This document shows, one piece after another, positions 1-64,000 of a DNA stretch of 64,000 nt. How positions within the stretch are numbered: the stretch's first letter is position 1; each line of letters begins with the position of its first letter. This DNA is from Gordius sp. MW1 (Eukaryota; Nematomorpha; Gordioida; Gordea; Gordiidae), in the NCBI GenBank assembly GCA_964036665.1, contig OZ038527.1, positions 26,943,901 to 27,007,900 of the forward strand. The letters are read 5' to 3'. The notes below the pieces were generated by a model. It saw nothing but the letters and a program-made list of their open reading frames with translations. It did not search any database and had not been told where the DNA came from. The translations under genes were made by a program, and so were the position numbers.

Positions 1-2444
1 GGGAAATTCCCACCTGCTAGCCCTCTTATTCCACCTCTTGCCTCCATAATAGAGGATGCTCCTCATAATGCCCCTTGCTCGTCCAACTCAGATACTCAAT
101 CCTTAGACAGCCCCATTATTACCACTTCTTTGGACTATTCTTGGAGTGATTCTTTTTTAGCCTTAACCTTCCCCAATACTATTTCAAGAATCCCTAGGGG
201 AGCTCGCCCGGCTTCTCAACAGTTTTTAATCAACCTTATAACTTCCATAACAAACTCTCCCTCAAATCTTACTAACTGGGATAAACTTTTCAGGCTTACC
301 TTTCACACCTTATATGTAAGAGGACCCAACGCTGAAAATCTGTCCAAACATATTAAAGACTCCTTTTTAAATTTCAATATTGATAATATTTTTAAAAATA
401 CCCCCCAGCACAAACAATCCCCAAACTCCTCCACTGCCAAGCAAACTGCTAAACTAATTTCTAAAAAAATTGATAACTTTAACCCCAAAAGTGCTCTAAG
501 AATATTTTATGACAATGACTCAATTGCTCCTTACTCCCTTGATTCATACCAACAACTCAAATCTAAACATCCCCCATCCTCATCGGCAAATCGACTCCCT
601 ACCTCAGCCTCTCCCATAAAACTAGACTCATCCGACATTCGGGAAGCCATCAATTTCTTTCCCATCGACTCTGCAGCAGGCCTTGATGGTTTCCGCCCTG
701 TTTATTTACAAGACCTGATTAACCTCCAAAATGTGAGCGCTGCAATTTTACTCAACTCTATAACGTCCCTATGCAATTTAATTGTCAACGGTAATATTCC
801 TACCGAAATAATCCCTATATTGTTCGGCGCTAAACTCATCGCTATCAAAAAACCTGATAATTCGGTGAGACCCATTGCTATTGGCAGTGTTTTTCGACGT
901 ATAATATCAAAACTCATTTGTAAGACAATCAAATCCAGTTTAAGCGACAAGTTAATTCCTCATCAATTAGGATTTGGGGTTAAAGGCGGCTGTGAGGCTG
1001 CCAGTCACGCTGCGCGGATAAGTCTAAAACAAATTTCCTCCAATCACTGCATGGTTGAACTGGACTTTGCCAATGCTTTTGATAATATTCGCCGAGAAAC
1101 GATACGCCCTTCGGGCGTAACTGGGGGCTTCGCCCCCAGACCCCCTTGGGGCTTCGCCCCCAAACCCCCTGCTGCCCCCAGTCTCCCGTTGGGGGCTACG
1201 CCCCCAAACCCCCATCTCCTGGGTGCTCCGCCCCCAGACCCCCGGAGAAGGGGGAGAAGGGAAGGGGGGGGGGGGGAAGAGGGGACGACTCATCTATTCT
1301 ACGTATAAATGTAGCTTATTTGCTATGCAATTTATGGGCGAGAAAGGTGGGAAGGGGCGAGAATGCCTATAGGGGGGTATTAAATGCAAAAGAATTGGAC
1401 TGACGGGCATAGGGTAATTATCAATGTTAGCCAAAAAAAACGTAAAATTTTATTATGATTTACAATTTGACGAAGCGGGAAAATATAAATGAGTTAAGTG
1501 TATAAATGTCGGCTGGATAAAGTATATAAATATCATCTTTATTATTTTTTAATAAATGAAATTAGGTTAAACATCATTCTAAAATTAATTTTAATCTTGC
1601 ACAACTTGTTGATTTCTAAGATTAGATAAATAGACTTTCACATACTAAAACATTCTGGGCATAATTTATTCCATAACCGGAAAACGTTAAATTTTTAATT
1701 AAAATTTCAATTTGCAATAACAATTTCTATCGTACGTATATAAATTAAATAATAGTTATTGTATTAAATTTTTCGTGGCTGCCTTCCACATTTGATTTTC
1801 TAATGTATCTAAAAAATAATATAACATAAAAATGTTACATTTATATGGTCACAAAACGCAATTCTACATAGCAAGTTTAAAATAATAAAAAAAGTCAATA
1901 TAAAACACACAAATTTTTGGTTGCCCCAGTATAGGTATGTTGAATTTTAGCTTTTTGGGGTCGGAACATAACCACACATAAGGTGAAGCGCTAACGCCTT
2001 CGTGTTTCTTTGTAATTAATAATATTCTCTTTAATTTATAACAATTTGATTTAAGATTTATATAGAGTATAAAAAAGTGGCGAATTTAATACTTAGATTT
2101 CCAACGCGCACATTTAAATTAAAGGATTAGAAAAAAAAAGTATCAGCAGTTTAAAGCATTTAACGACTAGATTATATAAAAGTTTTCCTTCTTTTAATCA
2201 AGTTAAATCCTAGTCCTATTAATGATTTGACGAATGCATAGAACTACCATACTATTTCTAGACCCTATTATATTAATTTCTATCTTTCAATTAACCGGCC
2301 TCGAGTTATTGTGCGAGATTTAGAAAGAACGATTCCATCAGAAAGTTATTATTATTTATTGAGCTTCAACGTTCATACTATAGCATATGTGGGTATTGGT
2401 GAAAAAGTGGTTTTAATAAATTAGTATTTTATTTTAAATACTTA

Positions 2445-2680
2445 TTCCGTTAAAACTAAACGCTCACACTACCCCCCCCCCTTCCCTCCGTTAAAACTAA
2501 ACGCATATAATAATCAATAATAATAAAAAGGGGTTGAGGGATGATCTCCTCCACTCCCGCCCAAAACTAAACGCTCACACTACCCCCCCCTTCCCTCCGT
2601 TAAAACTAAACGCATATAATAATCAATAATAATAAAAAGGGGTTGAGGGATGATCTCCTCCACTCCCGCCCCCTAATAAT
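2445..2680. repeat. Two tandem copies of a ~127-bp block
   Basis: The block contains AAAACTAAACGCTCACACTA, a C-run, CCTCCGTTAAAACTAAACGC, an AATAATCAATAATAATAAAA stretch and GGGATGATCTCCTCCACTCC. It occurs twice head-to-tail with few differences. It lies within composite repeat copy 1 and is absent from the other copies seen here. Confidence 0.75.
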
Positions 2681-3154
2681 ACCAACTCAGCGCTGGAAGG
2701 ATAAGAGGGTAGGATAGGGCATCTTTATTTTATTTTTATATGAAATTAGGTTAAACATTTTAGGTTAGGAGGGTTGTCTCTTTTTTTGGCAGCAGACTCA
2801 CTAATTTACCACACAATCTGTAGCGTAGTAAATCATGGAGTTAACTAATTGTTATAAATTCTATAGCTATAAAAATATAGGGGGGTATTAAATGCCTAAT
2901 GATTAATTAATTATTTATACAAATTTTCCATTATAGGCAAAATGTAATAAAGGCAAAATGTAATATAGGCAAGGGTTAGGGTTAGATTTAGTGTTTGCAT
3001 CTAGTTTCGTATTACATTAGTTTTTATGGCCTTTAGTGATTATGGGTCTAACAAACATTATATTTATAAAACAACACAATGTTAAGAATTTGCAGAATTG
3101 TTGGGAGAAATTTTTTGTTGAATTTGAACAATTTTTAATTAAAAAAATCAAAAA

Positions 3155-3835
3155 TTTGGCCAATGGTCACTTTTTCTCTATTGGTCAGTACCAACAGATA
3201 CTCTATAAGTCAATGATAGCAAAAACGGAAAAAAATTTTTTGATGCTCACTTTGGCCAATGGTCATTTTTTTCCATTGGTCAGCAGCCAGCACACGGTAA
3301 AAGTGGATATAAATTCATAAGAGTAAAAAAACGAAAAAAAAATTTTCGAATCACATTTTGGCCAATGGTCATTTTTTTCCATTGGTCAGCAGCCAGGACA
3401 CGGTAAAAGTGGATATAAATTTATAATAGTCAAAAAAAAACGAAAAAAAAGTTTTCGAATCACATTTTGGCTAATGGTCATTTTATTCCATTGGTCAGCA
3501 GCCAGCGGACGGCCAAAAAGTCATAATAGCAATGGTAAGAACAGGAACAATCATAATAGTAAAAAAAAACGAAAAAATAAACTCGGATTCACATTTTGGC
3601 CAATGGTCATTTTTTCAATCGGTCAGGAGCCAGCGGACGGCCAAAAAGTCATAATAGCAATGGTAGTAACAGGAACAATCATAATAGTCAAAAAAAAAGA
3701 AAAAAAAACTTGGATTCACATTTTGGCCAAATGGTCATTTTTTTCATTGGTCAGTACCCAGCGGACGACCAAAAAGTCAAAATAGCAATGGTAGTAACAA
3801 GAACAATAATAATAGTCAAAAAAAACCCGGGATTC
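3155..3835 (+). repeat. Minisatellite of ~115-125-bp units with CCAATGG/CCATTGG palindromes
   Basis: Each unit has GGCCAATGGTCATTTTTTCC, then ATTGGTCAGCAGCCAGCGGA, CGGCCAAAAAGTCATAATAG, a variable AC/GT piece and an A-rich spacer with CGAAAAAAAA. CCAATGG and CCATTGG can pair across a ~10-nt T-rich loop. The array ends at CCCGGGATTCGAACCC (3826-3841), a tRNA T-arm-like motif. Open frames through it are repeat artefacts. Confidence 0.8.
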
Positions 3836-5820
3836 GAACCCAAAAACTAGTTAAATTAACAAAAATTAAAAGTAAACAAAACAAGACACCGAATGCAAAC
3901 CGAATGCAAAACAAGACACCGAATGCAAGACACCGAATAGGTGGACAAAAAAAATGGAAAGTGAGCCCATAAATTGCATAGCAATTAATAATAAATACCT
4001 TCATTGATGAGTTTCCAAAGTTTTCAAATTACATCAGTTTAAGTTAGGGTTGTATATCAAAACTAAAGTTTGGGGACTTTTTAATTGATTCGGCAGAAGG
4101 TATTCAACAGGGAGACCCCCTAGGTCCACCTCTGTTTTGTCTTGGGATCAAAAATTTAACTGAATCCCTCTCAAACCAATGCTCATTATCATTAAACGTC
4201 TGGTACCTGGACGATGCTACCTTATGCGGCCCTCCTGAAGAAATTTCCAAGGCCATTCTTTTAATCCAACATTATGAAACCTCCCTAAACTTGAGATTGA
4301 ATATCTCTAAATGCGAGATATATCAGTGCCCGGATACCAACAAATTTCCCATTTTTAAGCCCTTTTTAAAAGTTGAATTGATGAGTTTTACTCATCTAGG
4401 CTCTCCAATAGGTGGGCAAATCGCCTTAAAAGAATTTTTACATAGCCACTTATCAACTCTTACATTGAAGATGGATATTCTTAATACCCTCCCCAAACCC
4501 CACGCATTTTATATCATTAAAAACTATTTCAACATCTCAAAAATTCAACACTGCTTCCGGTCCTCTTCAGCCTTTTTATTGCCCGAGATTTTAAAAAGCT
4601 ACGATAGCTTCATGAAGAATACTTTAGAAGCAATTCTTAATATCAAATTCAGCACTTCCTCGTGGCTCCAAGCCTCTTTACCTACTAAAGCTGGCGGCTT
4701 GGGCATACGCCCAGCTACCTCAATTTCGTTAGCTGCGTTTATCTCTTCTTATAAATCTGCCCAAGGATTGATCGACCGTTTAATCACAACAAATGAGGAT
4801 CCGTCGTTTGTAGAAGCCCTAGACGTCTGGTCAGCCAACGTCAACCCAGGGACCCCCTTCCCCATAACCTCTAGACAAAAGGATTGGGATGCTGGCCTCG
4901 TATCGCGCTCCGTTGATTACCTCTTATCGAGTTGCGACGCCCGCCAGCACTTCAACCCTAAATCTTTAGTTTTTGACGGATCGGGTCACGAGTGGCTTGA
5001 AGCTTATCCTAGCTCACTTTCTGGATTGATGTTGGAGGACCCAGAGCTAGCATACGCCATCGCCCTCAGACTAGGAATTCCCTATTCAAAGGAATATTCC
5101 TGCCGCAACTGCTCCTAGAGCATAGACATTTATGCAAGGCATCCCCTACATTGCCTTTACAATAAATTTAAATACATAAGGCACGAAAAGGTGAATAGCC
5201 TTATCCAAGCCGCTTTAAAAAAAGCCAACATTCCCTCCGTTTTAGAGCCGTCAGACCCTTCGTTGGAGGGAAGGATGCGACCAGACGGCTCTACCCTTAT
5301 CCCTTGGCAAAATGGTCTACCCCTTAAATGGGATTTCACCTGCATAGACATTTTCGCCCCCTCTAACCAAAACTACAACGCTCTGACTCTCGCCGAACAC
5401 CGCAAAACGGTTAAATACCAGGCCCTCCTACCATCTAATATCTTTACCCCTATTGTTGCCTCGTGTTCTGGGACTTTTGGTCCGGCCGCCATTAAGCTTT
5501 TTAAAGAAATCAGCCGTCGCTGCCCGCCCTCTAAATATTCCACTAATTTTTTACTTAAACAAAAAATTGGTATTTTTATAGCTAAGTACAATTTTAAATC
5601 CCTGGCCGACAGTTGGCCACTTTTACAAGATGACACATGCGACAATTTTGAATCATAATATTTTTATTTTGTTTTACATCCGCTATATTTTCGAATTTTG
5701 ACACTTCGTTTTTATAATGTTCTTACGTTCAAATTAACAATATATACATTAAAAAAAAAAAAATCAACACACTTAAGTTTTATTTAAAATAAGTTTAAGC
5801 CATCACTGCATATATAAACT

Positions 5821-6346
5821 TGTTGCGTGCAGTGCACGCGCAACCACAGTCTCGCAAGTGCAGGCGTAACTCAGGCGCAATCTATGATACACATTCACTA
5901 ATTATGCGCGCTGGCAAGGCAGTATGTATTACCACATACTCACAGAAAAACCCCCCTCATCATCTCTCATCCATCGACGCAGCAAGACCAGCTGTGCCCC
6001 CCTAATCTTATTTCGCTTATTTATTAATGTATACGCATCTTGTAATATGCGCCTCTCTTCCCCCTATTGATCGATACGCGATATATTCTGTTGTTCACAA
6101 CACACATATTTAGATCGAACTTTTCTTTGTTCGCTTTTTAATAATATATTAATCTTTCTCGTTCGCTACTTCGCGCGGTTACTTACTTGAGCACTAATTA
6201 TAATTGAAATAATGGATAAATTCGGATATAATAGATTAATCCTATAAAGGTAAGAAACAAATATAAAATAGCATTTAACTGTTAACTCTAAAATAACTAT
6301 GGTCTAATTCGAATATTAAGCAAAAAATTTAATTATCTTTTCAATA
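5821..6346 (+). repeat. 5' LTR
   Basis: 526 bp, starting TGTTGCGTGCAGTGCACGCG and ending CTTTTCAATA; direct repeat of 7792-8316 with a handful of substitutions. A short open frame within it (5820-6005) is duplicated in the other LTR and is not a gene. Confidence 0.85.
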
Positions 6347-7791
6347 ATGGTGTCAGAAGAAATGGATACATTTGAATTTAATAAGCTTTAAATATGAAAA
6401 GATAATGTTTAGTGTGTTTATCTATTTTATTTTTGGTTGGTGTAATGTTAATCTAGAAAGATTAGTAGTAAAATATAAAAAATGCAACGATTTGGATTGC
6501 TATTTTAACATTCATTTTTGGGTATTAAGAAGGGTGTAGCAATATTTTTAATTTGTAAATACGATGAGTATGGCAGTATTTTGAAATTTTATAAATTAGT
6601 GCTTAAGTCGCAATAGAATCGCGCGAAGGTAAACATTTTTCATAATGCATGTTTGATTCCTTCAAATTTTTCGCTTTTTGTTTTTTTTCGCATGGATTTT
6701 TTTTGAATCGCTATCCGTCATTGTCTTTGATCGATCAACTGGTATCGAACGGTGCGATGACGCGTTGGTATTTAACGTTATGCATGTACGGGGCAGTGTG
6801 GTCCAAAAGGTGCTGATGAAGAATCTCAGTGCTTAGGGACGGTAGGGCTAAGCCCGTATGAATTCTGCCGGTACAGAGCAATACGTGTACGACGAGGTTT
6901 CGGATATTAATGTATTTTTGCATGAGCGCACGTGTATCCCAGAAGCGAATTGATTAGTTTTTCGACGTGAATCGTCGGTACATCTACGTATGTGACACCC
7001 ACGGGTGTGGCGCTTTGGCGCATTCTATTAATTCGGAGGCTTAATGCCTGTTATGACCTGTTTTATGCCGTATCACCTTTATATTAGGTTGATGAGGTCG
7101 GGTTTTCTGGGTGGGCAAATTGCCCCTGCGCATGATTGATTTATTCGTTGTAGTTTGTTTCCTCGCATGTACGAAGGGAGTTAATACCATCGTTGTCAGT
7201 TCCAAGATTACCGTTGTGGAGTGCATAGCTCTCAGGTGATTATGGTAGGCGGTGTTGCATTTATGCGAGATACGCTTGATGATAGTTTTTTATATTTAGT
7301 GATATCGCTGGTGCCTATGTCGGCGCCGATAGCTGACATGTGGTATAGCGACGTCACCAACAATTTAACGGAGATATCGTACGCTTTGTGTCGAGAGGCT
7401 AGCAGCTCTTATTGAGAAGCGGCCTAGACGACTTAGAGTGGCGAAGTTGTTTCTGTCTCGCTTTATGGGGGAAAATCAAAAAGAAATTACTTTGGGTTAT
7501 GTTTAACGAAAACAATTGGGTGAAGTATCCTATCCCAAACCCAACAACGCCCTGATACATTGACAAAACCCTCTCCCCCTAGCAAGCTTGAAGGGTATGG
7601 TGCGTTTGCGTTTCAACTTTATGGTCAACGACAAAATCGAATCGAAAAGACCGAACCAGAACGATCCTGGAAACGTTCAAGGCAAATCGATATGTACACT
7701 TTGACAAGGAACAACGGGCAACAACTCAAATCCGATGACCGTGTCTAGAAGTCAACAATCAGGTCGGAGGAAGTTATCTTGAAGTGTATGG

Positions 7792-8316
7792 TGTTGCGTG
7801 CAGCGCATGCGCAACCACAGTCTCGAAAGTGCAGGCGTAACTCAGGCGCAATCTATGATACACATTCACTAATTATGCGCGCTGGCAAGGCAGTATGTAT
7901 TACCACATACTCACACAAAAACCCCCCTCATCATCTCTCATCCATCGACGCAGCAAGACCAGCTGTGCCCCCCTAATCTTATTTCGCTTATTTATTAATG
8001 TATACGCATCTTGTGGTATGCGCCTATCTTCCCCCTATTGATCGATACGCGATATATTCTGTTGTTCACAACACACATATTTAGATCGAACTTTTCTTTG
8101 TTCGCTTTTTAATAATATATTAATCTTTCTCGTTCGCTACTTCGCGCGGTTACTTACTTGAGCACTAATTATAATTGAAATAAAGGATAAATTCGGATAT
8201 AATAGATTAATCCTATAAAGGTAAGAAACAAATATAAAATAGCATTTAACTGTTAACTCTAAAATAACTATGGTCTAATTCGAATATTAACTAAAAATTT
8301 AATTATCTTTTCAATA
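7792..8316 (+). repeat. 3' LTR
   Basis: 525 bp, near-identical to the 5' LTR, followed directly by the target duplication AAACT. Preceded by a modest purine-rich stretch (CGGAGGAAG, about 7766-7774) that might act as a polypurine tract. Confidence 0.85.
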
Positions 8317-8360
8317 AAACTGTAGAGGTACCTTAAGTTGTTTAAGCCTTTCCTTTGATT

Positions 8361-10625
8361 TTAGGTATATGTGGAAGAGGGTTCTATAGTATCGTTATCT
8401 GACTTATCGACGGAACTTGCCACATTCAACTCCTTAACGTCCGCGTTTCGAGTCGAAAAAATATTGCCGGGTTCATGCTGTAAGTCCGTTAATCGTAGCG
8501 TCAAATGATCTTGAGCGTCGTAAAAGTCGAGCGTTTCGGCTAAAGCCTTTTCCAAAGCTCGCCGCCTTTCAGCCCCTCGAGCAACCACTTTTTCCCAGCG
8601 ACGTTGCGCTTGGATCAACTGATTTTTTATCACTATGGCATCTTGCTTTTGACAAAAATATTTCAAGTGCGTCCCACACTTCTCTAGTCGTATGCCGTGT
8701 TCGCTCTTGTAAGCCTCGGTTAAATCTACGAAGGAATTGGCGTGTTCTTGGACGCGCAGTTTGATCACTTCCAACCTGCAAGGCAAATTTTGGTCGCTAT
8801 CTCGATTGAGTACCGCCTCCAGCTCTCCCAATTTACGGGCACATAACTCGAAGCATTCCTGAAACTCTTTGGCCTGCTTATGAGCAATTTCCAATTTCGT
8901 CTACGTCGATAAAAATCCAAAGAAGGGTAATAGTTTAAATTTAAATAGTATAATATTTGTTCCCGATTAAGATGGAAGAAACTATCAAATCAAACTCCAC
9001 AAAGAAGAAGAGGCATTTGACATTAATAAACAAAGTTATAATAATCGTCGATAATGCTATGATACAACAAATTTTTTTTTCAATAATTATTATCTTTTAA
9101 AGATTTATGATATGTTCTGTGTACAGATATTGGACGAAATTTACTTAAAAGGAGTAATTAAACTCAGTGAAATCTCACCTTTGCTCGAACGCGAATGTTT
9201 TCCCACTTATGCCTCAGTATGTCCAATTGTCGGTCCAAGGGGCCATCTTCTACACCATCCTTCTCCCTTTCCCGCTCCCCTCGCGCCAAGAGTTCTTCGA
9301 TAACGGGTTTTCCACTTTCCAGCTCGCTGTGCACCAGTTCGAATTGATCCATTTGTTCGCGAGTAGTTTCGGGTAAACCAGCCAAGGGCTTGGCCGTCAA
9401 CAGGTGTTGAGAATCGATTTCGTTGAGCCAGGCCGTGGCGTCTTGCAATTCCGAAACGAATGAACGAGCCCGCTTCAGCTCGTTCTCCAAACGCTGAGTG
9501 TGGGCATCCACCGCGCCTTCGGATTAGAGATGACAAACGGTTTTAGACATTTGGTAAGAGGTTAATAATATATCACTTTGGGTCAAAATATATAATGGCC
9601 AAAATATATAAACCAATCAGAACCTTTAAAAATATAGCCAGTTAACGTGTATTTACACCGTCTCAAATAGTTCCCAAAATGACTAATATTTTTGGTCCAA
9701 TATATTAAAAATATGATTATTAAATCCTTAAATTCTGATGTTTGCAAAATGTAATATTGGCAAAATGTAATATAGGCAAGGGTTAGGGTTAGATTTAGTT
9801 TGGGAAATATATTGGTTATTATGTCCATTATATATTATGGGTCCAAATCTAATATATTCTAAAAAGGCTATTCGAGGGGTCAGGTTTTTTTGTTTTATAC
9901 GTTGTTTTATACGTTTTGGCACTTAATAAAGACGTCATATACGTCATACGTGAGACGTCATACGGGATACTGTAAAATGCGGCAATCAGTTAATAAAATT
10001 GGCACTTAATAAATACGTCATATGACGTCTTACAGGATACTGTAAAATGCGGCAATCATTTAATAAAATGTCAATCATACGTATGACGTCATACAGCGAT
10101 ACTGCAAATGCAAAAATAAATGGCAAAACAACGTTTGCTGGGTTCTTCTAGTATATTCTAAAAAGGCTATAATTTTTCTACAAGTAATTTTGCCTGCAAC
10201 TATGACTCAATAAGTCCATTAGAAATTTTTAAAAATGATTTCTAGGCCTAAGTTAGTATAATATGGCCTTTAACGATCCAGGCACTTATTCACACAGGGC
10301 CCACTTAAGTATGTAGAAAATTTGTGGTTAAAATGCTAACAACATCCAACCCTAAGCATGTCTCTAACGAATTACACTGAATCATTAGGCAGAACAGACG
10401 TTTAGAGGGGGATAAAAAAAGTCGCATTAGTTTTATTAGCTGCCCTGCTCACCTAAAAGTGTTCTCCAGCGTTCGTTAATATTGGCCACGGCACCCGCCA
10501 GCTCGTCGGTTTCGGTGTTAGAGGCTAGCAGAGAAACTGAGGAAACAGCCATGGAAGCGGTTTGCAGGGGCGATACGGCGTGATTGAGGGAATCCACGGT
10601 AGATTTTCGCGAAGCAATCTCGTTT
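8361..10625 (-). CDS. Spectrin-repeat protein fragment, spectraplakin-like (three 3' exons)
   Basis: Exons 10625-10453, 9516-9179 and 8900-8361 join in phase (2-in/1-out, 1-in/0-out, 0-in to stop) and encode about 350 residues of amphipathic helix. Typical spectrin-repeat signatures are visible: NINERWRTLL at the end of the first exon; HTQRLENELKRA, then WLNEID and LRHKWENI in the second; AHKQAKEFQE, then QRRWEKVVARGAERRRALE in the third. WEKVVARGAERRRAL resembles repeats of the MACF1/dystonin/short stop rod, which links actin and microtubules; this assignment is inference. After the last repeat come about 35 non-repeat residues ending EPSSTYT and a TAA. A 3' end here would be far short of the GAS2 and microtubule-binding ends of spectraplakins, so this may be a short isoform, a gene fragment, or an exon whose true donor I missed. 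It lies downstream of RPN1 on the same strand. The first acceptor is 25 bp from a composite-repeat insertion. Confidence 0.65.
9517..10452. other. Intron of the spectrin-repeat fragment, filled with repeats
   Basis: Contains a module (about 9590-9790) that recurs inverted at about 33000-33070 beside composite repeat copy 3, the Helitron-like segment, and about 280 bp (10171-10452) in which I see nothing. Confidence 0.6.
9853..10170 (+). mobile_element. Helitron-like 3' end with flanking 19-bp direct repeats
   Basis: The segment ends TGGCAAAACAACGTTTGC...CTAG (CTAG at 10148-10151) followed by T. The stem GGCAAA/TTTGC(C) and CTAG match the two Helitron-like elements at 48212 and 50532. Inside are about three ~80-bp repeats with ACGTCATA and GATACTGTAAAATGCGGCAA. 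TATATTCTAAAAAGGCTAT occurs at 9853-9871 and again at 10152-10170, unusual for Helitrons, which do not duplicate targets. It lies in an intron of the spectrin-repeat fragment. Confidence 0.5.
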
Positions 10626-10650
10626 CTTAACATCTTGTGTCTGTTTTATT

Positions 10651-11986
10651 AATTGCTATGCAATTTATGGGCTCGCCTTTGCTTTTGTTTGTCCGCGTCC
10701 GCTTTTGTTTGTCCGCGTCCGCGTCCGCAAACAACCTCCCTATCTATTTGCATTGGGTATATTAGGTTATCGATTTTTTAAATTAATGCATAAGAAAGAG
10801 GTGCCCCACCCCTCATCTCTATCTCCCTCGCTGTGTTATTTTGTAAATTAATGAGAAAGAGGTGCCCCACTCCTCATCTCTATCTCCCTTGCTTTCGGGC
10901 GGGATCGGGTTTTAATTGCTACGTTAAATTAATGCATAAGTATATCTATTCGTTTTTGAATTGGGTAACCTTGATATTAATTGCTATAATTACCCTATGC
11001 CCTCCACTACAAGGGCCTATGCCTCTACTGATATGGGTCCCTGTGCCCCTACAAAAGCCTATGCCTCTATTAATGAGGGTTTGGACCCCGGCGAACGTTC
11101 TGAATTGCTGGTTCGATTCCAGGAGAGGGCAAATTTTTTTTAATTTTTTAAATTAAATTAATATATTTTTCCTATTACTACCATTGATAATATGACTTTT
11201 TGGCCGTCCGCTGGCTCCGGACCGATGGAAAAAATGACCATTGGCCAAAATGTGAATCGAAATTATTTTTTTCGTTTTTTTTGACTATTATGATTGTTCC
11301 TGTTCCTACCATTGCTATTATGACTTTTTGGCCGTCCGCTGGCTGCTGACCAATGGAATCAAATAACCATTGGCCAAAATGTGATTCGAAAACTTTTTTT
11401 CGTTTTTTTTCGACTATTATGAATTTATATCCACTTTTACCGTGTCCTGGCTGCTGACCAATGGAAAAATGACCATTCGCCAAAGTGAGCATCAAAATTT
11501 TTTTCCGTTTTTTTGGCTATCATTGACTTATAGAGTATCTGTTGGTACTGACCAATGGAGAAAAAATAACCATTGGCCAAATTTTTGATTTTTTTTAATT
11601 AAAAATTGTTCAAATTTATCAAAAAATTTCTCCCAACAATTCTGCAAATTCTAACATTGTGATGTTTTATAATATAATGTTTGTTAGACCCATAATCACT
11701 AAAGGCCATAAAAACTAATGTAATACGCAACTAGATGCAAACACTAAATCTAACCCTAACCCTTGCCTATATTACATTTTGCCTATAAATGGAAAATTTG
11801 TATAAATAATTAATTAATCATTAGGCATTTAATACCCCCCTATAGGCATTCTCGTCCCTTCCCACCTTTCTCGCCCATTGCATAGCAAATATGATATATT
11901 TATACGAAGTACAGATGAGTCGTCCCCCCTTCCCTTCCCCTCTTCCCATCCCTTCTCCCCCTTCCCACGAGGGCCGAAGGCCCGAG
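10651..11986 (-). repeat. Composite repeat copy 2 (reverse orientation)
   Basis: Begins AATTGCTATGCAATTTATGG and ends at the hairpin GGGCCGAAGGCCC (11971-11983). It holds the tRNA-like module (about 10985-11130), three to four ~120-bp units (11160-11600) and the conserved module ending CCTAACCCTTGCC near 11765. TGTCTGTTTT flanks it at 10638-10647 and 11996-12005, suggesting a ~10-bp target duplication. It lies 25 bp from a spectrin exon acceptor. Confidence 0.7.
10985..11130 (+). repeat. tRNA-derived-looking module
   Basis: Contains GCTGGTTCGATTCCAGGAGA followed by GGGCA and a T-run. The T-arm consensus GGTTCGAnTCC with pairing CTGG/CCAG, an acceptor-like 3' strand and a pol III-style T-run suggest the 3' half of a tRNA or tRNA-derived SINE. 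The mirrored copy at 49318-49465 has two such T-arms in tandem. No full cloverleaf or A box is evident. Confidence 0.4.
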
Positions 11987-12133
11987 TTTATTTTATGTCT
12001 GTTTTTATCTTTTTTTCATTTCTCCCCCCTCCCCTGTAAGTAAAAAGTATAGTTTTTCACTAAATACCAGTAACATGTAATTTATAAGAAAAATATATAT
12101 ATATATAATGTTGGTTTTTATTGTATCTCCTAC

Positions 12134-12217
12134 AGGCCCAAGCGTAGTAGCCTCATCATTAGGAGGTTGTTGAACGCTTCCCTCATTAACCAATGAGAAG
12201 TCGGCCTTGCTCGTCAC
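12134..12217 (-). CDS. Possible additional 84-nt exon between RPN1 and the spectrin-repeat exons
   Basis: On the minus strand, CAG precedes GTGACGAGCAAG and the frame stays open for 28 codons (VTSKADFSLVNEG...) to GGGCCT followed by gtagga. Its GC content is higher than the flanking DNA and it is 0-in/0-out. It resembles a linker exon, not a spectrin repeat. It cannot splice directly to the exon at 10625, which needs phase 2, so either another exon is missing or the call is wrong. Confidence 0.3.
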
Positions 12218-13206
12218 CTGATCCCAGCTCTACCAATATAAAAGCCTTTATATGGCATCAAATCTAGTTTTTAAACAAGAGTAGAAGGAGTAAGCGGGAG
12301 GAGGTGTTAAGATTTTGATTGATGGAGAGAGGCGTAGTAGTAAGAGTAGTGACCTACTATTTAGCTCTTTCACACTACGCACATGTACTTGCGGTATAGT
12401 GTTATGTATGCATATAAGGGAGGGGAATTTAACAAGGGGGTAATTGAATTTTCGTCATAAAATTAAAACTATTGCAGGTAGATTAAAAATTTTTTTTTTA
12501 AGTTTTTAAAATGGAATTGTATTTAACTTTCTCGATTCATCTTCGCAGTATTCATCGTCAAAAAGGGTCAAAAACGACCTTTTTTACAACTTTGAGACCA
12601 ATTATTTCAAAAACTTCTCGTATATAACAAAAAAGAAAAACATATTCGTGATCCCCACAAAAAACTCTACCAGAATCTGTTACCCGTTTTCCAGTTGATT
12701 TTTCTTGTAGACTAGTGTAATGCGAGAATAAAATTTTGAGTCGAATCACAAGATGCTCCTGTTAACCAAAAAATAGTTTGTTCATGGTAAACCTGACTTG
12801 TAAAAGCTTGTTTTAATAATCTCATTAACTCATTTTTCGCCAAAACTCAAATTTAAATAACGCCCTTTAAACTACATTCTAAAAAAGAGTAGGGCAGTCT
12901 AGTCTAGGCTTAAAAAATACCGTCGATCATTAATAAAGAATGCTGCACCGTCTGTATATACTAACCTTATATCTAATCTATATTCACTTATATTTGTGCT
13001 TTTTTATCTTTTCTAAAAACCTTAAAGAAAATAAAACAACACAATCAAATTAACTTTGTTATTATGGTAGTTAGTACATTTATATCAAGTCAATTATATC
13101 ACAATCGCAAGAGTAAGATCATATGTATTAATAAGATTTGACAAATTCGAATGGTATGCATTTCAAGTATAACAAACATTAAAAAAATAAAGTGAATGGT
13201 TGAAAT
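12218..13206. other. Intergenic DNA between RPN1 and the spectrin-repeat exons
   Basis: AT-rich DNA with only short open frames. I see no gene or named repeat in it. Since both genes are on the minus strand, the RPN1 3' UTR must lie here. Confidence 0.5.
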
Positions 13207-16200
13207 TTAGAGGGAATTTAAGATAGTTTCCATCTTTTCCACAATTTCCTCCTTTTTGGCCACGCAAACTTTTTCCGTGTCCAAGTAGACGGGTCTCGAC
13301 ATTTTGTTACCAACCACTTTTTCCGCGTTAGACACCCAGACAACCATCTGTTCTTTCAAATTGCGATCTAATTTTTGCAGCTCTGACACCTAGATATTTT
13401 AGAGTATTACAGAAAATACTTGTAATATTTTACATATCTAGTCTCAATTTCACGTAGAAATGGTATTTAAAAATAATTGCTTATACATTTTTATATTTTA
13501 CGATAAAAACTTTACAGGAAATACTTGTATTATTGTACACATTTTTGCCTCGATTTCACGTAAAAATTTATATTAAAAAAAAATTGCTTATAGATTTTTC
13601 TATCTACGATAGAAACTAACTAAAAAAGGCCAAAACTTAAGGGCGGAGCTAGTTTATAAAATGATATTAAAAATAAAATCCAAACCCTTTATACATGTAA
13701 TACAGTAGCTTTAGATTTGAAATCTCATTTTAGAGTTAAAAAAAATGAAATATCGAAAAATAAAAAAGGGGCACGTGTAAAACCTTATCGGCAGCATCGG
13801 GGGAGTCAATCTTCAAGAGGGCTTGAATGTCAGTCATTTTGTGACCGATTCTTTTGAGATCACTTTCGATCTTTTTGCGGTCCGCGTTGAAAAGGCTGAC
13901 ATCTTTGCTACCCTAAGCGCACCATATTGCACCCAAAAATGAAATATAGAATACATATTTGGAAACATCACAACTATTGGAGCAAAAAATTAAGTTAGAA
14001 AAATCTATTAAAAACCTTAAAATGTTTTAACACCCCTAAAATATAAGGATAACGTCGTAGTCCCGATAAAGAAAAACACATTGCGCCATACCCCAAATTT
14101 AACTAGCATAAAAAATCTTCAAAAGCTTTTAAAGTACTCAACTTCGTAATTATCCAAAAATTAAGAAAAACGCAAACTTGTAAAAGAATATAACTTACCT
14201 GAACTTAAACTCCAAATTATCAAACTTAATAACAATTATGAGGGGAAAAACATAAAAATGAATCTAAAAAAGTATGGTTCAACACTCTAAAAAGTTGACA
14301 AAAAGTTAAATTCGTTGAATGGAGAATAACCTTAAATTTGGTCAAGCATTCCACGTAAGAGTCGTAGAGGGAAATCCTCTCCTCCTGCAAGTACCTGATT
14401 TGTTCGATGTGGCTAGCTGCTCTCATCTTGGTTTCCGATGCTTCGTCCTAAAGGTGCGAGCCGTAATAAAGTGGAAAATAGAGATAAAAAACTCCGAAAA
14501 TTAATTAATGAAGCAACTTAAACCAGCATATTGGACGAATTTTTTTAAAAATTGCAACAATTATGAAAGAAAGAACATGATACCGAGACCAGTAAAGGAT
14601 TATCTTTCATACCTAAGTCTAGCATTTAATTATGCAACGAAATGAAGGGGGCGTTTAGTTCGTTTGGCTGTCAACTAGCTTACTAATAATTAGTTTGGTT
14701 CTGGTAGTTAGCCAACTAAAACAAAAGGTCCACCAAGCAAACCCCCCCCCCAGCCGTTTGCAACACTAATAATAAACATTACCTGCTTGCCAGTATGTTG
14801 CCTTTATACCAGTCTATGGTTACAAATATCCAAATTAGTATAAAAAAGTAAGGCGATATTATGCACATTTTTGTAGGTACACAAAACAAGAGCGCAAGTT
14901 GATATCAAGCCCAAGGGGTTTGAAATTAAAATTTAGCTTCATCGAGAGATTCCAACTTATCAATCGATAGTAAAAAGGTTCGTATAAGTATTTCGCTTTA
15001 AAAGTCAAAATTTGCTATAAAAAGCTCGCGAGTTACTTTGACAGCCATAAAATAACGTTTTATATCAGACTAGCTAGACTGCTCATCAACTTTAAATAAG
15101 GGTATACCATATTTCCCCCATTTTAAAATGGGAACAAATAAAGGAAGGACATAGAGATTATAGTAATTTTCGTTGATTAAAGTGTTTTTAAAACGTAATA
15201 AAAAATATTGAACTAGTTAAACATTAAAACCAGCATTTTGAAACATATATTATTTACAAAATTCATAAAAATTAAAATGGTGTTATGATGGGATTTTAAA
15301 GCAATTAAGAGCCATACGCATTTTACTAAGTAATCATTCATCACCTTTTTTATTCACCAACTAATGAGGAAGGGCCTAAACACTTTTTCTGCTAAAACAA
15401 TCTGAAACACTGCACAGAAGACCTGGGAGATGGTTAATTTGAAAAGGGCGGATTTAATGGTACACACATTTACCATATGAAACATATGACATGAGCAGTC
15501 TATGTGGAATATGACTTATATCGAGTAAGATTTAGAGGTGAGTGGGGTCAATCAGACCCCAAAATTCACGTGAGACAGTGGGCAACAAACAAACCTTAGT
15601 GATGGAGAAGTCCAAGCGAACGTAAACGATAACTATGAGGAAGAGGAGGAAGTAGGCGCCCACCAGTAAGAGGGGTTCTTGAAACATGTCCATCTTGTTG
15701 AAATTGTAGCGGACCTGCAAAAAAAGAAAACATTACGTCGAAAAAAGGTGATGATAGTGGTGGTAGTAAAAAAATCTCATCTTCATTTTATCATCGTAAT
15801 TATAAAAATCTGCAAAAAAAATTAAATTCAATTGCAAATTAATAACACATCTGTACGAAAACTAAAATTTTAGAATTATATATCACTATATACTAGTGTG
15901 GTCGACCAAACAATTTTTCTTAGGCGCATAAATAAACCAAAGGCTTTTGGGTCAAACATTTGGTCTGCTAAATGTTAAATTGACAAAACCCAAAGGTCGT
16001 CACACAACACAGCCGTTTTTACACGATGTACGACTAATAAAATTCTCAATCAATTTTAAATAAAATACACATTAAAATTTGCACAGTTCTGTGTATGGTA
16101 GAACAAAAAAACAAAAGATTTATGGTTCAAAGCTCAATATACCTCTAAATTTAAAGGGGAGATAAATAAAAGTTTTGTTTTTAATAAAATTCTTACAATA

Positions 16201-18379
16201 AATTCTTGAATGTGTTCATCCACTAGGTTTTCCTTGTGCAATTCTATGACAGGTCTGCCCACTGTGTCGAGATAGGTGAAGTGTTTGCTATCTTTAACAC
16301 GTTCGTAATTGAAGGGTACCTCTACTTCAATATTTCTGCAAAATTGAAATACATACGTATGGTATGCACTGTAAAAAAATTTTTATTACAGTAGAAATTC
16401 TAATACTTAACACCCCCTAAGACCACATGCAATCTAGCCAAATTGTTTATTTCAAATTTAAGTTTTAATTGTGAAATATCACGTAAAAAGGTAAAAGATT
16501 TAATTGTTAAAAACAACCAAGTATAGCCAGCTAAAGTTCAAAATCCCCAAGAACCTAACCAACCTAGTGTTAAAATGGAAATTATACATTTTAAATTATA
16601 ATAAATAAAAACATTATGAGATAAATATTCTTTTTAATATAAAACTTTTCCCCCAACTAATTTAAACCAATGCCTGTGAGAGTTAAAACAAAAGATACAT
16701 TAACATCTAATAATTTTAAAATGGATTTGCATAATTTTCTAAATTTGAAGATAATTTTTAACAATCTTTAAAGTAAGGTTCGTAAAAGACAAAAAGTAAA
16801 GTGCAAATGGAATCTTTTAGTTAGGGAGTGTTACTTTGAGCCTTCTGGTAGTATAACTTGAACATTAGCTTTATCAATGACTTCATCATGGTATATGTGA
16901 TCTATGAAGCGTACTTTTAGTTCATACTTGGAACCTGAAATTGATTCATACAAATTAAATCAAACACGCCTAAACACTAATTAACATTTAAAGCCAATTA
17001 ATACCTATAAATTAAAATTCAATAAACATTATAGAGTACAAAAGTATTATATAAATCATGAGACTAAATAAAGTAACATATAGGTTTTATAAATTTAACT
17101 TAAATACGCTTAGCATAAAACTAACCAGAATTAGATAAGTATTCGTAGATAGGAACGTTGTAACCGAGGGTATATTTAGTTTTCCAACCCCCAAAGAGAG
17201 GAAACCTAGGTTTAATAAGAACTTCTTTAGCGTTACCATGATCTAAGACATTGCTAGTCGATATATTACCAATTTCATCTCTATAGTATATCCCATGGGC
17301 TGATGCAGGAAGTATTGTCTAAACGCAAAGGTAACAAAACAAAATCAACAATTTGAATAAATTAAATGAAGCGTTATAAAAGCAAATAAATTAGTATAAT
17401 TTAAATAATATTAATTGCAAAATTTAGTACTTGATAAGACACAACAGCTACGGGAGATTCTCCACTAGGTTGTTGAAATTCAAACCTTGAGAAAGGACCA
17501 GTCAATTTGGCTGCAAAATTTTCAATATCTATTTTTTCTTCAAAAGCAATGTTTCCCCAATGTGATACTTCGATAACTCGTTTAAGATTTGTCACAGTCA
17601 ATAGAGGGGCATTAAATTCATAGTGGACAGCTATATCATGCTATAAATTATTAAAGTTAATGCAGAATTTATTATAAATTACGGATGAGTAGGGAGATAT
17701 ATTTTCAAATGATCCATATTGCAATTTTTGCTTGTCAACTAATTTAGTTGCATCTTTTATCATGGTATATGGCTCGATTCGGGTAGAAGGAAATTTAATT
17801 AAAGTTGTTTGCTTTTTAATTGTATAAGGAGACCATAAAAGTGCATTATCTTTATAAAGTAATAATTGCTTTTCAGCCTGTTTTATCTTGTCAGGATATG
17901 GTTGTAAGATGTGAATAAGACTTTCAGTAAATTGTATGGTAAATGTGCTGCCTGGTTTTCTGTACTGAATGCTGTCAGGAATTTTTTTAATATCCAACTT
18001 ATAAATAGCAACACTGCCTTCTCTATACAATTGATTATAAGACATATATATAGATATAAGAAATTTTACCCTTGTAGATTTTTGTGTTCACTAACTAAAG
18101 GTAATAAAGTTTTCTTTCCATCAGCTCCTTTAATCTGTAGGAGTATATTCGATATTTTTAATATTTTGTTACCTTAGCAGAAATATAGGCTAAATGAGTA
18201 TCCTCCCCTTTCTTAATTGTGTAGATAAATTCATCACAATTTGAATTTTGACATTCAACGCTTAATTCGTTTATTTTCCGTACTACTTGACCTTTTAAGT
18301 CTATGTTTCTCACTGCATTATTAATAACATAATCGCTGGTGGTTAAAGAAAATATCGATATCAATATGTAAAGGAACAT
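13207..18379 (-). CDS. RPN1: Ribophorin I, oligosaccharyltransferase subunit 1 (complete, 11 exons)
   Basis: Subunit of the ER oligosaccharyltransferase, which transfers the preassembled glycan to Asn of nascent proteins; ribophorin I is a type I membrane subunit near the ribosome and translocon. Exons (minus strand): 18379-18173, 18134-18070, 18022-17683, 17640-17431, 17318-17126, 16934-16835, 16335-16197, 15714-15595, 14447-14331, 13912-13784, 13389-13207. All junctions are GT-AG and the phases fit, giving 600 residues against about 607 in human. Residues 1-17 form a signal peptide ([12 protein letters not shown]...). The lumenal part has the family motif [10 protein letters not shown] near residue 227 and FPLFGGWKT. 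One membrane helix lies at about 432-449 (exon 8), followed by a helical cytosolic tail to residue 600. ATG at 18379 is chosen; an in-frame GTG 15 bp upstream follows a TAG stop. The first three introns are only 38, 47 and 42 nt, and intron 8 holds a MITE. Identification rests on co-linear similarity along the whole length. Confidence 0.95.
15066..15507. mobile_element. MITE with GACTGCTCAT termini in RPN1 intron 8
   Basis: Left end AGACTAGCTAGACTGCTCAT and right end ATGAGCAGTCTATGTGG are inverted. The same termini bound elements at 29511-29954 and 36485-37121. About 440 bp, no coding potential. Confidence 0.6.
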
Positions 18380-19890
18380 CGTAGTAAAATACACGTGTGC
18401 GAAAAATAATGAGGACTAATTGGTTACGCAAAAGAATATAACAAATGTTATAACAAATTTTACATCTAGTTTAGAATTATTTATATATAGAATATTAGAA
18501 TTTGTTTAGGGGGGCAACACTCTCGGCGTTAAAAACGAAAACCAATGAGTTATAGTAAAAAGTGTTTTGAGTATATTTTATTATATCAATATCATAAAAG
18601 TAGTAAGGAAAGGAATATATATATATATATATATCGCATTTATATATGAGTAAGTGTTGTTATTAACAATAAACATTGAAATTTATATCTCCTCACATAT
18701 TTTTTCTCTTTTAACCTTGTTAGCAGTGGCCTAGCTGGCGGGGGGGGGGGTGGGCGAGGCCTTTTGAAGGGCAATAACTGGGCCCCAAGGGCCCTCTTTA
18801 AGGAACAATCTTGAGCCCTTTGGCCCCTTGTGCGTATCCCTACCAAATCTCTTTCGAGGTAAATGAACTCAACATTTAATAGTTTCACTACAGATACTCC
18901 CCCTATGAGATTATAATTTGTAGGATATTTTTTGTTTAGTGGGGATTTTTCTGTAAGTGATGGTGGTTGAGTGATTGTTGAGTAGGGTGTTGATATGAAT
19001 AAAATGACATTTTTAATTACAATTGCGATTGGCCACCAGGTAATAAGATTCTGGTGGGTAAGAAAGTTGATATAGGAGAGGTTAGCTTTTTAGAAACAAT
19101 CCGATGAAATGTTGTCATGTCATTTAATGATGGTTTGAGAAGTAGTGCCCGATCTATCCAAGTTGCATTATTATAAGTAAGATAACCTTTATGACAATAT
19201 TACAGGAGGGTTCTGGGGAGGAATAAAAAGGACGGCTCCCCCATAATCGGGGTCACCTTGTAAAAAAGGTTGATAGTGTATTTTATTATATTGAAATAAC
19301 GGTAGTAAGAAATATATAAATCGCACATTTATATATCAGTAAGCGTTGTTAGTAGCGATAAACCTTCAAATTCAAGTAAATTCTGCTCACTTATTCTATC
19401 TCTTTTAACCTTGTGCGTATCCCTACTAAATATCTTTTGAGTTAATTGAAAACTCAACATTTAATAGTTGTACTACACTGCCTTTTGTAATTTGAAAAAA
19501 CAACTGGACTAAACTTTAACTTATTCGCTTATTCCCTAAAGAAATGAGAGCTTTTTTATTAATTTAATGTTTATTATGGTGATTTTAAATCTTCAGCAAA
19601 AAATCACATTTAATTAGTCCTTGAAGAATAAGCTCTTTTGCTAGTAAGTGACATTCTATAATCTACAAATATATGCGTATTCATAACCATAGCCAGAAAG
19701 ACAGGCAGCTTCCCACCTCTTAAATACAATTTTTTAGTTTCTTTCTAAGTTATAATTTTTACCCTACTGGCTATACCCTCATGTATTGACTATAGCCTGG
19801 TTATTTAAGACGTCGAGAGTTGGCGCCTGATGATTAACTAGCTGTAAAACTGCAAAAATGATTGTTTTAAACAAAACTCTACAGCATAAA
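18380..19890. other. RPN1 upstream region with a divergent direct-repeat pair
   Basis: The RPN1 promoter should lie here, but no clear core element is visible. About 18560-18895 and 19265-19485 are related: both have a TATTTTATTATAT start, ATTTATATAT, TCTTTTAACCTTG, TGCGTATCCCTAC and an ACTCAACATTTAATAGT end. The first copy carries an extra ~110-bp G-run-bearing insert (about 18720-18828). They may be old LTRs or a local duplication. (TA)n at 18617-18634. Confidence 0.45.
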
Positions 19891-22650
19891 GCTAAGGCGT
19901 CCACCACATAAGACGCACACTGCATCTATCACCCGTGCAATGAAGGCGGTTAAGAAAATTATTCGTGGAAAAAATGCGAAAAACGTGCTGGAATATTGGC
20001 ACGATTACGGGAAAGCATCGAAGTTGCACAAATGCTAAAATGAAAGAATGTAGACAACTTGTACAGTAGACGAGATGGAATGGAACTAAAATTTTTGAGT
20101 TAGAAGAAAGATACAAACAATTCTCCAGTGGGTCTACAAATCATAGAAACGGGTTGGTATCGTTCTAAACAAATCGTTCAAGACAAGGTGGTGGAAGTCA
20201 AGCGTTGTCCAGACAGGTTAGTGTGCGTGAAGATTGCAGATCTATGGGGTCTCCCTAAACGTTATGTGCGCCTACGCTTCTCAAATAAGGTGTATGAAAT
20301 CAGAAAACGACGATTCATTTTAAAAAGAAATACAAGGAATAGGATAGGAAGAAAGGCTCATTGTTAGGGCGGATTTTAACCCTCACATAGGGAAAGATCG
20401 CTTTGGGAATGAACGCAATCATGGAGACTATGGGCATAGTCTGAGAACTAAAAAGGGGAAAAACTTTTTCAAGTATCCCAAGCACGTCATGGATATCATT
20501 ATCACATATTTTCAAAAACGCGAGATCATATTTCGACTTATAGAAGTCAGATAATTTTGGTCAAATTGACTATCAGCTCTTACGGCAAAAGGACTTATGG
20601 AGTATTAAGGATCGCAAAGTAATACCGGGAGAAGAGAGCGCCAGGCAACATCGTTCACTTGCAATGGATCTTAAAAAAAATTCCCGAAAGAAGAAGGACT
20701 AATGAACCTTGAATTCAATATTAAGCGCTGAATGATACGTCGACGAACATAAATATTATTAAAAGACCTCTTTACTCTTGGGTGCAAGGAAGATGCAAAG
20801 GGACATAGATTGCCATTGGGAGACGCCAACTAAGGATATAAAGGAAATAGCGATTAGATTTTACAGATTAAAGGAGTTAAAGCATTGATAGGGAACTATG
20901 GTGGTTTGAACAATAGGTTTGATTTCATCAAAAAAATCTATATAGAAGGTGGCATGAATTAAAAAAGTCAAGAGTATAAGAAGTCTAAAAAAGGCCGTTG
21001 CAATAGCGAAGAAATCCGCGCATACCGAGATGGTAAACAAACTACGAGGGGGCGACAGGCTTATTTACAAATTAGCCAAGATGCAGAACAAAAGTCGCGA
21101 TGTCGGAATCCTTAAGATAGTTAATAACGAGAAGTGTCAAACCTTATTCAAGCCGAAGGAAGTGATAGAATGATGTAATGGATGTTTCAAGGAACAGATG
21201 AATATTGCCAATGACAAAGTTGTTTTTCCCGGTATTAAGTCAAACATAAGTATGGTAGCACTTTTTTAGAAGGATGAAGTTGGGATACAAATGAACAAGA
21301 TGCATAAAGAAATGCTAATGGACCAGATGGAATATCTATCGAAGCACTGCCCGGGTGCCGGGAAGAAGGAATCACCACCAGGAATAATCTCTTCAACAAG
21401 ATATTCGACGAAGAGCGAGTTCCTAATCAATGGAGAGAAAACACGAATATATCCTTATTAATGGCAAAGGAGACCTTCAGAGGTGTGGCAATTACAGAGG
21501 TATCAAGCAAATTTGCAACTCATTAACGCTTATGGAAAGGATCCTGAAAAACGTGGTTGAACTATCGATTAACCAATTCGGATTTGTGGCCGTCCACAAT
21601 CAATAATCCTCGCACTAAGAAATGATGAATTAATATGAAAGTGAAGAGACCTTTTATGGTCTTTAACGACTTGGACACTGCCCCTCGCAAATTAATATGG
21701 TGGTGCTTGAAAAAAACAAAATATCCCTGACGCATGTATACAACTTATGAAATATAATAAAGCCTTCGATTAGTGCGTTAAGACGATAGTTGAGACTCTA
21801 AACCTCTTTGGGTTGAAATTGGATTACATCAAGATGCTCTAAGTTCCTTTTTATTTAACATAATTATGCACACAATAACGAGAGACAGTTAAAAGCCATC
21901 TCCTTGGTGAATGCACTAAGCGCAGAGAAAAAGAAGAATGTGTTTGAAAAAGAAAAGTGGTCAAAGCGCTTAGCTGGATATTGTTTAAAAGTCAACGATA
22001 GAAAAACGGCATACATGGAGAGGAACATTACAAGCACCTGATAGCTAGATGACCATGTAATGTACCCAAAAGTAGACAGGTTTACATACCTCGGTTCGAT
22101 GTTACATCAAAAGAGAGGTTGCGCAACAGTATTCAATGCCCGTATTCAAAAGGATGGCTTAAATGGGGAAGTATATCGGGTGTAATTTGCGACAAGAAAA
22201 TACTAATATGGTTGAAGAGCAAAGCTTACAAATCCATCGTAGATCTGTGTTATTTCATGAAAGTAAAACATGGGCATTAAACACCACGGAAAAAAAGCTA
22301 TTACAAGCCACGGACATGAAAGACGGTGAAGCTTCCACCATATCACGCATGACCTATGCCAAAAATGAGTATTCATATTCAAGCTATGGCGGACATGATT
22401 AACAAAAATGGGCTAATGTGGTGTGGTCATGATGTCATTAGCAAAGTATTAAACAAGTGGCTGCCTGGTAGGAGATGAAGAGAATGACTTGGTGTCACGT
22501 GGAAAGGGCATGTCCAGAGTTATGAAATCTAAGAATTAATCAAAACATTGTACCGAAGGGGACTTGGTTCAGGCAGCACAGAAAAAGGAGCGAAAACTCG
22601 TCACGGTCATCACATTTCGTCACTCTCGTCACGAAAATCATATGAAAATT
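19890..22650 (+). pseudogene. Decayed RTE/APE-type LINE
   Basis: Frames shift repeatedly but are co-linear with an APE-type LINE: KVVEVKRCPDRLVCVKI near 20180, then ADFNPHIGKDRFGNERNHGD near 20370-20430 (endonuclease motif FNxHxG), a DIIITYFQKR stretch, remnant RT domain to about 21900, and TWALNTTEKKLLQATDMK near 22270. It is heavily mutated and not functional. Confidence 0.7.
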
Positions 22651-22654
22651 GATA

Positions 22655-23040
22655 TGGTGAAAGTATATATCTGAGCTATATGTAGGTAATTATTTAATAA
22701 TTTGTAATCACCGGTTATATTGTATATGTATATAAATATATATAATTGTTGTAGACTGAAAGAGTTAATAAAAAGAGATGCAAAATTTTTCATATATTTT
22801 CTAATTGATATTGTTCAAGAGTTAATGAAAAGAGATGCAAAATTTATCATACATGTTCAAAACATATATTAAAGCTAGGTTAGTGTATGTTGCATTTTTA
22901 AAAGCTAATTTAATGGCATACCAAAGCTTTAGATTATATAACCACATATTTAGCTAGGTTTATATTTTATTATATCTTTCTAAATAAATCATGTTACAAT
23001 ATTTATTAAAATTCAGTTAACAATATGTATATCTCCGTAC
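22655..23040. other. AT-rich stretch with no gene seen
   Basis: Contains a near-duplicated piece, AAGAGTTAATAAAAAGAGAT and AAGAGTTAATGAAAAGAGAT about 60 bp apart. Nothing else recognized. Confidence 0.4.
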
Positions 23041-23084
23041 TTCATGTAAGAAGATATGTGTTTCAAATATGTTGATGCATGTAT

Positions 23085-23497
23085 TTAATGATCTCTGTAT
23101 TGATCTTGCAAGTTTTTGATGCAAGTTTCCTTTAGTATTTCTATCTTCGATTTAAGATTGATCATTTTCCCTTGATTTATCTTTTTGATGTTTGAGTCAC
23201 TTTCTCGTTGTATTGCTTTAATGTGATCTATGAACTCGTAGATCTTAGGGTGGGATTGTTTTATCATATGTTTTAATTTGAGGTGGAATCCTTCTATTTG
23301 ATTATTGGTTCTTGGCAGACAATTTTCTTCATATCTTCCCCACATTTTGTATTAAATTGGGCATCTTCTCCTACCCATACCTTTTCCATACACTGTAATA
23401 ATTTATATAAGGGTGAGTCAATGGATTGTTTGGCTTCTTGAACAAAACAAGAAAATTCTCTATGAATATCTTCTTCATTCAAAAATGGCAGGGCCAT
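23085..23497 (-). pseudogene. MULE-type transposase C-terminal fragment
   Basis: Two overlapping frames, 23497-23294 (ALPFLNEEDIHREFSCFV...) and 23345-23085 (WGRYEENCLPRTNNQIEGFH, then HPKIYEFIDHIKAIQRE). R-T-N-N-x-x-E-G-x-H followed by HP-I-FI matches the C-terminal part of MULE transposases in animals. A frameshift separates the halves and no catalytic core is seen. Confidence 0.65.
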
Positions 23498-23559
23498 TAA
23501 GCTTCTTAAAGTAACGTATATGCATTTGCTGAGTAATTACCACCATTACATTTAGTTTT

Positions 23560-24508
23560 TCGGCACCTATAATATATTTGTTGGTTTTTTCCTATCTTTG
23601 CTTAGGTATAGGGTATCGGACATAAGTCTAACCATTTCTTGCTGACTTTGTAAATTCTAAAAAATATGTACAGCCTATATAATTACACTAACTTAATTTA
23701 TCTTTCGCTAGAAAATTTCTAAATTCCTGCACAAATGCCATGTTTAAACAAGCTTAAACGATAGGAAATACAAGTAATCGATAAAATACGAACCGAATTT
23801 TGTGCTGATTTTGTGACGATTGAGCTGCCTCTACCATGATTCGTACCGAAGAAACTCATCAAAATAAGCCCCACGACTGTTGGACAAAATACTTGATAAA
23901 GAGGAAGAATATGCTTGTGCTAAATTAGCCATAAAATATTAAAACGAATGAAAGGACCTAGAAATCTACCAAGAAAAAAAGACACTACTTACAAGAAGCT
24001 CATATAGGGGTGGAGAAAGAATAGATGTATATAATGAAAATAATCGAAGCTGAGTTATTTAAAAGGCAAAGATTCATATCGGTGGTAGCGTTGAGAAGAT
24101 TATATGAATTCAAATTAGTTGCTAAGGGAACGGCCACGCAATAACTACAACTCTTATGATGCATAGGGTTTTGCTGAGTAACATTTTTCCCCTCTGACAT
24201 TAATTTCAACTGGCTTTTGGCAATTTGAATAAAGGCTGGTTTTTTTATATGCATTTGTGTTTCAGTTTTTTATTAACATTATTGTATACCTTATTTTAGC
24301 TTTTGCTAAGCATCTTAAGACCGATACTATAGCTATTCGGAAAGCTTGCATGTTATTACCATCATTACTTGTATTCCAAACTTTGTTCAATCCTTTATCT
24401 CTTTTTATACACTATGACTTATTGAGAATTCTTCTAATATATAGGTTTTTACCAATAAGGATTGACCCGTTGTCTTCAATGCAAAAGTCAGACGATTTTA
24501 CTGACTAT
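23560..24508. other. Unassigned AT-rich DNA
   Basis: Short open frames on both strands only. It may include more of the MULE element, but I could not find its inverted ends. Confidence 0.35.
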
Positions 24509-24516
24509 TAAACGAG

Positions 24517-27500
24517 TAGAGACCTTTAAAATCGATTTTTTTAAGGCCCGGCCCGAGCCTAGAATTTAAAATGGAAAAAAAACGAGGCCCGGCCCGGGCC
24601 CGAATTTTAGCATCTTTAAAACAAGGCCCGGGCCTTCAAACTCAATTTTGGTAAAATTTTTAAATAAAAAATACATAATATAATTATAAATCGATAGTGG
24701 AACTATTTTGATGCAAAAAAACACAGGCATCAAAAATTTCCGCGTTTAAATTTGTTCTCCGGTTTTTAAAATCCGGCCCGCTGACTAAAAACACCTCTCA
24801 CTCGAGGCAGATAAAGCAGGTGTCGAAAAAATCTTAAAACAAGGGAGCTAAGCGCTATAAATTGACCACTGTGGTCTTTCCACCACGTGTCTGGATTTCG
24901 AATCAAATCAAATATTTTTATTTGAAAAAATATTTGATTCGAGAGTCGTCGAATATTAAAATAATGATTCGAATTCGATTCAAAAAATTTTTTAAGATTC
25001 GTTCGATAATTTTTCAAGTTTTTTAATTTCTAGGTATCGCTATAAATGAATTTATTCATAAAATTGCAAAGATTGAATATAAAAATATTAAAGGCGAAAA
25101 TGATAAAATATCGATATTTTTTTTTTTTTTATGTGATTATTATTTTTTATTTAAATGTATATATTGTTTATTTGAACGTAAGAACATTATAAAAACGAAG
25201 TGTCAAAATTCGAAAAATATAGCGGATGTAAAACAAAATAAAAATATTATGATTCAAAAATGTCGCATGTGTCATCTTGTAAAAGTGGCCAACTGTCGGC
25301 CAGGGATTTAAAATTGTACTTAGCTATAAAAATACCAATTTTTTGTTTAAGTAAAAAATTAGTGGAATATTTAGAGGGCGGGCAGCGACGGCTGATTTCT
25401 TTAAAAAGCTTAATGGCGGCCGGACCAAAAGTCCCAGAACACGAGGCAACGATAGGGGTAAAGATATTAGATGGTAGGAGGGCCTGGTATTTAACCGTTT
25501 TGCGGTGTTCGGCGAGAGTCAGAGCGTTGTAGTTTTGGTTAGAGGGGGCGAAAATGTCTATGCAGGTGAAATTCCATTTAAGGGGTAGACCATTTTGCCA
25601 AGGGATAAGGGTAGAGCCGTCTGGTCGCATCCTTCCCTCCAACGAAGGGTCTGACGGCTCTAAAACGGAGGGAATGTTGGCTTTTTTAAAAGCGGCTTGG
25701 ATAAGGCTATTCACCTTTTCGTGCCTTATGTATTTAAATTTATTGTAAAGGCAGTGTAGGGGATGCCTTGCATAAATGTCTATGCTCTGGGAGCAGTTGC
25801 GGCAGGAATATTCCTTTGAATAGGGAATTCCTAGTCTGAGGGCGATGGCGTATGCTAGCTCTGGGTCCTCCAACATCAATCCAGAAAGTGAGCTAGGATA
25901 AGCTTCAAGCCACTTGTGACCCGATCCGTCAAAAACTAAAGATTTAAGGTTGAAGTGCTGGCGGGCGTCGCAACTCGATAAGAGGTAATCAACGGAGCGC
26001 GATACGAGGCCAGCATCCCAATCCTTTTGTCTAGAGGTTATGGGGAAGGGGGTCCCTGGGTTGACGTTGGCTGACCAGACGTCTAGGGCTTCTACAAACG
26101 ACGGATCCTCATTTGTTGTGATTAAACGGTCGATCAATCCTTGGGCAGATTTATAAGAAGAGATAAACGCAGCTAACGAAATTGAGGTAGCTGGGCGTAT
26201 GCGCAAGCCGCCAGCTTTAGTAGGTAAAGAGGCTTGGAGCCACGAGGAAGTGCTGAATTTGATATTAAGAATTGCTTCTAAAGTATTCTTCATGAAGCTA
26301 TCGTAGCTTTTTAAAATCTCGGGCAATAAAAAGGCTGAAGAGGACCGGAAGCAGTGTTGAATTTTTGAGATGTTGAGATAGTTTTTAATGATATAAAATG
26401 CGTGGTGTTTGGGGAGGGTATTAAGAATATCCATCTTCGATGTAAGAGTTGATAAGTGGCTATGTAAAAATTCTTTTAAGGCGATTTGCCCACCTATTGG
26501 AGAGCCTAGATGAGTAAAACTCATCAATTCAACTTTTAAAAAGGGCTTAAAAATGGGAAATTTGTTGGTATCCGGGCACTGATATATCTCGCGTTTAAAG
26601 ATATTCAATCTCAAGTTTAGGGAGGTTTCATAATGTTGGATTAAAAGAATGGCCTTGGAAATTTCTTCAGGAGGGCCAAGGTAGCATCGTCCAGGTACCA
26701 GACGTTTAATGATAATGAGCATTGGTTTGAGAGGGATTCAGTTAAATTTTTGATCCCAAGACAAAACAGAGGTGGACCTAGGGGGTCCCCCTGTTGAATA
26801 CCTTCTGCCGAATCAATTAAAAAGTCCCCAAACTTTAGTTTTGATATACAACCGTAACTTAAACTGATGTAATTTGAAAACTTTGGAAACTCATCAATGA
26901 AGGTATTTATTATCGTTTCTCGACGAATATTATTAAAAGCATTGGCAAAGTCCAGTTTAACCATGCAGTGATTGGAGGGAATTTGTTTTAGACTTATCCG
27001 CGCAGCGTGACTGGCAGCCTCACAGCCGCCTTTAACCCCAAATCCTAATTGATGAGGAATTAACTTGTCGCTTAAACTGGATTTGATTGTCTTACAAATG
27101 AGTTTTGATATTATACGTCGAAAAACACTGCCAATAGCAATGGGTCTCACCGAATTATTAGGTTTTTTGATAGCGATGAGTTTAGCGCCGAACAATATAG
27201 GGATTATTTCGGTAGGAATATTACCGTTGACAATTAAATTGCATAGGGCATTATAAAGTTGAGTAAAATTGCAGCGCTCACATTTTGGAGGTTAATCAGG
27301 TCTTGTAAATAAACAGGGCGGAAACCATCAAGGCCTGCTGCAGAGTCGATGGGAAAGGAATTGATGGCTTCCCGAATGTCGGATGAGTCTAGTTTTATGG
27401 AAGAGGCTGAGGTAGGGAGTCGATTTGCCGATGAGGATGGGGGATGTTTAGATTTGAGATGTTGATATGAATCAAGGGAGTAAGAAGCAATTGAGTCATT

Positions 27501-28500
27501 GTCATAAAATATTCTTAGAGCACTTTTGGGGTTAAAGTTATCAATTTTTTTAGAAATTAGTTTAGCAGTTTGCTTGGCAGTGTAGGAGTTTGGGGATTGT
27601 TTGTGCTGGGGGGTATTTTTAAAACTATTATCAATATTGAAATTTAAAAAGGAGTCTTTAATATGTTTGGACAGATTTTCAGCGTTGGGTCCTCTTACAT
27701 ATAAAGTCTTTGTTTGTTATATAAGGCAAACTTAGACGATGATTGCAGGTTGCAAATTCGATGATTTATTATTGTCCCAAACCATTAACTTATTTTTATT
27801 CTTCAGTATCAAAATTATTTAAATTAATATAGTCTCTAATTAAGAGTTCGTCTGGATGGCATAAATTAGAGTTTATTTATTATTTAGTTTCGGTACCCGT
27901 ACAACGGGTTATTATCCTGCTTTATTATAAATCTAGAATGTTTACATTATAAAAAAAATCACGGCATATATATAAGGTTAAAGCATATCAACAAAATTTT
28001 ATTTATAGTTTAATTATTTTTGTTAAAGTTTAATAGATAAGTACAAAAAATAATAATAAACATTAAATAATAGTTGACCTAAAATTTTAGAAAAATATTG
28101 GAAATTTTTTTTGAAGTTGAACCCCATATTCTGTGTAAAGTGACAGAGGTGTACTTTCCACCATTCCAATATTTCTATTTTTTTCTTTTATCTTTAACTT
28201 TATGTAGGTGTCAATTTTCTTTACTTTATAACATTATTCTGAATATTTTCAGCTATTGGGAGTAGTTTTTTTTCTTACTCAATTGTTTGTATATTAGAAA
28301 AAGCACAAAATGAATGAATCAATAACTTGTAATTAATTAATTTTTTGTAATTATTGTTTTAAACAGAACAAAGAACTATTTAGGCTGCTACTTCTAAATT
28401 ATCTACTTCTAAATTATTCCGGGCTGGGCCTATATTTTATGAATTAGGCCTGGTCCGGAATTTTAAAGGTGGGGCCTCGGGCGGCCCGTGCAGGTCTCTA
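24517..28500. mobile_element. hAT-like element with a LINE inserted inside
   Basis: Ends are TAGAGACCT at 24517 and AGGTCTCTA at 28492-28500, followed inward by GGCCCGGCCC/GGGCC-rich DNA at both ends, as in a common hAT group. Flanks TAAACGAG (24509-24516) and CATACGAG (28501-28508) agree at 6 of 8 positions, consistent with an old 8-bp duplication. No transposase is visible outside the LINE, so it is probably non-autonomous. Confidence 0.6.
25117..27706 (-). mobile_element. RLE-type LINE copy 2, 5'-truncated, frameshifted
   Basis: Poly-T at 25117-25130 is the tail. Frame 26722-25247 carries the thumb, the CRNC...ARHPLHC knuckle and RPDGSTLIPW...TCIDIFAPSN endonuclease. Frame 27195-26641 carries LDFANAFNNIRRE, GIQQGDPLGP and WYLDDATL. 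A small deletion just after YLDDATL, compared with copy 1, separates the two. Its end at about 27706 is an abrupt break in similarity to copy 1 and marks 5' truncation. Confidence 0.85.
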
Positions 28501-28508
28501 CATACGAG

Positions 28509-28880
28509 ATACTTTCGGCAATACTCGTTATTTTATCTCGAAATTGTTAGGCACTTTTCGTCTCCTCTATTATATTTAAGCGGCTACTCTTTGTACCTTG
28601 TGTCCTGCCCTTTGTTATATAGCTAATTATCAAGAACCTGTGGAGGTCGATCTAAGTCTAATTAAAAATTTTAACATTATAAAGATGAATTTTGTTTACA
28701 AGTGTTGAATTGAACTGAGTGCCACGGCCACCCCTTTAGTACCTTATAAAATGTTACCATTATAGTTGAAAAAGGTTCTTTAATAGCTAGATCAAGGCCT
28801 TGAGTAATTTGCAGATGTTTCGTTCCTTCTTCATTAACTGAGACTTAGCCGCAACCACCAGAATGCCTTTCATACCCTTC
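28509..28880. other. No gene seen
   Basis: Unique-looking AT-rich flank of the hAT-like element. Confidence 0.4.
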
Positions 28881-28884
28881 CCTT

Positions 28885-30720
28885 GTCCGCTGCAATATGG
28901 GAGAGCCCGCCTTTACTTAATATAACTAGCTTATCTATTAGCCTAAAACCAATTCTGATTTATACACGAGAAGTCTACAACAGAGGCTTGAACAGTGTTA
29001 GAAGATTAATGGAACGGTTTAAAGAAAGAGAGGGGGATTTGCACATACGTTTCATCAATCTAGAAAAAGCGTTGATAAAGTGCCTACGACTTTAGTTTGG
29101 AGATGTCTTAAAAAAGGTGGCCCGTCAGTCGAAAACCATCTTGCCGAATTGAATGTCCCAAGTTTAAAAAATTTCTTCCAATAAGAAAATATCCCCCACA
29201 AAAGAGCCTATTAATTATTTAATTTCGGATTAAAGTAAAAATTTAGGTATTTATTAAAATAAAACTGATAATTATTAGAAAAGGTACTCAATTTAGGGCC
29301 TTCTTTATAATCGTGAGGAGATGGTCGTTAACGTCACAGAGTGAATTCGGCAAGATGGTTTTTGGCGAGTTGATAGGGTCCCTTATAAAAACAGTGTGCC
29401 AGAATTATCCGTCACAGTCATAAAAAATATGTACCAGGTAATTAGAAAGTAGGTTAGGACAACGGTTCATCAAGGATCAGCTCTTAGTCCCTTCCTAATA
29501 ATGGATATTCATAGACTAGATAGACTGCTCATGCCATATGTTGCATATGGTTAATTGTGTGTAAAATTTTCCTCCAGTTTGAAGAGGCCAACTAATGTGT
29601 TTTAACAATGTATTTTGCCCAAAAACAATCAATTTACCTTCCTCGCTAGTTTATTTAAAACGAATGTCAATAAATTAATATTATACAAAGCAGCGATTAA
29701 TATTGATGGCGCTCTATTATTAAACAAACTTTAATCGCATTTTTAAATTTTTATGTATTATTTAAACGATATTTATTTTGAAATGCTGTTTTTGATATCT
29801 TCCCAATTCAATATTATTTTATTTACCTTTTTAAGATTATTTAATTTGCGAATATTACGAATCTTTACATGATCACCACTTTACAACGTGCCTTTCAAAA
29901 TGGTGGAAAAAGGGTACACATTTTGTGCGTTGATGAGCAGTCTATCTAGTCTATGTGGTGTATTACAAAGGATTTGGGTGAGGAAGCTTCTTGGGCAATG
30001 ATATTTGCAGATGATATTTGCCAAAAGTGAACAAGAACTGACCAATACTGTAAATAGATGGGATAATGCATTAGAAAAAAGTGGTCAGAGAGTAAATTGA
30101 GAGAAACTAGAATACACGAAGGCAAAGTTTAAATCACATTAAAATCAACTACGTGGATCCCTTACTTTAAGTGAATGTATTGCAAACGTAAATTCCTTAA
30201 AAATCTAGGATTTAGGATTAGCACTTCAAGTGGATGGTTTTATGGATAAAGAAATACTAGCAAGGATAAATTTTAAAGATATGCATTCTGTGTGACTAAA
30301 ACATCCCAAGATAACTTAAGTGTACACAGTATAGGTATCATACAGCCTACAGTTCTGTATATCTCGGAATCATGGGGTATACATAAGTTGGAAGAGCAGA
30401 GCCTAGCGTCCATGGAGATAAGAATGCTAAGATGGATGATTGAGCAAGCAAAAAAAACATAAACGACATGAAGAAATAAGGAGAAATTTGGGTACAACAC
30501 CATTGAAGACAAAGCTCGTAAAGACTAAATGTTATGCCATGTCGAAAGAAGGGACAATATATATGTCGAAAAAAAATTAGAAGATAAATTTGGCAGGAAA
30601 ACAAAAATAGGAAGACCCAAGCTTAGGTGAAATCATAAAATAAGACACAATATGAAAATGCACAAGAGAAATAAGGTCTATGTAAATATAGAGACAAATG
30701 AAAATTAATGTTGAAATCAG
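28885..30720 (+). pseudogene. Decayed RTE-type LINE RT region, interrupted by a MITE
   Basis: NSVRRLMERFKEREGDLHIR and FINLEKALIKC near 28995-29090 match the RT segment with motif DLEKAYD; LVWRCLKK follows. After about 29330 come a Q-G-S-A-L-S-P-type motif near 29475 and, beyond the MITE, EEASWAMIFADD near 29990 (a broken ADD box). Multiple stops and frameshifts. Confidence 0.65.
29511..29954. mobile_element. MITE (444 bp) inside the decayed LINE
   Basis: Ends ATAGACTAGATAGACTGCTC and GAGCAGTCTATCTAGTCTAT are perfect inverted repeats. The terminal TA could be a Tc1/mariner-type target duplication. Interrupts RT coding sequence, so it is younger than the LINE. Confidence 0.7.
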
Positions 30721-31196
30721 CATAGGTGATAAATTGTGAGAGAAGAGAAGATCTATAAGGTCAATTCTTAATTTTTTTAACCCACCTCAGAGCAGCCAAT
30801 TGGGAGGCGTATGCTGAATACAAAGTTTGGATTTGAAATTCAATCTTTAAATCTTATCAATGATCCTTTTAATTTAAATGACCTTTTTTAAATTCCTCTG
30901 ATAGCACTTAAACCATTATATACGTTTAGTTGCCTACAAGAAGCTTGTACCGATCGCATTTTGGCTTTGCTGCTTATCCACTTCATATTAATTAAAAGCG
31001 ATATCAATTTTTCGTCTCCTTAAAACGTTAACTAATTCCCTGATTTTGCCAATACGCAATCTAATGCCTTTAGCCACTTGCATTGAAGGTAACAGCGGTA
31101 GCTTATGTGTATTTAGCCAACATTCCCAAATAAGGCTGGCGTCGTTTAAGGGGAATATCCTAACTTGGTTTTGCTATTACACATTTTGAAGATTTT

Positions 31197-34100
31197 AATT
31201 GCTATGCAATTTATGGGCTCACTTTCCATTTTGTTTGTCACGCTGTTCGGTGTCTTGTCACGCTGTTCGGCGTGCGCACCGAACGTGGATGTGACGCACC
31301 GAATGTCTTGTTTTGTTTACTTTTAATTTTTGTTAATTTAACCAGTTTTTGGGTTCGAATCCCGGGGTTTTTTTTTACTATTATGATTGTTCCTGTTACT
31401 ACCATTGATAATAAGACTTTTTGGCCGTCCGTTGGGTGCTGACCGATGGAAAAAATGATTATTGGCCAAAATGTGAATCCAAGTTTATTTTTTCCGTTTT
31501 TTTCGCCTATTATGATTGTTCTTGTTACTACCATTGATAATAAGACTTTTTGGCCGTCCGTTGGCTGCTGACCGATGGAAAAAATGACCATTGGCCAAAA
31601 TGTGAATCCAAGTTTATTTTTTCCGTTTTTTCTGACTATTATGATTGTGCCTGTTACTACCATTGCTATTATGACTTTTAAGCCGTCCGTTAGGTGCTGA
31701 CCAATGGAATGAAATGACCATTGGCCAAAATGTGAATCCAAGTGTATTTTGTCCGTTTTTTTTCGCCTATTATGATTGTGCCTGTTACTACCATTGCTAT
31801 TATGACTTTTTAGCCGTTAGTTAGGTGCTGACCAGGCTATGCAATTTATGGGCTCATTTTCCATTTTGTTTGTCACGCTGTTCGGTGTCTTGTCACGCTG
31901 TTCGGCGTGCGCATCGAACGTGGATGTCTTGCACCGAATGTCTTGTTTTGTTTACTTTTAATTTTGTTAATTTAACCAGTTTTTGGGTTCGAATCCCGGG
32001 TTTTTTTTTTACTATTATGATTGTTCCTGTTACTACCATTGATAAGACCGATGGAAAAAAGACCATTGGCCAAAATGTGAATCCAAGTTTATTTTTTCCG
32101 TTTTTTTCGCCTATTATGATTGTTCTTGTTACTACCATTGATAATAAGACTTTTTGGCCGTCCGTTGGCTGCTGATCGATGGAAAAAATGACCATTGGCC
32201 AAAATGTGAATCCAAGTTTATTTTTTCCGTTTTTTCTGACTATTATGATTGTGCCTGTTACTACCATTGCTATTATGACTTTTTAGCCGTCCGTTAGGTG
32301 CTGCCCAATGGAATGAAATGACCATTGGCCAAAATGTGAATCCAAGTTTATTTTGTCCGTTTTTTTCGCCTATTATGATTGTGCCTGTTACTACCATTGC
32401 TATTATGACTTTTTAGCCGTCCGTTAGGTGCTGCCCAATGGAATGAAATGACCTTGGCCAAAATGTGAATCCAAGTTTATTTTTTCCGTTTTTTCTGACT
32501 ATTATGATTGTTCTTGTTACTACCATTGCTATTTTGACTTTTTAGCCGTCCGCTGACTGCTGTCCGATGGAAAAAAATGACCATTGGCCAAAATGTGATT
32601 CGAAATCTTTTTTTTCTTTTTTTTTACTCTTATGAATTTATATCCAATTTTACCGTGTCCTGGCTGCTGACCAATGGAAAAAAATGACCATTGGCCAAAG
32701 TGAGCATCAAAATTTTTTTTCCGTTTTTTTGGCTATCATAGACTTATAGAGTATCTGTTGGTACTGACCAATGGAGAAAAAATGACCATTGGATAAATTT
32801 TTGATTTTTTTAATTAAAAATTGTTCAAATTCAACAAAAAATTTCTCCCAACAATTCTGCAAATTCTTAACATTGTGATGTTTTATAATAATATAATGTT
32901 TGTTAGACCCATAATCACCAAAGGCCATAAAAACTAATGTAATACGCAACTAGATGCAAACACTAAATCTAACCCTAACCCTTGCCTATATTACATTTTG
33001 CTCATTTTGGGAACTATTTGAAACGGCGTATAAATACACGTTAACCGGCTATATTTTTAAAGGTTCTGATTAGTTATTAAGTCCTAAATCTATAATAAGA
33101 TTTATTTGCATGTGTTTAAATTGCCAAAACATTAAATTTATATAGTTTTTTGCAACTTATAAATTTTAATACTATCATTTAAATGTGTTTTATCTATGAT
33201 TTTTATGTTAAAATATGATATAGACTAAGTGCATGGCATAAATTGCAAAGACATAAGTTTATACAGGCTTTATAAAGTTTCAAATGATAATTTTAAGCTT
33301 TCTGATCTTATAAGAGTAATATATTTTTTTCAATACTATTTATTGGCTTGAGTGGTATTTTAATGCAGGATATTTGTTTTTATGTTAAAATTAATGACTT
33401 AAGTGAATTTGCTTAAATTATAAAAATACTAAAATGTTTATAACCTATTAATATAAAGCTTTATAAAATGATTTAAGAGAAGTGCCTTTCCTAAGATTTT
33501 TGTTTATGTGCATTAATAAAGTACATTTAAGATTAAAATTTGAGGTCAAAATAAGCATAAATGACAAAATTATTTGAGAGGACGTAAATAGCCCCGGTAA
33601 AGGAATAGCCCCGGTCTCCCCTATATCGTATTTTTCTTTTAAATACGTTCTGAAAGAGGGAAAATGGAGGATGGTATTAATAAGGGAGAAAAAAACGTGC
33701 GAATGAGAAAGTGTGCTTACTAAGGGTTGCACACACTCTACGCTTGAATTTGTTGTGCGATGTTTATTGATAAATTAAATGCAACAACCCCGTCCCCTAT
33801 CGTAAAAAGTGCGGGAGAGAGAGAAGGGAAGAGGGGGTATATAATAATCAACATTACAAAACTTATTAACGATTTTCTCGACCCACATTTTTATTTTAGG
33901 TATTTTAGAGTTTTACCTCTTGATATCATATACCTTAAGATAAATCAAAATAAACGTAATTTTTTATTAAAAGAATGTCCAAAATTTAAAAAACACAAAT
34001 TGTAAAAGATATCATCAAACGAAAAAAAAACATACATTTTTTCCAATAGAAAAAAATAACGTGAGAGCATTCGTGGGGTCCACAGGACCCCTGTGACCAA

Positions 34101-34615
34101 AAAGATGCTATATTTTAAAAAGCAGTAGGCCGAAAGTTATGAAATTTTCCTAAAACTTAGTTCTTGGTAAAATATTAGGCTCCTGAAAAGGCCAGATCAA
34201 TTCTATTTTAAATGCGTTTTATATTTAAATTTCAATACCTTGTTACATAGCCAGCTTCTGCCAAATTTAAAAAAAATACTATTCTTTTTCTTCTTAAAAT
34301 TTTTATCACATGCAAAACATACGTTATAAAACGACGAGTAAAAATGAGGTTTTAAATTTAAATGATTTTTCATTTATTTTTTTTGAGTAAAAAATAGATT
34401 TTTATGTTATGTAACTAGCATGGGAGTAGTCAAGGGGGAAACCCTAGCAATTATCCTACCCCCTATAGGCATTCTCGCCCATAAATTGCATAGCAAATAT
34501 GCTACATTTATACGGAGAATAGATGAGTAGACCCCTCATCCCTTCCCCCCCCCCCCTTCCCTTCTCCCCTTCGGGGGTCTGGGGGCGAAGCCCCCAGTTA
34601 CGCCCGAAGGGCGTA
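31197..34615 (-). repeat. Composite repeat copy 3 (reverse orientation, internally duplicated)
   Basis: Begins AATTGCTATGCAATTTATGG and ends at the hairpin ACGCCCGAAGGGCGT; ATTTT lies at both edges (31192-31196, 34615-34619). The left module with CACGCTGTTCGGTGTCTTG and TGGGTTCGAATCCCGGG is present twice (31197-31380 and 31839-32010), followed by ~120-bp units to 32680. The GC-rich arm is at 34440-34615. From 33000 to 34440 other DNA is interposed. Confidence 0.65.
33000..34440. other. DNA interposed in composite repeat copy 3, including a piggyBac-MITE relative
   Basis: 33843-34250 matches the interior of the piggyBac-like element at 59465-60065 (AACATTACAAAACTTATTAA, GAGAGCATTCGTGGGGTCCA) but lacks its CCCT termini. 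33000-33070 matches, inverted, the 9590-9680 module. The remainder has no identified feature. Confidence 0.5.
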
Positions 34616-35420
34616 TTTTTATATATATGGGTTTTTACAAAGCTAGATTTAACCAGGACGCCTGACTATCTTTTCTTTTTATGAAGGAATTTAAATGTCC
34701 AACTTTTGTGTAAGTCGAACTTGTATTTAACTATTATACTCTAAATGCCCGCCCCTCCCCCCCCCTCCAGAAAAACCTAAAATTGTAGTACCAAAACGTT
34801 TATTAGTAACCAAAACATAGCTGTCTTTATTTATACCCGTTTAAAGCTTCGGTGCAGCTTGTTAAATTATTAGCATCATTTAAACCCCTCTCGCCTCTGG
34901 GTTATCTTGTGCTCCTGAGATAGGATAGATATATAATCAAGATTGGAATAGGGATTTGTTTAGTTAGGCAATACGTGAAATATAGAGCTTATGAGTTTTA
35001 GCTCAAACTGTATTTGTCTTTATTTAATAAATCACATATTCTCTATAGATTTAAAGAATATCCATAGTTATCCGGGCCAAATTTTAATCCCAATTTTATT
35101 AATTTTTAAATGACAGGATCTACCACTCAAGGGATTAATTTTAATGTATTCAGAAGGCACTCTAAAAGTATGTGGGTATTTAATTACACCTAAATTTGTT
35201 TTAAATTTGGACATATACCCTCAACAATTATTTGTAACATATATAAAATACAAATATTAACATTTTGGTATACTCGAATAATAGGCATTGACTGCGGGTG
35301 CGGATGCACGATTTTAGATTTAATCCTAGTCTAGTATAAGAATCTGTAAGATCAATTTGATTCCAAGAAACGCAGCATTTAACATATTTTACAGATACAT
35401 TATTTCTCTTCCAATGATTT

Positions 35421-35887
35421 TTATGAGGAGGCTTTATCATAAGAACTAGACTTGTCGTAAGACGGTGAATCTGCATGTTTTTCATAACCGTTACCAAAAT
35501 CTTTTTCATAACTTTTTGCTTTATCATAATCGTAACTATCATCGTAACCACTATCAAGACCTGTACCATCTTTACCTATGGATTCTGGATAAAAAATTGA
35601 ATTGGGATATGAATAATAGGGATCATTTTCAATATTTGGTGATATGAATTCCATGTATGGATAGCTGTATTGGTAGTCGAAATCAAAATCGAAATCATAG
35701 TATTCCCGGTAATAGTAATTGGTGTACATTTTAGTCATCTTCCTTAAGCTATATTTACCCATTACTTCGTCCTGCGGTAGTTTTTCCAACAACTTTAGCA
35801 CTAACCACAACTCTTCCTCGTCAGGAACGTATGAATCTGGTAGTTCCAATTTATATTTCCATGGCAGATGATTGCGTGGATCTTGGG
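35421..35887 (-). CDS. Last exon: tyrosine-rich cytoplasmic tail
   Basis: Phase 1-in exon that starts QDPRNHLPWKYKLELP and ends DKASS with TAA at 35423-35421. The first 40 residues are an ordinary acidic helix (EEELWLVLKLLEKLPQ). The rest is low-complexity and rich in Tyr, Asp and Ser, with 24 tyrosines in 154 residues, including TNYYYREYYDFDFDFDY, a YPYM (YxxM-type) site and repeated SYDK/GYEK units. The phase fits the membrane exon exactly. Function is unknown; phosphotyrosine docking or self-association are possibilities only. Confidence 0.7.
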
Positions 35888-38800
35888 CTTATTATAATTA
35901 TTAAAATAGTTATACATTGCAAAAATTAAATTATCACGCAAGATCTTATGGACACTTAAATAGGATAAGGAGCCTAAGTAAAGCTTATGATAAAATATGC
36001 AAAGGGTGAAATGGGCATTAAAAGAGTGCTTTATGGCTAATTATGTAAAATACGTTTTTGTTAATATTACTGATTAAAGATTTGCAACCCGTTACCTAAT
36101 TGCTTTAAGCCTAAGAATAAATTATGGATCTTTTAATTAACAAATGATTTATATATTTAATGTTGAATGCTATCTATTGCTAATTACTGTATTTGTAGTA
36201 TATTTTTATTGAAATCGCCATTCCTATTAAAAGCGCAATGGCGAAAAAACCAATTGCCAAATACCCAATAAGGATATGTAAGGCTAATGATACTGCTGGT
36301 TTAGCTGCTATGACAGTTTTGCAATTACCTAAAAACATCAAGTTAATATATTTATAAGATTTATAATTTAACTTAAAGATATTATTAAACTTCTTCATTC
36401 GATTGTACATACATAACATAATTATTCAAAGTGGAAATCACAACCTTTGAATATGATGGACAAATTATTCATTTCGAGCATGGAATAGATAGACTGCTCA
36501 TCAAAGCATAAAATTTGTACCATTTAATCTACCATATTGATGATAACATGATAAAGTAATGATTATATAGATATTAGTAATTTTTCTAAATTAAATAATT
36601 TTAAAAGGCTAAATAAAAAATATAGAACTGTGTAGATATCTAAAACAGCATTCTAAAATCAATATCATTTATAAAATACATAAAAAATTATAAATGAAAA
36701 AAACTGTGATAAAAGTTTGATTAATAATTTAGCGCCATCTATAAAATTTATAACTTGTAAGGAACGTAAATTGACAATTTATTTACCTAAAAATAAAAAA
36801 GATTTATTTAATTTATTTTTATATTTTTTTTTTAATTTTTGATTTATATTACGGGACTGATTATGAAAAGGAGTTTTAAGATTTTTCAACTGATAAAATA
36901 ATTAATTGTAAAATTTGTAAAGGCTTGATTAATAAGATAATAACAATAAATAAAGGTTTATTGGATTATTAGGATCATATGTGCTGGAAATTATGGTTAA
37001 AACAAAAAGGCACAGCGCAAAACACAATGTTAGCTATACACCTGTTGTTATAATCAAAATGGAGGAAAAATCGACACACAGTTTACCATATGGACATATG
37101 ACGAGTAGTCTATCTAGTCTATGATTCCAAGTTACATAAATTTGGGGTAGTGTGGATGCCTATGTCAAACTTTTTATTAATTGTTATGATTTATGAATCG
37201 ATTACACAGGTATATTATGGTATCCCGTAATCTGACATTCCAATAGAGAATTTTACGTTGAACAATAATAAGTTTTTAGTTTTTTTCCTAGAGGTCCAGA
37301 TTTTGTGATTAATGAGGCTATAAGTACAAAAAACGGTCTTCTTAATTTTTTTATGCTTAAATTTATATTTAATACTTATATAATCATTTAGACCATTTAT
37401 TGGTCTATGGGATTATAATTTAATTTTTTGCTTCACTGTCACTCTTACTTTTACCCACGTTTATACCGCATAAAATCGTCTTACTATCTCTGGGAAATCA
37501 GAGTACATTAGAGTACTAAATGCGTATGCTATTTTTACCAACAAACATCACTCTTTCCCTTCATTTACTCCTCTCTCTTTCTCCTCTCGGTCTAATCTCA
37601 TCCCCATCTCCCTCGTGTGCTAAAGCTAGCCATATTTCGCTCTGCTTGATACGTTTTATATTTAGATATATATGTTGTTGTGATTTTGATTTTAAACTTT
37701 TTGTTGTAAAATGCAATATGGTTTCGAGATGACAGCCCTTTTAGCTTAGAGATCGGTTTCAACACATCTTTTTACACAATTATAGCAATACTGGACCACT
37801 AGGGGAAAAACTAAAAACATTATCGTTGAGAGTAAAATTATCAAAAATATGAGTCAGACTGCGGCTTATTTTATTGTAGACCTGTGTTATGTGAAATTCT
37901 TCGATAAAAATATCAAAGAATCTGACAATGTATAAAATGTTCTCTATGTGTAACCTCCTTCAGTTGTAATAATTATGGTGGCTTCATCTACCACTACACT
38001 ATCGCCGTTGGCTATTTTATAAGGGGATTCTCTGATGAGAATTCCCACACGAGAGGATATGTCATCTACCGGATCTTCAAAGAAGAGCTTAAACACAATC
38101 AGGAAGTAACCTTCCCTATATGTAAAATTATTTAGGTAATTATGAAATATTCTGACAAGTTCCACTTTTAAAAATTTAAAATATTTTGTTAAGGTGTGTA
38201 AGAGACTAAATATAAATGATAATGACTACTTGTCGTAGTCCATATTCAAACGAACGTAGCTCTCATCAAAATTTAGAGAAAATTTGTGTTGCAACTAAAA
38301 TAAATTGCATACATAGTGAATACTCTTTAACAAAAATCAGAAAGGGGTTTTGAAATAGATATAAAAATATGAGTTTACAGATTACTTTAAACACAATCTA
38401 TAAGGATTTAAGGGTGTGATTTAATTTAAAGCAAATCACAAAAGTTACCAGCATGCTTATGTGATTTCTTAGGAAAATTGTTTCTGCATGTGATTCATTT
38501 TGAGCCCTCTTGACATCAAATCTGACGTTCAGCAAACAATTGAATTTATTTGATGCTTTATAGGATAAATATTGTAAACAAATGATTAGGTCAGAAATAA
38601 AAATATAAGCGGTTTTAGGCTAAAGTTTTCAGTTCAAAATCTTTAACACTTACTTATAAGGATGAAAAAATATAATAATTTTTTAAGCCGCTTGAGAAAG
38701 ATGGCCTAATATTTCTATTAGTTGCTGCACACTTTTAACTTAATTTAGTTTTTTTAGATAAGATGGAACTAACATATTTATAAGTCTCTATCATGCGCTA

Positions 38801-41800
38801 AATGTGAAATATGCAAGCTATGAATACGTGTAGGCCAAACTCATTTAATTTAGCAACTTACGACAATAATAAAAGAACTTGTCTTATAATCACTATTTAT
38901 ATGTCGTTTGCATAGTGGATTCGGCAGAGCTAGGTATATGTACTCAGATCATCTATTATTTTTTAGAAAGTTATAAGATTATAAAAATCTAAAAATAGTC
39001 TAAGTTCTTATTCTAACACAATATCTCATATGTGACATACCTGGTGTACATGTGTAAGAACCTGCAGACTTTTCTTCATTTAAGCACTTACAGCTTGATC
39101 CTACACAATCCGTATCACGTGCTAAAGCTTTGCATTCTTTTGTGCTTAAACAAGCTTCTCCTATCTTTTTCCCTATCATTCATATTATTAATAAAGTAAT
39201 CTTATATTATAAACTTAATAACCACTAGATGCATTGAAGCAAAGGAACTACCACATAGTATCTACTTTTTTAAAATGATAATCTAATTAATCCAATTATA
39301 ATTAAACGTGTTTGCTATTTTATAGCCCTCTAGGCTAGGTAGCTTATTTATTGCCCCTAAAATGGCGTAAAATTATTAAAAATAATTATTAAATCTCAAA
39401 GCATTATTAGCAACTAGAAACAGAGGCCGCTTAAATTTTATTAAGATTGATTACCATAAAGTGATAAACGTGAAAATAAAAAACGGTCTAAAGTGAAGAT
39501 TTATTGAAAAGGTTTCAAATATGTATTATGTAACTTAAAAATGGGTAACATTAAAATTTAGTTTTAGCATGCGATTCTTTGGCTTGCGAAACAAACCTGG
39601 AATTAATATATGTCAAGTAAAACTTAGCTAGTCACTATTTGCCGCCTGATTTCAAAAATCTTTTTATCGAAACGAAATCAAACAAAATTAGCTTTGTTTC
39701 ATGTTTTCGGCAAACATTTGAATACATTATAAATATTAGAGGTATGCATGTCATCGCATCCTAGCCTTAATTTAACTTATGATTATTTGACCTAAAATAG
39801 CATTCGCACATTCAGCTGAATACAGTATCAAAATCGAATATACACCTTTTTTGATCAACTGGCGTCAATCAGTGAAATAAACATAAGTATTTGAGTAAAT
39901 TGTACTAACCCAGCTTGCACTTCTTAGTTTCTTCATACATAGCCTCCTCACAGGTGCACTTGGCGTAGAGACAAGTGTAGCCAAATCCCAAATGACTACA
40001 TCTTACTTTGGTGTCGCATAAGCCTCCTGCCTGCAGCGCTTCATTTTATAAAAGTTTATTTGACATTTTCCGGTTCAGTATTTAAAAAAGGGATTTCTAA
40101 GTTATAGTCATTGTTGAAAGATTTTTTAATAGATTTAATTACATTAGAGTATCGGCAATCGTAGCATAGAATAATATTTTCAAATGCGTTTTATTAATTA
40201 ACGTAACGACAATTTAAAGGATGTTGACTAACTTTAAAAAGTTGTAAATTGTGGCAAGTGTAAAGTGAGCAAAGGTTATAGATGAAAATCACTAAAATGT
40301 TAATTATTGCATAGACATGTTGTTTGGTCATGTTCGTCTCTTCCCTAATATAATATTCGTTGGCTGGTAGCTTACTATGATGTTACTTATATTATATTAC
40401 CATCATATTAAGAATTATATCGTTTGAACAATTTCAAGACTACTACATAAATTTTTTAAATAAATTGCAAATTAATAGGGATACTCATACGTATAAAGCA
40501 GACTTCATATTTTGGGCATTTGCGATGTTTTTACAAACATACTTAATAGTCTTTCTAAATAATGATAGATTTGTTAATATTACAATTCAAGTTTAGTAAA
40601 CCTTTGACCAATTTATGAAGATTTTATTGCTAACATAGCGAAATGGGACCCTTAGTTATTTAGTGTTTGGTATCTTATAATCGAGGTAAAATGCTTATTG
40701 TAAACCTGAATTTCAACTGGAACAATATATATGAAAAATGAATAAATGTGATTGAATCTTTAGTCATAGCATCATGGGTCTTATTACTTTAAATGTTAGA
40801 CACCAGATAGAAATAAGTCGTCTTCGGATATATAATTAAACAATTTACGCTGATTTCTTATAGTACCCATAGCTTATAGCTCAATTGTATAGATCCCATG
40901 AAAGTTTACCTTTAAGACAGCGGTTGTCGTTGTAAGAACTATGAGAATTGCACATACAAAGCTTTTTATCAGCTAATTCGCGACATTCACTCATCTCAAC
41001 CATTGCCGAACATTCCTTATGAGCTGTACATTCATCGCCTAATTTCTTTTCTTAAATGTTACATAATTTAAAAGATTAAAAAACAAACAAATTTAGCCTC
41101 AGAGAAGGAGGCGTAAATAATCAATAATATATTTTAAAAGCCCAATTTACAAAAAAACCCTTCTTTTATCTCAATATCAATTCGGACTTTAAGGTGGCCA
41201 CATTGATGTGCTATGTGATTGGGCGACTAAAATAGTGGCAACAGCAAATTAAGTCTATATAAAGCATGGTAAACATATTACTTTTTAAAAATTACCCCTT
41301 CATTCGTTACCTACCTTTAAAGAGACACCCTATATTACTTCTAGCTAAACCAAAGATCACATTTATATTTGCACAGCTTCCCTGGATTAAGAGAGACTTT
41401 GGGAAAACAACTTATTATAGCTTTAACGTTAACATATTTCATTTCATCGGAACGTATTTTAACTAAATTGTAGTAAAGGATGTTGTATAATACGTTTGAA
41501 ACAATTGTAATCGACGTCTTTTTCGGATTCTTTGGTATATTCGTGGTCGCATTTACACTTGCCATAATGATCGGTGCCGCGTTCTATTATGCACACTAAC
41601 CCAAGCATACAATGACCGGCTTGGCATCGCTGTTCACCGAGTTTACCTAAAATCATACTGGATTAAAAACCCTTTTTTAAAATAGGAGTTTGTTGGAAGG
41701 CATTTATATAAAGTGTCTCCGTATGCCATACATAACTCAATCACTAATAAAGCCTTATTCCTATGTATTATAAATTGTTCGAATGATAGAATGATTCATG

Positions 41801-44800
41801 ATTTTATGCATATATTCTTGTGCTTTATAATGATAAAAAGTTAATATCGTGCTACAAAGTTGGGATTGTTATTAATTAAGCTCTTCAATCTATTTTAAAA
41901 TTTAATGCATAGTCTGTAAATTGAGGGTTATACCAGGAACACAAGCACGATGATTTTTTTTAGCGCAAACCGTTAATCCCGGAGCATAATCTGTGACGCA
42001 TTTACAAATTTTATCGACACATCGCATGTTGCCTCGCATGGCACATGGCCGCGTAGCGCTACAACGCTCTCCGTAGTATATATCTGAGGATGAAATAATA
42101 AAGTATTATTTAAGAATTTTAAACGAAACCCTTATAATTAGCTGGAATATTTATAAAATTTTATTGGGTGAAAATAACTTTGAGATTATCTTATATAATA
42201 GTTTTGTCCCATTATTTCATCTAAGCAATTCATAAAACATCTTATGTTTATAAAACAACAAATAAGTGTTCTGATTAAAATCACTTTTCAATTGACACTT
42301 ATCTTTTAAAATCTTAATAACGTTCTATGTACATTAAAATTATGTATTAATGGAAAACATCGATCACCTTTTGTAAAGCATAGGTAATTGCTATCGATAT
42401 AACAATCAGCTTTTAAGACGGTTATGGATTTGCCTATAAAGCGTAGATATAGGCATTCACCTACACCCTCAACTTCTAATCGACTATCTTTACTAAATAG
42501 AATTAAACTCATATTAGTATTAAGATAAAGTATTTAAACCACATTTTGAAGAAAGTTATGCATTAACTTAAAATATTTTAACTGGATATCATAATCTCTA
42601 AAATAAGTATCAAAACTTTTCATACCAGCTGCGACATGATAAACAAGTTTACCCTTTTAAAAAGTCAGAATCAAAAAATTATACATTTGAATGTCAAGAA
42701 GCTTCCTACTGAGTTTAAATTTGGTGCTTTTTATATGCAATTTTAACTAATTACTAAACGAAATCATACACAAAATAATTATTAATGGAACCTAAAACAT
42801 TAATACTGACCTTGGATCAAACCTAACTTGTCGACCATCCTCGTGATAATATAAATTGTTTTTGCTACGAATCCCAAACCTCCATGAGATATCTTGTTCA
42901 TCAATCTCTAACGTTTGACTGAGAACCACCTTTAAGTAATGAAAGCGTCAGTTATTGCAATATAATTTTTTAATATTAAATTAAAAACTACTCGTTATAA
43001 GGCCTTTATAGACTTTATAGATTCTGTATGCGCTTATTAAGCCTAACAAACATCTATACGAATCCAGCGGGCCTGGGGAAATGCACATCTGGCGAAAGGT
43101 CAAAATAGTTGCAAATAAGTGAGCTTATCTATATATTTATAGAATAAATGATTTATTTATACAATATATATTATATTTGTAGCTTAAGTTCTATTTTGCT
43201 GGTGGATTAAATATACACAACACGTGATATACATATTATTTCCTCGAATCCGGTCAGCTTATAAACGGCCAACTCATAAATTAAGGGTTAACGATTGATG
43301 GATGTCGTATTTGTTATACTAAACAATCAATATATTAGAATTAAATCTCAAATGGGGAGGGAATTTGATGTGCATCTAATCCTAACCCTAACCTAAAACG
43401 CTGACTTAAAACACTACCCCGAACCTTAACCCTGTCCCTTAAAGTTTTATAGTGCAGCAATAATTGTTAAATTCATACGCATGCGCATTATTAAAAACGA
43501 TAAATGCGCAGCTATCTGACTGGTCTGTTAAATACATATGCATGCGCATTATAACAGGGTTAACGATTGTTAACCCGTTAACGATTTTTACGAGCTGGCC
43601 GTTTATTAGTTGACTTGAAAGGTATTTCCTCTCGCGTTTTTCTTATAATCGTATGTTTGAGCGCGTTTTATGCATTTCTCACGCGCGTATACTATTAGCG
43701 TGGTTATATCCCATTGATTCCTAATAAAGTCAAATAACCTTTAACAATATTTCTATTTAGAATCACAATATTTAGTAAAATTTTACAAACCTATACAAAA
43801 TTTGTGTGCCCAATGAAAACCAGAGTGACAAAGATATATAATGTGCAAGAGATAATTGTAAAACAGATCATTTATATTCCTCACATAAAATATTCAAAAT
43901 TTAGTGATAAAATAATATGTTGCTTGATTTTGAATTATTTGCCGCCTAATATTAGTAAATTCGGCACATGTGCATTTCGCCAGGTGTGCAGGAGCGAAAA
44001 AAATGTCATCAATTCACAGCAAGCGGGCCTTTAGTTTAGAAAAAAATAGGCCCCTTGAGCCTTATTATCAGTATGAGATTTTTATTTGTTTAAACAAGTG
44101 ACACGCCTTATAATTTTCAATATAAGCTAGCCCCTCATTGGACCATCTAATGCTATGTTAGATTTATTTAACAAGAATTACACAAGACTCGGGATCCACA
44201 ATATAAAACTTCCAAATTTTATAAAAAAAAATAAGTAGTAATATTAAACATTATAGGAAAAGCTGAATTGTGAAATTTATAAAACATCATAAAAAATGTC
44301 ATTTTTATACATTGTCATACAAAATAATACTTTTGAATAATTTTTTTATCCAGAGCTGCCTTACTCTAGTATGAACCATTGTGGTTGAATTTTTACTTTA
44401 CGAGTTTTAGATTAGGTAAATTATACATTTAATTTAGCTTCGAATATTAAGTTTTAACCTTGTCCATGACAACAATATTTGGTGTAATAAATTTAACTTA
44501 ACACATAATTAATCAATATACCATACCATGAGGATTATAAATTACGAGTTGAATTTGATCTTTAACTTTCTCAAATGTAGAATTATCTCACTCAGATTCT
44601 TTAAAAAACAGAAATTAAGGAAAGTGTAAATGAATCATGGATGAATGAAGAGTTTATTTTGGGTACCAATTAATTGCAAATTATTATTTTGCTTTTTGTA
44701 GTATTAGCACTCACAATTTCTAAAAACAACGAATTTAAAGTAAGTTTAAAAAAGCATATTAAATGCTCAGAAAAACTGAATTATTAATTATCCTAATTCC

Positions 44801-47800
44801 TAATAATTTGGCTAGTATTGGTATCCTCCTCCTCTATTAGAAATTTAGGATTATAATTGAAAAGAGGTCGAAAAATTTTAGTCCAAATAGTCTTAAAATT
44901 AAGAGATTTACATATAAAATCTAATTTAAAATTAATTTTTTTTATATATATATTGTTTATTTGAACGTAAAAACATTATAAGAACGAAGTGTTAGAGGCT
45001 GAGGTAGGGAGTCGATTTGCCGATGAGGATGGGGGATGTTCAGATTTGAGTGGTTGGTATTAATCAAGGGAGGGGTCAATTGAGTCATTGTCATAAAATA
45101 TTCTTAGAGCGCTTTTGATGTTGAAATTATCAATTTTTTTAGAAATTTGTTTAGCAGTTTTGACACTGGAGGAGTTTGGGGATTGTTTATGCTGGGGGGT
45201 ATTTTTAAAAATATTATCAATATGGAAATTAAAAAGGAATCTTTAATAGGTTTGGACAGTTTTCAACGTTGGGGTCCTCTTATATAAAGTGTGAAAGGTA
45301 AGTCTGAAAAGTTTATCCCAGTTAGTAAGATTTGAGGGAGAGTTTGTTATGGAAGTTATAAGATTTTAAAAACTGTTAAGTAGCCGGGCGAGCACCCCTA
45401 GGGAATCTTGATATAGTGCTGGGAAAGGTTAAGGCTAAAAATGAATCACTCCAAGAATAGTTCAAAGAAGCGGTAATTGGGACTGCCTAAGGATTGAGGA
45501 TCTGAGTTGGACGTGCAAGGGGCATCATGAGGAGCATCCTCTATTATGGAGGCAAGAGGTGGAATAAGAGGGCTAGCAGGTGGGATTTTCCCAGAGGAGA
45601 TAAAACGAGCAGAAGGGTGGCCATGTATTATAAAACAGTTATTTTTTTTGAGGCTAACAAGTTTTTTGCATATACAACAAAAGGATTTAGTGAAACCCAT
45701 ATTTATATTATTTTATAAAAGAGGTATTGAAGCAGTTGGGAAAATGTTATTAAGAGATATATAAAATATATGGATATTAGATTTGTAAAAATCCTCTAAA
45801 CATGTCAATTATTTCTATCCTAGCACATTAACAAAACTCCAATTAATCCTAAAGTGTTTGCGATATAATTTTAAATTTTTTAACCCTTCGTAGGTTGGGT
45901 CAAACATGCTAACACGGATGAAATTTGGGGTCATAATTACCCCAAGCCTTAAATCTATATATATAAAGTAAAGTGTATGTATGTGTGTTTATATGTATTT
46001 ATGTATGTATGTATGTATGTGTGTATGTATGTATGTATGTATGTATGTGTGTATGTATGTATGTATGTATGTATGTATGTATGTATGTATGTATGTATGT
46101 ATGTATGTATGTATGTATGTATGTATGTATGTATGTATGTATGTATGTATGTATGTATGTATGTATGTATGTATGTATGTATGTATGTATGTATGTATGT
46201 ATGTATGTATGTATGTATGTATGTATGTATGTATGTATGTATGTATGTATGTATGTATGTATGTATGTATGTATGTATGTATGTATGTATGTATGTATGT
46301 ATGTATGTATGTATGTATGTATGTATGTATGTATGTATGTATGTATGTATGTATGTATGTATGTATGTATGTATGTATGTATGTATGTATGTATGTATGT
46401 ATGTATGTATGTATGTATGTATGTATGTATGTATGTATGTATGTATGTATGTATGTATGTATGTATGTATGTATGTATGTATGTATGTATGTATGTATGT
46501 ATGTATGTATGTATGTATGTATGTATGTATGTATGTATGTATGTATGTATGTATGTATGTATGTATGTATGTATGTATGTATGTATGTATGTATGTATGT
46601 ATGTATGTATGTATGTATGTATGTATGTATGTATGTATGTATGTATGTATGTATGTATGTATGTATGTATGTATGTATGTATGTATGTATGTATGTATGT
46701 ATGTATGTATGTATGTATGTATGTATGTATGTATGTATGTATGTATGTATGTATGTATGTATGTATGTATGTATGTATGTATGTATGTATGTATGTATGT
46801 ATGTATGTATGTATGTATGTATGTATGTATGTATGTATGTATGTATGTATGTATGTATGTATGTATGTATGTATGTATGTATGTATGTATGTATGTATGT
46901 ATGTATGTATGTATGTATGTATGCATGTATGTATGTATGTATGTATGTATGTATGTATGTATGTATGTATGTATGTATGTATGTATGTATGTATGTATGT
47001 ATGTATGTATGTATGTATGTATGTATGTATGTATGTATGTATGTATGTATGTATGTATGTATGTATGTATGTATGTATGTATGTATGTATGTATGTATGT
47101 ATGTATGTATGTATGTATGTATGTATGTATGTATGTATGTATGTATGTATGTATGTATGTATGTATGTATGTATGTATGTATGTATGTATGTATGTATGT
47201 ATGTACGTAAGGGCTAAATTCTGAAACTACCGGCCCGAATCGCGCGAAAATTTAGCCATAGGTGCACAGGGCGGCCAGGGGTAAAATAGCTTTTTCAGAA
47301 TTCTAAAATTCCTTTTAGTTTTCGAGATATTGGGTTTTATACGTTTTGCGTTTATTAAAATGTCAATCAAACGCACCTCCTCGCGTTCGTTGAAAATTTG
47401 AATATACAGAGAGTTCTGTAGTAAAAGTGTATCACTTATAGTATTTTGTAAAACGTAATCTTTTCTTAACGGTGACAACATAAAATTTATGAATTAAATT
47501 TCTTAAACGCCATCTTTTCTTAACGGTGACAACATAAAATTTATGAATTAACCTGAAATAAATGAAATTATAGATTATTTGAGAAAATATATAGGTGAAG
47601 AAGATGAATTTTTCTTATTATCATTAAATGAGAAAGATGAAAGTATATATATAATTTAAATGTAATGAAAAATAATCCAGCGTTGATTATTCTGAGTAAA
47701 TGCTATTTAGTATTGCAATATATATAAATGTCTATTAATTTTTTACTTCAGATTAGTTGCAAATTTTATCACTTATACTCTGGCATGAAATTATAATCGT

Positions 47801-50800
47801 CTTATGCAAATGTCATTCTTTAGAAGGATAAAAAAAATTTATAAAAGTTTTACATTTAAAATCAATTTAATTTTGATATATCTCAGTTCTTCGGACATTA
47901 TTAAGTTCAGAATTAAAAGTTTTATTCAGAAACAAATAATTATAATTATGATATTGTTTCTTAATTGCAAAAAAATCAAAAAATTGCTTGAAGGGCCAGG
48001 ACCAAAGATTTTTCCCTTGGGGGGGGGGCATGGGGTTTTCTCTCTTGGGTGGGCCTGGGCCTTTGACCCTCTATAACTTTTAAAAATCTTTGCATAATAA
48101 ACACTTACCAATTATATTTGATATATTCTTAATCTATTGAAATTTACTATAAGATGATATATATTCTGCTACCCGGGTAAATGGCAAAACAACGTTAGCC
48201 GGGTTCATCTAGTTACTTATATATAGCTACCACTTGGTACAATTAAGATAAAAGCAAAAAATATTAGTATAGGTCAAAAAAGACAAAGAGGGCGACCATC
48301 AAAAGCTAAAAATGCTTTTATTTTATAATAGATTACTAATGAAATATAATATTTTATTGCGTTTTATATATTTTATTGTATTTTAATAAAAGATAATCAA
48401 AAGCATCATGGGCGTAGCCAGGTTATGAATTAGGGGGGGGGGGGCAGATTTAAAAAAAATTTCCTGAGAGCAAAAAAAAAGTCTCGACTATCTAAAATTA
48501 GTGAATTGGGCAATTAAAGGGTTTTGACGGCCTTGGCAGGCAATCTAGTCATAAAACCCTGATGGGTTCTAGCAGAAAATTTTGGACAAATATGATTAAT
48601 GATAAAAGTATTAATATTATGTAGAATGATATCTACTTCCTGGGGCAGTCTGGTGTCTTTACGGGAAAAAATGTTCAAACTAGTTTATTTTTCATACTAA
48701 TTTATTATTATAAAAAAGATGGGGAGGGGGGGGGGCCGCAAAAAAATTATAAAATATTTGGGGTGCAGCGTATATAAAAAGGTTAAGAACCACTGATAAA
48801 ATACTTCATCAATAGGCGTTTTTTGATCATCAAATAAATAACTAATTAGTAAGATTTTGGAAGGAGCATTTTGAAATTTTAGCTTTACTTATAAACAATT
48901 TGGCCAATGGTCATTTTTTTATTGGTCAGTACCAAGAGACGGTCTATAAAAAAACAAAAAAAAATTCGAATCACAATTTGGCCAATGGTCATTTTTTCCA
49001 TTGGTCAGTACCCAGAGACGGTCCATAAATACATACTAGTTAAAAAAAAACAAAAAAAAATTCGATTTATACTTTAGCCAATGGTCATTTTTTTCATTGG
49101 TCAGCAGCCAGCGGACGGCCAAAAACTCATATTATCAATGGTATTAACAAAAACAATATATTAATTTGAAAAAATAACAAAAAAAAATTTCGATTTATAC
49201 TTTGGCCAATGGTCATTTTTTTCATTGGTCGGTAGCCAGCGGACGGCCAAAAAGTCACATTATCAATGTTATTAACAAGTAAATTATATTAATTTAATTT
49301 AAATAAAAATAAAAATTTTGCCCTCTCCGGGATTCGAACCAGCAATTAAGAATTTGCCCTCGCCGGGATTCGAACCCACATCAGTAGAGGCATAGGCTTT
49401 TGTAGGGGCACAGGAACCCATATCAGTAAAGGTATAGGCCCTCGTAGGAAAGGGCATAGGGTAATTATCAATGTTAACCTAATAAACCCAATTCAAAAAC
49501 GAAAAAAAAAAATTTCGATTTATTTGGCCAATGGTCATTTTTTTTATTGGTCAGTAGGCAGCGGACGGTCAAAAATTTATATTATCAATGGTATTAACAA
49601 GAACAAAATTTTAATTTAATTTAAAAAAAATAAAAAAATTCGTCCTCTCCTGGGCTTGTACCCGAACCTCCAGGTCACAAAGCTGGCGCCAATAACTTGA
49701 AGGGTAACGGACGGACAACGGACAACGGACACCAAAAAACGAGCCCATAAATTGCATAGCAATTAAAAATGAAAAATAAGGGCAATATTTAAATGAAAAA
49801 TTTTACATCAGAAATTTTATGAGGCTATAAAAATAGTTACATATACATTTTATATGTATAGGTCACAAATTTGCTATTTTTCACTATATTCCTAACTATT
49901 TCGTCTGCAATAAATATTTTAAAACAGTCAAGAGGAACTTTGGCTGCCCGTTCATATAACTTTATTCCAGTTAAATGCAATACAAAATTGTGTTCCTTGT
50001 TTTAACATTTTTATTAGGACAATTTTTGTGCCACTTAGTATTGTCTCCCTCTGAAATACATCAAATAATAAAAGCTTCTAAGTTATCTATATATATAAAG
50101 TAAAGTGTATGTATGTGTGTATGTATGTATGTAAGGGCTAAATTTTGAAACTACCGGCCCGAATCGCGCGAAAATTTAGCCATAGATGCCCAGGGCGACG
50201 AGGGGTAAAATAGCTTTTTTAGAATCCTAAAATTCCTTTTAGTTTTAAATATATCGGACATTTCGTTTTAAAAAAGGGCTAAACTCTGAAACTACCGGCC
50301 CGATTCGCGCGAAAATTTAGCCTTAGATGCCCAGGGCGGCCAAGGGTAAATAGCTTTTTCAGAACCCTAAAATTCCTTTTTGTTTTAAAAATCGGACATT
50401 TCCCGGCCAGTTTCATTTATAGCATCATATACAATAATGACGTCATACATAAAAGGCTGAAGTTTTCTCGACTTTTATTATATTAAAGAAAATTGTATTT
50501 TTTAGCAAAACAACGTTTGCCGGTTCAGCTAGTTCTCTATAAAAGTAACTATTTTTGTTAGGCATATCAATTAACTCTTCTTCATCTTAATCTCCTGTTA
50601 ACTCACTCTCAGACTCATGACTACTCATGTAGATATAATCATCACAATCATCAAGAATTATTTGATAAAATGTTGTAACCTTTATTATAAACCATCTCTA
50701 GATAAAGAACTATCAAAAATACTGCACTTTTTAAGATTAGACATTAAAAAATCAAAAAATGTGGGGAAAATCACACAAATAAGCACTTTAAAATACCACG

Positions 50801-53800
50801 AGGAAAAATTATCATGTTTAAGTCAGAGTTTAAAATTTGAATCTTTTAAATAAAAAGAAACGTATACAAAAAATTTCTTAACAAATGGGTTTACAACAAT
50901 GGGTTTTGATAACATATTTCAAAAAAAAAATGTTGAATATTTTTTCATTTTATGGAAGGTGTGGTCATGGAAGACCCCGGGCAGCTAAAACACTCTCTTC
51001 TTGAAAACTATTGGATAAAAACTAGCCAAATTTTGAGGAAATATTCTAAGGTAAATTTTGTTAAGCCACTCAAAAAATGAAATTGTAATATTCACTAATT
51101 TATTTTGTACAGCATTTTTAAACGGCTTGGGATCATTATGACTCCACCCGACCTACGAAGTGTTAAATTTGCTCCCCCTAGCCAACGCCGCTGAACTTTA
51201 AGTTATTCCATACATTCAGCGTTAGTTTATTTAATTTGGTGTCAATGGGGAGGGGGGGAGGGCGGGTTTTAGCAAAAAATCCTACCAATGCCTACGCTTA
51301 TATTGATATAGTTAGATAAAACTTATTTTTAAGAAGGGTAAGATTAATAGTAACTATATCGTCGATTGTTTTGGGGCTCCATAAGGATAATCCTCTCGTG
51401 TTACATCCTGTTGAAGCCGCATCACCATCCAACTTGGCTTCCTTCGTAGCAATGATACAGACCTCTCTATTAGGACTAACTCTAATTCCTTTGTCGGGGC
51501 AAGGCAAGCTACAATAAGCTAGGAAATAGAAGATGAATGCATAAAATAGACAAAACTGTGAGATGGGTTAATGTGTGAGTTAAATTATTTACTGCATTCG
51601 CTAGCATCCAGCATCGGAGTCCAACAAACCTTGTCATAGTATGCATCGCACTTTGCCGTCCTAAAACCAACTTTATTGAAGGTCAAACAACGTGGGCTTA
51701 TGAAAATGGTCTCCTCATATGCCCAAGTTCTAAAATCATTAACTTACTTTAAAATAGTTATTAAAATATCTCATATTAAATGATTTTCTTAGTAATACAC
51801 CTTTCAGCATGTTCATAAAAACACAGTCGCGTGGGCAAGGGCGGAGGGGGCAGGGTTGATTTTGAACGTCTCCCCGTTGGCAAATAAATTAAAACAAATT
51901 TGCCGAATTTTACGGAAAAACTCATTGATATTTATAAAACTTTCGTTAAATTTATTTGAGATTTTATATTATAAATCTACTGATCTTAACAATTTGTATA
52001 AAAAAAATTTTGTCAGTAGGTGTTTTAATATGAAAAAATATTTGATTCCCAATAACCTCTCTAAAAAACTATTTTAACTTGAGGAAGAAGCTAACACAAG
52101 CCTAATTTTAGTTTTTAGAGGTAATTTATTACCTAATTTTTATAAGCGTTTAACATGCTTATTTATACATAATTTAGATTCCCTGATTTAGAAATTTCGA
52201 GTGTCATTACCACACAACTAGAAAAAAGAATAATGATATAACAGAATATTTTTAGGGAGGGTCTAGGCTGTACCGTGCTTTGTCAAAATTTGCGGACTAT
52301 GCTTAGACTATAGACGGGCCAGGACCGGGTTTTTTATTGTACAAAGCCTAAGAAGCCCGTGCATATCGATAGTTAGAACAATAGCCTGGTTGGCAAATAC
52401 AGCAAAATTGAAAGAAGCTCTTTGCGCTTTTTTAAGTACATAAAAATCCAACGTTGATATTTAATGTATGTATAATTTTGATTAAATTTTGTTTAATCAT
52501 ATAATTTTTGACATTAAATTAAAACATTCCCCGTCCTTCCCTCCATTTGGGCATCCTGCCTACGCCACTTTAAGCCGCATTTGCTCAACTGAACTATCGC
52601 TCAAAGGATCTACAACAAATCAAAATGTAGTTTAAATTTGAAAAGCATGTTTATCATGGGCGTAGCCAGCATTAGAATTAGATAGGAGCAATAATTATTT
52701 AAGGAGGGGCAGATGTTTATAACTAACTAGTTTTATATTTATTCATATAAAAACTTTATAAGGTTACAAAAGTTTATATTAAGCATTTATATATAATAGA
52801 TATAATTGTATAAATATTTAAATTTTTATTATTGAGTTGTGCAGTATATGTTTTAGACACATTAGCATAGCGCTTAAAATGATATGCACACTTTATAATT
52901 ACCTCCTCTAATAATGATATTAACCCGACAGATACCACTAAATGTTTGGCCGAACCAATTTATATAAAATAGAAATTGGGGCATCTCAATATGCTCTAGA
53001 TGACTATCAATTTAAAAATTTTAGAAAAATTCCCTTCCGGAAATCAAGGGGTGTCACCTAAAGGTTACACTGGGAGGCATAAAAATAGGCGAATTTTAAA
53101 ATTTTATTAAATGACTAAGATAAGTGAAAAAAGTTAGTTAATTGTATTGGAACGATGATCAAAAATAAATGTGAGATCAAATATTTCAATATGGGCATAA
53201 ATTCTGGTTGCTTAGCTGCATACAGAGCAGAGCCGTTGAGTTCAATTTCTTCATTGTTAACCGTCTATCGCGTTCTGACCTTGGGAAAGCTAAGATTTGA
53301 GTGCACTTAAGAAGTTGGCCGTATTTTTAACAATAATTTGGAATTCATGCAGAGTTTAATGATTTTGTTTAGACGATAGAGCTGGCAGGCATGGGCGTAG
53401 TCAGCATTGGAATTAGAGTGGGGCAAATGATTTAAGGATGGCATGATCATTTTTAGAGATTTTAGCCATAATTTTAATAAAAAATTTTGGATTCAGAGGG
53501 GGGCAGTCGCCCTTCCTTGCCCTACCCCCATGCTGGCAGGCATTGTAGTTAGCGACATCTAATCCAAATAATGGGAAGCACCAATTTCTGCCCCTAAAAG
53601 ATACTTTTGTGGCATCAACATTTAATCAGAGCTATCTACGCAGTCCATAAACTTATAACATAACTATGAGCATTCAAAAGTATTTTCTTGAACTTTTAAA
53701 GAGGCGTGATTCTACTATAGGTAATAGGTTTAACAATTAAGAAGCCTCGTTATGATTATCATGCCTACATACTGCCATTGCCATGTTATAAATATTCCTA

Positions 53801-56062
53801 TGCGTAATAAATTCTTTCCTTTTTAGGGATTCTATATCGTTCAATAGGCATTTGAAACGATTTAAACGCAATGTTTTAGTAGCTCCAATATTCACTTTTG
53901 AAAGACAATTTGATAATTAAGCGATTCTAAAGGTATTTTTAGAATATACAGCAAGAGACAAAATTTAAAGTCAGCTAAGTGATTTATGACAGCTCCCTAA
54001 TCCTCTTTCATTTTGCTTGACAACGATAACGTGGCTTCTTGGTACTGTTCCAAGGTAACAAGATACCGGTTTTAGGATTATCTTGAAGCAAAATCTAAAA
54101 GGCTTATCTTTTATAAATTTCTTTGTTGTGTGATTTCCTAAAAGGCAGCATGGATTTATTCATTGGGTTACACTATTTAATTAACCCTATCATTTAAAAT
54201 ATTCAGAAAATCTCAAACTTTAGAAAATTTGTGTTGTTTAGAGTTGACTGATTATGTCTTGAAACCGATTTCTACGCATACCATTGGATATTATTTAATT
54301 GAAGAATAGGACTTCTTGAGTTTTCAAAACATTTAGACATTTTTGAGAGACTAATACCAGTTAAAAAAATTATATAAATTTTAAATTCTCTATCGTTAAT
54401 TTTAAATGATTGGTTTGCAAATAAATTAAAGATTTAAAGCAAATTAATCAAACTTTTATATTATTTGAATGGGAGTAACGAAAGTCATAATTCTATTTTC
54501 GTTTTTTTTTGACTTTTTATAAGGGCGGACCTTTTGCTACGAACCTAAAAATGGGACCAAGTTTTTAAAAATACCATCTACGATCAAAATCATTGGGAAA
54601 TTTTATAAAAGTATTATAAAATCAGAATGAATTATAGAAATGTAGATCTCTATCTCAGGCCGCTTTAAAATTATCAAATGTAAGTAATTTTAGCCCTATT
54701 TGGCATATTAGGAGGTACAATTTTGTCTATAATATCATGTATCCGCCATTTTTCATATCAAAAAATCCGAGAAAATCGAAAATATTGATTTACCAATACA
54801 TTTTAAAGCTTAAAAACGCAAATTTTTGCTACTCTTGACTATTCTACACCCACCCCCTTTATACTATATACTTTGGCAAAGAAAAATAGGAAAAAATCAT
54901 TAATGGAATCATAATCTTTTAATTAAATCATTAAAAGGGTTGCGCTAGGCACATAAGCTCTGCCCAGTGTAACATTTAGGTGACGTTCAGCTTTAAGGCA
55001 AATTTTAAAGTCTTTAAAGTACTCATATAAATTTTAAATTACTAAATGTTAGAAAAATTATAGAGATTTTAAATATGTAAATTAAGTTGCAAAAACTTAT
55101 TGTAGTGTACATAAATATTGAATATAAGAAGGTAGGTCGGAATTGCAATTTTTCCGATTTTTGAACGAGTATAATTCAAGAACCAATGAAGGAGAAGTAA
55201 TAAAATTGTATCAAATAATTTATCCCAATCCAGTCTTTTAAATTTATTTTTAAAAGGTTTTTATCTTAAGTAGTTTTTGAGAAAAGTGACTATAAAGTTG
55301 CCTCACCTAAAGGTTACACTGGTACCTGTCGGGTTTAATCGTTCTTCATGATAGTCTAATCAAAAATAAACAATAAGAACGCCACGGTCTTAATTCATAA
55401 TAATCACAGTCTAAAATTTTTGGGTTTAAAATATAGTAATTTCTAAGCGTTTATTTGTTATGTTTAATGGATTTACATGATATCAGCTGTGTAATTTCTG
55501 TCAAAGCAATGATCAGACGTGCATTCAGCTAAGGTTTTGTTCGTGTAATATGTTTTAAAGGTTCCTGGTTGAGCTAGATCCGTGATGCCGATCCATGCTC
55601 TACTCTTATTACCAAGTTTTGCTTCAATCCAAGACTATTCATATTAAATGCAATATATTTGACAACAAAGATATTTGCAGTTTAGTATTTACATAGGCGT
55701 AGCCAGCATTGGAATTAGAGGGGGGAGCAATAATGATCCAATTTTTTTTTTAAATTTCATATTATTATTGCTAAAATTATTAAAAATTATCATTTTGCCC
55801 CTCCCTAAATCATTATTGCCCCCCCCCCCTGTAATAATTCAATAATTTGCCCTGGGGTAAAGATGTCGCTTTATGAAATAATATTAAGAACTATGTACCA
55901 ACTCTTCCGGCTGGTCAGGTTCATAAATTTTAGCGCCCGACTTCTCGCAAGAGGCCACAGTGCCGCTGAATGTCAAATTACTATCAACGTCAATCAAAAT
56001 GCATCTGCTAGTCAAAGGGAAAAACTCATAATTTGAGGGGCAAGGATTTGGGCAAGGATTTT
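35421..56062 (-). CDS. Putative receptor: 2x C-type lectin, 5x EB-like, SEA-like, TM, Tyr-rich tail (5' incomplete)
   Basis: Fourteen exons on one strand join with GT-AG sites and matching phases: 56062-55899, 55634-55477, 51729-51593, 51518-51355, 42929-42811, 42492-42368, 42083-41934, 41646-41494, 41038-40910, 40026-39910, 39172-39041, 38164-37955, 36328-36188, 35887-35421. They encode 788 residues. Domain order is lectin 1, lectin 2, five six-cysteine EB/EGF-like modules on phase 1-1 exons, a SEA-like stretch, one membrane helix, and a 154-residue cytoplasmic tail. The second lectin domain starts at 51.5 kb and ends at 42.4 kb, which ties the two exon clusters together. The signal peptide and any further N-terminal domains would lie upstream of 56062 and were not found. 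Multi-lectin/EB architecture suggests an extracellular recognition or scavenger-type receptor, but the ligand is unknown. A two-gene interpretation is not excluded without transcripts. Confidence 0.7.
36188..36328 (-). CDS. Transmembrane exon of the receptor
   Basis: Exon between acceptor tgtttttag and donor gtaatt, phase 1-in/1-out. It starts GNCKTVIAAKPAVS, then a continuous hydrophobic run of about 24 residues (LALHILIGYLAIGFFAIALL...), followed by KIYYKY, a basic stop-transfer edge. A single-pass segment with the C terminus in the cytoplasm fits the upstream extracellular modules. Confidence 0.75.
36485..37121. mobile_element. MITE in the receptor intron between the SEA-like and TM exons
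   Basis: Left ATAGATAGACTGCTCAT and right ATGACGAGTAGTCTATCTAG (decayed) are inverted and match the 29511 element. About 640 bp, non-coding. Confidence 0.55.
37955..38164 (-). CDS. SEA-like juxtamembrane exon
   Basis: Seventy codons, phase 1-in/1-out, acceptor aaaag, donor gttaca. Residues run VELVRIFHNYL, YREGYFLIVFKLFFEDP, then NGDSVVVDEATIIITTEG. Length, alternation of strands and the late GDSVVV recall a SEA domain, whose autoproteolysis site is usually G-SVVV; the inserted D would probably stop cleavage. SEA domains usually sit just outside a membrane helix, as here. The match is by eye and moderate. Confidence 0.45.
39041..42083 (-). CDS. Five EB/EGF-like cysteine modules, one per exon
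   Basis: Exons 42083-41934, 41646-41494, 41038-40910, 40026-39910 and 39172-39041 are all phase 1-in/1-out, the classic arrangement for shuffled extracellular modules. Most carry a G-E/D-x-C start and about six cysteines with a CxC pair, for example GEACLSTKECKAL with SSCKCLNEEK, and GLCDTKVRCSHLG with AKCTCEE. The pattern is that of EB modules common in nematode and arthropod secreted and membrane proteins. They probably form a disulfide-bonded stalk between the lectin domains and the membrane. Confidence 0.75.
42368..51518 (-). CDS. C-type lectin domain 2, split by an 8.4-kb intron
   Basis: Exon 51518-51355 (acceptor tttcctag) gives YCSLPCPDKG, NREVCIIATKEAK and GCNTRGLSLWSPKTIDDI. Like its counterpart in domain 1 it is exactly 164 nt, phase 1-in/0-out, and the last 17 residues align with CEKSGAKIYEPDQPEEL. 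Exon 42929-42811 gives SWRFGIRSKNN and YYHEDGRQVRF (phase 0-in/2-out). Exon 42492-42368 gives GECLYLRF and KADCYIDSNYLCF, the C-terminal cysteine pair. Sugar-binding motifs are again absent. The intron between 51355 and 42929 contains two Helitrons, a LINE fragment and a composite repeat. Confidence 0.7.
42930..43261. other. Intron of the lectin-2 domain, no feature seen
   Basis: AT-rich; no further exon recognized. Confidence 0.4.
43262..43605. mobile_element. MITE with TTA target duplication
   Basis: Ends TAAACGGCCAACTC and GAGCTGGCCGTTTA are inverted; TTA flanks both sides (43259-43261, 43606-43608). Inside, CATANGCATGCGCATTAT occurs twice 62 bp apart. A 3-bp TWA duplication is typical of PIF/Harbinger; the family call is tentative. 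Confidence 0.55.
43609..44942. other. Intron DNA, nothing identified
   Basis: AT-rich. A minus-strand stretch near 43930-44040 (APAHLAKCTCAEF) looks cysteine-containing but has stops close by and no splice support. Confidence 0.35.
44943..45700 (-). mobile_element. RLE-type LINE copy 4, internally deleted; keeps the N-terminal zinc finger
   Basis: The 3' UTR (ACGTTCAAATAAACAATATA in sense) is fused directly to a sequence equivalent to about position 620 of copy 1, so RT and endonuclease are deleted. It extends further 5' than copy 1: 45700-45446 reads SFCCICKKLVSLKKNNCFII followed by HGH, a plausible CCHH zinc finger as in R2-group N termini, then the PPASPLIPPLASIIED segment shared with copy 1. 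Confidence 0.75.
45954..48212 (+). mobile_element. Helitron-like element with a giant microsatellite
   Basis: Starts TCTATATATATAAAGTAAAG after A and ends in a GGCAAA...GCC hairpin, GGGTTCAT and CTAG before T, the Helitron A/T insertion context. The same 5' and 3' ends bound 50086-50532. After the microsatellite comes AAGGGCTAAATTCTGAAACT and CGGCCCGAATCGCGCGAAAA, shared with the shorter copy. No Rep/helicase inside; non-autonomous. Confidence 0.7.
45975..47204. repeat. (ATGT)n microsatellite, about 1.23 kb
   Basis: Roughly 300 tetranucleotide units, imperfect (GTGT, TTTA) for the first ~75 bp and then almost pure, with one ATGC at about 46921. Because four does not divide by three, all frames are open and give MYVC/TYIH polymers, which are not genes. 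The related Helitron at 50086 has only about six units. Confidence 0.95.
48213..48896. other. Intron DNA with a GGCGTAGCCAGG-type MITE end
   Basis: CATGGGCGTAGCCAGG at about 48408 followed by a G-run and a decayed body (to about 48780) is a copy of the MITE family seen near 52660, 53390 and 55692. Nothing else identified. Confidence 0.45.
48897..49765 (+). repeat. Composite repeat copy 4 (partial)
   Basis: Four to five ~120-bp units (GGCCAATGGTCATTTTTT...CATTGGTCAG), a tRNA-like block with two T-arms (CCGGGATTCGAACC at about 49327 and 49362), one more unit, a degenerate T-arm piece (49640-49700) and the terminal AGCCCATAAATTGCATAGCA. The hairpin GC arm is missing. Confidence 0.65.
49766..50085. 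other. No gene seen
   Basis: AT-rich spacer between composite repeat copy 4 and the short Helitron. Confidence 0.4.
50086..50532 (+). mobile_element. Short Helitron-like element (447 bp)
   Basis: A|TCTATATATATAAAGTAAAG at the left and a GCAAA...TTTGC hairpin, CGGTTCAG and CTAG|T at the right. Holds about six ATGT units and two tandem copies of a ~130-bp block beginning GGGCTAAA(T/C)TCTGAAACTA. No coding sequence. Confidence 0.75.
50533..51354. other. Intron DNA, nothing identified
   Basis: AT-rich; one G-run with MITE-like context near 51245. Confidence 0.35.
51593..56062 (-). CDS. C-type lectin domain 1 (three exons)
   Basis: Exon 56062-55899 carries the N-terminal half: NPCPNPCPSNYEF, then SRCILID and SCEKSGAKIYEPDQPEEL. 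It ends in phase 0 at gtacat. Exon 55634-55477 gives SWIEAKLGNKSRAWIGITD, the WIG core of the fold, and ends phase 2. Exon 51729-51593 gives PRCLTF, AKCDAYYDKVCW and ends phase 1 at gtaaat. No EPN or WND calcium/sugar motif is visible, so calcium-dependent sugar binding is not predicted. The middle intron (3.7 kb) holds a MITE and decayed lectin-like exons. Confidence 0.75.
51730..53149. other. Intron DNA with MITE fragments
   Basis: CATGGGCGTAGCCAGCATTA at 52658 and an inverted CTGCCTACGCC near 52556 are MITE ends. No exon recognized. Confidence 0.35.
53150..53660 (-). pseudogene. Decayed lectin-like exon pair inside the lectin-1 intron
   Basis: At 53650-53545 the minus strand reads VDATKVSFRGRNWCFPLFG and ends VANYNAC, with cysteine spacing close to that of the C-terminal lectin exon. 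At 53264-53180 it reads NNEEIELNGSALYAAKQPEF, which aligns with the GAKIYEPDQPEEL end of the N-terminal lectin exon, but the cysteine is missing and a stop lies just upstream. The order, C-half then N-half, repeats the 51729/51518 order, so a former third lectin domain is suggested. A MITE (53390-53540) sits between the two. Confidence 0.35.
53390..53540. mobile_element. Complete ~150-bp MITE of the GGCGTAGTCAG family
   Basis: Left CATGGGCGTAGTCAGCATTG, right CCTACCCCCATG; GCTGGCAGGCAT occurs on both sides, either as target duplication or part of the terminal repeat. Inserted beside the decayed lectin C-half exon. Confidence 0.5.
53661..55476. other. Intron DNA; one weak lectin-like piece
   Basis: The minus strand near 54070-54010 reads YLVTLEQYQEATLSLSSK, which recalls the G-x-LVTL-E segment of a C-type lectin N-half, but has no supported splice sites. 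Otherwise nothing identified. Confidence 0.3.
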
Positions 56063-56234
56063 CTACGGTGCATGTGAAATAATTTGTAAATTAATTTTTA
56101 TTCAAAGCAATAATGATTGGGGGGGGGGGGGAAGTCAAAACAAATTTTTTTTAAATTTAATCCATAATTTTAATAAATTTGGAAGAATATTATGATTTAG
56201 AGGGGGGCAGGCGTCCCTCCCTTCTCCTCCCTGA
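55692..56234. mobile_element. Opposed MITE ends bracketing a lectin exon
   Basis: CATAGGCGTAGCCAGCATTG at 55692 and TGACTACGCCTATG ending at about 56234 are inverted, with G-runs and AATAATGAT inside each. Between them lies the 164-nt lectin-1 exon (55899-56062). Either two separate insertions or one exon-carrying unit. Confidence 0.45.
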
Positions 56235-58100
56235 CTACGCCTATGTAGGAGTCAATAAAATGTATTAATAACGAATATTAGTTACTAGGAATTCATAATT
56301 TAGCTTTATACAATTTATTTAATCCGAATCAATTAAAAATAGGATGCGATGGAATTTATATTTTAATTAAACCGTTAAAATGTTAACTTAGCTTAGATTG
56401 CTATGTCGCGGGGAATGAGTTTTTAAGGATAAGAAATAAAAATTATGATTGTTTAATAATATATTTAGAATTACTTATTTCTTTTTATTAGGTAAATTTT
56501 AAAACATGAAAAAATCAAGTATATTTATATATAATTTAAATTTATACTTAAAGATCTATTTATCATGCGATTGTTTGTTAAAAATTATATCACAAATTTA
56601 TAAAAATTAGATATTACCCATTATATCCAAGATAGCTCGTCTGAATAGGGTTAGAAACCAAAAATATTTAAAACCGATATATGTCAAATTCATTTAGCTT
56701 ATGTGAATGTTCTACACAAAATAATTACTATTCTAGAAATATTAATGATATTTTTTATTCGTAAAAAGTCTTGAAGCATAAACTTGCTATAAATAAACGG
56801 GCTGTTATAACTAACAGCAATTAATGTGATTTAAAGATATTTTAACTAAATTAAACTATATGAATCAATTTAATAATATACCACTGTTCTACAAAAGATT
56901 TAAATAAATTTAAAAATGTAATATATTTAATTATGCCTTAAACGGTTTTATAGCTATAATCCAGTGACTTAACTTGCATTTTTCCCATGGGCGTAAGCCG
57001 AACTTTGATTTTAAACAAGTGGGCAGGTGTAAACGGCGATTGATAAATATCATCCTCATAGACATAGTCACAATTAATAATCAGCTATTTCTATTTCTCT
57101 TTCAAAATTCGCTTGAACTCTACCTTTTGAAATGCCTTCTCAATTTTGTTTCCAAATTTTAAATCTTCCCTCTTTCGTTTATCTTCGACTCGCACCATGA
57201 GCAAGAGTTAGAGACCTGCAACTCGTGGTGCGGAAAAACCGAGATGAGATGAGACGGGTATTTTAACTTCGAGACATGACAAGATCTTAAATTCGGGTCT
57301 CGGCTTAAAATTTTAATAAATTTAGTTTATACTTCTATTTAGTATGATTAACATTTCGGATGTTAAATGAAAATTAATATAATTGGGATTTCTTTATTCT
57401 ATATATCTTTATAAATAAAGATGTAACTCCGTTTTCTTTGTTTGCGGTTAACTCTTAAAGTTCTCGTCAGATTGCCACCAAATAGGGCCAGATCAAAGCC
57501 TTAGCATCCTCAATGGTTTATATACTTTTTCTCGACCTGCGACAGCTGTAACCCTGTGTTTTGGTGGTGTTTACCGCCATCTAGCGGACGAGAGATACAA
57601 CGTTTTGATATTTATTTATCGTTATGGTGCTACTTATTACTGACTTAAAGTCTTTTCCACGATTGCTTTGTCATTTGTGTCTCACTTTTTTACTCAACTA
57701 AGCACGTTTTTTTACAGTATAGTAAATAATCTCACTACCTAAAAACATCACCATTTTTTTAAATAAAAAAAGCGTGCGTTTTTGCCAAGATTCGCACGTT
57801 TCGTACTTTTCTTCATTGGGAAGTTCGGTTATTAATTACGACTACAAAATCATCCTCCAATTATCCGTTATAATCAGACCAAACTTTGCTCAGAAGTATG
57901 CGCCCATTTGCGAGATGCATATGCTAGCAAAGAAAAGGATAATGCATTTAAATCATTTTATTTACAAATATTTTCGTTCTTATATCCTTTTATATAATTT
58001 CATTATATATTTAGTCCTTTTTTTATCAGAGACCAAAAAAACCCGACTGCTCAGCACGTTCGGGCGTACACGTTGATAAGATTTGGGCATAATTAAATTA
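56235..58100. other. Upstream of the receptor exons; no first exon found
   Basis: AT-rich. A Helitron-like 5' start (TCTATATATCTTTATAAATA at about 57396) may begin the element whose helicase fragment lies at 58.1 kb. A signal-peptide exon for the receptor was sought and not found. Confidence 0.35.
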
Positions 58101-58104
58101 GAAA

Positions 58105-58400
58105 CATACTTGATATGGTTCACTTAGCTGTAAATCTAAAAAATGGGCACAACCTTTATTTTAAAAATGCAAATGTCAGACGAATAACCTTAAATCCCCT
58201 AGATATAACGTTAACAGCCTTCTTCAAGCTATGTCAACATGATGATTTTGCGCTAATGTTTCTATATTACGAAGTGTCTTGCCCATGTATTTCGCGTACC
58301 AGATCCTTTCAACGTTGCAAACGCGGAAAGCGAATCGCATTACGGCTTGACATTCAAAGGCCTTAATAGAGGTTTTACATACACCAACTCTTTCCTCGAA
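58105..58400 (+). pseudogene. Helitron replicase/helicase fragment
   Basis: MVHLAVNLKNGHNLYF then TLTAFFKLCQHDDFALMFLY and YEVSC match the segment just upstream of the helicase domain in animal Helitron proteins (VHLAV-LENGQ-YF, TTLTAFF-LC--D-FA-TLLY-EVP). A stop after DIQRP and a shifted continuation (FTYTNSFLEDGN) show decay. It abuts the truncated start of LINE copy 3. Confidence 0.6.
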
Positions 58401-60288
58401 GATGGAAATTGTCAATACCCTCCCAAAACATCACGCATTTTATATCATCCAAAATTATTTTAATATTTCAAAAATTCAACATTGCTTCCGGTCATCATCA
58501 GTTTTTTTATTACCCGAGATTTTAAAAAGCTACGATAGCTTTATGAAAAACACGCTAGAAGCCATCCTTAATATCAAATTCAGCACTTCTTCGTGGCTCC
58601 AAGCCTCATTACCTACTAAAGCTGGCGGCTTAGGCATACGCCCAGCTACCTCAATTTCTTTAGCAGCTTTTATCTCTTTGTATAAATCCGCCCAAGGTTT
58701 GGTCGACCGATTAATCACAACAAGCGAGGATGTGCAAGCTCTAGATGTCTGGTCTGCCAACGTCAACCCAGGGACCCCCTTCCCCATAACCTCAAGACAA
58801 AAGCGCGCTCCATTGATTACCTCTTATCGAGTTGCGACGCCCGCCTGCACTTCAACCTTAAATCTTTGGTTTTTGACGGATCGGGTCACGAGTGGCTAGA
58901 AGCTTATCCTAGTTCACTTTCTGGATTGATGTTGGAGGACCCAGCGCTAGCATACTCTATCGCCCTCAGACTAAGAATTCCCTATTCAAAGGAATATTCC
59001 TGCCGCAACTGCTCCCAGAACATAGACATTTATGCAGGGCACCCCTTACACTGCCTTTACAACAAATTTAAATACATAAGGCACGAAAAGATGAAGAACC
59101 TTTGCCTTATCCAAGCCGCTTTTAAAAAAGCCAATATCCCGTCCGTCTTAGAGCCGTCAGACCCTTCGTTTGAGGGAAGGATGCGACCAGACGTCTCTAC
59201 CCTCATCCCTTGGCAAAATGGTCTACCCTTTAAATGGGATTTCACCTGAATAGACATTTTCGCCCCCTCTAACCAGAACTGCAACGCTCTGACCTTCGCC
59301 GAACACCGCAAAACGGTAAAATACCAGGCCCTCCTACCCTCTAATATCTTTACTCCTATCGTTGCTTCGTGTTCTGGGACTTTTGGTCCTGCCGCCATCA
59401 AGCTTTTAAAAGATATCAGCCGTCGCTGCCCGCCCTCTAAATATTCCACAAATTTTTTACTTAACCCTCGAGAGCATTCCTGAAAATCCCGAACGCGAGA
59501 GCATTCGTGGGGTCTATTCCCATTTTTTAACTTCTTATAACTTTTAAAGTATTTTTTTTAAACCTTTCAAATTTTAAACATGTGTTTATAAAGGTCTTAA
59601 GATTGATGGTATAAATTTTGATATGAATCTAATCAACATTACAAAACTTATTAACGATTTTCTGGACCCCCATTTTTATTTTGGCTATTTTGGAGTTTTA
59701 CTTCTTGACATCATATACCTTAAGATAAATCAAAATAAACGTGATTATTTATTAAAAGAATGTCCAAAATATATTAAAAACACAAATTGTAAGATATATC
59801 ATTAAACGAAAAAAAATACATACATTTTTTCCAATAGAAAAAAACTTACGTGAGAGCATTCGTGGGGTCCACAGGACCCCTGTGGCCAGAAAAATGCTAT
59901 ATTTTAAAAAGTAGTGGGCCAAAAGTTATGAAATTTCCTAAAACTTAGTTCTTGGTAAAATATTAGGCTACTGAAAAGGCCAGATCAATTCGCTTTTAAA
60001 TGCGTTTTATATTTAAGTTTATAACTATCGTGGGGTCCCACGGACCCCACGAATGCTCTCGAGGGTTAAACAAAAAATTGGAATCTTTATCGCAAAGTAC
60101 AATTTTAAATCCCTGGCCAACAGCCGGCAACTTTTATTAGATAACACATGCGACGCTTTTTAATTATAATTTTTATTTTTTAATTTTTTTTTGTTTTATA
60201 CCCGCTTTTATATTTTTCAAATTTTAACACTTCGTTTTTATAATGTTCTTACGTTTAAATAAACAATATATACTTAAAAAAATATGAA
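58397..60288 (+). mobile_element. RLE-type LINE copy 3, truncated, interrupted by a piggyBac-like MITE
   Basis: Starts within the thumb (KMDILNTLPK-equivalent) and runs to the 3' UTR ending near 60288. A ~21-nt loss near 58803 shifts the frame, and TGA at 59248 ends it in the endonuclease (RPDVSTLIPW). The knuckle reads CRNC...AGHPLHC. The element at 59465-60065 splits the C-terminal part. Confidence 0.8.
59465..60065. mobile_element. piggyBac-like MITE (601 bp) with TTAA duplication
   Basis: Inverted ends CCCTCGAGAGCATTC and GAATGCTCTCGAGGG are flanked by TTAA at 59461-59464 and 60066-60069. Joining the LINE across one TTAA restores TTACTTAAACAAAAAATTGG as in the other copies. CCCT ends with TTAA targets are diagnostic of piggyBac. 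An internal GTGGGGTCCACAGGACCCC palindrome lies near 59861. No transposase. Confidence 0.85.
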
Positions 60289-61849
60289 AAATGGCAAGAA
60301 GTGTTTTGGCTTCTATGGCATTATGAGAATTATAAAAATGGAATAAATTCTTAAGTAAAGAATTCATAAAAGTAATATCAGATGTTTAAAACAGTGATCT
60401 AAAAACATTATTGATTTTTATCGATGATATTTATCAAATATGATGCAAATAAGTTAAATTTAAATAAATTCACAAACTAGTGTATCTAAAATTTTAAATT
60501 GATCTTATTAATTAAAAATGCCTGTAGTGGCAGACAGGCAGGATAGCTTTACAAATTTAATGATATTTTATCTGGCTATGTCATTGAAACAGTTATTTTT
60601 GTTAATTGGCGAATTATTATGTAAAATTTTGAAACGTAGTGTACAAGCCTAATAAAAAATTGTTTTTTTTGTACTTTAATTCGAAGTTATAAACATTATA
60701 AAAACAAATATAAAATATTAGAACATTTAATATATAGTAAAGTAATGCGCAAGCGATATTAATAACATGTTTATAGAGATTTTAAATGAAAAATGGTTCG
60801 CCCTTAAATTTTTTTTTATTTTCCTTGTTTATATTTTAAAAAAATCAGGGTGTAATAGATGTTGTAACCCTATATAATACTAAGTGGTAATCCTCAATTC
60901 AAATATATATGAAAGTTTTTATTTAAATACGAATATCAGATGATAAAAATCATATATGTATATATATATCAAACTTAAAATATAATACAAAAACCTACAT
61001 CATAAAAAATGCATATCTATATTTCTCCCTATCTAAAATATCAAACTCATCATGATACCGCAACGGAGGTATCGGTCTTCTATCTAACCTTCGTAATGTG
61101 ATAGCTTGAATCAATTAAACATCCAGTCGTATAATCAGTACGTAAAAAATATCTGTCGTTGGTAAAAATCCAGACCTGGGAGGTAAACTATTAGTTGAAG
61201 CACAAAAACATCTAGAAAACTCATGATTTAATCTATTACGGTGTCATCGAATACTCAATTGTAATTTTGAAATTGGTAGGCAGGCACTAAGGACGTTAGG
61301 GTGCTTGAAAAAAACTCAAGCCACCTTAGCTTAACTTGATTATTCAAACTGCTTGACCACCAATTTATATAACGCATCATGCAGGATAAGAAACTGCGAC
61401 ATTCAAATATGCTATAGTGATATTTACTACAGCATCAGAACGCATTCTAAACGTAAACTTTTGTCACATCATATAATGCTAAGGATACAAATATGTGATA
61501 ATTATATTATTAAATATTCACATACCCGAAGGGCAATTCATACTTAGGTAAATGAACTGTAATTGCCAAATTTTAAATTTTTGCAAAGATATATCATATT
61601 TAATATACTTAGGTGTTTTTTGAATATCAAATATATTCCTATCATATTTATATATTAAATAAATACCTTAAATGTAAAATTAAAATACACAATATTTTAC
61701 TAAAATCTAATGATCTATAAAAAGCCGAGATCTCGCCGAGAAAATCTCGTATAGTCAGTCTCGTATTGACATCAAAATTCTCGTCTCTATCTCGGGCCAA
61801 TTTTTAAAATTCCCTTCTCGAGACAGAGAATTTTCTCAGGGATTCCGCA
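60289..61849. other. No gene seen
   Basis: AT-rich with short open frames and (TA)-rich runs near 60955-60970. Confidence 0.4.
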
Positions 61850-62660
61850 TCACTAACTAATTCCCTGCTCTTGCTAGTACGCAATCTAATGTCTTTAGCC
61901 ACTTGCATTTGGGGTAGTAGCGGTAGCTTATGTCTATTTAGCCAACATTTCCGAATAAGGCTTGCGTCGCTCGAGGTGAGTGCTCTAGCTTGGTTAATTT
62001 GCTGTTTATTTATTGTATTATTCATTTTGCAGAGCTTTTATATCTCGGTTTCCTAAAACTTGGTTTAACCAGGACTCCTGACTATCCTCTTTTCTTTTTA
62101 CGTCGAAATGTCTAACTTTTGTGTGAGTCGAATTTGTATTTAACTATTTTACTATAACTGCCGCCCCCCCCCCCCTGTACCCAGAAATTGTAGTACCAAA
62201 ACTTTATCAGTAACCAATGCATATTTTTCTTTAGCTACCAAAGTTAATAACATTCTTTTTACCCGTTTAAAGCGTAAGTGCTGTTTGTTAAATTGTTAGC
62301 ATCAAAAAATTAAATCCATCTCCCCTCTGAGTTATCTTGCGCTCCTGAGATTTAGTCACGATAGATATATAATTAAAATTGGAATAAGGATTTGTTTAGT
62401 TGGGCAATACCTTAAATATAAAGCTTATGAGGTCTAATTCAATCTATTATTTCTCTTTATTTAATAGATCTCATATTCTCTATTTCCATAATAGTTTTTT
62501 CGCCAAGTTTTAATCAAAATCAAAAATCGCATTTTATTAGTTTTTTAATGATTATTTCTACATAGCCACTCAAGGGATTACAATGTTTAAAGAAGGCATT
62601 CTACAGATATAGTCTTATTTCACTATAGCTAAATTTGTTTAAAATTTGACATTTCTTCTT
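61850..62660. repeat. Dispersed repeat, intact counterpart of 31017-31190 + 34640-35215
   Basis: Contiguous match to the split copy. The minus-strand frame 62025-61804 (INQARALTSSDASLIRKCWL...) is partly conserved in both, so it may be a remnant of coding sequence from an element I cannot name. Confidence 0.5.
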
Positions 62661-63450
62661 CTTTATCAGTTATTTGGTTCCACAGTCGTGGGGTTTGGTT
62701 AAAAGTGTTTCTTCATCTTGACCAGGTGAGTGTCATGTCTTGACTAATCTCTTTAGTTTTCATAACTTTATCGACTTGCCCTTTCCACGTGACACAGGGT
62801 CGTCCTCTTCCTCTTTCTCCGGAATCTTTATGTCCAGTACTTTTCAATTTAGGTCATTCGTGTCCCTTCTTAGTATATGTCCATACCACCTTAGCCGATT
62901 TTCGTTAATCATATCCGCCATAGGTTATATGCCCATTTTTGTCATAAGAAAGTCATTCGTCCTATGGTCGAGCTTAGTATACCCCAAGCTCCACCGTATC
63001 ATTCTCATCTCTGTGGCTTGTAATAGCTTTCATTCTGTGGTGTTTAATTCCCATGTTTCACTTCCATAGAGTAACACCGGTCTTACGATGGATTTGTAAG
63101 CTTTACTCTTCAACCATATTGGCATTTTCCGCACATTACACCGGATATACTTCGCCATTTAAGCCATCCTTTTTGGATCCGAGCATTGACTTCTGTTGCG
63201 CAACTTCCCTCTTGATGAAGCATCGAGCCTAGTTATTTAAACCTGTCTACTTTTTGATACTTTAGATGGTCATCCAGCAATGGGTTAACTGTAATATTCT
63301 CCATGTAAACGGTTTTCGATCTTTTCCCTTTAAACCATATCCAGCTAAGCGCTTTGCCCACTTTTCGACTTCTTCGAATACTTTCCCCTTTGTTTCCTCG
63401 TATAGTACTATGTCATCGGCATATAGAATAACATGGCGATGGCTTTTGAA
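62655..63450 (-). pseudogene. Decayed RTE-type LINE, C-terminal RT part
   Basis: Reading leftwards: ILYADDIVLYEETKGKVFEE, then VEKWAKRLAGYGLKGKDRKP near 63430-63310, CTGSETWE/LLQAT-like remnants near 63050-63010, FLMTKMGIYP and RLRWYGH-like remnants near 62950-62880. Order and motifs match RTE-type elements; several stops and shifts. Confidence 0.7.
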
Positions 63451-64000
63451 CAGAGATGTTAAGTAACTATTTAGTTACATGTAACTAGTTCCTGGAACTA
63501 GTTCCTTTTCTTCAGTAAAGTAACTGTAACTGTAGTTAGTTACATTATTTCAGTAACTGTGTAACTAAAGTTACAGTTACTTTTTATAAATTAAAATTTT
63601 TTTAATTAAATATTCAAATTACACGTCTAGTTTGTGTATTTCACTTTAATTTAAATTTCCTTCGCGCAAATTTGAAAACTTGAATTTCGAATAGATAATC
63701 TATTTTATCAGTAAATTACCAATATTATATAAAATATTATTTTAGTACAAATTTGTATTCCAAAAATTTAAAGAAGTGACACAACAGGTAAAAAATGTAA
63801 TGAACATTTAATGAATTATAATTGGTTATCTCTTATCAATTCTTCAGTTCTTTTTATATATGTGCAAAACAAATTTTTATCAACTGAAAATATCATATGA
63901 TTTCGGCCCAATCTCTAAATTTAAATTTTAAAAGCCATTTGATAAATTACTTTAGTACAATATTAATGAATGTTATTTACAAATAATATATTTTAATGGA
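63451..64000. mobile_element. Left end of a hAT-like element, running out of the window
   Basis: CAGAGATGTTAAGTAACTAT at 63451 interrupts the RTE LINE, followed by repeated GTAACTAGTTCC/AGTAACTGTAACT motifs. CAGAGATG is a frequent hAT terminus. The other end and target duplication are not in the window. Confidence 0.5.

Follow-up and report, generated by a model that had tools for sequence, protein, structure and literature searches.

The lectin-like and EB-module exons that lie on the minus strand of this DNA raise the question of whether they belong to a single gene and, if so, what kind of protein it encodes. The window, by which we mean the whole stretch of DNA analysed here (64,000 nt; C1:26943901–27007900 of a source genome of 211.8 Mb in 12 contigs), is eukaryotic, with spliced genes and many tandem repeats. 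From the sequence alone it had been proposed that 14 minus-strand exons join in phase between positions 56062 and 35421. We rebuilt this chain letter by letter and it holds: AG and GT are found at every border, the phases agree and the sole stop codon is the terminal TAA. The start phases are 1, 0 and 2 for the three exons of the first C-type-lectin-like domain (CTLD1), again 1, 0 and 2 for those of the second (CTLD2), and 1 for each of the other eight. These exons are numbered E1–E14 below, and E0 denotes a further exon upstream of them.

The source genome was searched with four queries, namely CTLD1, CTLD2, the part from the EB modules to the transmembrane (TM) segment and the tail. The tail query picks out an array on C1 between 26.727 and 27.091 Mb that contains nine tails, that of the window copy included. 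All 14 exons are matched in five of the eight other copies (B, F, H, C and D), 13 of them in copy I and 12 in copy G; for copy E the matches are limited to E9–E14. In the seven copies examined beyond the window copy (copy E left out) the exon order is identical throughout, and E4 and E5 lie on the same strand, separated by 843 to 18619 bases. When the borders of the window copy are transferred to these seven copies, an AG acceptor is present for 91 of 98 exons and a GT donor for 89 of the 91 non-terminal ones, and exon length is equal modulo 3 for 91 of 98, with E2 and E3 of copy G and E13 of copy I placed by guess. A diverged copy on C4 contains 11 of the gene's 15 exons, namely E1–E7, E9–E11 and E14, in unchanged order with 31–51% identity per exon; within the part of the locus that was covered (all but about 6 kb), no clear match was obtained for E0, E8, E12 and E13. 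The exons, their order and most of their borders recur in paralogous copies of this genome, and the exon chain can be placed above chance on this comparison of sequences. We read the array as a receptor family that has been expanded in tandem. As this case shows, paralogues within a single genome allow one to test a domain order that was first guessed from the sequence alone.

The alternative to a single gene is a pair of genes, with an upstream lectin gene (56.7–51.3 kb) followed by a downstream EB-receptor gene (42.9–35.4 kb). The E4–E5 intron (42930–51354), which contains a (TGTA)309 array along with repeats also found elsewhere in the window, is indeed long at 8.4 kb, and the donor that follows position 51355, GTTACT, is weak. 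Against such a division, CTLD2 is completed across this intron, the exons of CTLD1 and CTLD2 have equal phase patterns, and in seven other array copies E5 comes after E4 on the same strand, 0.8–18.6 kb away. The copy on C4 also has E4 and then E5. Because this order recurs in the array and on C4, the 8.4 kb stretch is taken to be an intron, and we regard two separate genes as highly improbable. The earlier proposal that the lectin and EB clusters form one gene is thus borne out by the exon order of the paralogues and by a CTLD2 that spans the intron.

The window copy might also be a pseudogene, or a gene that is not expressed in full. With the transferred borders an early stop is encountered in copy B and frame shifts in copies D, G and H, and as a consequence some copies of the array may be degenerating. 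Three acceptors of copy I are not AG. Copies F, C and I are free of stops up to the transferred end. The disruption of other array copies speaks for a pseudogene, as does the tail of the window copy, which ends at a point where several copies have frames that continue. The window copy itself, however, has an open frame of 803 amino acids in which every border is intact, and the pooled dN/dS lies at 0.24–0.56 in single exons except E2, E3 and E6, a value that belongs to the family and not to this copy. We hold an inactive window copy to be very unlikely.

While the chain of 14 exons stands, it was not complete, as the exon that carries the ATG had been missed. This exon, E0 (56618–56693), was found by paralogue comparison; a signal-peptide scan of the window did not pick it up. 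The stretch upstream of E1 is common to all copies compared, even to copy I, the most diverged of the array, and the open frame and ATG of E0 are retained in all eight array copies (the window copy counted, copy E left out). In seven of these eight E0 consists of 76 bases with a phase-1 donor, and in copy H of 74 bases, two shorter. Its start, MNLTYIGFKYFWFLTLFRRAILDIM, is hydrophobic, a property that the copies retain, and judged by eye E0 would encode a signal peptide. With E0 included the predicted protein consists of 803 amino acids, 49 of them cysteines, and we conclude that the window locus is one predicted gene of 15 exons (E0–E14). In terms of codon usage E5, E6 and E12 score middling and E13 scores as non-coding; in our weighing, conservation across the copies counts for more than these poor scores, and all four are kept as putative coding exons.

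CTLD1 is encoded by E1 (N-terminal part, 55899–56062), E2 (middle part with the WIGI motif and part of the long loop, 55477–55634) and E3 (C-terminal part, 51593–51729), all on the minus strand like the other exons of the gene. Besides the exon chain and the copies, E1 is placed by its Lectin_C match and E2 by Pfam. The Pfam family Lectin_C matches CTLD1 with 26.4 bits (cut-off 22.6) over residues 28–90 of 153, corresponding to profile positions 2–65 of 107. It is also found at E ≤ 1 in all five members of the CTLD1 alignment, with 2.8e-8 as the best value, and when the CTLD1 profile is compared with solved structures the best match is mannose receptor 1 (MRC1; 1e-14, residues 3–79 of 151). 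This profile support sits in the N-terminal half, the C-terminal half alone reaching 6.3 bits, a score equalled by 4 of 1000 shuffles. We assign CTLD1 as a C-type-lectin-like domain, as predicted by these matches. The profile search by which the sequence-only reading proposed to judge its lectin claim thus returned Lectin_C above the cut-off for CTLD1.

The positions given earlier for CTLD2 also proved correct, with the N-terminal half in E4 (51355–51518) and the C-terminal half in E5 (42811–42929, middle part of the domain) and E6 (42368–42492, C-terminal part). Here the exon chain and the copies are complemented by the match between E1 and E4 and, for E5 and E6, by a CTLD profile. CTLD2 of the window copy has no match in Pfam, one of five members of its alignment is weakly positive (E = 0.034), and the match of the CTLD2 profile to the PDB is weak (0.24). 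On a CTLD test profile built from ten stretches of three PDB chains (119 model positions), CTLD2 scores 15.5 bits across both introns over positions 12–118 of 119, and none of 1000 shuffles equals this. Its separate halves score 1.7 bits (N-terminal; 16 of 1000 shuffles) and 4.3 bits (C-terminal; 4 of 1000). In our reading CTLD2 is probably a real but degenerate CTLD, and with this qualification the claim of two lectin folds is supported.

E1 and E4 are equal in length (164 nt) and in start phase, and their ungapped match is equalled by 4 of 100000 shuffles. BLASTP gives no useful match between CTLD1 and CTLD2, and in an exon-wise comparison E2 and E5 are without similarity and E3 and E6 are weakly similar (z about 2). 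In view of the E1/E4 match and the phases, the two domains look like the product of an internal duplication. Ca2+-dependent sugar-binding C-type lectins are marked by EPN or QPD together with WND. None of these motifs occurs in the CTLD1 of six copies or the CTLD2 of seven that were checked, and with the defining features missing a lectin of this type was rejected.

The lectin part is followed by five EB modules, each of which sits in one phase 1-1 exon: E7 (41934–42083), E8 (41494–41646), E9 (40910–41050), E10 (39910–40038) and E11 (39041–39172). In the joined protein EB (PF01683) reaches 46.4 bits against a cut-off of 24.3 with four stretches at E ≤ 10, the best of them in E9. When searched alone, E8 gives no EB match, although the cysteine pattern is present. 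This pattern, searched on both strands, is confined within the window to the five EB exons, and together with the PF01683 score it confirms the number of modules that had been claimed. All five exons are placed by the exon chain, the cysteine pattern and the copies, and E9 by Pfam as well. Elsewhere in the genome, at C5:6.316–6.347 Mb, EB matches are densely clustered, with dozens of them within about 30 kb of a single strand.

E12 (37955–38110) encodes a juxtamembrane segment of about 52 residues that lacks cysteine and is retained in the copies. It had been called SEA-like, a label that the profile searches leave unsupported: Pfam gives no SEA match for E12–E14, and none is found at E ≤ 10 for E12 and the start of E13 in any of five members. 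A SEA domain spans about 100 residues. Designed 'Pizza' proteins were returned for the E12 profile with E values of 9.9e-6 and 1.5e-5; with a 24-residue overlap and no passing stretch they were taken as chance matches. E13 (36188–36328), which is placed by the exon chain, a TM scan and the copies, encodes the predicted transmembrane segment (approximately residues 617–642 of 803). Within the stretches scanned it is the only TM-like candidate of phase 1-1 that has reasonable splice sites, and the protein has one strong TM segment, which is followed by lysines. The membrane span and the tyrosine-rich tail of the earlier reading are both recovered, the latter in E14.

E14 (35421–35887), defined by the exon chain and the copies, ends with the stop codon TAA and contains the tail with its PWK...YxNYYYxxYYDFD module. 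The tail has 161 residues, of which 27 are tyrosines. Diverged forms of this module are found by the genome search at eight further loci, namely at 5.59 Mb on C4, 23.90 Mb on C5, 28.10 Mb on C1 (position 28099740), 0.143 and 26.46 Mb on C2, 25.72 Mb on C3, 0.104 Mb on C6 and 37.15 Mb on C8, and a further weak match (1.2e-5) lies at 14.41 Mb on C4. Except for C4, the exact positions of the others are C2:143021, C2:26457098, C3:25720794, C5:23899556, C6:104005 and C8:37149615. Those on C1, C3, C5 and C8 are located about 0.1–0.3 Mb from the contig end, and C2:0.143 and C6:0.104 are close to the contig start. EB matches are seen 54–85 kb from the tail-module loci on C2, C3 and C8. The C4 form is 41% identical to the window tail, the C5 form 33%, the C3 form 29% and the form at C1:28.10 28%. 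When seven members are aligned, 14 columns show no variation, including Y-x-N-Y-x-Y-x-x-Y-Y. Sequence conservation of this kind identifies the predicted tail as a conserved module and not a random tyrosine-rich string.

No worthwhile match to the tail module was found in Pfam or the PDB; synaptotagmin chains retrieved from the PDB with the profile of the tail search (E 0.2–1, no passing stretch) were taken as chance. The structure predicted from the single exon is poor (mean pLDDT 48.3). Neither an ITAM nor an NPxY motif was found when the tail was searched by pattern. Y-x-N and Y-x-x-hydrophobic sites, which by general rules may serve as SH2 or adaptor sites, are present in each of the six array tails that the check covered (those of copies A, B, C, D, F and I).

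The exons differ in their rates of change. Pooled over pairs of array copies, which are not independent of each other, dN/dS is 0.41 for E1, 0.93 for E2 and 1.34 for E3 (CTLD1 together 0.77), 0.53 for E4 and 0.56 for E5 (CTLD2 together 0.64), 0.39 for the EB modules together, 0.40 for E12, 0.38 for the TM exon and 0.33 for the tail. Among the exons compared dN is highest in E3. The C-terminal half of CTLD1, including the long loop, is by these sequence-based estimates the least constrained and fastest-changing part of the protein. In known CTLDs the long loop binds the ligand. Positive selection on this half is suggested by the pooled values only, the excess of E2 and E3 over the rest being non-significant in two independent pairs (B–C and A–F; P = 0.066) and also with the pair H–I added (P = 0.29). 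In view of this non-significant test, relaxed constraint may also explain the excess. E6 has a pooled dN/dS of 6.8, with 5 synonymous and 120 amino-acid-changing differences over 21 copy pairs; this excess may stem from gene conversion, from constraint acting at the DNA level or from chance.

Taken together, the product is probably a single-pass type I receptor with the order signal peptide–CTLD1–CTLD2–five EB modules–short juxtamembrane segment–TM–tyrosine-rich tail that serves in recognition or uptake and is one member of a family arranged in tandem. The section of CTLD1 with the long loop (end of E2 and start of E3) would bind, independently of Ca2+, a variable ligand of non-self or partner origin, such that CTLD1 provides the variable binding face and CTLD2 a structural or secondary one. 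The EB modules would act as a stalk that holds the lectin part off the membrane, and the tyrosines of the tail may recruit SH2 or clathrin adaptors and lead to signalling or uptake. The phrase 'recognition or scavenger receptor' used in the sequence-only reading is plausible and agrees both with the tandem arrangement and with the rapid change of the lectin part. A recognition repertoire would be expected to look like this, with one lectin part changing fastest next to a constant stalk, TM segment and tail. The same receptor could instead perform an endogenous task such as adhesion, gamete or tissue recognition or matrix binding, with ordinary tandem duplication and relaxed constraint on part of CTLD1. 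This would agree with the non-significant test on independent pairs, with the stops or frame shifts of copies B, D, G and H and with the old C4 copy in which the order is the same; the excess of amino-acid changes, however, lies in the C-terminal half of CTLD1 and is not spread over the protein, and we hold an endogenous task to be possible but clearly the less probable of the two. Rather doubtful, in our estimate, is a wider scheme, namely a receptor superfamily of one invertebrate lineage, absent from the literature searched, in which a new tail module is the defining part and is combined with diversifying lectin ectodomains in the array and with other ectodomains near the chromosome ends, and which would serve non-self recognition or allorecognition with the specificity in the long loop of CTLD1.

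Several known systems resemble the predicted receptor in part. In the mannose receptor family (MRC1, MRC2 and LY75), from which the best structure match of the CTLD1 profile comes, several CTLDs are present in one membrane protein, and ricin-type and fibronectin II domains precede many CTLDs. The window protein likewise has several CTLDs but only two, set on an EB stalk, and neither contains EPN, QPD or WND. Membership of this family was rejected in the absence of a fibronectin II or ricin domain, as Pfam lists EB as the only domain of the joined protein, and Lectin_C for CTLD1 when searched by itself. The insect phagocytic receptors Nimrod, Draper and Eater have small cysteine-rich repeats as a stalk, a single TM segment and tyrosine motifs. 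The window protein is alike in these three respects but adds lectin domains, and its tail is without ITAM or NPxY. CCxGY is the Nimrod-type motif; the 803-residue sequence contains no CC pair anywhere and hence no CCxGY, and a Nimrod-type receptor was discarded. With EB-module proteins (PF01683) it shares the five EB modules, and it differs from them by its CTLDs, TM segment and conserved tail. In a lineage that has been little studied, one would expect many novel domain orders. The suggestion that no described family has this domain order is upheld only as far as none was found in the literature searched (titles and passages with EB terms, mostly outside subscription papers), where the order is not stated; absence is not proven by this. 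In the oyster Ostrea edulis, genes with EB domains are reported to have expanded in tandem, with 31 and 11 copies in two groups (PMC9679249), and for this reason expansion as such is not new. The tail module near chromosome ends may serve as an entry point in the search for further receptors and for the proteins with which they signal. Invertebrates are not known to have antibodies, and their receptor repertoires are known mainly from a few well-studied groups.

The rest of the window contains a ribophorin I exon at 17644–18087 (minus strand; Pfam PF04597, 2.1e-23) and a spectrin repeat at 9167–9523 (minus strand; PF00435, 1.1e-7), and a frame at 8361–8900 (minus strand) resembles a further spectrin repeat below the cut-off. 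No tRNA (ARAGORN) and no Rfam family at gathering score were found in the window. The (TGTA)309 tandem array occupies 45974–47209, inside the 8.4 kb intron, with 98% matches and a strong G skew. The stretches 1–612, 4048–5658, 25247–27716, 44994–45592 and 58351–59249 appear to be fragments of one LINE-type element, named by eye; 44994–45592 matches 612–1 at 91%, and its start matches 27402–27707 at 89%. A repeat with units of about 96–129 bases and the word CCAATGG occurs in both orientations at 3221–3826, 11165–11422, 31367–32635 and 48948–49318. COX1 on contig C12 has an open frame when translated with the invertebrate mitochondrial code, and its single AGG codon falls on a site that is Lys in most animals. 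Searches for arthropod RR cuticle proteins (PF00379) and nematode cuticle collagens (PF01484) gave no match in the source genome; the control genomes gave none either, and these negatives do not prove absence. Outside the window, many COX1 matches are present on C1, C3, C4, C5 and C8, apart from the apparent mitochondrial contig C12, and the one on C8 is nearly full length.
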